Shown in pieces: positions 1 to 38,894 of a DNA stretch of 38,894 nucleotides. The DNA comes from a virus. Under the pieces are notes generated by a model. It searched no databases. It saw only the letters and a list, made by a program, of their open reading frames with translations, and was not told the DNA's origin. Numbering within the stretch: the first letter of the stretch is position 1; every line of letters starts with the position of its first letter. A program made the translations under genes and the position numbers. The stretch is taken from the IMG/VR virus record IMGVR_UViG_3300047546_003107, positions 1 to 38,894 of that record; one strand, given 5' to 3'.

Positions 1-111
1 GCGCATTGCGATCGGACCAGCTCACTCCTTCCGACTTTACCGACCGATATGAGATAACCGTAATCTTGCAGCGAGCGTTGCGAGACACTAAACGCATTGT
101 GGAGACTAGAC
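1..111 (+). other. leader region of the early operon
   Basis: This 111-nt stretch precedes the first full gene. It contains GGAG at 101-104 for ATG 112. A weak promoter guess is TTGCAG with TAAACG 17 bp downstream (about 66-94), but neither hexamer is good, and the operon may begin outside the window. No RNA gene or strong hairpin is seen. Confidence 0.35.
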
Positions 112-591
112 ATGGAAGCAAATCTTAAAGAACTTGAAAGCGCATGGGATAATGCAAAGAGCAAAACGCACACTCTCCCATTTATTAAACCCGGAGTTTT
201 CGAACTCACAGTGGAGAGCTGTAAGTTGATTCAGTCGACGAAAAAGCGTGCGACGTTTTTCGTTGCGGAGTTTACGGTAGATAAGTCCACCAACCCGGAA
301 TTTGAAACCGGCTCCAACGTATCGTTCATGGTTAATCTGTCGAACGATTTCGTAGTAGCGGACGCGAAAGAGTTTGTGGCCACTTGTATGAGTGCACCCT
401 TCGACTCCACAACGGCCCAGGTTTTGGCCTCGGTTACTAACCCCAATACCAACCCCCTCAAAGGTACGCGCCTGCACTGTGTGGCAATCGATAAGCCGTC
501 TAAGACCACCGGCAAGCTTTACACCCGCTGCACGTGGAGGCTTATGGACCTCGCTCCGGGGCTTAAGAATACCGGAAAGAAGGTGGCGTAA
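112..591 (+). CDS. candidate phage single-stranded DNA-binding protein
   Basis: A 159-aa protein that starts at ATG 112, preceded by a GGAG Shine-Dalgarno at 101-104; an in-frame TTG at 97 is less likely. It has no signal peptide or membrane segment. The body alternates beta strands and ends in a charged, Lys-rich tail, and it resembles the small OB-fold-like proteins that phages place at the head of a replication operon to coat ssDNA. It is the first gene of the polymerase, nuclease and helicase operon, and its TAA overlaps the next ATG (TAATG). The assignment rests on size, fold-like pattern and position; I see no diagnostic motif, so a DUF669-like protein of unknown role is the alternative. 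Confidence 0.5.
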   Translation: MEANLKELESAWDNAKSKTHTLPFIKPGVFELTVESCKLIQSTKKRATFFVAEFTVDKSTNPEFETGSNVSFMVNLSNDFVVADAKEFVATCMSAPFDSTTAQVLASVTNPNTNPLKGTRLHCVAIDKPSKTTGKLYTRCTWRLMDLAPGLKNTGKKVA

Positions 592-860
592 TGGAAAGGC
601 TCAAACCCCACAAGGACCGTGTACAGGTCAAACGCCAAGAGGCAGAGGAGACCACAAAAGGCGGGCTCTTTGTGCCGCGAAGCTCACAAGAGAAGCCACT
701 ACGTGGAACGGTTACAGCCACCGGCCCCGCAGTTACGTCTGCGAAGGTTGGAGACTGTGTGCTCTTTGGCCGATATAGCGGCCAGGTGGTGTACGTCAAC
801 GGTGATGAGTTTATGCTTCTGCGCGAAGACGAACTCCTCGGCTCTATTGTGAGTGACTAA
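591..860 (+). CDS. GroES-like co-chaperonin (Cpn10)
   Basis: An 89-aa homologue of GroES, the lid of the GroEL folding chamber. The N-terminal KPHKDRVQVKR matches the family signature. The mobile loop around residues 20-32 keeps GG followed by the hydrophobic LFV that docks on GroEL, and the core VGDCVLFGRYSG and the C-terminal LREDELLGSIV are also conserved. The segment between the TGPA turn and KVGD is only a few residues long, so the roof hairpin of bacterial GroES is missing. It probably replaces host GroES to fold the capsid or other phage proteins, as T4 gp31 does. It is translationally coupled on both sides through TAATG overlaps. Confidence 0.9.
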   Translation: MERLKPHKDRVQVKRQEAEETTKGGLFVPRSSQEKPLRGTVTATGPAVTSAKVGDCVLFGRYSGQVVYVNGDEFMLLREDELLGSIVSD

Positions 861-1195
861 TGTCTAAGAGTTCTGACAAGGCCGCCGCCAACGCTCAAGC
901 TGCAAAGCTTACGGAGTTGTCCGACGACCTTGTCAGTCTCCAGCATTTCCGCACCATCGTGGCCCGCCAACTGTCTAAAGTTGAGGATGTGCTAGACCCA
1001 ATCTCAGACATATCCCCAAGGTATGAACACCTGAGCAGTATTGCATTTACCTCGCAATACCTATTAAATACGAGAGCGAACTTAATCAGAACTCTAGAAA
1101 ACCTAGACGCTATGATTAAGACCGTGAAAGGAGAAAAAGAGAAATGGACAACTCGAAACAGGTTTCTTTTGATTTCAATGAAGGGGATGCTGTAG
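860..1195 (+). CDS. hypothetical helical protein
   Basis: A 111-aa protein I do not recognise. The start ATG overlaps the stop of the GroES-like gene (TAATG). The sequence is mostly predicted alpha helix with heptad-like spacing of Leu and Ile through residues 15-95 and a Lys-rich C-terminus, which suggests a small coiled-coil or helical-bundle protein. The last 52 nt overlap the start of the next gene in another frame. No signal peptide, Cys pair or catalytic motif is visible. Its place between a co-chaperonin and the polymerase implies early expression but not a function. Confidence 0.7.
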   Translation: MSKSSDKAAANAQAAKLTELSDDLVSLQHFRTIVARQLSKVEDVLDPISDISPRYEHLSSIAFTSQYLLNTRANLIRTLENLDAMIKTVKGEKEKWTTRNRFLLISMKGML

Positions 1196-1398
1196 AAGCT
1201 CCCAAGGTAGATGTAGAGGCGGAGGCGTTTCAATATGTGGTTCATGCTTACCATGACTTGCTTCGCATTAGTGCTAGCCTTAGTGCTCTGGATACTACTG
1301 ACGCATCTAGACTAGCCTTTCACGTCTACTCTTTGGCCTCCGAGTGCAAACGCACGGCCCGCGATATCGCGGACGATATGGGGTGGCCATGCGCTTAG
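1144..1398 (+). CDS. hypothetical small protein upstream of DNA polymerase
   Basis: An 84-aa protein of unknown function. The start is supported by an AAAGGAG Shine-Dalgarno at about 1127-1133 that lies inside the preceding gene. The first 25 residues are acidic; residues 28-78 look helical and contain a few histidines. Its stop codon lies just inside the polymerase start (ATG 1389), so the two should be translationally coupled. There is no recognised domain. Confidence 0.65.
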   Translation: MDNSKQVSFDFNEGDAVEAPKVDVEAEAFQYVVHAYHDLLRISASLSALDTTDASRLAFHVYSLASECKRTARDIADDMGWPCA

Positions 1399-3257
1399 TA
1401 GCTTTAGACTTCGAAACGTTCCTGATAACGGACGACGATAAAACCCCGCGGCCGGTATGCGTATCGACCTGCGAGGGTAACACTGCGGAGCTGTACCCTA
1501 CGCCTAACGTAGAAGGCGCGGTACTGCAGTACGTCGCGGACCGTGAGCGTATGCTCGTTATGCATAACGCGGCATTCGACATGGGTGTATTTTGGAAGCA
1601 CTACCCTAGGCATCAACACCTAGTGTGGCAGGCATATGAGGAAGACCGCGTAATCGATACTCAGATATTAGCAAAGCTCATGGATATCGAGGCGGGGTGT
1701 TTAGCTCAAGAAAAAGGCGCCTATAGTTTGGCGGGCCTTGCATCTAGGTATCTCAAAAAGAGCCTAGACAAAGGCGAAGACACCTATAGGACTAGGTTCA
1801 GTGAGTTTCACAACTTGCCTATTTGCGAGTACCCATATGAGGCCGTGCGGTACGCGAAAGATGATGCCATCACTACGCTGGAGCTCTATAAGAAACTCTC
1901 GGTGGCTGCAAACAATAGGATACTAGCCGAAGCCCGGCGCCAGACGCGTATGCACTGGGCACTGCACCTGACTAGCCTCCGGGGCTTGCTCGCGGATGCC
2001 GAGAGTGTTAACGCTTTAGAGCATGGACTCAGACACGATCTCGAGGCTGGTAGGATGGCTCTTATTGCTGGTGATATTTATCATCGCACGAAGACCGGAG
2101 AGCTGAAGCTAGCAAAGAGCGGAGAGCCTACTCGCAACATGGCGAAGATTAAGGCTCTAGTAGAGGAAGGCTTTACCTCCCAAGGAAAGCCTGTGCCTAA
2201 GACAGAAAAGGGCAACGTGCAGACGGATGAGCAGACGCTGCGAGATGCTAACCAGGAGCTACTAACGCATCTGGCGGATATCTCTGCCAACGCTAAACTG
2301 CTTTCCACCTACGTACCCCTACTCCAGCGTGCAGCGGAGAGCCGTATACAGACGACCTATAACCCACTCTTGGAAACTGGCCGCACGTCTAGCTTCAAGC
2401 CCAACGTCCAGCAATGGCCGCGAAACGATGCCGTTAGAGCGTGCCTCGTTCCACACCCAGGCTACCTGTTTGTGAGTTGTGACTACGATACGTTGGAGCT
2501 ATGCTGTCTCGCGCAGATTCACCTCTGGCGTTTCGGGCGTAGCACCATGGCCCAAGCCATTAACGCAGGTAAAGACCTGCACCTTATGGTGGCGGCCTCG
2601 CTCTGTAACGTTTCATACTCGGAGGCTAAGGCGCTTTACGATGCAGAAGATTCGCGCCTAATCAAGGCCCGCCAATTAGCTAAGGTAGCTAACTTCGGCC
2701 TGGCAGGAGGCATGTCCGCTAACACGTTCGTCGACTACGCGAAGGGAGCGGGTGTTAAGATTACGCCGGAACAGTCCCACGAGCTGCGCACCACGTGGCT
2801 GTATACGTGGCCGGAGATGCAGCAATATTTTCAGGTAGCGGCGGAAGTGTCTGGAGATTTCGGAGACGGTAGGCTGGAACACTGGAAGTCTAGGCGTATA
2901 GCCTCGGGGCTGTCCTATACGGCGTATTGTAACTATCAATTCCAAGGCTTGGCCGCAGACGGCGCAAAGGAAGCACTCTACGCTACGGTGCGTGCGTGTT
3001 TCAACGAGGCCGGGCCACTATCGGGTTCGTACCCCTACTCGTTCATTCACGACCAGATTATTATTGAATCGCCGATTGACAAAGCCGCGCACGCGGGAGA
3101 CGCTCTATCGGAGCTAATGGTTCGTGAGATGGCAAAGTGGGTACCCGATGTAAAAATCGGGGCCTCGCCTGTACTTATGGACCGTTGGTATAAAGGCGCA
3201 AAGACTGTACGCAACGATAGAGGAGAGCTCCAAGTATGGACACCGAAGAAAAGATAA
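1389..3257 (+). CDS. family A DNA polymerase with 3'-5' exonuclease
   Basis: A 622-aa replicative polymerase of the Pol I/T7 type. The N-terminal proofreading domain has ExoI D7-x-E9, ExoII N60-x3-D64 and ExoIII Y155-x3-D159. The polymerase domain shows motif A around D365 (DYDTLEL), motif B R428-x3-K432-x3-F436-G (O helix) and motif C at H554-D555-Q556. There is no 5'-3' exonuclease domain, as in T7 polymerase. Three positions are unusual: DYD instead of DYS in motif A, GG instead of YG after NFGLA, and HDQ instead of HDE in motif C. I chose ATG 1389 because the protein then begins directly with the ExoI strand; the longer frame from 1344 lies within the preceding gene. Confidence 0.95.
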   Translation: MRLVALDFETFLITDDDKTPRPVCVSTCEGNTAELYPTPNVEGAVLQYVADRERMLVMHNAAFDMGVFWKHYPRHQHLVWQAYEEDRVIDTQILAKLMDIEAGCLAQEKGAYSLAGLASRYLKKSLDKGEDTYRTRFSEFHNLPICEYPYEAVRYAKDDAITTLELYKKLSVAANNRILAEARRQTRMHWALHLTSLRGLLADAESVNALEHGLRHDLEAGRMALIAGDIYHRTKTGELKLAKSGEPTRNMAKIKALVEEGFTSQGKPVPKTEKGNVQTDEQTLRDANQELLTHLADISANAKLLSTYVPLLQRAAESRIQTTYNPLLETGRTSSFKPNVQQWPRNDAVRACLVPHPGYLFVSCDYDTLELCCLAQIHLWRFGRSTMAQAINAGKDLHLMVAASLCNVSYSEAKALYDAEDSRLIKARQLAKVANFGLAGGMSANTFVDYAKGAGVKITPEQSHELRTTWLYTWPEMQQYFQVAAEVSGDFGDGRLEHWKSRRIASGLSYTAYCNYQFQGLAADGAKEALYATVRACFNEAGPLSGSYPYSFIHDQIIIESPIDKAAHAGDALSELMVREMAKWVPDVKIGASPVLMDRWYKGAKTVRNDRGELQVWTPKKR

Positions 3258-3478
3258 GCTCGCTGTTTCTAGACATTCGCAGCCATATGCACGACGCATA
3301 TAGCACTGAGATGGACCTGTTTGAGGTTTGGCCGTCTCTTACCCTGGCGGTTTCCGACCTAGAGCTGGCGGTTATGGAGCTCAGGGAGGAAAAGTACGGG
3401 GCGGAGCACGTAATCGCGATTCTCGAATCGCGAATAGCCGTACTCCAACAGGCACTTAGAGACAGGGAGAATTACTAA
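3236..3478 (+). CDS. hypothetical small coiled-coil protein
   Basis: An 80-aa protein overlapping the polymerase 3' end by 22 nt. An AGGAG Shine-Dalgarno sits at 3221-3225, inside the polymerase gene. The second half, roughly residues 38-78, has a heptad pattern rich in Leu, Glu and Arg typical of a coiled coil. Its stop overlaps the resolvase start (TAATG). It could be a partner of the polymerase or the resolvase, but only position supports that. No known family is recognised. Confidence 0.65.
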   Translation: MDTEEKISSLFLDIRSHMHDAYSTEMDLFEVWPSLTLAVSDLELAVMELREEKYGAEHVIAILESRIAVLQQALRDRENY

Positions 3479-3933
3479 TGTATCGAATTGGTATAGACCC
3501 CGGGGTTACTAAAGGTAACGCTTACGCCATCTTCGAAGATAAGCGTTTGTTTGCTGCGGGTATGACGAAAGATCTCTACAAAACCCTCCAAGAGCTGGGC
3601 CTTGAATTTACTGAGGCGGCTATTGAGGTTCCTGTAGTGCGGCCATTGAAATATCAAAAGGGAAGACAAAAGGATATTGTAGACCTGGCAGTGGCGGCAG
3701 GCAAAGCGCAGGCCATCATAACAATCTTCGGCCACCCTACAGACTTTTGTTGTTCTACGTTTTCACCTGAAACGTGGAAAGGTCAGCTACCTAAGAAAAT
3801 CGCATGCAGCAGGATACTCAAGAGCCTCACTTGGGAAGAACAAGCAGTACTCCCAAAGAAATATACTGATGATGTAATAGACGCTATCGGCATCGCCCTG
3901 TATATGGTCGACCCTGAGAGGGCTCTAAGGTGA
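3478..3933 (+). CDS. RuvC-like Holliday junction resolvase
   Basis: A 151-aa RNase H-fold nuclease of the RuvC type. It begins with the strand YRIGIDPG carrying catalytic D7, then E50 at the end of the AAIE strand, and finally DDVIDA, where D122 and D125 complete the acidic metal site. This D-E-DxxD layout and the length match the RuvC family. In a phage the enzyme resolves or debranches replication and recombination intermediates before packaging. The neighbouring Cas4/RecB-like nuclease and helicase fit a recombination-dependent replication set. The Shine-Dalgarno is AGGGAG upstream of ATG 3478. Confidence 0.88.
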   Translation: MYRIGIDPGVTKGNAYAIFEDKRLFAAGMTKDLYKTLQELGLEFTEAAIEVPVVRPLKYQKGRQKDIVDLAVAAGKAQAIITIFGHPTDFCCSTFSPETWKGQLPKKIACSRILKSLTWEEQAVLPKKYTDDVIDAIGIALYMVDPERALR

Positions 3934-5051
3934 ACGAACCATTTAAGATCTCGCCAACTAAGGTTAAGGATTACGCATCCTGCCCAAGGAGGTGGTTCTG
4001 TAACTACATCCTAGACCTAAAGCCGCCACCTACTGCGAAGATGGCCCGCGGTACTGAGGTGCACGAAAAGCTCGAAAACTTCTATCTAAAGGGCTTACTC
4101 CCCGAGGACCCTAAACTTCTCAAGGTGTTAGAGCTCAGCCCTCCACGCGAAGAGGGTGTACAGTCCGAGACCTGGCTACCCATAGAGCTGCCAGGCAATA
4201 TCCTCGTGAGACAGAAAGCCGATATCATAGACCTTCGCAATCCTCTGCATCCAAAGGTTTATGACTTCAAGACCATGGGCAATTTCAACTACGCCCTTAC
4301 GCCCGAGCAGTTAAGAGAAGATATACAGCTGGTGAGCTACGCCTACGCAGTGGCTAGCATCTTCGCGCCAGACGCTATGCGAATCACTGTGGCGCATATA
4401 CAAATACCTCTTGACATCGTAGCGGAACCAAGATTAATCTCTGCAGAACTAACACTCGAAGAGGTACTTACTCGTTGGGAGTATACCGAATCGAGGTATA
4501 TCCGGGAGATGTACGAGGATTCGAAAAAAACAATCGGCCAAGTCAAAGCCAACTTTGGTGCGGCCTGTAAAGAGTATGGTGGGTGCAAACACTTTGCCAT
4601 ATGTGCGAAAGCAGAACACGATGGAGGGTTAGAAATGGTAGACAGTACACATCCGATAGTTAATCAACTGCCCAAGGCCGAGCTTCAATTTTCTGAAGCC
4701 TCGAAGAAAGGTCTTACGCGCGAGGACTTGGCACGCCGAGCCGAGGCCCCGAAGGGTGCAAAGCCTATCAAGTTCTTATTCATCGACTGTATGCCGGTGA
4801 CAAAAGACCTTCAGATTGTAAACTTTGCAGAGATTATGTCTCAGGTAGCGGCTAACGTTGCTAAGGTGTCTAAGGTCCCAGACTGGAGGCTCCACGATTA
4901 CGGCAAAGGCAAAGGCCTTATCTCTGCGGAACTGGGCCGTATGGATATTACAGCGGATGCCATCTTCGTATCAACTCGAGATGACCTATCTTCTCTCGCA
5001 ATCGAACATCTCAGTGCTCGCTCAGAAACTGTGGTGATGGGGCTGAAGTAG
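3930..5051 (+). CDS. PD-(D/E)XK nuclease, Cas4/RecB-like, with C-terminal extension
   Basis: A 373-aa protein starting at GTG 3930, which overlaps the resolvase stop (GTGA). The N-terminal SPTKVKDYASCPRRW segment is typical of RecB/Cas4 nucleases. H45, D98 and the D112-F-K114 motif form the metal site, followed by a QLVSYAYA helix near residue 133. C18 together with C213, C219 and C225 matches the four-cysteine iron-sulphur cluster of Cas4/AddB-type nucleases. Residues about 235-373 are an additional domain I do not recognise. The likely role is end resection during recombination or replication. There are no cas1, cas2 or CRISPR repeats nearby, so this is a phage recombination nuclease rather than CRISPR adaptation. 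Confidence 0.85.
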   Translation: MNEPFKISPTKVKDYASCPRRWFCNYILDLKPPPTAKMARGTEVHEKLENFYLKGLLPEDPKLLKVLELSPPREEGVQSETWLPIELPGNILVRQKADIIDLRNPLHPKVYDFKTMGNFNYALTPEQLREDIQLVSYAYAVASIFAPDAMRITVAHIQIPLDIVAEPRLISAELTLEEVLTRWEYTESRYIREMYEDSKKTIGQVKANFGAACKEYGGCKHFAICAKAEHDGGLEMVDSTHPIVNQLPKAELQFSEASKKGLTREDLARRAEAPKGAKPIKFLFIDCMPVTKDLQIVNFAEIMSQVAANVAKVSKVPDWRLHDYGKGKGLISAELGRMDITADAIFVSTRDDLSSLAIEHLSARSETVVMGLK

Positions 5052-5116
5052 TGTTTACTTTCGTCCGCAAACTGTGCAAAGTAGTATACGAAGTCTTTAC
5101 GACTTCAGGAGTAAAA

Positions 5117-5314
5117 ATGAAAACGATAAAACTCGAAGAAGAAACCATCACAGTTCTCACGCTCGACCAAGAGCAATTGTTTGCGGCCGTGCGTCAATAC
5201 ATTAAGCACAAAGCCATTCCACCCCACGAAGCCAGCTTTATGCTCGAGCACTTCGATGGTAGCCTCATTGCCCTTGAGGATATCGACGGTATCGAGATTC
5301 GCTGGAGCAAGTAG
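5117..5314 (+). CDS. hypothetical small protein
   Basis: A 65-aa protein with no recognised domain. I place the start at ATG 5117 because a CAGGAG Shine-Dalgarno lies at 5106-5111 with 5-nt spacing. A longer frame begins at GTG 5051, but it has no comparable site. The protein is acidic with a mixed beta and alpha pattern, and its TAG overlaps the GTG start of the helicase (TAGTG). It may be a small accessory factor of the helicase; that is inferred only from coupling. Confidence 0.6.
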   Translation: MKTIKLEEETITVLTLDQEQLFAAVRQYIKHKAIPPHEASFMLEHFDGSLIALEDIDGIEIRWSK

Positions 5315-6975
5315 TGGCAGACTTCGTATTCTGCAAGGCCCAATACAGTAAGTCTGTAGGCTCTAGCAAAGAGCTCACTCGTATAGTGGCGATACCCCGC
5401 TGCTCTGCGAGTGAGCTGGTGGAGCCTAGCTGGCCTGCGATTGAGGCTCTAATTCAGCCCACCGGAGGCATGGAGCTTCGACCTCTACAGAAAGAGGCTC
5501 TAGTTGCGGCTTACCACACCGGGGGCCTAGCCGGTATGCTGGCTGTAGGCTCTGGCAAAACGTTAGTTGCTAGCCTAATCCCCAGCCTATGGCCCGAGGC
5601 CCGCGCTTTAATTTTGGCAAAAGCGGGCCTTGTATATCAGGGTAGCCGTATGATGCAGGAGTATTCCGAACACTTCAGCATCTCAGATTCAGTTAAATGG
5701 ATGTCCTACGACTTTTTATCTAGACAAAACGGCGCGGATATACTCTTCGAGCTGCAGCCCGATATCATTATCGCCGACGAGGCACAGTGCCTAGCGAATC
5801 CTAAAGCCACTAGAACCATGAGGTTTCTACGCTATATGGAGGCTCGCCCCGAGACTAAGTTCTTTTTCTTGAGCGGTACCATTACGCGCCACAGCATCCG
5901 GGATTTTGCGCACCTTATGGAGCTAGCGTTTGGAGATAAGAGCCCTCTGCCTAGGGATTGGATAACCATAACGGAGTGGAGTGAGTGCCTGGATAGTGAC
6001 CAAGGTGTTAGGTATCCTGGAAAGCTCCACCTGCTAACGGACAAGCCAAAGCTCGAGAGTATAGACGAGGCCCGCCTCGCTGTATCTAAACGAATCAAGG
6101 AAACGCTGGGCGTTGTATCTAGTTCCGACAGCTCTGTAGCTTCGAGTATCACAATTTCAAAGTTGGACTTTAAACTTTCCGACACCATACGCGCAGCGCT
6201 GCGGAATTTAGAGGATACTTGGGAGCGCCCAGACGGCGAGCCTTTAGTCCAAGCACTAGACATATGGCGCATCCGTAACCAGATGATGCTCGGAGGCTAC
6301 TACCGCTGGACGGAACAGCCACCGCGGCCTTGGATTGAGGCTAGGCGTGGGTGGTTTTCTGCTCTACGGGAGTTCCTAAATAAGAACGCGGACACTAATC
6401 TAGACAGCCCGATGCTCGTTACAAATGCTGTAGAGCGTGGCGAGCTCCCTCATCTAGCCCCCGCGCTGGCTGCGTGGAAAGCTGAAGCTTTGAAGTTTCC
6501 GTTACCGCCTATCGCCTGGGAGTGGATTGACAAAGAGCATCTCAAGGCTTTGGCTAAGAACATCAGTAAGCGAAAGCCTAGCATCGTGTGGACTAGATTC
6601 AGGGCCCCCAGCCATTACCTCGCAAAGCTTATGGAGGTGCCTTACTTCGGTGCAAATGAGGGCGATGCGATAAACTTCGAGAGCGGAGAGCGCACCATTG
6701 TAGCTTCTATCAATGCACACAAAGAGGGTAGAAATCTACAGAACTTCAGCCGTAACATTTTGGTCTCGGGAGTAGACGCTGCTGCGGATTTTGAGCAATT
6801 GCTGGGACGCACCCACCGTGCAGGGCAGATGGCCGATACGGTAGAGCTTGGATTTTTTGAGTACTTACTGCCGGACATGAAAAAATGTATGGAGAATGCA
6901 AAATACCTATTGCAAATTACCGGCAACGAGCAGAAGATTTTGATTGCCGACAAAGATGGAGGTTGGGATGCTTAG
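5314..6975 (+). CDS. SNF2-type superfamily 2 DNA helicase/translocase
   Basis: A 553-aa helicase. Walker A AVGSGKT spans residues 77-83, Walker B/DEAQ is at 155-158, motif III SGTIT at 187-191, and the SNF2-style motif VI QLLGRTHRAGQ at 495-505. A Q-motif-like RPLQKEA precedes Walker A at about 56. The RAGQ ending of motif VI places it nearer SNF2/RapA-type translocases than RecQ or UvsW. It probably remodels forks or drives branch migration together with the adjacent nuclease and resolvase. It starts at GTG 5314, coupled to the gene before it. It is the only helicase recognised in the window. Confidence 0.9.
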   Translation: MADFVFCKAQYSKSVGSSKELTRIVAIPRCSASELVEPSWPAIEALIQPTGGMELRPLQKEALVAAYHTGGLAGMLAVGSGKTLVASLIPSLWPEARALILAKAGLVYQGSRMMQEYSEHFSISDSVKWMSYDFLSRQNGADILFELQPDIIIADEAQCLANPKATRTMRFLRYMEARPETKFFFLSGTITRHSIRDFAHLMELAFGDKSPLPRDWITITEWSECLDSDQGVRYPGKLHLLTDKPKLESIDEARLAVSKRIKETLGVVSSSDSSVASSITISKLDFKLSDTIRAALRNLEDTWERPDGEPLVQALDIWRIRNQMMLGGYYRWTEQPPRPWIEARRGWFSALREFLNKNADTNLDSPMLVTNAVERGELPHLAPALAAWKAEALKFPLPPIAWEWIDKEHLKALAKNISKRKPSIVWTRFRAPSHYLAKLMEVPYFGANEGDAINFESGERTIVASINAHKEGRNLQNFSRNILVSGVDAAADFEQLLGRTHRAGQMADTVELGFFEYLLPDMKKCMENAKYLLQITGNEQKILIADKDGGWDA

Positions 6976-7351
6976 TTTTCAAATAGATAAAGAAACTGGA
7001 GAGCTCAAAAAATTCGACTCGCACGAGCAGGTAGAGTTTGCGCAGGCAGTGCCTCTACCAGAAGAGGGTAAAAAATTCGATAACGGAAAACTCGACTGGA
7101 CGCTTATGCCCTTTTCTGCCCTAGAGGATGCAATTAAGGTGCTGATGTTTGGCGCCTCTAAATATAGCAGGGAGAATTGGAAATTGGTGGCGGACGGTGA
7201 ACGTAGATATAAAGCCGCAGGACTTAGGCACATGATTGCTAGTGCTGGAGGCGAAGAGTTCGACCCTGAAACCGGAATCAGACACACTGCGCACGCTATG
7301 GTGAACCTGCTATTTGCAGAGTGGTTGCGCCAACAAAGGGAGGGTAAATAG
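6968..7351 (+). CDS. DUF5664 / MazZ-like dNTP pyrophosphohydrolase
   Basis: A 127-aa protein starting at ATG 6968, with GGAGG at 6958-6962 inside the helicase gene. The motifs KFDNGKLDW at 36-44, GASKY at 62-66, W71, RH at 87-88, GEEFDPETG at 95-103 and the helix H106-x2-H109-x3-N113 match the phage DUF5664 family, annotated as dATP/dGTP diphosphohydrolase by relation to MazZ. Members are thought to hydrolyse purine dNTPs to dNMP and pyrophosphate. In phages with 2-aminoadenine DNA, MazZ acts with PurZ and DatZ, but neither is present here. A general role in nucleotide-pool control is therefore as likely. Confidence 0.75.
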   Translation: MLSFQIDKETGELKKFDSHEQVEFAQAVPLPEEGKKFDNGKLDWTLMPFSALEDAIKVLMFGASKYSRENWKLVADGERRYKAAGLRHMIASAGGEEFDPETGIRHTAHAMVNLLFAEWLRQQREGK

Positions 7352-7873
7352 ATGAACGAGAAAGAGCTGAAAGAAATATTAGAGCAGCATGCCCTATGGC
7401 TTTCTGGCAATGAAACAGGAAAGATGGCCAGCCTTAGGGGTGCGGACCTTAGTGGTGCGGACCTTAGTGGTGCGGACCTTAGGGGGGCCTGCCTTAGTGG
7501 TGCGGACCTTAGTGGCGCGGACCTTAATAGGGCCAACCTCATGAGTGCGAACCTTAGTGGTGCGGACCTCGAAGGCGCGGACCTTAGTGGTTCGGATCTT
7601 AGGGGCGCTAAACTTATTCGCGCGCACCTTAGTAGGGCCAACCTTAGGGGTGCGGACCTTAGTGGTGCGGACCTCGAAGGCGCGGACCTTAGTGGTTCGG
7701 ATCTTAGTGGTGCGGACCTTACTTGCGCGGACCTTAGTGGCGCGGACCTTAATAGGGCCAACCTCATGAGTGCGAACCTTAGTAGGGCTAATCTTAGCTA
7801 CACCGACCTAAGCAATGTTAACCTCACAGGTGCTCGCACGTATGGATACGTTCTGACGAAGGAGGGTAAATAG
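7352..7873 (+). CDS. pentapeptide-repeat protein
   Basis: A 173-aa protein whose residues about 26-160 are almost uninterrupted A(D/N)LSG-type pentapeptides, which fold as a right-handed quadrilateral beta helix. The N-terminal 25 residues form a short helical cap (KELKEILEQHALWL). Relatives such as Qnr and MfpA mimic DNA and bind gyrase, and a phage member could protect or control topoisomerase during replication, but many pentapeptide proteins have unknown targets. A GGGAGGG Shine-Dalgarno precedes ATG 7352. The repeats are nearly identical at DNA level, including two larger internal duplications, which suggests recent expansion. Confidence 0.92.
   Translation: MNEKELKEILEQHALWLSGNETGKMASLRGADLSGADLSGADLRGACLSGADLSGADLNRANLMSANLSGADLEGADLSGSDLRGAKLIRAHLSRANLRGADLSGADLEGADLSGSDLSGADLTCADLSGADLNRANLMSANLSRANLSYTDLSNVNLTGARTYGYVLTKEGK
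7430..7790 (+). repeat. 15-bp tandem repeats encoding pentapeptides
   Basis: The coding sequence is built of 15-bp units close to GGTGCGGACCTTAGT. Two longer exact duplications overlie this: 7502-7558 equals 7727-7783 (57 nt, offset 225 bp, 15 pentapeptides), and 7551-7602 equals 7656-7707 (52 nt, offset 105 bp, 7 pentapeptides). Identity even at synonymous positions indicates recent slippage or unequal recombination. The repeats are in frame and without spacers, so this is not a CRISPR array. Confidence 0.9.
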
Positions 7874-7875
7874 TC

Positions 7876-8022
7876 ATGTCATATAAATCAGACGCTCAGC
7901 GTAAGAAGTTTCACGTCTTGGAGAAAGAAGGAAAGATTTCTCCGAAGGTTGTGAAGGAGTTCGATAAGGCCTCGAAAGGAAAAGAGCTGCCGGAGAAGGT
8001 AAAAAAGGGGAAGAAAAAGTGA
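7876..8022 (+). CDS. short Lys-rich phage protein
   Basis: A 48-aa, very basic protein starting with ATG 7876 just after the pentapeptide gene. It begins MSYKSDAQRKKFHVL, the S-x-AQ-R-KF pattern seen at the start of many short phage proteins of unknown function. About one third of the residues are lysine and the C-terminus is a run of KKGKKK, so nucleic-acid binding is possible. A GGAGGG site lies at 7861-7866. Its TGA overlaps the next gene's GTG (GTGA). Confidence 0.65.
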   Translation: MSYKSDAQRKKFHVLEKEGKISPKVVKEFDKASKGKELPEKVKKGKKK

Positions 8023-8339
8023 AACGAGTTTACGTCTGCGCACCGTACTCTTACGACCCGGAGGTTTCTCAAAAAACTTGCCGGGCCTTGTGTAAAATGT
8101 TGGCCGATACGGAGGACTGTATCCCTGTATCGCCGCAAATTTACCTGCATCAGTTTATGTCAGAGACAGATGACCGCCACCGCTGTATGGATATGTGCCT
8201 AGAGTTGCTCAGTATGTGCGATGAGGTTAGGGTGTTTGGCGTATTCATCTCATCCGGTATGAGCGATGAGATTAAACGCGCCCACACTTTGGAAATCCCT
8301 GTGCGCTACGAGGATATGACGTTAGACCTGGAGGAATAA
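8019..8339 (+). CDS. DUF4406/DUF7768-type deoxyribosyltransferase-like protein
   Basis: A 106-aa protein starting at GTG 8019, with an AAGGGGAAG site upstream. The opening KRVYVCAPYS followed by a helix, then PVSPQIYLHQF, and later ELLSMCDEVRVFG and SSGMSDEIKRAHTLEIPV, is the layout of the nucleoside 2-deoxyribosyltransferase-like fold (DUF4406 and related phage families). In the full enzyme family a Glu forms the deoxyribosyl intermediate, and the SxGMxxEI segment carries the candidate E. Activity is unproven for the phage branch. It sits next to a nucleotide pyrophosphohydrolase and a DNA methyltransferase, consistent with nucleotide or base metabolism. Confidence 0.72.
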   Translation: MKRVYVCAPYSYDPEVSQKTCRALCKMLADTEDCIPVSPQIYLHQFMSETDDRHRCMDMCLELLSMCDEVRVFGVFISSGMSDEIKRAHTLEIPVRYEDMTLDLEE

Positions 8340-8340
8340 A

Positions 8341-8853
8341 ATGAACGTGCAACACTCTTCTAGACAAGATGCTTGGGGTACCCCTGCCTGGCTGATAGAA
8401 AAAGTAAAAGAGGTGCTAGAACGAATAGACCTAGACCCTGCATCCGACAGTGCTGCAAACCGTACTGTGGGAGCTGAAAAGTTTTTTACAGAAGAGGATA
8501 ACGGCCTGCTACAGAACTGGTCTGGCAGAGTGTTTCTAAACCCGCCTGGTGGCAAGAGCGGTAAGAATTCCAAGACTAAACAGTTTTGGGATAAGCTTTC
8601 TACCAGCTACGAAGCCGGCGAAGTTACCGAGGCAATCTTTATGTGCTTCAGTGTGGAGGCTTTGCAGACTACGCAGTCTTGCAAGTACCCCATATTAAAT
8701 TACACAATCTGCATACCTTCGAAGCGCATCCAGTTCGTAAATTTGTTAGGTGAGGCGAAGTATGCGCCGTCTCACTCTAACGCCATCGTCTACTTAGGCC
8801 CACGGCCGAATAGATTCAAGAAAGTTTTCGAATCCGTTGGAGGAATAAAATGA
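8341..8853 (+). CDS. phage DNA N6-adenine methyltransferase (Dam-like)
   Basis: A 170-aa protein of the phage N6-adenine methyltransferase family. DAWGTP at residues 10-15, the DLDPASD segment at 30-36, the FFTEEDNGLLQNW block and the catalytic-type NPPG at 67-70 occur in family order. Methyltransferases of this class transfer a methyl group from S-adenosylmethionine to adenine N6, usually to evade restriction. The fourth residue of the catalytic motif is Gly, where most enzymes have Tyr, Phe or Trp; this occurs in a phage subfamily but makes the activity less certain. A GGAGGA site precedes ATG 8341. No partner endonuclease is present. Confidence 0.85.
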   Translation: MNVQHSSRQDAWGTPAWLIEKVKEVLERIDLDPASDSAANRTVGAEKFFTEEDNGLLQNWSGRVFLNPPGGKSGKNSKTKQFWDKLSTSYEAGEVTEAIFMCFSVEALQTTQSCKYPILNYTICIPSKRIQFVNLLGEAKYAPSHSNAIVYLGPRPNRFKKVFESVGGIK

Positions 8854-9269
8854 ATCAGCCAATTGTAAAACCAATCAAACGCCTAGCTCAGGACCTGTTA
8901 AAGGACTCCGAGTTAATCGAAGGGCTCGTAGCCGTAGAGTATCTATTCAACGGAGACATTAGAGTACACGGTGCAGGCATAGTGCATGCGCAGCCCGAGC
9001 TGGTGCTATTTGCCTCAGCCCGTTTGGTGGCCGCGCTTATGTCTGGCTTCAACCCCACAGAGGCAGGCCAGATTACGATAGACATTAACGCTGGAGGCAA
9101 GTGCGATTTTCGCACCACAGGCGCAGCGGATACCGACCCACGGATGACGCTACACGCTGTAGTGCAGACGCTAATTGCGGTGGCGTCTATCATCCAAGAG
9201 CAAAACAATCTAATGAAAGAGAATGTATCCCGTACCGATACCGAGGCTGAAAACAGCAGCGACCCCTAG
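8850..9269 (+). CDS. hypothetical protein, last gene of the early operon
   Basis: A 139-aa protein I do not recognise, with a strong GGAGGA site before ATG 8850 and an ATGA overlap with the methyltransferase stop. The predicted pattern is helix, strands, then a long C-terminal helix (about residues 100-128) and a polar tail. There is no signal peptide. Its last 60 nt overlap the 3' end of the leftward gene ending at 9210 on the other strand, so the early and late transcripts converge here with no visible terminator. Confidence 0.65.
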   Translation: MNQPIVKPIKRLAQDLLKDSELIEGLVAVEYLFNGDIRVHGAGIVHAQPELVLFASARLVAALMSGFNPTEAGQITIDINAGGKCDFRTTGAADTDPRMTLHAVVQTLIAVASIIQEQNNLMKENVSRTDTEAENSSDP

Positions 9270-9506
9270 ATACTGCACGATATCTTCTAGCAGTGTGAAT
9301 TTCCTCTCCTGAATAATCGTAGTGTTATGAACCACCGTAGCGGTGGACACTAACAGCTTAGCCCGCGCCGACATAAGGTCTATGTGGCAGAGGTCTAGTT
9401 TCTTGTCTAGCTTCTGGCTAAGATCCCACAATTGCTCCGCTTGCTTCTGCTCTATGCATACAGGAGCTGCGGCGATGGCTAAACTAAGAAGGCTTACCGT
9501 TATCAT
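9210..9506 (-). CDS. candidate unimolecular spanin / lysis membrane protein
   Basis: A 98-aa protein with an N-terminal hydrophobic export signal (about residues 2-16), a Cys at 17, a helical middle segment and a C-terminal transmembrane segment (about 79-97). An exported N-terminus followed by a C-terminal membrane anchor is the topology of unimolecular spanins, which link outer and inner membranes and complete lysis of Gram-negative hosts. The sequence before Cys17 is APV, which is not a canonical lipobox, so lipidation is doubtful. It overlaps the start region of the coiled-coil membrane gene by 23 nt and sits in the lysis module. It could instead be a simple holin or antiholin. Confidence 0.5.
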   Translation of the reverse strand: MITVSLLSLAIAAAPVCIEQKQAEQLWDLSQKLDKKLDLCHIDLMSARAKLLVSTATVVHNTTIIQERKFTLLEDIVQYLGVAAVFSLGIGTGYILFH

Positions 9507-9759
9507 TGTGCTTCCCCAATAGCCTGTCTACGGCCTCTTGCGTGAGGGGCTCGAGCGCAGCGGCTTCGATTTTGGCTTTAGCCTTCTGGGCCTCTGCCTC
9601 AATCTTAGACTGTTCAGCCCGGGCCTTGTTGTAAGCGGCTTCGTGTTCGAGCAAATCCGAAAGCTGTTGCTCGGCTTTACCTGCCCGCCTGCCTAGAACC
9701 CAGCTCGCGATAACCGCTCCGAGATAGACCACAGAAAGTCCGACGATAAAATACTCCAC
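9484..9759 (-). CDS. membrane-anchored coiled-coil protein, candidate inner-membrane spanin (Rz-like)
   Basis: A 91-aa protein with one N-terminal transmembrane segment (about residues 4-23) followed by a long charged coiled coil (about 28-75) rich in Ala, Glu, Lys and Gln. This is the architecture of Rz-type inner-membrane spanins. The GTG start overlaps the previous stop (TAGTG) and is preceded by GGAGGA. The downstream, overlapping gene could be its outer partner or an independent spanin. Sequence similarity to named spanins is not visible, so the call is architectural. Confidence 0.55.
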   Translation of the reverse strand: MEYFIVGLSVVYLGAVIASWVLGRRAGKAEQQLSDLLEHEAAYNKARAEQSKIEAEAQKAKAKIEAAALEPLTQEAVDRLLGKHNDNGKPS

Positions 9760-9965
9760 TACTTCTTCCTCCCATGCAGTGCCTGAAAAACGTCTATCTC
9801 TTTGCGCGAGGCTTTGGAATAGTCTGCAGCGTCTTCTTTCTTAACGTCGCAGGATCTGCACCACCACCAGCCTTCGAAATTACAATCCAAATATCTCGGA
9901 CACCTATCGCATATGCGATTGAGGTCTGCCCCTAGATAATAAAGGTCTCTACGCGCTCGGCTCAT
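9759..9965 (-). CDS. small zinc-ribbon-like protein in the lysis module
   Basis: A 68-aa protein with two Cys pairs: CDRC near residue 20 and CRSC near 37, plus one further Cys at about 28. The spacing is that of a zinc ribbon, with a WWWC cluster between the pairs. I start it at ATG 9965; an in-frame GTG lies 12 nt upstream at 9977. It overlaps the 3' end of the holin candidate. Its function is unknown; similar short Zn-binding proteins occur scattered in phages. It has no membrane segment. Confidence 0.6.
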   Translation of the reverse strand: MSRARRDLYYLGADLNRICDRCPRYLDCNFEGWWWCRSCDVKKEDAADYSKASRKEIDVFQALHGRKK

Positions 9966-10164
9966 CTTTCTTCCCACCAGCCAGCGCCTTGGGGGGTGTA
10001 GCTACGAGGCCGGTGAAGGCTACGAGTACGAGCTTGATGATGGCCGCGAGGTTAATCTCTTTGCCGTCTTCCAGCATAGGAGCGAGCTCTGTAGAGATGA
10101 TGCTAACGAGCATAATCCAAAACACTGGAGTCTTGAGTTTATCGAGAACGGACTTTACTTCCAT
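9949..10164 (-). CDS. candidate holin
   Basis: A 71-aa membrane protein. It has a short basic N-terminus, a first hydrophobic segment at about residues 14-26, an acidic loop (EDGKE), a second hydrophobic segment at about 37-56 and a charged C-terminal tail. Two membrane segments and its place beside the endolysin fit a class II-like holin. I prefer ATG 10164 over the adjacent GTG 10167 because TAAAAT lies exactly 6 nt upstream, the same spacing seen at other late genes. No Shine-Dalgarno is present. Confidence 0.6.
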   Translation of the reverse strand: MEVKSVLDKLKTPVFWIMLVSIISTELAPMLEDGKEINLAAIIKLVLVAFTGLVATPPKALAGGKKDEPSA

Positions 10165-10176
10165 CACTCTATTTTA
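10165..10176 (-). promoter_or_regulatory. possible leaderless promoter for holin candidate
   Basis: TAAAAT on the minus strand (10171-10176), 6 nt before ATG 10164. It overlaps the stop of the preceding gene and has no convincing -35, so it is the weakest of the set. Confidence 0.45.
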
Positions 10177-10432
10177 CACTGAAAAGCTCAAGCAGTTTGG
10201 GGAGTAGACTCCCCCCGGCCCCGCCTACTGTACCAACGAGAATCAACATCTTAAGTCTATCGACGTTGCCTTTGGCCTCTAGCTTAGCGTGCTCTAACTG
10301 CGCATCTGTTATACCCTTTTGCAGATGGTCTATACGCCCCTCTAGATTCTCAAGGCGGCGCTCTATGCGGTCCATCATTGAGACTAACAGTGCGCCATCT
10401 TGGGCGGACATTCCTACGTTAGGCCCCGGCAT
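10169..10432 (-). CDS. coiled-coil protein with C-terminal membrane segment (XhlA-like)
   Basis: An 87-aa protein. Residues about 18-58 form a coiled coil (IERRLENLEGRID with regular heptads), and about 60-77 are a Gly-rich hydrophobic segment, followed by a short tail. This resembles haemolysin XhlA-type proteins, which are often encoded beside phage holins and endolysins. It starts at ATG 10432 behind GAGGTG and overlaps the endolysin end by 14 nt. It probably assists holin function at the inner membrane; a structural role cannot be excluded. Confidence 0.55.
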   Translation of the reverse strand: MPGPNVGMSAQDGALLVSMMDRIERRLENLEGRIDHLQKGITDAQLEHAKLEAKGNVDRLKMLILVGTVGGAGGSLLPKLLELFSVK

Positions 10433-10829
10433 CTTTCACCTCTTTCCATAGAGCCCATTCCGTATGTGGAAAGTCTCTGATGGTGGAAAAATCCGCTCCA
10501 GATACTAGCTTATTTCCGCCCACAATGCCAGCTGCAAAGGGTATAACGTGCCATGCCTGGTGTTTATCCGCTAGGATTTTCGCATCCTTTACGAGGCAGA
10601 TATCCCAGGCTAATCCGTACTCGTGTGGAGATTGGCCCGGCCGGGCCTTGGATCTGCCCGTAGAGAATAGAATTTTCTGCCTCTCCGGCGAGCGGATTGT
10701 TTCGGTTACGGTGGCGGTTACTTCTGGAAAGTACGCCTTGAGAAGTATGGCTACTTTTTCAAGGTGCTGTTTGGCTAGGTCTCTTACGATGGGCCTTAGC
10801 TGTTCCAGTTTCTCGCCGTTGGTCGTCAT
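10419..10829 (-). CDS. endolysin, M15 family D-Ala/L-Ala-D-Glu type peptidase
   Basis: A 136-aa peptidoglycan peptidase. The motif S67-P-H69-E-Y-G-L-A-W-D76 gives two zinc ligands, and H122-T-E-W near the C-terminus supplies the third; RSPERQKILF at about 46-55 precedes them as in VanY/CwlK-type enzymes. It cleaves peptide stems of peptidoglycan to lyse the host once the holin opens the inner membrane. There is no signal peptide or separate binding domain. I chose ATG 10829, which overlaps the preceding stop (ATGA) with GGAG upstream. Confidence 0.88.
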   Translation of the reverse strand: MTTNGEKLEQLRPIVRDLAKQHLEKVAILLKAYFPEVTATVTETIRSPERQKILFSTGRSKARPGQSPHEYGLAWDICLVKDAKILADKHQAWHVIPFAAGIVGGNKLVSGADFSTIRDFPHTEWALWKEVKDAGA

Positions 10830-11275
10830 ACCAGCTCCACCATTGTAAGCGTAATGGCCGGGCATTGCCAACTAGCACCCGCCGCTGCACATGTAATGTA
10901 AAAATAGGCGTAACTCCCGGCGGTCAAACTAAAGGGGCTAGATTCACTCTGCTCCACGAGAGCCAAAGAGGTTGAGGTTACGATGTTTGCAGTAGCGGAA
11001 TCCGAGGTTGAGTAGGTAGTCTTAACCTTCACCCTCACTTCTGTACCGGATAGAGTCGAGCCTATCAGCGCCCGAGCATAAAAGCTCGATGTAGTGTCGA
11101 TATACAGCGCTCCAACAAACACGTCAGTTAACGCCGTGCCTGTTTCGTATATCGGAACTAGAGTTTGACTAGCCATAAAGGGCTCCACTGGTGTCCATAC
11201 ACGCGCTGGCGGTGTCTCTACAACCCCACCCATTAAGGGGTAACGGGACCGGTATCCTGTGCGACGATACCACAC
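10826..11275 (-). CDS. beta-rich fibre-associated protein, unknown
   Basis: A 149-aa protein directly after the tailspike gene, with a TAGTG overlap at its GTG start (11275) and a GAGGA site nearby. A second possible start is ATG 11176, preceded by GGAG. The body from about residue 35 is rich in Thr, Ser and Val with beta-strand periodicity, as in tail-fibre or spike accessory domains. There is no signal peptide. Because it is coupled to the tailspike, it may be a second receptor-binding or spike-completing subunit, but I do not recognise the family. Confidence 0.6.
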   Translation of the reverse strand: MWYRRTGYRSRYPLMGGVVETPPARVWTPVEPFMASQTLVPIYETGTALTDVFVGALYIDTTSSFYARALIGSTLSGTEVRVKVKTTYSTSDSATANIVTSTSLALVEQSESSPFSLTAGSYAYFYITCAAAGASWQCPAITLTMVELV

Positions 11276-14025
11276 TAAGAGTCCTCATGGAAAACGTAAG
11301 TTATGAACAATTGACCAGCCAAGGTAGTACCAGAGGAGGTGTGCAGGTAAAGCCCCTGGTCCACCACACTAGCCTGCATGAAGGGGTCATTAACGCCTGA
11401 GGCCACAACGCCTGTAGCGGAAATGTCGAAGTCGGCGGTTAGCTTTGTGCCTCCTCCGTTGGCGGCAGTATAGAGCGCGGCTGTAGCTGCAGCAATGGCG
11501 GTTGTTACGATTAGCCTCACCTCCACAATTCTAAACTGATTTTTCACTCCCATCTGTGTGTGATTGAGAATGAGAATCGTATCGCTGTTAGCGTCTTGGC
11601 CGTCTACTTCTTTCCACATAGTGTGTAGAGGAGCCCAAGTAACCGAACCTGGATAAGATACAGTATCTGTAGGGTGTATGTATTCGTAAGGTGTATCGAA
11701 AGAAACTGAGCGAAACTCTGCTCCCGAAGAACCATGTACGGAACACCCCCAGTGGGAAATGTTCTTAGTGTCTCGCGTAAAGGCGGAGGCCGTGCTGATA
11801 TTTCCCAAAGGGTTCATGTTCCAGACTACATCCCCCAAGGCCCCGGCCGTTACGATGGAGTCTGAATACTCTTGCTTGAATGCCTGCACTCTAGAGCATC
11901 GACCAGTGGAGGAAGTGTACGTACTCGGAGCACTAGAGCCTGTTAAAACAAACTGTGTACCTGCAGTGTTGGAGCTTTCCGTTAGCCACATCCCGTTAGC
12001 TTGCGTGGCCCCTTGCACGCCTTGAATCCACACCCTAAATCCATCCTTTATATTCCCAGAGGCTATCGTTACTTGGCATTTACCTCCGCTGTTTGAGACG
12101 TTGGTGATTGCAAAGGTAGAGTCAATTGCTAACAGATAGCCGCCTGAGGTTAAAGTATTCCCTCCGTTGTACGCCTTCATAAACACGGCGCCGGAAGTAG
12201 CATCTAGTGCGTCTGAACCTGTAGGGTCTGAGATATAGATTCCGTTGTTCGGAAACCATACAGCGCCGTCGTTACCTCTCGTATTGGTATCGGCACCGAG
12301 GCGCATGTTAACATCCGTAGCACCGCTACCGTATGCGAGCTCCCACCACCCACTGCCAGAGTTAGATAGGCTCGCATAAGATGTTCTGTTATAGTACAGC
12401 CCCAAAGTGTTTGAGGTCGTAACATCTGTAGCATTCCACGCTTGAGACGCTACGCTAGTGGAACCGACCTCAGTGCTAACGGTTCCAGAACTAGAGTCGT
12501 CTGGGTATCTATTCTTGGCAGTCAGTGATTTGTAAACAGTAAGCGACCCGCCGCTGGGCTGTAGCTCTACAGCGGAGGTGGTTGAAAATGAGTTGTTAAT
12601 GTTGGACGTTCCGCCAATAAGCATGGCAGGCGCGTTATAGTACACGTCCACCGATGTACCGTTCGTATACGTATCGATAAACGTATGCTTGGAGGTGGAC
12701 TCATCGCAGAAGATTGAGTAATAAGTTCCGTACCCTGAATCTCCGTTATCGATAAATGAGTTGATATACGTATTGTGCTCCGTGCTGCTGTCCACCAACT
12801 GACAAGGTACTGCTGTGATCGTACCCACTCCGTCGGAAAAATCTCCGCTAGTATCGGATAGTCCAGAAAGATTTCCCTCGATAGTAATGTGCGTATCGTC
12901 TGCGAATCTAACCAAGGCCCCCGGTATGGTATAGGGTGCGCCGGGGCTTGTGGTATTCGAAAGCTTTACGATGTTGCCTCTCTCGAATATGCGCTTACCT
13001 CCACTGAGATTTGTAAATACGTACGTGAGGAACTTATCAGTATTCCCTGAGATTGAAGGGTAGAGTGTTCCTGCATTGTTTATGGTATCGTCCGCCGCGG
13101 TAATGGCGCAGGTAATGGTGGTGCTGGTATAGCCAGTAATCTGCACGCCGTCGACGTTAGCCTGCATACCTGTGGTGGTTATATAGTCTCCGACTACGAA
13201 CCCGCTTTGCGCTTGGGTTAATCCAACAACCATAGACAGAACGTTATTGGAAATGGACGAAGAGGTAATCGCTCTACTGATTCTCTTAACGTAACACGCT
13301 GTAGTAGCCGCAGTGTAAGGCCCGGCCGCGGATGTGAATTGATAACCATTGGCGTTCCAATAGCAGGAATCAAACACTACTCCTCTCGCGCGGTCGCCGT
13401 CTAGAACTGTGCCGGCTGTGCCGTTGTTCTGAAACCTACAGCGCACAAAACGCGAGCCTGTGGCATCTCCCAGACAAGGCTGGTGGTTTCTGCCGGTGTA
13501 GCACTGCATCAACACACCTGCTCCACCAAAGCCAGAAATCGTAACGTCCTCTAGTGTAACTGCGTTATGAGCTATGATTCCGTGATAGGTCACATTGCTT
13601 GTTGGGCCAGAACCAACTAGCGTGATGCCCTTAATGTGAAACATCTCCGCGTTACATAAAGGGTCGGAAGAATACGTGCCAGTAGTGGTAATGGTCGCGC
13701 CGGAGAATTGACTAGGGTAATGTACCTCGAAGCCCGCCGACCCTGAAAAATAAATCTGGCAGTGGTTCCTATTGGTATCCACAGCCGTGGAGGAATGTCC
13801 TGTAATCGAGGCCTTGGATATAAGAGAAAGCCTCCTATATACATCTATCTTGGAAGCGAACGTGTACACTCTGTTCGAAAACAGAACCGCTACAGTCTCT
13901 CCGGTTTTAACTCCGTTACTGTCTGCGTATGAGATGCCAGTAGCTTGTGCGCGGTTAAGGGCGGGGGCCCAGTCGTTTCCGTCTGCCGCCAACCAGAAAT
14001 CTTCGATGGGTCTGGGTAATGACAT
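11275..14025 (-). CDS. tailspike protein with right-handed beta-helix
   Basis: A 916-aa protein. The N-terminal SLPRPIEDFWLAADGNDWAP region is a typical spike head segment, where an ALNRAQ helix precedes a pectate-lyase-like parallel beta helix (about residues 60-480) with repeated short strands such as GIIAHNAVTLEDVTISGFG and many Asn, Gly, Ser and Thr turns. The C-terminal about 400 residues form further beta-rich domains that probably trimerise. Proteins of this kind bind, and often cleave, host surface polysaccharide; I cannot assign catalytic residues. An AGGAAG site precedes ATG 14025. It is likely the main host-range determinant. Confidence 0.82.
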   Translation of the reverse strand: MSLPRPIEDFWLAADGNDWAPALNRAQATGISYADSNGVKTGETVAVLFSNRVYTFASKIDVYRRLSLISKASITGHSSTAVDTNRNHCQIYFSGSAGFEVHYPSQFSGATITTTGTYSSDPLCNAEMFHIKGITLVGSGPTSNVTYHGIIAHNAVTLEDVTISGFGGAGVLMQCYTGRNHQPCLGDATGSRFVRCRFQNNGTAGTVLDGDRARGVVFDSCYWNANGYQFTSAAGPYTAATTACYVKRISRAITSSSISNNVLSMVVGLTQAQSGFVVGDYITTTGMQANVDGVQITGYTSTTITCAITAADDTINNAGTLYPSISGNTDKFLTYVFTNLSGGKRIFERGNIVKLSNTTSPGAPYTIPGALVRFADDTHITIEGNLSGLSDTSGDFSDGVGTITAVPCQLVDSSTEHNTYINSFIDNGDSGYGTYYSIFCDESTSKHTFIDTYTNGTSVDVYYNAPAMLIGGTSNINNSFSTTSAVELQPSGGSLTVYKSLTAKNRYPDDSSSGTVSTEVGSTSVASQAWNATDVTTSNTLGLYYNRTSYASLSNSGSGWWELAYGSGATDVNMRLGADTNTRGNDGAVWFPNNGIYISDPTGSDALDATSGAVFMKAYNGGNTLTSGGYLLAIDSTFAITNVSNSGGKCQVTIASGNIKDGFRVWIQGVQGATQANGMWLTESSNTAGTQFVLTGSSAPSTYTSSTGRCSRVQAFKQEYSDSIVTAGALGDVVWNMNPLGNISTASAFTRDTKNISHWGCSVHGSSGAEFRSVSFDTPYEYIHPTDTVSYPGSVTWAPLHTMWKEVDGQDANSDTILILNHTQMGVKNQFRIVEVRLIVTTAIAAATAALYTAANGGGTKLTADFDISATGVVASGVNDPFMQASVVDQGLYLHTSSGTTLAGQLFITYVFHEDS

Positions 14026-14034
14026 ATGGTCTTC

Positions 14035-14847
14035 CTACGGAACATCCGTAACTTTATCCCCTGAATCTACAAACTGCAAGTAGTCTAGATCATACCCGTT
14101 TCCCGTAACATCCTCAACATGTCCAGGCTGTACGATATCATCCAAGGGGTGGTCCCCCATCCTCCACCAGATTAGTGGGGCAAAAGAGGTTAACACTCCA
14201 GGGCGGCCGCCATTGTATATCTGGGTGGCGAACGCTCGCTTGTCCTCCCTCCAGATGGCGATTTCATCGTACTTGCCACCGGCCGCTAGAGTGTATCCAC
14301 TGGTGCCGTTCACGTAGATGTAACCATTACCGTCGGTAATGGATGTCGGTATGGTTCCAGTATAAGACGATGTCCTATCTACTCCATCCACGTAGATGTA
14401 GCAGCGTGTAGAGTTCCCAGCCCCAGAACCATTGTAGACAATGAAAAAGTGGTGCCAGGAAGTATCAACGCGGTTAGCGTCTGTCTCACAGTAGTTACCT
14501 CCTGTACCGACAGTGATTCGCATTTTCGTCGTATCTGTTTGACCCGTACGAATATCAAATTCGCGAGCTGTAGATTTGGCGATATACACATCCGCTAAAG
14601 TGATGGAGCCGGTTGACTTATACCAGAAAGATACAGTTAGAGCTGTGTAGTTACCAGACCAGATATCTGCTGCAGTGCTCATGATTTCATTGGTAGCATC
14701 TAGGTTTACCGCGTAGTTGTTGGTTAGAACCTGTCTACCCCCACCGCTAGTGCGCCCGATGCCTCTAGATTTCGCTACCAAAGCCTCTGCCTCTGTAGCG
14801 CTGCAGCGTACGAAAAGGGTGCAGAGCAGGACTGCACAGATTCGCAT
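14035..14847 (-). CDS. exported LamG/concanavalin-like protein (copy 2)
   Basis: A 270-aa protein. Residues 1-21 look like a Sec signal peptide (MR, hydrophobic core, then ATEAEA cleavage region). Residues about 60-215 match a LamG/ConA-like jelly roll: ALTVSFWYKS, a TSWHHFFIVYNG strand, CYIYVDGVDRTSSY and KYDEIAIWRE. It is a tandem paralogue of the next gene upstream and shares the ending SGDK-x-T-x-VP. Such domains bind carbohydrate or protein. A signal peptide on a gene within the fibre cluster is odd, because tailed-phage fibres normally assemble in the cytoplasm. The start overlaps the paralogue stop (TAATG) with AGGGGTG upstream. Confidence 0.75.
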   Translation of the reverse strand: MRICAVLLCTLFVRCSATEAEALVAKSRGIGRTSGGGRQVLTNNYAVNLDATNEIMSTAADIWSGNYTALTVSFWYKSTGSITLADVYIAKSTAREFDIRTGQTDTTKMRITVGTGGNYCETDANRVDTSWHHFFIVYNGSGAGNSTRCYIYVDGVDRTSSYTGTIPTSITDGNGYIYVNGTSGYTLAAGGKYDEIAIWREDKRAFATQIYNGGRPGVLTSFAPLIWWRMGDHPLDDIVQPGHVEDVTGNGYDLDYLQFVDSGDKVTDVP

Positions 14848-15668
14848 TACGGCACCCCTGTAGTTTTATCACCACTCTCTGTGTTAACAGGCGTACAGTT
14901 AGACCTTCCCATTTGGTCAACTAGGAGCTTACTACCAGAAGCTGAATCGAAATTATCTGAAGCATCATCGCCCATGCGATACCATAGCAGTGGGGCGAAC
15001 CTTCTGAGATTTTGAGTCACTCCTCCGTTGTAGATTGCGGTAGCTTCGTTTAGCTTATTCGCACGCCAGTACGCTACCTCATCAAACTCTGCACCTAGAT
15101 AGTTCGCACCACCTGCGCTAGAATTTATCTCTATCGAAGCCGAGCCGTCCGCCACAGAGTTTTGAATCGTGCCGTTATAGGTTGAGGTCCTATCTACTCC
15201 GTTGATGTAGATGTAACACATAAGGGCGTTAGAACCCCCAAGGCCGTTCCATATAGCTACGACATGTGTCCAGGTACCATTAACCAATCTGCCTGTATCT
15301 GTCTCACACCAGTTCGAGCTTGAGGTGCTTTGAGAAAATCTAACCTTAGAGCTATCAGCCCCACCCGTTTGGAGCACAAATTCGCGGGCCGAAGTCTTGG
15401 CAGTTAAGATTCTATTCGTAGCTAGCGAGGTAGGCTTAACCCACATTGAGATGGTCAAAGCAGTATAACCATCACTCCAAGGGTCTCCGCAATCGAACCT
15501 CTCGTTAGTTGCATCCAGCGTAGCTGTGTACCCGTTACCGTTCCAGGGTATGACCCCCCCAGCTGGGCCGGTAAGACCTCTAACCTTGCTCCGTAATGAG
15601 ATGGCCTCCGCATCTGTAGCCATACAGCGGCAGAGCAGTATACATAAAGCCGCCGCTAGCAGTCTCAT
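14847..15668 (-). CDS. exported LamG/concanavalin-like protein (copy 1)
   Basis: A 273-aa paralogue of the neighbouring protein. It has a similar signal peptide (MRLLAAALCILLCRC then ATDAEA) and the same jelly-roll landmarks: ALTISMWVKP, GTWTHVVAIWNG, CYIYINGVDRTSTY, EFDEVAYWR and FAPLLWYRMGDD. The two copies clearly arose by duplication and have diverged to moderate identity. Export to the periplasm or cell surface is predicted; the Cys before the AT(D/E)AEA region is preceded by Arg, so a lipoprotein is unlikely. It may act as a lectin-like virion component or a cell-surface protein during infection. The ATG directly follows the upstream stop, with GGAGAG before it. Confidence 0.75.
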   Translation of the reverse strand: MRLLAAALCILLCRCMATDAEAISLRSKVRGLTGPAGGVIPWNGNGYTATLDATNERFDCGDPWSDGYTALTISMWVKPTSLATNRILTAKTSAREFVLQTGGADSSKVRFSQSTSSSNWCETDTGRLVNGTWTHVVAIWNGLGGSNALMCYIYINGVDRTSTYNGTIQNSVADGSASIEINSSAGGANYLGAEFDEVAYWRANKLNEATAIYNGGVTQNLRRFAPLLWYRMGDDASDNFDSASGSKLLVDQMGRSNCTPVNTESGDKTTGVP

Positions 15669-16328
15669 TTAGTTACTCTCCGAAACGAAGCAGTAGCTCG
15701 CCCCTCCAGGCGATTGCAGCATTAAGAAAGCTCCAGACTGCCGAGCTTTAGGCGATACACCGTTGAGCGCAGAGGTGCTGCATGTAGCGGAGCTGGGGCA
15801 GTCACCATCTACACGACACGGCCAGGAGTTACTGATAGCCGTCGTGCCTGCGATACATACACCGCTTCGAGCTCCAACGTCGTTAGAGCTGCTGAACATT
15901 TGCCGCATCGGCATGTCCGTAACTGGCACACCCGCAGGCGCAAAGAAACACGCTCCTGGCCCGTCGGGGCCGTTAGCGTCGGTGATAACGCCTACGAGGT
16001 TTGAGGTCGTCGACACCGTAAGCGTAGCGGTTTGCGTCCAGCACGCTACCGTGTCAGCTGCACAGGTGATAGTCGTAGGCGTATTCCAAGCAACCAGCCT
16101 AAGGTCGATGATTCCGGCATACGCTCCATGAACTGTAGGAGATGCTGGAGTGTACAGATACGAGTCGCCGGTCGTAGTGACTACGCGTTTTCCGTAGACG
16201 CTGCCTCCTACGCGCGTGAACTGCTCGGGCTCCGGAATTTTAAGCGGGGCCATGGGGTTATCGGCAAAGGCCACGCCAAGCATTAGGAGTACGGCGGCTG
16301 CGGATACCGCGTAAAAGTACTTTGTCAT
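15669..16328 (-). CDS. exported Cys-rich protein of the fibre cluster
   Basis: A 219-aa protein with a clear signal peptide: basic start, hydrophobic core at about residues 7-20 and an AFA-D cleavage site near 22. The mature part is beta-rich, and its C-terminal third contains a Cys cluster of the form CRVDGDCPSSATC, which suggests disulphides formed outside the cytoplasm. I do not recognise the fold. It heads the transcription unit that runs through the LamG proteins, tailspike and endolysin. Its ATG lies 6 nt after a TATAAT box and has no Shine-Dalgarno. Confidence 0.7.
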   Translation of the reverse strand: MTKYFYAVSAAAVLLMLGVAFADNPMAPLKIPEPEQFTRVGGSVYGKRVVTTTGDSYLYTPASPTVHGAYAGIIDLRLVAWNTPTTITCAADTVACWTQTATLTVSTTSNLVGVITDANGPDGPGACFFAPAGVPVTDMPMRQMFSSSNDVGARSGVCIAGTTAISNSWPCRVDGDCPSSATCSTSALNGVSPKARQSGAFLMLQSPGGASYCFVSESN

Positions 16329-16346
16329 AGGGTAATTATACCCTAT
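16327..16346 (-). promoter_or_regulatory. leaderless promoter with operator-like palindrome
   Basis: On the minus strand TATAAT (16335-16340) lies 6 nt before ATG 16328. The box is centred in a perfect inverted repeat with 8-bp arms ATAGGGTA and TACCCTAT around a 4-bp centre. No good -35 is visible. A DNA-binding regulator could use the palindrome; if transcription starts at the ATG, the palindrome would act as DNA, not RNA. Confidence 0.7.
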
Positions 16347-16358
16347 CTAGTGGGGTTA

Positions 16359-19163
16359 CTAGAGCCTACCCTGAGCCTTCAGCGCAGCTATAATCTGCGC
16401 TCTAGTCATAGTGCTTTTGTTGCCTTGGAGTTTTCTGATTCTCTCTTTTTGTTTCTCGTCGAAAATCAAAGGCAGCGCAGCTTCTGCTCCCGTAGTAGGA
16501 ATTAGAGTCTCTCCTGTAGCCCAACGAGCGGCCGCTATAGCGGCGTCTCTTTCTGGATACGGAGATACCTTATCCTTTTCAAGAAAGGGATTAGCTGTCC
16601 CAAATTTGGCCGAAGATACTTTAGCAGCTACTGGTAGGAAACTACCGCCGGCCAGCTTAAGGGCTTCGGTTCCGACGGAGGATTCTTGGCCTAGAGCATT
16701 GCGTCCAGTAAATGCCGTCTTTCCGAGATTAGCTAGAGGCCCGCCGAGGATACCCTGCTCTTTTGCTAAATCTACTACACCAATCGCTCCAGTAGTAGGC
16801 TCTCTGACTGTAGTCTTAAGACCCTGGCCCGCCGGTATAGAACCCATCCCAACAACCTTCAATCCTTTGTTGATTAACTCCTTTGCGCTATCAGGTAATG
16901 TGGCTGTGATGTTGCGCTTCATATACTCCGGAACTTCGTCGGAGCTGAACTGTGCATCTGCACCTAGATTTCTAGCCATAGCCGGAACTAGATTAGCTCG
17001 TAATGGATTTGCCAGCGCGGCTTTAGGTACACGAGATGCTGCTCTATATCCCCAGCCGATAAATGGATTTAAAGCCTTACCTAGCTTGAGCAATCCAGGA
17101 AACATCCCAGGGTCTGCATAGTTGAAAGCAATGTCATTAACTTTTTGAGCCGCTAGTTTTGGAGGCAAGCCCTGTTGCCTAAACTCTGCAAATAGAGCGG
17201 CTCTATGTGAATCGTCCCACTTAGAAGCTAGTTTCTTCCCAGGGATATTCATTCCCAAATTAGACACTGTGCCTATCTTTTGTGGAATAGTACTAGCAGA
17301 TTCTCCTGTAACGCCACGCGCTATATCTCCAGGTACCAGTTTGCGACTACCTTCTACTAGACGATCGGAGCCTCCAACAATTCCGTAATCTGTAAGCTCT
17401 TTGAGAAATTCTCCTTTGGTAACGCCTCTGCCTAATTCATCCTTGAATAGTGTGTCAGTAAGAGCACCCTTTTTAGCACTCAAGGCTTTGCTCCAACCTC
17501 GGAAGGATTCGCCTCCTGCAATCCAACCTAGCAAGGCATCATCCTTGATATTTTGTAGGTGATAGCCTGGGCGTGCAAACATGCCTTCGCGTATAACGTC
17601 TGCGGCTCCGGAGTGTGCTTTAGATATTCCTTTTAGAGCTTTTTGCGCCAACTCATTCTTTGGATTGATGAGGGGTTCTACTTTACCTGAGAGTCTCTTA
17701 CTGGCCTCTTTTGATAGAGCGTATGCCTCATCTTCTGTTATGAGCCCTCTGGAAAGTTTATCTGCGATAGAAGCATCGAAGCTTCGCTCCGCGCCCCGTG
17801 CATAATTACCTACTAGGCCTTTCAGCTTCTTACCTGTTTCCGGATCTACTCTATCGAAGAAGCCCTCAGACCATTTAGCCAACTTATCTTTATCTGCTAA
17901 CAGCTCTGCGCGCTTTGCTTCTGGGAGCTTCTCTATAATCTTTTTCAGCTTATCTTCAGTGGCACGCTGTATATCCCCACCGGTCTGCTGAATGCTCTGC
18001 AAGAACGCTGCTCGGTCGGCGGGGTTTAGCTTTAAGATATCGAGTTTATCGAACTTTTTAGCTCCTAGTTCGCGCATCTTACCTAGCAACTTCCCACCTT
18101 CGAAGTTACCTACCTGCTGGCCTAGCACGTTCAGCCCGCGCTTTCCTACGAACTCTCCAGCCTCGCCAGCCACCTTGTTAAAGGCTGCCTCAGAAATGCC
18201 CTTGCCTGCGGCGAACTGCTTAAGCATTCTGCCGCCACCTATCTCACCCAATCCACGGCCCGTCGTTAGGGCTTCGGCAGCAAATTCTTTTGCAAACTGT
18301 TTAGCCGCTGCGCCCTTGAGGCCAGAGGCAGCGGCCATCTTAGCACCCTGCGTTGTAGCGTTAGCCGCGGTCTTGCCCCCGCCCACCCCGATGAAGTTAG
18401 TAGGGTCGGTGGCTAAATCTAGTGTAACGTCTTTGGAAAAATCATGCGCGGCTTTATATGCACCCGAGAGCGTGGCGGGTTTATCTGAGCCTAGAGCTTG
18501 AAACCCATAGGCTATAGGGGTTCCTACAACGCCGCCTACAGTACCTCCAACTTCACCTACTGCGTTATACGCTTTGGCTGCTAAGGCGGGGCTGGTCTCT
18601 GCCCACTTTCTAAAATCACTAGCCTCAGCTCCTGGAGCTTTACCTCCGCTGGCTGCGGCGTAAGGATTCCAAGGTACGTTGTTTTCGTTAGCAGATACGA
18701 TCGCGTGTCGAACGAATCTACCGCCGGCTCCTAAAACATCACCGGTCTCACTCAGGAATTTACCACCCAGTGTTAGTGCTTTGTCGATGTAGCCTTGTTC
18801 TCCTTTGGCTACCTCCTCGCCTTTCTTAGTCCACTCTTGTGGAGTTTTACGAAACTCTTCCTTTAAAGCAGTTACACCTTCAGGCCCAGCTTTGCCGTAA
18901 GCTACTTGGCCCGCGGATTTTATAATGTTAGGTTTAGGGCCCGCGGTTTTTCCTTGAATATCCTGGGCCTCGTAGATGTTACCGCGGGACATTAAATTTT
19001 TCTGTATCTCACCCAGCTTCTGTTGCTTGTAAATCTCCATGGCCTGAGCATCTGAGGCTTCAGGTAAATCTGTAGAGTAGTATTCCCCCTCTCGGCGTGC
19101 CTCCTGAGTTAGAGGCAACCTCCCCTGTTGCTGTAGAAGCGCTATAATTTCAGATCGCTTCAT
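16359..19163 (-). CDS. large internal virion (ejection) protein
   Basis: A 934-aa protein, mainly helical with Ala/Gly/Lys-rich stretches. Residues about 200-300 contain Gly/Ala-rich hydrophobic segments such as GGTVGGVVGTPIAYGF that could insert into membrane. Around 680-730 the pattern FNYADPGMFPGLLKLGKALNPFIGWGYR resembles a conserved region (LPD38-like) of large phage virion proteins. In podoviruses such proteins leave the capsid first and form a channel across the cell envelope. The same short motif occurs at the extreme N- and C-termini (SEIIALLQQQGRL and AQIIAALKAQGRL). It is the last of three co-oriented ejection-type genes. Confidence 0.72.
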   Translation of the reverse strand: MKRSEIIALLQQQGRLPLTQEARREGEYYSTDLPEASDAQAMEIYKQQKLGEIQKNLMSRGNIYEAQDIQGKTAGPKPNIIKSAGQVAYGKAGPEGVTALKEEFRKTPQEWTKKGEEVAKGEQGYIDKALTLGGKFLSETGDVLGAGGRFVRHAIVSANENNVPWNPYAAASGGKAPGAEASDFRKWAETSPALAAKAYNAVGEVGGTVGGVVGTPIAYGFQALGSDKPATLSGAYKAAHDFSKDVTLDLATDPTNFIGVGGGKTAANATTQGAKMAAASGLKGAAAKQFAKEFAAEALTTGRGLGEIGGGRMLKQFAAGKGISEAAFNKVAGEAGEFVGKRGLNVLGQQVGNFEGGKLLGKMRELGAKKFDKLDILKLNPADRAAFLQSIQQTGGDIQRATEDKLKKIIEKLPEAKRAELLADKDKLAKWSEGFFDRVDPETGKKLKGLVGNYARGAERSFDASIADKLSRGLITEDEAYALSKEASKRLSGKVEPLINPKNELAQKALKGISKAHSGAADVIREGMFARPGYHLQNIKDDALLGWIAGGESFRGWSKALSAKKGALTDTLFKDELGRGVTKGEFLKELTDYGIVGGSDRLVEGSRKLVPGDIARGVTGESASTIPQKIGTVSNLGMNIPGKKLASKWDDSHRAALFAEFRQQGLPPKLAAQKVNDIAFNYADPGMFPGLLKLGKALNPFIGWGYRAASRVPKAALANPLRANLVPAMARNLGADAQFSSDEVPEYMKRNITATLPDSAKELINKGLKVVGMGSIPAGQGLKTTVREPTTGAIGVVDLAKEQGILGGPLANLGKTAFTGRNALGQESSVGTEALKLAGGSFLPVAAKVSSAKFGTANPFLEKDKVSPYPERDAAIAAARWATGETLIPTTGAEAALPLIFDEKQKERIRKLQGNKSTMTRAQIIAALKAQGRL

Positions 19164-19171
19164 AGGTTACC

Positions 19172-20107
19172 TTATAGCCCGAACATTGCAGGATCTAGTT
19201 CCTCGTTAGGATCGCCTTGTAGCATCTTTTGCTGTTCAGGGGATAGTGCCCCGCCTTGTTGTGGAGCTACACTAGCCGCGGGCTGTACAGACATACCCTG
19301 TTGCAGTTGCTGCTTAACAAGTTGCGCCTGCTGTCGTAACTGTGCAGCTGCAGCCCTATCGTTGGCCGAGGTGAGAGAATTCGGATTATTCCTAGCATTC
19401 TCCTCCACCAAGTTAGCCTTAGCCTCGGCGGCTGAAACGAAGCGCTCCGCATCCATCATGTTGTTAAACTTAAGAGCTTCATCTAATTGTTTTCTACCGG
19501 AAGCTAGTACGGCCCCTGCCTGTTTGCTCGTGTTACTAACCAGATTTTGCCAAGAGGCGGAAAATGGTGCTCGAGCTATAGTGCCAGCAGTTAGAGCATT
19601 CTGCTGTACAGCAGCCTTACCAGCAGCGGTGGAAACCGCCTGAGATCGCGTGGTGTTAAACTCCTTAACTCGCATGTCTTCTAATTCTTTGGCTCCCTCA
19701 GGAGAGAGCCAGTATTCTGGAGGTTTAGACCTGGCATATGCTTGGTGTTCAGGAAATCTCAATAAGTTAACAGTCTTCTGGTTCGCCTCTAAGCCTTGTA
19801 GTTGTAGTGCGTTTTGGTGGCCACTACGAAACCTCTCCATAGCATTTTGGGCTTCGGTGGCGTTTAGTTCGTGTTTAGCTCGTTGGAGCTCAAACTCCTT
19901 CGGAGCATTTTCCAGTTCGTAGCGTGCACGCTCTGCATCTACCTGCGCTTTAGCTAGCCGAGAAGGCATCTCCGCCAACTGCTGCTGGTATTGAGTATTC
20001 TCCATCTGCCGTCGACGGCGAGTGTCTACGATATCGGAGCCGAACTTATACCCCTGCTGGAAATCTCCAAAGAGGTTACCTAGTGCTATGCGATCTGCCG
20101 GTTTCAT
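19172..20107 (-). CDS. coiled-coil internal virion protein
   Basis: A 311-aa protein, almost entirely helical. Residues about 30-110 and 150-260 are rich in Ala, Gln and Glu with coiled-coil periodicity, and the C-terminus is Gln/Pro-rich and disordered. It lies between two larger ejection-type proteins, as the mid-sized ejection protein does in many podoviruses. A strong G-rich Shine-Dalgarno (GGGGGG) precedes ATG 20107. Assignment is by composition and position; no catalytic motif is present. Confidence 0.65.
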   Translation of the reverse strand: MKPADRIALGNLFGDFQQGYKFGSDIVDTRRRRQMENTQYQQQLAEMPSRLAKAQVDAERARYELENAPKEFELQRAKHELNATEAQNAMERFRSGHQNALQLQGLEANQKTVNLLRFPEHQAYARSKPPEYWLSPEGAKELEDMRVKEFNTTRSQAVSTAAGKAAVQQNALTAGTIARAPFSASWQNLVSNTSKQAGAVLASGRKQLDEALKFNNMMDAERFVSAAEAKANLVEENARNNPNSLTSANDRAAAAQLRQQAQLVKQQLQQGMSVQPAASVAPQQGGALSPEQQKMLQGDPNEELDPAMFGL

Positions 20108-20108
20108 A

Positions 20109-22529
20109 TCAACCCCCCTGGATCCCCAACATCGGAGAACTTAACTGGCCTAGGCCAAGGCTCATCCCTTGAGATCCAGGAGCATATCCTGTACCATATT
20201 GAAAACTACCTGGGCCTGCTACCCCCACCGGATTGAAGTTTACTGCCTGAGCCTGCGGTGCATACCCAGGCGCGGGCTGATTGTAGTTTCTCCACGCTGT
20301 AGCTCCAGAGTTAGAGGCGTTGGCTGCTTCGACAGCTCCCATGCCTCCGAGGATAGCTCCAGATGCAGCGAGCGAAGCGCCGCCGGTATAGGGTGCGAGG
20401 ATTGCACCACCTACGCCTACGCCTATCTTTGCGAGAGTCATACCGAGGCTCGGGCTGTTAGCTTCTGCCTGCAGCTCCGCAGCTCGGGCGTTAGCTGCGT
20501 CTGCTTCAATTTTCGCAGCCTGCATTATGTTTAGTGCCTCTTGTTGGTCTCTGCGGTTTGTCGCTCTATTGTACATCTGTTGGGCCAGATTTATCTTAGC
20601 CTCGTGCTGACGTATAGACTCTTGCGCAATCGCCATTTCTTTTTGGAGATTGAGCATAGTTTCTTGCAACTGATTCTGCGAATCGATAGCGTAACCCGTC
20701 TCCGAACTTTGACCTACAAGCTGGTTCACGCTAAGACCATTACGGGCTGCGGTCTCCTGCATAGACTTGAGAGTTAGTGCCTTATTTCTAGCCGCCACCT
20801 TTCGGGCGTCTGCGATAGTCTTATCATACCCGGCTTTTACGGCCTCTAGATTTATGGGCTCGTCAACTAACTTCTTAAGGTCTTGGTATGATGCCTGCTC
20901 TAGTGCATCCTTCTCCGCTAAGTCTGCATCCCCTCTCTGCTGATTGATTGCGTTTTTAGCAGTTTGGACAATATTCCCTACCTCAGGACGGTCATATGTA
21001 TCTTCTAGGTAGTCTCCTTGAGGGTTAACGAGTCTAAACTCGTCGTCCTCCTGATAGCCGTATCCTTGTGATATAAGGTATGCTATATCGTCTGCCGTGG
21101 CACCGTTGCCTAATTGAGAAGCAATCTCGGAGTAAGACTTAGATCCTGTACCGTCTCTGTCCTGAACTACAGTGTTAGGATCTGCATGATTTTTGTTTCT
21201 GTTGGAGCCGTAATCGGGGGCTTCTGTTACTGTGCCTTTACCAAAATTTTCGCTAGTGAATGCACCGCCTACGGCATTGATAATAGCTCCAGTGCCAGGA
21301 TCTATAGCTCCAATCGCAGCCGCTGTACCTCCAACATTGTCTGGTGTGATCTTACCAGGAGAAGTTGCAACCAGCCCTTGCTTGCTTGTGCCTATTCCAC
21401 CTTGCTGCGACGGTGCTGCACTAAGCCCTTGTTGGCTAGTACCTATACCGCCTTGTTGTGTACCTCCCGCAGCTAGCCCGTTCTGGCTTGTGCCTATGCC
21501 TCCACCGCGCGCTTTCGGCACTACATAATCCACACCTAACTGCTTAAGTTGTTGTACTGCCCACTGATGCTTCTGTGTTGCGATAGGATCGAATGGATTT
21601 GTAGCTAATATACTAAGCGCGTGGTCGGCGTTAGCAGTAAGATCGTCGATTCTCTTTTGCGCGTTTGTAGTTTTCTGTTCTTCTACCCGTTTTGCGCTTT
21701 CGTCTTTGTTAGTCTGTCGTGTAGCTTGCAGCTCTGCGAATCTAGGATCTTTCGAAAGCATCTCTGCATAGAGTGGATCTTCTTTGGCTTTACGCTCCAT
21801 TTCCATCTTGAGTTGATCAAAGTTCTTAAGCTCTGCGGGTGTCTCGCCACGCGCCCCAACTTGGAACCTCCCCGCATATCCAGTTCTGTTCATCGAGGCG
21901 TTAAGGTTTTCGAGGTCTTGGTTAACCGTACCTGTCACATCTCCAGCGACTGTTTGATCTTTCATTCGATCATACTGTATGGAGTTGTTACTCTGCTGCC
22001 GCATGTTCGTAGCTTGATCTTGGGTATAGCCCCCAGCCACGCGAGCGTTAGAGTCTCCGCGCAAGGTACCCGTGGTTCCGTAACCGACTGAGCTATCTAG
22101 CTTTACACCTGAGCGGTCTGCTACTTGGCGTTGAACTCTACCGCTACGCCATCCGCCTCCGGTAGATACTGAAGCGTTTCTAGCCGCCGGGCCTCGCAGT
22201 AAAGGGTTGCCTTGAATGTTACCCGCGGCGTCTCGCAACGGAGCGGCTGTAGGTGCTAGGCTAGAGGCATCGCTATCTCCTTGCATGGGGGGAGCCCCAG
22301 GGGCTCTATTCTGTGGCAGTCTAGGGCCAGAAGAGTAGGAGCTACCTGCAACCACGGGGGCCTTAAATGCTCCATACTGTTTTGGGTTATATCCTGTGTC
22401 TAAGTTATCGTAATTGCCCTGTACAGGAGCCGGGGTACGTTGCGGAGGCTTAGCATCACCCAGCCGAGTGGGGGAGCCAGAGGGGCGTACCCTAACCCCG
22501 TTAATCATAGAGCCTATCTTGATCGCCAC
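20109..22529 (-). CDS. internal virion / ejection protein with Gly-rich membrane segment
   Basis: An 806-aa protein. The N-terminal about 200 residues are disordered and rich in Gly, Ser, Pro and Asn. The middle holds three 17-residue repeats of the form GGIGTS-x2-GL. A long helical region (about 540-690) follows, and near 700-740 a Gly/Ala hydrophobic stretch (GVGVGGAILAPYTGGASLA) could insert in membrane. Similar Gly-rich segments occur in podovirus ejection proteins and some tail-needle partners. It starts at GTG 22529 with TATAAT exactly 6 nt upstream. It is the first gene of a three-gene ejection operon. Confidence 0.65.
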   Translation of the reverse strand: MAIKIGSMINGVRVRPSGSPTRLGDAKPPQRTPAPVQGNYDNLDTGYNPKQYGAFKAPVVAGSSYSSGPRLPQNRAPGAPPMQGDSDASSLAPTAAPLRDAAGNIQGNPLLRGPAARNASVSTGGGWRSGRVQRQVADRSGVKLDSSVGYGTTGTLRGDSNARVAGGYTQDQATNMRQQSNNSIQYDRMKDQTVAGDVTGTVNQDLENLNASMNRTGYAGRFQVGARGETPAELKNFDQLKMEMERKAKEDPLYAEMLSKDPRFAELQATRQTNKDESAKRVEEQKTTNAQKRIDDLTANADHALSILATNPFDPIATQKHQWAVQQLKQLGVDYVVPKARGGGIGTSQNGLAAGGTQQGGIGTSQQGLSAAPSQQGGIGTSKQGLVATSPGKITPDNVGGTAAAIGAIDPGTGAIINAVGGAFTSENFGKGTVTEAPDYGSNRNKNHADPNTVVQDRDGTGSKSYSEIASQLGNGATADDIAYLISQGYGYQEDDEFRLVNPQGDYLEDTYDRPEVGNIVQTAKNAINQQRGDADLAEKDALEQASYQDLKKLVDEPINLEAVKAGYDKTIADARKVAARNKALTLKSMQETAARNGLSVNQLVGQSSETGYAIDSQNQLQETMLNLQKEMAIAQESIRQHEAKINLAQQMYNRATNRRDQQEALNIMQAAKIEADAANARAAELQAEANSPSLGMTLAKIGVGVGGAILAPYTGGASLAASGAILGGMGAVEAANASNSGATAWRNYNQPAPGYAPQAQAVNFNPVGVAGPGSFQYGTGYAPGSQGMSLGLGQLSSPMLGIQGG
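21361..21510 (-). repeat. three 17-residue repeats (51-bp units) within ejection protein
   Basis: Three consecutive units encode GGIGTS-x2-GL-x-A-x4-Q. They are similar but not identical at DNA level. They fall in the disordered, Gln/Gly/Ser-rich middle of the protein and may be a flexible linker or a multivalent binding site. Confidence 0.75.
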
Positions 22530-22544
22530 CTCGTTATTATAGCA
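22530..22544 (-). promoter_or_regulatory. leaderless extended -10 promoter for ejection operon
   Basis: TGCTATAAT on the minus strand (22536-22544) is an extended -10 element whose last base is 6 nt from GTG 22529. No convincing -35 is seen. Transcription is expected to start at or within a base of the start codon. Confidence 0.75.
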
Positions 22545-22545
22545 C

Positions 22546-23136
22546 CTAGCCTACCAAAACGTGTTTCAATCCAAAGGTAACGTAAAGCCCGCGGAGCTCT
22601 GCAGTGCCTGCGGATGCGCCCTGTAAACCTATGGTGATATAGTCTCCATTTGTGAAAGGGATTAGGGGAGAGGTCAAAGGACTATCGGAAGCCAGTGTCC
22701 AGATATAGTTATCAGTGTCTAGCTCAATTTGCTCACTGCCGATTAGAGCTCCTGTGGGAGTTACACCATCTCCGTTAAGGTAAAAGCCAATGAGCGCGTT
22801 GGCTGTATCTCTATTGTTCAGATAGATCTGAATAGAGGTTAGCCAGGTTTCGTAACCGTCCTGAAGGATAGGCTGCCACTGCATGATGTCTGCCTTAGTG
22901 GATGCCGTTATGGTATAGCCCACATCTGCTGTAAGGTCCGCGGCGGACTGTACAGGTAGAACGCAAATGGTATCGTATGTGACCGTATACCTATCCGCGA
23001 TCTTGTCTGCCGTAATGCCTCCGGCCAGCTGATCGTTTCCGACCGAGCTAACCATACTAACTACATCGGAGAAGTTAGCGTTCAGTTCTGAGGCAACCAC
23101 TGTGCCTGAAAGCGAGGGATAGGATACAGAAGACAT
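22546..23136 (-). CDS. fibre-like virion protein
   Basis: A 196-aa protein. The N-terminal SGTVVASELNANFSDVVSMV and ITADKIADRY pattern is the common head segment of phage fibre and spike proteins. The C-terminal about 120 residues are a beta sandwich (TSIQIYLNNR, FYLNGDGVTPTGALIG, GDYITIGLQG) resembling jelly-roll domains of secreted proteins. It is probably a short tail fibre or a decoration subunit. A TATAAT box lies 9 nt upstream of ATG 23136, with GGAG in between. Confidence 0.65.
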   Translation of the reverse strand: MSSVSYPSLSGTVVASELNANFSDVVSMVSSVGNDQLAGGITADKIADRYTVTYDTICVLPVQSAADLTADVGYTITASTKADIMQWQPILQDGYETWLTSIQIYLNNRDTANALIGFYLNGDGVTPTGALIGSEQIELDTDNYIWTLASDSPLTSPLIPFTNGDYITIGLQGASAGTAELRGLYVTFGLKHVLVG

Positions 23137-23145
23137 ATCTACTCC

Positions 23146-23154
23146 ATTATAACA
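23146..23154 (-). promoter_or_regulatory. extended -10 promoter for fibre-like gene
   Basis: TGTTATAAT on the minus strand, 9 nt before ATG 23136. A palindrome CAGGTTGTAACCTG (23160-23173) lies just upstream over the -35 region and also covers the stop of the preceding gene. It may be an operator. Confidence 0.6.
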
Positions 23155-23156
23155 GG

Positions 23157-23843
23157 CTACAGGTTGTAACCTGAACGATACAGCCCGGTCTTGCTATTTA
23201 ACATAACCGCCGGCGTGGGGCGGGCCCTGTAGTTAGCCGTGAGCTTTTCAAGCAGGGTGGTTCCAACACCCCTAGCTTCGAAGCCCCCGGCCTGGGAGTT
23301 ATAGCCTCCAAAGGAGTCGGTCCAAAATCCGAAGGTTCCAGTACCGCCTGAAACTGAGATAGCAACGAAGTACTCTCTACCAGGTAACAGCGTAGGTCGC
23401 TTACTGAATGTGAAGCTAGATGTGGTGGGGAATACCGTAGACATGTCCGTACCATATACGGGTGCAGAAGCATATGTCACTGCTAAAGCTCCATCTGTAG
23501 CATCCGCCACTGCATACTTCACAAACCTAGGCATCCAGGTGGTAATGGCCTCCTCTACGTTCGGAGGTTGACTGTCTGCGGTGTAGATACCGACGGTCAG
23601 CGTAGCTGCTGTGGGTGTTCCTGGGCTTGTGTAATTCAAGGCCCCGAGGTTTAGGCGGTATAGCCTCATAGGCCCAGGCAAGCAGATACGCTTTATGAAA
23701 ATCGAATCCGTAGACACCGACATGAACTGCGTGGGTTCTCCAGACCTGTACTCTAAAAGAGGGGGGAGCTCCTGCGCTAGATTGTCCAGGGTGCGTGGTG
23801 TAATGACACGCTGCCGCAGCTGCTGTTTAACTCTAGTGCTCAC
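23157..23843 (-). CDS. beta-rich tail/virion protein
   Basis: A 228-aa protein whose GTG start overlaps the stop of the nozzle gene (GTGA), so it is translationally coupled to it. After a basic N-terminal helix (residues 1-30), the rest is beta-rich and resembles a jelly-roll module: RLYRLNLGALNY, TLTVGIYTADSQPP and GREYFVAISVSG. The module has the same kind of strand pattern as the next gene's C-terminal domain, so the two may be related decoration or fibre proteins. No catalytic motif is seen. Confidence 0.6.
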   Translation of the reverse strand: MSTRVKQQLRQRVITPRTLDNLAQELPPLLEYRSGEPTQFMSVSTDSIFIKRICLPGPMRLYRLNLGALNYTSPGTPTAATLTVGIYTADSQPPNVEEAITTWMPRFVKYAVADATDGALAVTYASAPVYGTDMSTVFPTTSSFTFSKRPTLLPGREYFVAISVSGGTGTFGFWTDSFGGYNSQAGGFEARGVGTTLLEKLTANYRARPTPAVMLNSKTGLYRSGYNL

Positions 23844-26782
23844 TGCTTACTACGCTGCCCTTTCTGCGCGAGCAGTAGTTCCGCACCCTTGAACTTAAAC
23901 CTAGTAGTACCGCTGAGCATATACTGAAAGGATGTACAGCGCTGGCCGTTGAGAAGATTAATCTTAACGAACTGGTCTCCTTCCGCAGAGTACGAGCTAC
24001 CGTAAGCATCTCCATATGCTGTGGCGGGATCTGTAATCGAAACTGCGGTGGAGTCTTCCGTAGAAATTCTACCGTCGAGGTAAGTCGACACGGTTATATC
24101 ACTTTCGAAAGACTCATCCGCTCGGAGCATAATCGCCATCGGCGCAATGGTTTGACCCTTGAAATTTAGCGGCGGAGATTTCGCATACCACGAGACACTA
24201 CTGCCCGAAAAGGTAGAGGTGTCATCGTTTTCAGCCTCCACCATAATAGATACAATCCCGTCAATACCGCCAAATAGCATACGTTCATTGCCAAGCTCAT
24301 CATATTCTCTCCCGATTGCAGAAATACCTCCGCACGGATAACGCCAAACCCACCAGGCCTTGGTTGTGAAATCGAAAACCAATATCGTATCAAGATGAGT
24401 CCTACCAGCGCGGGCCACGGCTAGATAGTAACGGTTCTCAAATTTACTCAAGGCCGCGACACTTTTTGAAAGCAAACCTTTATTGATACCGCCAGGAACT
24501 AACTGCTCCCAACTCTCCGTAACAGGCACGAGAGTATCGGCTCCGACGGAATAGATACGCACACCGTCCTGCGTGGGGCCGATTAGAGAAGGCACATTAT
24601 TAATGAAAATCTTATGGGTGGCTCGATGTGAAGCAAAGCCAATACCCGTACTTTCAATCTGAAAGCTAAACATACCATCCGCTCCTGGTGGGGGCGCAGC
24701 CCAAACTGAGGTTGGGGTATACACAACCAGCGCGTTACCTAAAACGGACATGCCCGTAATGTTACTTCCTTGAGAGTCTCGGATTGAGTCTTCGAACTTC
24801 AACGGCCATAGGGTACTGTCGTTTGCTACAGACCAGTAGATATTCTTAGAGTCTGCAAGCACAACCTTTCCCATAAAGCTCTCGATGAATTGAGCGTTAG
24901 GTACTTGAGAGCGTAGTTGGAATTTAGAAAGTTGTGTAGAGCTTATATTTGATTCAGTTTCATCGTCATGTGCTCCAGCAATTCCAAGATAGGTCTGAAC
25001 TGCGGCAGAGTTAGGGTCTGTGTTTGGGACCAGACTTTCGAAGAATCTACCGTCCCAGGTTAAGACTCCATTTTTTCCGTTAACAAATAGGAACTTTTGC
25101 AGCGTAGGGTCAAAGACGTTATTCCAAAACTCACCGGCCCTAAACGTCCAAGGTGCTTCTTTGCCTAAGTAGAAGTGATGGAATCCTTGCCATACGCTGG
25201 AAGTACTAGCCGCCCAGCCGTTGCCTCCATAAGAGTCAAACTGCAGGTACTGAGGGGTGTTGTAGTATACCGTTGGAAAATAATCCAGTCCCTCTTCAAG
25301 CCGACACTGTGCGTGTGGTGCGTAGATGTGAAACGTGCAGGCCGTGGTCGGAGTATCGGTAGAGAATCTATATACAACGATCGTAGTATCTGTACCCGAA
25401 GTTGTATTGCTAATGATGTGTCTTTCTTCTCCAATGTCTAAAGCTGTGGCGCCCGCAGTCTCAACACGTATCGTGCAATTCTTAAGCGCATTGTCTTGAG
25501 GCGTAGGTGATAAATTAGAAAACACGAAGGTGTCACGATTGAGCGTAGTATCTTCTGAGACACTAGCAGGAGTTAGGCTAGTGTATAGTTTCGCGCCACG
25601 AAATTGAGCTATAGGGTCTGCGGCCGCGGCGCTGCGTTGCCTAGAAAACCATTCGTAACTTTGATCGAGTTTAACCAGACGATTGGTTAGGCTATAATTA
25701 GGAGGCCCACCGATAGGATCTGACGCAATCCATAAGTTTTTACCATCATCTGTAGCTATCCCAGTAGAGAAGTCATCCGGAAATACACATCTAGCCCCGC
25801 CGGCTAAGAGTGTTCGGTTACTCTCCATCCAGTTACCAGGTTGCGATATAGCGTGATAAACTCCCGTGCCCTTGGCAGGTAGCCCCCTATCGTCCTTCAA
25901 AAGTTTGAAGCCAACCTTCGGAGCCTTGTACTTAGTCTTCCACGCGGAGATGTTACCGCCGAGTTCGAAGTTAGTGCGAGAAGTTCTATCACCTCCAAAA
26001 AATACAGCCGAATGCCCGGCCCTGGTTTTAGCGGAAAGGATAGAGTTTACAGGCGATAGGGTAATCGCTTTGATTCCAGGGCACCCGCAGGTAGTTGTTG
26101 CAGTGGAGGATGCCCAGTTAGCTGCTACACCCTTACCATCTACGATTGAGAGCCTAATCCAATATCTACTATAGTCCAGCGTAACCGGAGAGGTTGGAGT
26201 GGTAAGACCCCACGAATCAGAAGAACTCGTAGGGTCCTCGTCGTAATCGTGGTACGGCATATGCCATACGATAGTCCCGCTTTGGGTTAGTGTGTGTAGC
26301 CAAACGTTACCACTGGAATCTACGTTTCTTCCAACTGTAAAGTCTACCACTCCTCCCAGCTCCGTCCATTCGGTATTGCTAGAGGCGAACTCTACTTTAA
26401 TTTTCCGATGCGCTGTGTAGGCAGTGCTATCAGAGTTGATTATGTAGGGGATGTTGATTCCGTTAAACGGTACCTCTGCGCCGAAATACAGATAAGAGCT
26501 AGAGGTCATATTCGAAACGCTAAGTACGTTCTGCCTGGTGGGGTAAAACGTAGTACCGTCGAAGGTAGTAATTGCAGAGCCGCCGGGCTCCTCGAACTGT
26601 GGGCCGTGACAGATTGCCTTAAATGCAGGGCGGCGCTTTAGGTAGCCATCTTTCTCTTCTACGTTTAGGTGGTCTACCGCCCGCTCGGGAGAGAGCATCG
26701 CCCCCCCGCGACCCTCAGCTTCTGTGGTGTTAATGCCACCGATAAATTTACTGAGAGTAACGGGGGGAACTTTCTTGGACAT
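23840..26782 (-). CDS. tail nozzle / tail tubular protein B-like
   Basis: A 980-aa beta-rich protein. The N-terminus (FIGGINTTEAEGRGGAMLSPE, then DHLNVEEKDGYLKRRPAF) matches the conserved opening of podovirus nozzle proteins: GGI(N/D)T, a NV strand, then L-x-RP. The central and C-terminal parts contain propeller-like strands such as NALVVYTPTSVWAAPP and YYLAVARAG. The protein forms the distal tube of the short tail and would contact fibres and spikes. ATG 26782 follows AGGA. Its length is within the range of large nozzle proteins. Confidence 0.72.
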   Translation of the reverse strand: MSKKVPPVTLSKFIGGINTTEAEGRGGAMLSPERAVDHLNVEEKDGYLKRRPAFKAICHGPQFEEPGGSAITTFDGTTFYPTRQNVLSVSNMTSSSYLYFGAEVPFNGINIPYIINSDSTAYTAHRKIKVEFASSNTEWTELGGVVDFTVGRNVDSSGNVWLHTLTQSGTIVWHMPYHDYDEDPTSSSDSWGLTTPTSPVTLDYSRYWIRLSIVDGKGVAANWASSTATTTCGCPGIKAITLSPVNSILSAKTRAGHSAVFFGGDRTSRTNFELGGNISAWKTKYKAPKVGFKLLKDDRGLPAKGTGVYHAISQPGNWMESNRTLLAGGARCVFPDDFSTGIATDDGKNLWIASDPIGGPPNYSLTNRLVKLDQSYEWFSRQRSAAAADPIAQFRGAKLYTSLTPASVSEDTTLNRDTFVFSNLSPTPQDNALKNCTIRVETAGATALDIGEERHIISNTTSGTDTTIVVYRFSTDTPTTACTFHIYAPHAQCRLEEGLDYFPTVYYNTPQYLQFDSYGGNGWAASTSSVWQGFHHFYLGKEAPWTFRAGEFWNNVFDPTLQKFLFVNGKNGVLTWDGRFFESLVPNTDPNSAAVQTYLGIAGAHDDETESNISSTQLSKFQLRSQVPNAQFIESFMGKVVLADSKNIYWSVANDSTLWPLKFEDSIRDSQGSNITGMSVLGNALVVYTPTSVWAAPPPGADGMFSFQIESTGIGFASHRATHKIFINNVPSLIGPTQDGVRIYSVGADTLVPVTESWEQLVPGGINKGLLSKSVAALSKFENRYYLAVARAGRTHLDTILVFDFTTKAWWVWRYPCGGISAIGREYDELGNERMLFGGIDGIVSIMVEAENDDTSTFSGSSVSWYAKSPPLNFKGQTIAPMAIMLRADESFESDITVSTYLDGRISTEDSTAVSITDPATAYGDAYGSSYSAEGDQFVKINLLNGQRCTSFQYMLSGTTRFKFKGAELLLAQKGQRSKQ

Positions 26783-26790
26783 AGAAAATC

Positions 26791-27252
26791 CTACTTCTTG
26801 AAGCTAGATGCAGTTTTAGAAAACGCCTCTTTCTCAACGCGCTCAAGGGTCGCGAGCTTAACGCGCATCTCGTGCTCCTTCTCTTCGAGCTCTTTTTCCA
26901 AAAGCTTCGCGCGCTTCTCGATTGCCGCCACCCGGTCTTGCTCGAGCTTAATGATTTCGGATTCGCGTTTTAGAAAGTTACTATATCCTTCCTTCTCTGC
27001 CTTCTTAAAACAAGCCGAAACAAACTCCGCGGCGGGGAGGTCTACGAAGTTATTGTTAGTCCCTTCATCCGATACCTTTTTCCATACCTCGATGAAACGT
27101 TTCATCTTGTGTACGTTACCCTTAGCACTGGTAGTCTCTACATCGTAGAATTCTTTTTGTCGTTCGAACGTGCCCTCTTTGGGGAGCAGTACAAACGTTG
27201 TGCCGCCATGGATAAAGGTGAACACTTCGCTGCCCACGTTATAGATTTTCAT
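26791..27252 (-). CDS. hypothetical protein between adaptor and nozzle
   Basis: A 153-aa protein. The first 60 residues look like a small beta domain (YNVGSEVFTFIHGGTTFVLLP), and residues about 95-150 are a highly charged coiled coil. The start overlaps the adaptor stop (ATGA) behind a strong GGAGGT. Its position between the head-tail adaptor and the nozzle suggests a tail assembly or scaffold role. No family is recognised. Confidence 0.6.
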   Translation of the reverse strand: MKIYNVGSEVFTFIHGGTTFVLLPKEGTFERQKEFYDVETTSAKGNVHKMKRFIEVWKKVSDEGTNNNFVDLPAAEFVSACFKKAEKEGYSNFLKRESEIIKLEQDRVAAIEKRAKLLEKELEEKEHEMRVKLATLERVEKEAFSKTASSFKK

Positions 27253-27959
27253 CAGTAATACCTCCGTATATTCGCTACACGGCGCCGGCCTTGGTTGTAG
27301 CGTGTCTGTCGCCTAAACCTATCCCATAATTCCTCATAACGCACTAGCCGGTTCTTAGGAATTTCATCATCTTCTTCTTGCAGGCGTATGGCCGCGCCCA
27401 CTCCTATAAGCTCCTCGTGCGCTACGGGATAGGCGTGCTGGGATGTGGCGGAGGTGATAGTCGGGTTACCCGAACTATCGTAAGGTGTTGCATCATATGG
27501 GAGCAGTGGGTTTTTTACATACCAAATCCGCAGAGTCTTAGAGGATTCTGGTTTTGGTACATACTTGATGTTGTTCCCTACACGCGTCCAGGAGTAGACC
27601 CCGAAAGGACTAACGTAACTGTCGATGGTAGAGGGGCTCAGATACAGGAGCTCGAGGGGGTAGCTAGAGTCGGTATAGTCCTCGACCTTATAAATCGGAG
27701 AGTACAAGGCTGCGGCCGGGATTGCTACACTCTCCGTGTTGGCGGTATAGGACAGTGTGGTACTGGTCAAAAACGCTGCCGGGTCTATAGCCAGCTCCGC
27801 GTACATGGCCGAGAGTTGGTCGATAATCGCCTGGTCTATATCCGCATCGCTCCAACGCTGGCGGGCTGTAGTGCTAGAGGTGTCGCCAATTAACCTTCTC
27901 ACGCGCTTGCGTAGCGTGGTTATAGAAGAGGCGGGTGCCTCATTTGCTACGATTGCCAC
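27252..27959 (-). CDS. head-tail adaptor (tail tubular protein A-like)
   Basis: A 235-aa protein. The opening TLRKRVRRLIGD, then RWSDADIDQAIIDQLSAMYAEL, is the usual pattern of podovirus adaptor proteins that bind the portal and begin the tail. A beta-rich middle is followed by a helix (HEELIGVGAAIRLQEE) and a basic C-terminus (RRRVANIRRYY). Its place just upstream of the nozzle gene agrees. It starts at GTG 27959 with TATAAT 6 nt upstream and no Shine-Dalgarno. Confidence 0.72.
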   Translation of the reverse strand: MAIVANEAPASSITTLRKRVRRLIGDTSSTTARQRWSDADIDQAIIDQLSAMYAELAIDPAAFLTSTTLSYTANTESVAIPAAALYSPIYKVEDYTDSSYPLELLYLSPSTIDSYVSPFGVYSWTRVGNNIKYVPKPESSKTLRIWYVKNPLLPYDATPYDSSGNPTITSATSQHAYPVAHEELIGVGAAIRLQEEDDEIPKNRLVRYEELWDRFRRQTRYNQGRRRVANIRRYY

Positions 27960-27965
27960 TCAATG

Positions 27966-27971
27966 ATTATA
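27966..27971 (-). promoter_or_regulatory. leaderless promoter for adaptor operon
   Basis: TATAAT on the minus strand, separated by 6 nt from GTG 27959. It sits in the 14-nt gap after the preceding gene. No good -35 match is present. Confidence 0.7.
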
Positions 27972-27973
27972 CC

Positions 27974-28921
27974 TTACCGCTTAACCAGAACGGGTACCTT
28001 TTCTTCTGTGGTTTCCACAGCTGGCTCGTCGACAATAACCCTTTCTGGAATGACGATTTCCGGTACAGTCTCTCGACCCTCTACGTGAGATTTCTGGTCT
28101 AGCGTTCTGGGGTTTGCATTCTCATCCATAAAATCTCCGGAGCTTGCATCGTTTTGAACGATAGGCTCCCAGACCGTGCCACGCTTTGCCTTTACTCTGT
28201 AGCCTTCTTTTTCAACGATAACGTATTTCTCCGGGTTTTCCTTTACCTTCACATCCGGTACGAAGTACGGCTTATCCATACAGCCCGCGTCTCTATTCGC
28301 ATCAGTCTGAGCCTGCCACCAATAGTAGTCTAGGAAATCGTCTTGCTTGTCTTTGTATACGCGCTCGCGCTCTTTGCTGGCTTCTACATCGTGAGCGTCG
28401 GCGTTTTTCATTGCACCGTCGACTCCGTACTTTACACGGTTGAACTTCTCAATCTCTTCGAAGTCTTTGCGGTTAAAGGTCCTGTACTCTCCAACATATG
28501 TGGAGAAACACTCTAGGAAAGGATTGCCGCGGTAATCGCTAGGAACTATGGGTAAACCGTCCTCGTTTTCTAGAGCGGCTTCGCTACATATGTATATGCA
28601 CTGATAGAGGTTCTCGCCTTTCTCCGGAGCAAAGTGCCTTTCGAACAGGGCCCAGCGCTTTAGGTGTGGATGCATAGCCACTTTGAGTCGGCCTTGTCTA
28701 TAGTCTTCTCCGAAGGTTTCCTCTAGCCATATCTGGATTTCCGGCCCGGGCTCTTCGTCTTTGCGGAAACTTTCAGGGTCTCGGTCTAAGAACATCCAGT
28801 CGAATACCGTGCGACGGTATCTCATGGAGTGGCCGGGCCTTACGCGCTTACCCCCATCGGGGTCGGCCATAGGCGCGTCTCTATTCCAAAGCTTATCTTT
28901 CCAGTTAAACTGTGAGGTCAC
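27974..28921 (-). CDS. hypothetical virion-module protein
   Basis: A 315-aa protein that I do not recognise. It is hydrophilic and rich in Trp, Tyr, Asp and Lys in its first 200 residues, with a helical region at about 155-205, and ends in a Glu/Val/Pro-rich tail (EIVIPERVIVDEPAVETTEEK). It lies between an exported protein and the head-tail adaptor, where head-completion proteins are often found. It starts at GTG 28921, 6 nt after TAGAAT. It has no signal peptide. Confidence 0.65.
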   Translation of the reverse strand: MTSQFNWKDKLWNRDAPMADPDGGKRVRPGHSMRYRRTVFDWMFLDRDPESFRKDEEPGPEIQIWLEETFGEDYRQGRLKVAMHPHLKRWALFERHFAPEKGENLYQCIYICSEAALENEDGLPIVPSDYRGNPFLECFSTYVGEYRTFNRKDFEEIEKFNRVKYGVDGAMKNADAHDVEASKERERVYKDKQDDFLDYYWWQAQTDANRDAGCMDKPYFVPDVKVKENPEKYVIVEKEGYRVKAKRGTVWEPIVQNDASSGDFMDENANPRTLDQKSHVEGRETVPEIVIPERVIVDEPAVETTEEKVPVLVKR

Positions 28922-28927
28922 GGCTAC

Positions 28928-28956
28928 ATTCTAGCCTGCGAGTGTGGGAGTGTCTA
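28928..28956 (-). promoter_or_regulatory. leaderless sigma70-like promoter
   Basis: On the minus strand -35 TAGACA (28951-28956), 17-bp spacer, -10 TAGAAT (28928-28933), then 6 nt to GTG 28921. Each hexamer differs from consensus at one position. Confidence 0.78.
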
Positions 28957-29817
28957 CTTCGCACCAGCAGGAGCGCGGACCGTAATGGTAACCGTCGTGG
29001 CGTTGTTAAAAGTCATGGAGCTAGTCGTGGTATATGCCGTATCGAAGGTGGTATTCCGAGTTTGCAAATCCAAGGCGCTGTTTGTAACATCCACGCGGTT
29101 GCCAGATCCAGCATTATCAAATGCCGTTGCACTATCCGCTGAAGCGCCATTAAGACATACAGTAGCAACCGGGGGTACTCCAGCAATAGGCAAAGTCATA
29201 GGTGTCGTAACCTTCGAGTAACAAATCCGTTTAACGGCCTCGGCACTTGAGACCTTGAAAGGCAAGCCAATTTTCCAAGAAGAGGCGAGCATAAGAAAAT
29301 CGCTAGAGTCTCCATTTGCACAAGTAGCGGTAACGCGCGTAACCTTTTCGAAAACCTTAGTGGTCATAGATGCCGCATTCTCCGTAACTGTTTCGGCAAG
29401 AGACGTAATACTATTGTCCTTGATGGCGTTACCGAACTGGTCGAAGCCGTAAACCACCACATTGGTACACGTCAAGGTGTCATCCGCATTACCGTCCATA
29501 ATCAAAACCTTGAGCTTCGAAGGGATAGGGCCAGGCTTGAATCCGCTAGACGAGTCTATGGCCGCGGCGTATGCAATCCTTCCAACGATACCATTGTACC
29601 CAGCCAGGTTATTTTCCGTAGTGTTTCGGAAAAACAAGTTGCCGTTCTTGTCTTTATCGTCTTCATCCACAATGCGCAATTGTGTGCTCGTATAGTGAAA
29701 GGTCTGCGTACGCAACTCAGGCATAACGTCTTTCGACGAGATGCCACCGCCCCCAGGGGACTGAGCAAATACAGAACCGGAAACCGCCAAGGCCGCGATG
29801 GTAACGGAAAGCTTCAT
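28954..29817 (-). CDS. exported protein next to the capsid gene cluster
   Basis: A 287-aa protein starting at ATG 29817. Residues 1-18 are a classical signal peptide (MKLSVTIAALAVSGSVFA, then Q), with an AxA-like cleavage site. The mature part is beta-rich with Thr, Asn and Val and has four or five Cys. Its position after the capsid gene is where decoration proteins usually lie, but those are not exported. I do not recognise the fold. TATAAT lies 6 nt upstream; there is no Shine-Dalgarno. The annotated frame could extend to 29883, but that would lose the signal peptide and overlap the HNH gene. Confidence 0.7.
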   Translation of the reverse strand: MKLSVTIAALAVSGSVFAQSPGGGGISSKDVMPELRTQTFHYTSTQLRIVDEDDKDKNGNLFFRNTTENNLAGYNGIVGRIAYAAAIDSSSGFKPGPIPSKLKVLIMDGNADDTLTCTNVVVYGFDQFGNAIKDNSITSLAETVTENAASMTTKVFEKVTRVTATCANGDSSDFLMLASSWKIGLPFKVSSAEAVKRICYSKVTTPMTLPIAGVPPVATVCLNGASADSATAFDNAGSGNRVDVTNSALDLQTRNTTFDTAYTTTSSMTFNNATTVTITVRAPAGAK

Positions 29818-29823
29818 GCAGGT

Positions 29824-29832
29824 ATTATAGCA
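29824..29832 (-). promoter_or_regulatory. leaderless extended -10 promoter
   Basis: TGCTATAAT on the minus strand with 6 nt to ATG 29817. The TAA within the box is also the stop codon of the HNH gene, so the promoter overlaps that gene's end. Confidence 0.75.
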
Positions 29833-30538
29833 GCTTTTTTCGATTCCTATATGCCCTGTGGATGGAAGTTCCAGACACCCCAAATAGCTTACCTATTGCT
29901 CTATAGGAGAGTCCTTTCTCCTCTCGTAATCTAAAGGCTTCCTCGAATTGCTCAGAAGTTAACTTAGCTGATGGGTTACCTGCACCTAACATGCGTTTAG
30001 ATTGTACCTCTCGGGAGTTGGGTCGTACTCTATCTACGTGTTTCCAAGATTTGCCAAGTATAATCAGAGACACTCCTGTTACTGAGATTTGATATTTGTC
30101 AGCTAACTGTTTCTGGTTAAATAATCCGGTAGAGTAATCAGACACTAAAGAAAGTACCTGTTCCACATTCAGTTTAGCGTGTCTCTGGTCTGCGCCCCTG
30201 ACCTGCCTACCGTTTTTAACTCTGTCTTCTGCATTATCTTTATGCGACCCCCAGGCTAAATTATCCGCGCTGTTATTCATAAGATCATCATCCAGATGGC
30301 GAACTATAGCCCCCTCAAAAGGAGAATCTCCGTGAAAAGCCATACAGATGGCCTTATGGATAGGTAGCAACGTATGACCCAACGGCCCGCACAAAGTAAC
30401 GCACAAATACTTGCCTTTGCTCCTAGGCGTGGGTTTCAGCTCTTTAAGAGAACCGTTCGGTTTCCTACAGAATACTTTACCTTCATCGGAAGCCAGATAG
30501 TTAGGGAAGATTGTGGGATTGATGTGTTGAAGCTGCAT
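29825..30538 (-). CDS. HNH homing endonuclease with two C-terminal HTH repeats
   Basis: A 237-aa free-standing endonuclease. The first part has the NUMOD4-like strand FPNYLASDEGKVF, then the HNH core: H61 with AFHG at 67-70, RH81-LDDD, N88-N89 and N93-LAWG, then N102. Two HTH repeats follow, each beginning AKL (residues 121 and 191), that probably read target DNA. These enzymes cut a homologous locus in competing phages and spread by repair. It lies directly after the capsid gene with its own promoter, whose -35 is a perfect TTGACA. It has no sign of decay. Confidence 0.88.
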   Translation of the reverse strand: MQLQHINPTIFPNYLASDEGKVFCRKPNGSLKELKPTPRSKGKYLCVTLCGPLGHTLLPIHKAICMAFHGDSPFEGAIVRHLDDDLMNNSADNLAWGSHKDNAEDRVKNGRQVRGADQRHAKLNVEQVLSLVSDYSTGLFNQKQLADKYQISVTGVSLIILGKSWKHVDRVRPNSREVQSKRMLGAGNPSAKLTSEQFEEAFRLREEKGLSYRAIGKLFGVSGTSIHRAYRNRKKLL

Positions 30539-30544
30539 GCCTTC

Positions 30545-30573
30545 ACCATAAGTAAAGACATGCAGGCTGTCAA
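30545..30573 (-). promoter_or_regulatory. leaderless sigma70 promoter for HNH gene
   Basis: On the minus strand -35 TTGACA (30568-30573), 17-bp spacer, -10 TATGGT (30545-30550), then 6 nt to ATG 30538. The -35 is consensus and the spacer is optimal, making this the clearest promoter of the set. Confidence 0.82.
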
Positions 30574-30586
30574 CACGTTAACTCAA

Positions 30587-32035
30587 TTATGCAGTTAGAG
30601 AAGTGGTAGAAAAAGCTAGGTCTTCAACCGTTGCATTGTTGAACGGAGCCACGCAAGCCACGTTACCAGACTTAACCATAACGACTTCGTGCGCTGCACG
30701 GTCTGCCACAAAGCGCATACCGTCATCCAACATTTTCATCGGGCATTCTTCGAAGTACCCGAACGTGGACGAATCAAGAATAAATACGCTACCCGGAGGG
30801 CAGTCGCGGCTAGTCTCAATAGGAAGCATCACGTCGTTCGCGGTGAAGGCGAGATTCTTAAACCCTTTCTTCTGCTGTACAGGCTCAAAGCGTCGATCAC
30901 CTTGCGTCTCCCGCACATACTCTCGGCGAACCGATGAGTGCATATGCATATGGTCAGGGTCATCACCTTTGCCTTCATCCGCAATCCGGTCGATAGCCAA
31001 AGAGATGAAGCGTTCGTCGAAGGCACGAACCGTTCCACCGTTTTGAGACATACGTCCGTTGAGCGAATCGTAGCTAGAACGAGCCAAGCCGTACACGTAC
31101 GTATTCTCCGAGCTAGAAACAGCCAAGTTACCGAGACCGTTCATCGCCGAGAGTTTAGAGTCCGTGTTAGCGTCGACCGTACCACTAAGGTCTGCAGCTA
31201 CACGCCGCGAGCCCCAAGGAACGATAAGCGCTCCAGCGTCGCCGGCACCTGCAGTGCTCCAGTCTACAGCGGAAGAGCTGCCGACCGTATCGGTAAGAAC
31301 AAAGGATTCCGCTGAAGCGTCAACGCTAGAGACGAAACGGATGTAAGTGTTATCAATTGGATCATTAAGCGTACCACCGCTGGTAACAACCGAGCCGGTG
31401 CTATCCTCAACGAGTGCAACCGCCATCTTCGGACGAAGATAGTGTACGCCGTGAGCGAAACGGAATTCGCTGTTCGACGTACGCGTATCCCGACCCTTCA
31501 TAAGATGGGTCGTTGTACCGTCCGTGCTAACGGTTCCGAGAATATCGCGGTTTCCAAGAAACAGCATACGCTCGAAGTTAATTTCGAACTGTTTACGGGC
31601 ACCCTCAATGTCCTCGCGTTGCGGCTCAGCCCATGCAGCCTTATCACCACCCCGCGCAGCATTTCGGACCTGCAAGCTCCAGCGCAAACGGCTGAACAGT
31701 GTACGCGAAATGAGCTGTGGGTTGAAATGGGACGAAGAAGACGGAACAGGTAGCGCATCATATTCGAGAAGCGCGATACCTGCACTCTGTGGGAGCGCGT
31801 TCATCACGGAGCCTAGAGCGCGGACGCCGCCCATGGTTCCTTTCTTCTTGGCGATAACCTTCGCGAGTTTAACTTCCTCGTGAATGTGATCGTCCCAAGC
31901 GGGGAGATAGAAATCTTTGAGCCGGCCATAAAAACTAGACCGGATTGCGCCAGCGGAAGTTGTTTCTCCGTGGGCGTATTCGTTAATGCTAGTTAGCGCT
32001 GGTGCGGTAGAGCTAGCTGTACTGCCGTATGCCAT
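30587..32035 (-). CDS. major capsid protein
   Basis: A 482-aa protein with a strong AGGAGGT Shine-Dalgarno before ATG 32035. It is preceded by portal and scaffold genes, lacks membrane segments and has mixed alpha/beta content with an N-terminal helix region (residues 25-60) and Gly/Ser/Thr-rich loops, as in HK97-fold capsid proteins. A region around residues 235-320 could be an insertion domain. Its identity rests on order, size and translation signal; I cannot align it to a named family by eye. It is separated from the scaffold gene by an antisense HNH gene and has its own promoter and leader. Confidence 0.82.
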   Translation of the reverse strand: MAYGSTASSTAPALTSINEYAHGETTSAGAIRSSFYGRLKDFYLPAWDDHIHEEVKLAKVIAKKKGTMGGVRALGSVMNALPQSAGIALLEYDALPVPSSSSHFNPQLISRTLFSRLRWSLQVRNAARGGDKAAWAEPQREDIEGARKQFEINFERMLFLGNRDILGTVSTDGTTTHLMKGRDTRTSNSEFRFAHGVHYLRPKMAVALVEDSTGSVVTSGGTLNDPIDNTYIRFVSSVDASAESFVLTDTVGSSSAVDWSTAGAGDAGALIVPWGSRRVAADLSGTVDANTDSKLSAMNGLGNLAVSSSENTYVYGLARSSYDSLNGRMSQNGGTVRAFDERFISLAIDRIADEGKGDDPDHMHMHSSVRREYVRETQGDRRFEPVQQKKGFKNLAFTANDVMLPIETSRDCPPGSVFILDSSTFGYFEECPMKMLDDGMRFVADRAAHEVVMVKSGNVACVAPFNNATVEDLAFSTTSLTA

Positions 32036-32194
32036 GTGGTGTACCTCCTAAAGTACAGTTCAAACATCAAATCTTCCGACCAATGTTCGCCTGTTTAGCC
32101 GGTACGCCGCTACAGTCGGGAGCGTTTCGTCGCAAATAGGGCCAGACTAACGCGCTGGAGACGAAACACCTAACCGCGGCTTGCGCTCATGGAT
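32036..32194 (-). promoter_or_regulatory. structured 5' leader of the capsid gene
   Basis: A roughly 160-nt untranslated leader follows the capsid promoter. It contains the inverted repeat GTTTCGTC (32124-32131 on +) and GACGAAAC (32160-32167) with perfect 8-bp arms, and an inner CCAG/CTGG pair (32142-32145, 32155-32158). The leader ends in AGGAGGT. The hairpin may stabilise this abundant transcript or control its translation. Confidence 0.5.
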
Positions 32195-32203
32195 AGTATA
32201 ACA
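32195..32203 (-). promoter_or_regulatory. extended -10 promoter for major capsid gene
   Basis: TGTTATACT on the minus strand within the HNH-capsid gap. Unlike other late promoters it is about 160 nt from its gene, giving a long leader and SD-led translation. Confidence 0.55.
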
Positions 32204-32223
32204 TACTGGATTGTAGGGTTAGC

Positions 32224-32631
32224 ATGTGTAGATTTCGAAGGTATCGAAACACAACCGCTGGCAGGGCCAAACGTCTAGTAGCCGACGCCCAAAAGCGAGC
32301 CTTAAAATGGAAACTCCCCTTCGATATATCCTCAGAAGACCTAACACTCAGACTAGAGAAAGGCGTTTGTGAGATTACCGGCATCCCCTTTTGTTTTGAT
32401 GCTCACAGCCCCTGGGCTCCTAGCCTAGAGCGCAGAGATTCCCGACTAGGCTATACCAAGGACAATGTAGTGATAGCGGTTTTGATGTATAACGTGTGCA
32501 AAAACAGGTGGAGCCACGAAGATGTGCTGGAATTTGCGCAGAAGGTGTTAGCTGCTAGCGGTCCCACTCCGTCTTTGCAGACCCAAAAAGCATCTCCCGT
32601 GCCTGGTCCAAAGTCGGTCTGGAGGGTTTAG
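32224..32631 (+). CDS. HNH endonuclease inserted antisense between capsid and scaffold genes
   Basis: A 135-aa protein on the strand opposite to its neighbours. CEITG at residues 49-53, SLERRD at 67-72, GYTKDN at 76-81 and N90 match the phage HNH/His-Me finger family with the core C-x2-G, SLDR-x-D, GY-x3-N and N-x2-K. The N-terminus is basic (RFRRYRN). Its last 77 nt overlap the 3' end of the scaffold gene on the other strand, so its C-terminal tail after about residue 110 is encoded antisense to scaffold and is probably not part of the nuclease fold. No clear Shine-Dalgarno is present. It is likely a mobile endonuclease. Confidence 0.78.
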   Translation: MCRFRRYRNTTAGRAKRLVADAQKRALKWKLPFDISSEDLTLRLEKGVCEITGIPFCFDAHSPWAPSLERRDSRLGYTKDNVVIAVLMYNVCKNRWSHEDVLEFAQKVLAASGPTPSLQTQKASPVPGPKSVWRV

Positions 32632-33559
32632 CACTACCGGCCTTCTGGCCAGCCTTTTGGGAACCCGTAGTTCCCTTTAGTGCTACAGCCCGGTGGGCTT
32701 GAGCGTTAGCTGCCTGTTGCGGAGCCTTCGGAGCAGTACCCGCCGCGGGTTTCAGAACCTTTAAGTACGGCTTAAGAATTGTACGAACTTCTTCGATAGG
32801 GTCCGCGCTGTTATTAACCGTGGCCATAGCGGTTACCGCTTTGCGAACTACCTCTTCTGTCTCTGGATCCAGGGCCCGGCCTGCGAGGGTAGACTTAAGA
32901 GCTCTGTCCAGATTGGAGTTGTAGACGCGCCAGCCCTCTGCGTGAGCTTCCGCTGCGCGTTGTTGCTGGATTTGCTGCTCAATCATCGACAGTTTATTCT
33001 TAAGCTCTTGATTTTCATCGCCGACAACCATCATGTACTGGTTACGAGGATCTGTAGGGTCGAAGCCCGCCTCCTCCAGCATGCGCATTCGCTGTTGCTT
33101 TTGATATTCAAGCTCCCGCATCTGGCGTTCGTAAGCAACTTCCTGTTGCCGTTGCTGTTCCGCCGCTTGTCGCGCCAATTCTGCCTGCGCGAGGCGCTCA
33201 AGTAGAGCCTCCATCTTAGATTCCGCGGCTTTCTTTTCAGCCACGAGCTTTTGAATACGTTGTGTAGCACGGGGAGTTTGCTCTTCAGCCAAGGCCGGCG
33301 CATTTTCTTCCGTGGCTTCGAGCTCTTCTACCTCTTCGGAAGGTTCTTCTACCGCCTCTTCCTCTGCAGGCTCCGCTACTTCCTCTGGTGGTTGCTCTTC
33401 GGTAGCCTCCAGATATTCCTGAGCCAGCGCTTTTTCCGCTTCGAGCCTAGCCCCAGGAATTGCGTCGATTGCATCTTGGCCGTCCCATTCTCGGGAGTTA
33501 GATTTAGAAACTTCGCGCATAGCTTCTGGCAAGCTAGCGGGTACTTCAATTTCGGACAT
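32555..33559 (-). CDS. capsid scaffolding protein
   Basis: A 334-aa protein between portal and capsid genes. The N-terminal 95 residues are very acidic (runs of Glu, Pro and Ala), about 100-210 are coiled coil rich in Gln, Glu and Arg, and the C-terminus is basic and Ala/Lys-rich. This acidic-coiled-coil-basic layout and the genome position are typical of podovirus scaffolds, which guide capsid assembly and then leave. AGGAGG precedes ATG 33559. The 3' end is overlapped by an antisense HNH gene. Confidence 0.82.
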   Translation of the reverse strand: MSEIEVPASLPEAMREVSKSNSREWDGQDAIDAIPGARLEAEKALAQEYLEATEEQPPEEVAEPAEEEAVEEPSEEVEELEATEENAPALAEEQTPRATQRIQKLVAEKKAAESKMEALLERLAQAELARQAAEQQRQQEVAYERQMRELEYQKQQRMRMLEEAGFDPTDPRNQYMMVVGDENQELKNKLSMIEQQIQQQRAAEAHAEGWRVYNSNLDRALKSTLAGRALDPETEEVVRKAVTAMATVNNSADPIEEVRTILKPYLKVLKPAAGTAPKAPQQAANAQAHRAVALKGTTGSQKAGQKAGSAKPSRPTLDQAREMLFGSAKTEWDR

Positions 33560-33567
33560 GTATCCTC

Positions 33568-35643
33568 CTATTGCCCAGGAAGTGTAGCACTACCAGTTTG
33601 TTGCGCAACTAGCTCTTCCTGAGATTGTTCCGGCATCGGTGCGTTTAGGCTATTGCCCCCATCCGGAGGGCTCTCCAGCCCAGGCTCCGCTTCCGGCGGC
33701 GGGCCTTGCGTTGGTGCTGTAGTGCCGCCCTGTAGAGTAGCTGCATCTTGACCCATCTGCGCAGTCTGCTGCGCTAAGAAGTACTCGGCCTGCTCTGCCG
33801 CAGTATCGATTAGTTTCTTTTGATACAGGTCCATCTCTTCGTACTCTACAGTTTGCCGCCAACGGTTGATAACCTCGAGGTACTCCTCGTGATCATCCCA
33901 GGCGTAAACGTGTATATCTTCCTCCGGCGTCTTAAGCACCGTAAGTATATGGCGCCGGGCCTTGGTTCTAGCCTCGGGTGAGCGCTCGAAAGTAACCTTG
34001 TTAACGCTATCGTCTTGTAGAATATCTCGCGCGGCTTTAGCTGCAGGGTCGTCACTTGAAAGAATTCCAGCTTGATACATCTCGAGCGTTTCGCTAAACC
34101 GCAGCGCGTGTGATGTAGGCCCGCCCGAAAATACTTCAACCACGATATCGTTACCGAAATCGAACGACTCGGAATTAAACTCTTTGAGCGTCCACTTACC
34201 CTCATCGCCCATAACGCGAATCAGCCTGCCCTCGTTATAGAACTGTTTCGCTACATACAAGCAGTGTTGCAAAACATCCAAGCAAAACTGCGTATACTCC
34301 ATCTGCTCAGGCATTCGCATCTGCTCGTTATTTTCTTTGGCGAACGCGATGGCTCTACCGGTAGAAAGGTTCGGAGGTACTCCGCCCTGTGCTACGTCTT
34401 CGTAACCGCTCACGCGTTTAGCCGCCATGGACAGGTCCTCTACGTAGTTGAACATAGAGCTTGGAATATCCGGCGGCCTATCTACCTCAGGCTGGTATCC
34501 CTTGTTGTATTCGACAATTTGCCCGCTGATATTCGTAAGGCTCTCTGGGTCTACACCTGAACCGATAGGCGCCCAGATTCTCGAGTTCAAAATTGAGTCT
34601 AGCCACTCACGTTGTTTACTGGCTACGCGGTTGATAGTCCGCTGTATCGGTTTGAGGTCTGCGATTGCGCCAGCCGCGAATAACGAGGTAGGCACGTTAT
34701 TGTCACCCTTCAAAGGAATGAAAGGTATTCGCGCCGGGGTGTAGATGTTCGGGCCTAGGTAAATGATAACGTCGCCGCTAAAAATACAAAGCCTGCCGTT
34801 TGGATATTTCCGGGAGGGGTTCTCCCAAAATTCACACAATTCCGCGAGTACGTTACCGTCTGCGGCAGATGCTATACCGCTGGCGAAAGACTCGTTCAAT
34901 CCTGAGGCTTGTTCGAAAGGTGCCTGAGGGTTTTTCAGAAACCTCCCCTTCGTAGGCTCTTCGAACATATCCGTTGGAAATCTATCTTCTAGGATTCTGA
35001 TTGGATAAAGCTTGCGGTGGATTACGTAAGCCCCAGCCCGGCGAAGTTCTTTCTTGCTACGAACTGTAGGGTCGATGAGCAAATCCGTAGTAGGTACAAA
35101 CTCAATTGACACTTCACCTTCGTTAAACTGCTCAACCAACGGCTCTCCGAATTCGTTAGTTTCTGGGTCTTCCTCGTTAAGCATCGGCTGCTCAAGAGGC
35201 CGGCCGCCGTCGATGTTCCAGCAAACTTTAACGAAACCCAAACCAGTAATACGACTCCAGTCGATACAGTTACGTATCTCATCGTAATCGAACACGCCGG
35301 TATTCATGAACGATTTACATAGCAGCTCTGTGCTATCAGCCATGGCCCGCGCTTTTTGGTCGCCGTGTACGCTAGGCACTTCTGGGTTTACCTTCTGTCG
35401 CAGGAGCGTAGCTGATGCAGCCCTGATGATTGGGCGGATAACGTTACGCTGTTCGAGGGCCTCACCGTTACCATCGTCCAGAAACTGGCCACCCATCACA
35501 ACGTGTTGAGCTCCAAGATACATCGCGTAATTTTCTAGAAGCTCATCTTTGCGAAGTAAGAAAGAGTCGTAAGCATCCTGCTTCAGAGATTCAATCTCTT
35601 TCAGCATAACCCTAGCTGTGTCTTTGTTAAACTTCTTAGCCAT
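33568..35643 (-). CDS. portal protein
   Basis: A 691-aa protein. Landmarks include the N-terminal helical region (KEIESLKQDAYDSF), then RNVIRPIIRAASATLLRQKVNPEV, WSRITGLGFVKVCWN, and FVPTTDLLIDPTVRSKKELRRAGAYVI, a pattern of P22/T7-like portals. The later part has ADLKPIQRTINRVASKQREW and a Gln/Pro-rich tail from about 635. The portal forms the ring through which DNA is packaged and ejected and it binds terminase. It lies between scaffold and a small membrane protein, and is co-transcribed with them. No strong Shine-Dalgarno is seen at ATG 35643. Confidence 0.88.
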   Translation of the reverse strand: MAKKFNKDTARVMLKEIESLKQDAYDSFLLRKDELLENYAMYLGAQHVVMGGQFLDDGNGEALEQRNVIRPIIRAASATLLRQKVNPEVPSVHGDQKARAMADSTELLCKSFMNTGVFDYDEIRNCIDWSRITGLGFVKVCWNIDGGRPLEQPMLNEEDPETNEFGEPLVEQFNEGEVSIEFVPTTDLLIDPTVRSKKELRRAGAYVIHRKLYPIRILEDRFPTDMFEEPTKGRFLKNPQAPFEQASGLNESFASGIASAADGNVLAELCEFWENPSRKYPNGRLCIFSGDVIIYLGPNIYTPARIPFIPLKGDNNVPTSLFAAGAIADLKPIQRTINRVASKQREWLDSILNSRIWAPIGSGVDPESLTNISGQIVEYNKGYQPEVDRPPDIPSSMFNYVEDLSMAAKRVSGYEDVAQGGVPPNLSTGRAIAFAKENNEQMRMPEQMEYTQFCLDVLQHCLYVAKQFYNEGRLIRVMGDEGKWTLKEFNSESFDFGNDIVVEVFSGGPTSHALRFSETLEMYQAGILSSDDPAAKAARDILQDDSVNKVTFERSPEARTKARRHILTVLKTPEEDIHVYAWDDHEEYLEVINRWRQTVEYEEMDLYQKKLIDTAAEQAEYFLAQQTAQMGQDAATLQGGTTAPTQGPPPEAEPGLESPPDGGNSLNAPMPEQSQEELVAQQTGSATLPGQ

Positions 35644-35646
35644 GGC

Positions 35647-35904
35647 TTAACCTATGGCCTGGGTAACGCGGCGGCGCATTTCCTCTTGGAGGTATGCTTT
35701 CCTATCCCGCTCATCTTTGAATTTTTCAGCGGCTATCTCTGCGCGGTGCTCAACCAACCTAACCGGCTCACCTCCTACCTGCATGGTGTCGTGCAGATAC
35801 TTAAGGGTATCTTTGTGTAACTTCTCGATTTTAGCCAGAACTAGCCAAAGTTGTAGCGGAGAAGTTACCACCAGACATAGGCATAAGACTTGAGAAAACT
35901 CCAC
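35647..35904 (-). CDS. small membrane protein ahead of the portal gene
   Basis: An 85-aa protein starting at GTG 35904. Residues about 6-24 form a transmembrane segment (VLCLCLVVTSPLQLWLVLA), followed by a charged helical region rich in Glu, Lys and Arg. A longer frame up to 36198 exists but reads through the terminase gene and is not credible. TATACT lies 6 nt upstream of the GTG. Its function is unknown; a membrane protein at the head of the portal-scaffold operon is unusual. Confidence 0.65.
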   Translation of the reverse strand: MEFSQVLCLCLVVTSPLQLWLVLAKIEKLHKDTLKYLHDTMQVGGEPVRLVEHRAEIAAEKFKDERDRKAYLQEEMRRRVTQAIG

Positions 35905-35918
35905 GATACAAGTATACT
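35890..35918. promoter_or_regulatory. bidirectional promoter with shared palindromic -10 (AGTATACT)
   Basis: The 22-bp gap between two divergent genes contains AGTATACT (35911-35918), which reads TATACT on both strands. Leftward, the box is 6 nt from GTG 35904. Rightward, TATACT (35913-35918) has a -35-like TTGAGA (35890-35895) at 17 bp and is 8 nt from GTG 35927. The two -10 elements overlap, so RNA polymerase may fire in only one direction at a time. Confidence 0.72.
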
Positions 35919-35926
35919 CTAAACCC

Positions 35927-37948
35927 GTGGGAAGGCCAGCTAAGGTAGAGCGTGGACATAAGAAAAGAGGCCGGCCTAACGGATTAAACGATAAGCGCCC
36001 AGCGCCAGACGCCTGGGGTCTCACCTTAGGACAGAAGAAAGAACTAGAGGCAACCCGCGAACTATACGGTAAGAATTTCGAAATCTTCTGTAAAGCCGAG
36101 CTGTGGATTGTAGACCGGGATAGCCCCTCCGGTGTTGGGGTTAAACCCTTCGAGTTCAACGCTGCGCAGAAAAAACTCCAGCGTACCATCGACCTCATTA
36201 AGCTTTACAACATCCGCCGCACCACCCAGCTCAACAAAGAAAACCCAGAGGTACCTATCTCAGAGTATCCAGTCCAGTTGGTTGTTCTCAAACCTCGTAA
36301 AGTTGGTATCTCTACTTATCTACAGGCCCGGGCTTTGTGGCGTTGCGAGTTCGAGCAGAATCTCAACTGCCTTATCATGGCGCACGAAAACGGTTCGGCT
36401 AGAAATATCGCGTCCATCTCTAAACGCTTTATCGAAAAGTGGGAGCCCCACAGCATCGACTATCGAAAGCACATCGATAGGTGTACAGACCGTAACATCT
36501 ACTGGGGTAAAGACCAGTACACCTCCAAAGAGTGGGGCTCTCAAATCCACGTAGTTTCTGCGGGTAAATCAACTAAAGGTACAACCCGCGGTTTTACATT
36601 CCACTACGTACACATTTCAGAAGAAGCCCATTATCAATCTGAGTCAGAAGTATCGGCGGCCTTGGCTGCAACAGTACCCTTTAAGGAAACCTACGAGGAG
36701 TCTACGGCCAACGGTATCGGCGGAATGTTTCATGATAATTATACAAATGCGGCAGAAATAGAAGCAGTAATGCAAGGCCGGCTGCCTGAAAACTGGAACG
36801 GTAAATTCCGTTTCTTCTTTGGATGGTACGAGGACCCCGAATATAAACTACCAGTTACCGAATCCGAAAGACATGCGATTGAAAGCTCTTTAACTCCACG
36901 CGAACAAGAACTCATCCAGCTCTTTCAAGTAACGACGGAGCAGCTAGCGTGGCGCAGATATAAGATAGGCTCGGAGTGTACCGCTCAAACGGAAATGTCT
37001 CCGGAGGATTACTTTAATCAAGAGTATCCTTCAGAGCCACACGACGCATTCGTAACATCCGGTACCGCAGCGTTTAGTCTTAGGCCTCTTACTGCTATGC
37101 ATACCGCCGCCAAAAAACTCGGGCTGTGGCATTGGCAGGGCCACCTAACCGCTGTAGATACCGAAGAACTTTGCCACCGATACGCTACAGGCCACGAGCC
37201 TACGTGCATTCAGTACATCGGGCCAAAGCCCGGCGCGCAGTATATCATCGGAGTGGATACAGCCTCGGGCCTTGCACATGGTGATCAATCCGTAATCTCT
37301 GTGTGGTGGCGTAAAGGCCTTGAGTATATGCAGGAGGTGGCCCGCGTTATCAATAAAGCGCAGGCGGATGACCTTGCACGTATGGCGGTATTTCTAGCCC
37401 GCGAGTATAACGACGCATTCATTATCCCCGAAGCCAATCCGCCGGGTAATGCTACGTGTCTATACATCCAGCGTATGGGTTACACAAACTGTTACATGCG
37501 TGAAAACCCTGAACGTATCGGCGGCGACGGTATAGGTGATACGTTTGCGCTTGGCTTTTACACAAACCCTAGAACCAAACCGCTCTTAGTATCTGCGGGG
37601 CAAGACGCTGTAAGGCATCAGAGAATTCTGATCCTAAATCGTACGGCGCTCCGCCAGTGGGAGATTTACAGAAACAACTCCGGAAAGTATGGAGCACCCG
37701 AGGGTGAAAAAGATGACTGTGTAATGGCCGACCTTCTATGCGTATGGGCTCACTTTACAGGCGTGGCCCCTCTCGTAAAAAAGTGGCATTCAGAAACAGC
37801 CGAAGAAGAAAATCCCGAGACGCGAAAAATCTCAAAAGAAAACGAAGCTATGTGGAATCAGATACGCAAACTCAAAAGGGATATTGCGAAGAACAATAAA
37901 AGAAAGAGGACGCTTAGTGTAGAGTCTGTCCTAGGCCGTTATTTTTAG
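35927..37948 (+). CDS. terminase large subunit
   Basis: A 673-aa packaging motor. The ATPase has Walker A KPRKVGIST at 122-130, Walker B HYVHISEEAH at 226-235 and a coupling motif STANG at 259-263. The RNase H-like nuclease has D444 (IIGVDTASG), E502 (IIPEANPPG) and the acidic group D596/D597. The N-terminal 20 residues carry two GRP motifs, including KKRGRP, like AT hooks. It starts at GTG 35927 and is the only structural-module gene read rightward. No small terminase subunit is recognised. It should bind the portal during packaging. Confidence 0.92.
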   Translation: MGRPAKVERGHKKRGRPNGLNDKRPAPDAWGLTLGQKKELEATRELYGKNFEIFCKAELWIVDRDSPSGVGVKPFEFNAAQKKLQRTIDLIKLYNIRRTTQLNKENPEVPISEYPVQLVVLKPRKVGISTYLQARALWRCEFEQNLNCLIMAHENGSARNIASISKRFIEKWEPHSIDYRKHIDRCTDRNIYWGKDQYTSKEWGSQIHVVSAGKSTKGTTRGFTFHYVHISEEAHYQSESEVSAALAATVPFKETYEESTANGIGGMFHDNYTNAAEIEAVMQGRLPENWNGKFRFFFGWYEDPEYKLPVTESERHAIESSLTPREQELIQLFQVTTEQLAWRRYKIGSECTAQTEMSPEDYFNQEYPSEPHDAFVTSGTAAFSLRPLTAMHTAAKKLGLWHWQGHLTAVDTEELCHRYATGHEPTCIQYIGPKPGAQYIIGVDTASGLAHGDQSVISVWWRKGLEYMQEVARVINKAQADDLARMAVFLAREYNDAFIIPEANPPGNATCLYIQRMGYTNCYMRENPERIGGDGIGDTFALGFYTNPRTKPLLVSAGQDAVRHQRILILNRTALRQWEIYRNNSGKYGAPEGEKDDCVMADLLCVWAHFTGVAPLVKKWHSETAEEENPETRKISKENEAMWNQIRKLKRDIAKNNKRKRTLSVESVLGRYF

Positions 37949-37951
37949 TTA

Positions 37952-38734
37952 CTATTTACGGTATTTCTTACCTTGTTTCCATCTAGCTTTTTCTTTTTCT
38001 ATCTGCGCGACCCTTGCAGGATCGATGCTAACTGGTGGTGGTTGCCCCCCAATATCTGGAGGATATCCGTAGATGCTCGCTAGTGGTGGTTCATTCTCCA
38101 TGCCTCCGCCGTTTGCTATCACTCCTGGGGGCATAGGCGCTGGCAGAAACTGCCCTTGATTTAAGAGCTCATCCATCTGGTCTTGAGAGAGGCTCATCCT
38201 AGGGGAGAAAGCCCCCTGCCCTAAAGTTTCATCCATCTGCGCTTGAGAGAGGCTCATCCTAGGGGCCATACCCGGAGAAGTAACCGGTCCGGCAGTTGGA
38301 GGGGTAATGGTGGGTCCTGCACCGGGCATCGGTACTGGGAAACGCTTCGGGATTTCTCCTCCACGTGGCCCGGCGTACGGCATAGCCGCAGGAGGTGGCG
38401 GTGGAGCTGAAGGTAAAGGCATACCAGGCTTAGGCGCTCCAGCCAAAGATTCATCTAAAGGTGCTGCGCCAGGGGCTGGGGCCGAGGGTGGTACAGCGTT
38501 AGCCGGCATACGCAGGTTAGCTCCAGCCTGAATGCGATTGATATCAGTAATTCCATTTTCTTTCGCTATGCGTTGAATCATCGCTTGCACATCTTTGGGA
38601 TTTGCGTTAGGCCCAAGGCGGCTTTGGGCAATCTTCGTAAGATTATCCCCTCTCTTGATCTGGTACCGGTCGGTAGGATCTTGGCTCCCAGGAGGTGCAG
38701 AGCTAGGTGCTGGAAACATATCTTCGCGCGCCAC
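37952..38734 (-). CDS. LysM-domain protein
   Basis: A 260-aa protein. Residues about 23-78 form a LysM peptidoglycan-binding domain (YQIKRGDNLTKIAQSRLG and GANLRMPA). Residues 80-155 are a Pro/Ala/Gly-rich linker, 158-197 contain two 20-residue repeats beginning PRMSLSQ, and the C-terminus is basic. It has no signal peptide and may be a virion protein that contacts cell wall on entry, or a cytoplasmic lysis accessory. It converges on the terminase, leaving only 3 nt between the stops. It starts at GTG 38734 with TATACT 7 nt upstream. Confidence 0.75.
   Translation of the reverse strand: MAREDMFPAPSSAPPGSQDPTDRYQIKRGDNLTKIAQSRLGPNANPKDVQAMIQRIAKENGITDINRIQAGANLRMPANAVPPSAPAPGAAPLDESLAGAPKPGMPLPSAPPPPPAAMPYAGPRGGEIPKRFPVPMPGAGPTITPPTAGPVTSPGMAPRMSLSQAQMDETLGQGAFSPRMSLSQDQMDELLNQGQFLPAPMPPGVIANGGGMENEPPLASIYGYPPDIGGQPPPVSIDPARVAQIEKEKARWKQGKKYRK
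38140..38265 (-). repeat. two 20-residue repeats (60-bp units) in LysM protein
   Basis: Two adjacent units encode PRMSLSQ(A/D)QMDE(T/L)L(G/N)QG. At DNA level long stretches are identical, indicating a recent tandem duplication. The units probably form two helical binding modules in the disordered linker. Confidence 0.7.
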
Positions 38735-38741
38735 GCTACTC

Positions 38742-38750
38742 AGTATAACA
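38742..38750 (-). promoter_or_regulatory. leaderless extended -10 promoter for LysM gene
   Basis: TGTTATACT on the minus strand, 7 nt before GTG 38734. No -35 of good quality. It lies in the short divergent gap to the partial rightward ORF. Confidence 0.7.
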
Positions 38751-38795
38751 GAAGCGTTTATCCTACACGCAAGAAAGTTAAATTGCTTTTACTAG

Positions 38796-38894
38796 ATGAG
38801 AGGAAAAGTAAACGCTACGTTACTTCAAGCGGCGGCCCGCCTAAAATTAGGGCCTCCGGCCCGCCCGTTTTTTGCATTACTAGGCGAAGCCGTC
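38796..38894 (+). CDS. partial ORF running off the right edge
   Basis: Thirty-three codons from ATG 38796 stay open to the last base. The visible start (MRGKVNATLLQAAARLKLG) is basic and helical, then PPARPFFALLGEAV. It is divergent from the LysM gene. If the window ends are joined, the frame would continue 18 codons and stop at 55-57, giving a 51-aa protein, but this length of open frame is expected by chance. No family is recognised. Confidence 0.4.
   Translation, partial: MRGKVNATLLQAAARLKLGPPARPFFALLGEAV

Follow-up and report, generated by a model that had tools for sequence, protein, structure and literature searches.

Among phage proteins, export is already known for the filamentous coat, by way of Sec, and for single products of late gene clusters such as Lom of phage lambda. 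The filamentous coat proteins pIII and pVIII are virion proteins that use Sec signal peptides. Tailed-phage particles are generally regarded as products of cytoplasmic assembly alone, a constraint that leaves them only adhesins able to fold without disulphides. In Thermobifida phage P1312, ORF22 carries a signal peptide together with a carbohydrate-binding module, and has been proposed as a secreted protein that stops superinfection (PMC4569894). Among open-licence papers, we found no description of Sec-exported virion parts in tailed phages or of signal peptides on such parts, and no match for a podovirus virion cluster that encodes several exported proteins with relatives among tail fibres.

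The DNA considered here (the window) is the whole of an IMG/VR virus record, 38,894 bases in length with 39 called genes. Its late gene module, on the minus strand with a plus-strand terminase at its edge, resembles those of P22-like podoviruses, and membership in that group is indicated by the presence of both a P22-type portal and a gp10-like protein in the structural cluster (Table 1). The nearest annotated relatives found are MW202622 and MW202658, uncultivated phages from Manatee Spring, which are 24% identical to the window in the portal and 26-27% in the capsid. No close relatives emerged from IMG/VR searches with the portal, post-capsid, cysteine-rich and gp10-like proteins or from scans of genome contigs, the IMG/VR search with the terminase returned only a 23% fragment, and a tRNA search of the window found none. 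An earlier note had singled out four proteins of this module as carrying Sec-type signal peptides, and their reading frames are indeed present, all on the minus strand; the plus-strand translations are full of stops. Three of the four genes, encoding a cysteine-rich protein and two LamG proteins, adjoin one another without gaps immediately after a large ejection-like gene. The candidate tail spike gave no match in family searches.

Table 1. Features of the late module discussed in the text. Positions are those of the window; a slash marks a predicted cleavage site.
Feature	Positions	Strand	Basis
Terminase	edge of late module	+	phrog_2 3.6e-30
Portal protein, P22-like	33568..35643	-	phrog_156 1.2e-34
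Major capsid protein	30587..32035	-	phrog_14242 6.7e-9
TATAAT box, 6 nt before post-capsid gene start codon	29824..29829	-	sequence
Post-capsid protein, 287 aa, 4 Cys in mature part, clear signal peptide	28954..29817	-	score 17.0
Post-capsid protein, predicted signal peptide MKLSVTIAALAVSGSVFA/Q	29764..29817	-	scorer
P22 gp10-like protein	23840..26782	-	27% identity to MW202622 "phage stabilization protein"
Large ejection-like protein, no signal peptide	16359..19163	-	syntenic homologue in MW202622
TATAAT box, 6 nt before Cys-rich gene start codon	16335..16340	-	sequence
Cys-rich protein, 219 aa, clear signal peptide; first gene of three-gene export cluster	15669..16328	-	score 16.1
Cys-rich protein, predicted signal peptide MTKYFYAVSAAAVLLMLGVAFA/D	16263..16328	-	scorer
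LamG protein 1, 273 aa, signal peptide MRLLAAALCILLCRCMATD/A or CMA/T	14847..15668	-	PF13385 5.9e-15; score 9.4
LamG protein 1, predicted signal peptide, cleavage uncertain	15612..15668	-	scorer
LamG protein 2, 270 aa, weak signal peptide MRICAVLLCTLFVRCSATE/A	14035..14847	-	PF13385 1.9e-11; score 7.9
LamG protein 2, predicted signal peptide, cleavage uncertain, residues 17-22	14791..14847	-	scorer
Candidate tail spike, 916 aa, no signal peptide	11275..14025	-	position and size only

Signal peptides were predicted with a home-made three-region scorer, which is not SignalP and was trained on 33 Sec signal peptides of a single species, E. coli; the known signals score 6.7-29.6 in leave-one-out, and the threshold was set at 7. 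Exactly four of the 39 called genes reach this value, and they are the four proteins whose N-termini the earlier note had wished to see submitted to such a prediction (scores 7.9-17.0). All four display the basic n-region and short hydrophobic core anticipated for substrates of Sec and signal peptidase I. There is no RR in any of the four n-regions, as a twin-arginine (Tat) signal would have, and the lipobox [LVI][ASTVI][GAS]C is absent from all four, cysteines at the end of the core occurring only after arginine (FVRC, LCRC). The leaders are nevertheless unequal. Small residues at -3 and -1 are clear in the cysteine-rich protein (AFA) and the post-capsid protein (VFA), whereas they are ambiguous in the LamG pair, whose best-scoring sites are ATE/A, ATD/A or CMA/T rather than the AEA that had been proposed. 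The N-termini of LamG protein 1 (MRLLAAALCILLCRCMATDAEA, read from 15668 to 14847) and LamG protein 2 (MRICAVLLCTLFVRCSATEAEA, from 14847 to 14035) are weak and unusual as leaders, with Arg-Cys following the core.

Controls bear out this division. When residues 2-35 were permuted in 2000 composition-matched trials, no shuffle equalled the real score of the cysteine-rich or the post-capsid protein, and 24 and 21 shuffles did so for LamG proteins 1 and 2, respectively. Among 128 internal ATG starts in the window, two reach a score of 7 and none reaches 10. The same scorer finds no signal among the virion-cluster genes of T7 (0/13), P22 (0/11), P-SSP7 (0/16) or N4 (0/16), nor among 43 such genes from three phages whose portal or terminase is distantly related. 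The LamG relatives encoded by seven other viral loci begin without a signal. In the lambda virion cluster 2 of 22 genes pass, namely Lom, known to be exported, and a tail fibre gene that seems to be a false positive. Overall, 15 of 64 genes carry a predicted signal in the signal-bearing phages and 2 of 121 in the controls (Fisher p 2.7e-6, a guide only, since the genes of one phage are not independent and the signal-bearing phages were noticed because of their signals).

The start codons of two of the genes receive support from their surroundings. A TATAAT box lies exactly 6 nt upstream of the ATG of both the cysteine-rich and the post-capsid gene, a spacing that would fit leaderless transcripts and that supports both starts; on this ground the post-capsid protein is taken to begin at the ATG at 29817 rather than at the upstream TTG at 29883. 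An identical box also precedes virion genes whose products are not exported, and it is therefore no mark of separate acquisition of the exported genes.

Counterparts of the two strongest signal-bearing proteins occur at the same places in MW202622, where the predicted signals are kept even though the proteins are only about 25-29% identical to those of the window. The gene adjoining the capsid gene in that phage encodes a homologue of the post-capsid protein (E 2e-14, 29% identity) with the signal MKLTTWLGLLITAVFLAFTVGAHA/A and a score of 23.5, and all four cysteines of the window protein (4/4) are kept in it. The counterpart of the cysteine-rich protein is a weaker match (single-comparison E 3e-5 over the cysteine-rich stretch, 25% identity) and likewise adjoins the ejection-like gene homologous to that of the window; it has the signal MRKLVAASIITVITILFQLACIALAHA/A with a score of 15.1 and shares four cysteines with the window protein. 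A third predicted exported protein follows in MW202622 with a score of 17.5, its relation to the LamG pair being unsupported. Two candidates in this phage were set aside: the product of 7040-7939 as a homologue of the LamG pair, which found no support from BLAST or Pfam, and a leader at 5740-6726, seen by eye from an internal ATG, which falls below the scorer threshold and is left out of the signal-peptide count.

Predicted signals are also found in two more distant phages, which brings to three the relatives of the window phage in which they occur, a small and distant set. In MW202554, a more distant P22-like podovirus, 6 of 19 virion-cluster genes carry them (scores 7.9-11.7), among them genes for a LamG protein (PF13385, 8e-14), a GH28/pectate-lyase protein (PF12708, 3e-9; phrog_2234 tail spike) and a Collar tail fibre (PF07484, 1.7e-23). 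An IMG/VR relative of MW202554 (IMGVR_UViG_3300049491_000444), 71% identical to it in the capsid, has two signals in its cluster and a homologue of the collar fibre. Neither collar leader has a basic n-region, a caveat on their assignment. The two leaders are just 27% identical apart from an invariant ADA before the cleavage site, the 52 residues that follow (residues 19-70) are 81% identical, and the remainder falls to 30-42%, so that the jump in identity lies exactly at the predicted cleavage site. Because signal peptides evolve in just this way, with a fast-changing hydrophobic leader ending at a conserved cleavage motif, the collar leader is probably a real signal peptide on a fibre, and the conserved stretch behind it is what might be expected of the end by which a fibre attaches.

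What is known of the four proteins themselves differs from one to another. The earlier description of two of them as LamG-like is borne out by Laminin_G_3 (PF13385) matches of 44.7 bits for LamG protein 2 and 56.1 bits for LamG protein 1, against a gathering cut-off of 27.6; the two are paralogues, 42% identical, and probably bind glycans. The cluster of cysteines remarked upon in one protein is likewise present, the mature part of the cysteine-rich protein having eight. Modelling with AlphaFold gave no structure good enough for a fold search, with a pLDDT of 32 for the post-capsid protein from a single sequence and of 40 for the LamG pair from two sequences, and matches of the post-capsid protein to antibody chains in the PDB were weak (E 0.06 and worse) and have been disregarded.

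Cysteine content sets the predicted exported proteins apart from their neighbors. Counted without their leaders, they exceed the remaining virion-cluster proteins in cysteine content by a factor of 3-5 in each of the three phages compared: per 100 residues, 1.87 vs 0.61 in the window, 2.5 vs 0.49 in MW202622 (a figure that takes in the 5740-6597 protein, whose leader was below threshold) and 1.17 vs 0.35 in MW202554. In the window and MW202622, each of the eight proteins treated as exported has an even number of cysteines, LamG protein 2 having two in its mature part; in MW202554 the number is odd in two of the six. The enrichment and the conservation of particular cysteines offer independent support for an oxidising compartment, in which the predicted disulphides could form. 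Such a compartment is not the sole possible reason for a high cysteine content in beta-rich surface proteins, and Cys makes up 1.4% of the candidate tail spike, which has no signal.

That the four proteins are exported is very likely, and this part of the earlier reading is well supported because the signals are conserved in a related phage at about 25-29% identity, do not occur in the virion clusters of standard podoviruses and come with paired, conserved cysteines; the claim of four Sec-type signals holds insofar as these alone among the called genes pass the scorer, with the reservation that those of the LamG pair are weak and oddly shaped. The earlier note offered two readings, attachment of virion parts after lysis or otherwise outside the cytoplasm, and display on the infected cell; both are the leading explanations here, and the sequence tests do not tell them apart for the window. 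The proteins would be made late, alongside the virion genes, and serve as substrates of the host Sec machinery; they would then pass through the inner membrane, have their signal peptides removed and acquire disulphides in the periplasm. Once lysis mixes periplasm and cytoplasm, the LamG pair, the cysteine-rich protein and the post-capsid protein could join the particle from outside.

That they do end on the virion, as accessory adhesins or decoration, is a proposition whose chances we put only just short of even. The proteins have virion-type domains and keep their positions beside the capsid and ejection genes, observations that favor such an attachment, as does the collar fibre of the relatives, where a signal is followed by a highly conserved N-terminus. 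Particles of tailed phages are normally complete before lysis, which counts against it. Since the window phage has a large candidate tail spike of its own without a signal, the exported proteins probably play an accessory part here; by the same token, the exported lectins need not be the adhesin. More broadly, and somewhat more tentatively, this group of P22-like podoviruses may complete its particles in two compartments, with heads and tails made in the cytoplasm while disulphide-bonded adhesins, fibres and capsid decoration leave through Sec, to be joined with them at or after lysis.

It could instead be that the proteins are exported without becoming part of the particle, as secreted or surface-bound late effectors: lectins that would cover receptors, keep out superinfecting phage, capture released glycans or clump cells together. 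This is what a signal peptide plainly predicts, and it has precedents in lambda Lom, which has a signal peptide, resides in the outer membrane, is encoded inside the tail gene cluster and is detected by the same scorer, and in the proposal for P1312 ORF22 (PMC4569894). Free secretion would also fit the signal-bearing GH28 protein of MW202554, which is similar to pectinolytic enzymes secreted by bacteria, and the cysteine-rich gene has its own TATAAT box, although a promoter that also stands before ordinary virion genes is not specific to morons. Free effectors account less readily for a Collar tail fibre in the exported set of the relatives, with its N-terminus strongly conserved behind the cleavage site, or for a post-capsid gene that stays beside the capsid gene in two diverged phages. 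We regard non-virion export as possible, if clearly less than evenly probable.

A second alternative, that the hydrophobic N-termini are uncleaved membrane anchors or segments used in assembly or entry, leaving the proteins cytoplasmic or membrane-bound, is unlikely. The atypical LamG leaders, with Arg-Cys after the core and weak cleavage sites, and the collar leaders lacking a basic n-region could be read in this way, but the cores are as short as those of signal peptides, residues -3 and -1 are ideal in both strong leaders, the enriched and conserved cysteines fit an oxidising compartment, and identity in the collar pair changes precisely where cleavage is predicted. Wrong start codons or chance hydrophobic N-termini are very improbable indeed, for although two of the four leaders reach only the 1% level against composition-matched shuffles, the other two went unmatched in 2000, signals recur at the same positions in MW202622 and again in the collar pair, and the TATAAT boxes 6 nt upstream fix two of the start codons.

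If fibres, lectins and capsid decoration do pass through Sec, the adhesins of such phages could be stabilized by disulphides, and assembly would have an additional stage after lysis. If the proteins are free lectins instead, lytic-looking phages would carry within their virion operon an exported set directed at the infected cell or the cells around it. Either way, a signal peptide combined with paired cysteines in a virion gene cluster constitutes a signature that can be searched for across phage genomes.

The known systems each resemble part of this arrangement. Filamentous pIII and pVIII differ in that their particles, which are not those of tailed phages, are assembled while being extruded through the membrane. 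Lambda Lom, like the window proteins, has a Sec signal peptide and is encoded inside a late virion gene cluster; unlike them, it is one protein of another family and is not known as a virion part, whereas the window has four, including LamG proteins, with tail-fibre relatives. P1312 ORF22 shares a predicted signal peptide and a carbohydrate-binding module in a phage protein, and differs in its metallophosphatase domain, in being a single gene, in its Gram-positive host and in having a function that is only proposed (PMC4569894). Virion LamG proteins of Synechococcus phages S-H68 and S-B05 and of IMG/VR loci L002-L008 combine PF13385 with a WYRMGDD...DKVTDVP-like C-terminal end, as do those of the window, yet the LamG loci examined are cysteine-poor and lack a signal at the start. 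The closest likeness in organization is to the P22-like module of MW202622 and MW202554: its capsid is only 21-27% identical to that of the window, and P22 itself is without signal peptides on its virion genes, but portal, capsid and gp10-like genes follow in the same order, with predicted exported proteins encoded in the cluster as they are here.

The two LamG genes of the window (14035-15668, minus strand) are neighbours and tandem duplicates, their products sharing 42% identity, and the predicted leader is retained in both copies. The minus strand of the window carries six exact TATAAT matches, five of which lie 6-9 nt upstream of the start codons of virion genes (see table); near matches reside upstream of 19163, 28921 and 38734. 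Judging from the sequence, this placement of -10 boxes at the start codon looks like leaderless late transcription.

Two small proteins encoded beside the endolysin gene, neither of which has a Pfam match, have hydrophobic termini and are possible spanins. If they do serve in this role, an outer membrane in the host is suggested. Elsewhere, on the plus strand, are a phage-encoded GroES-like co-chaperonin (591-860; Cpn10, 1.7e-19) and, within the early genes, a pentapeptide-repeat-like protein with ADLSGADL repeats (7352-7873).

TATAAT boxes, endolysin and adjoining small proteins in the window
Feature	Position	Strand	Remark
TATAAT box	16335-16340	-	exact, upstream of virion-gene start codon
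TATAAT box	22536-22541	-	as above
TATAAT box	23146-23151	-	as above
TATAAT box	27966-27971	-	as above
TATAAT box	29824-29829	-	as above
Endolysin	10419-10871
Small protein	9210-9506	-	N- and C-terminus hydrophobic
Small protein	9484-9759	-	N-terminus hydrophobic

In MW202554, a more distant P22-like podovirus, four genes for predicted exported proteins (GH28-like, LamG and two unknowns) form a single block immediately behind the portal gene (24079-29579). MW202554 also encodes a small predicted exported protein (18416-18910), as does L018 (12140-12634), apparently its IMG/VR relative. Although BLAST detected no similarity between these two proteins, they align with 33% identity, are both 164 aa long and occupy equivalent positions.
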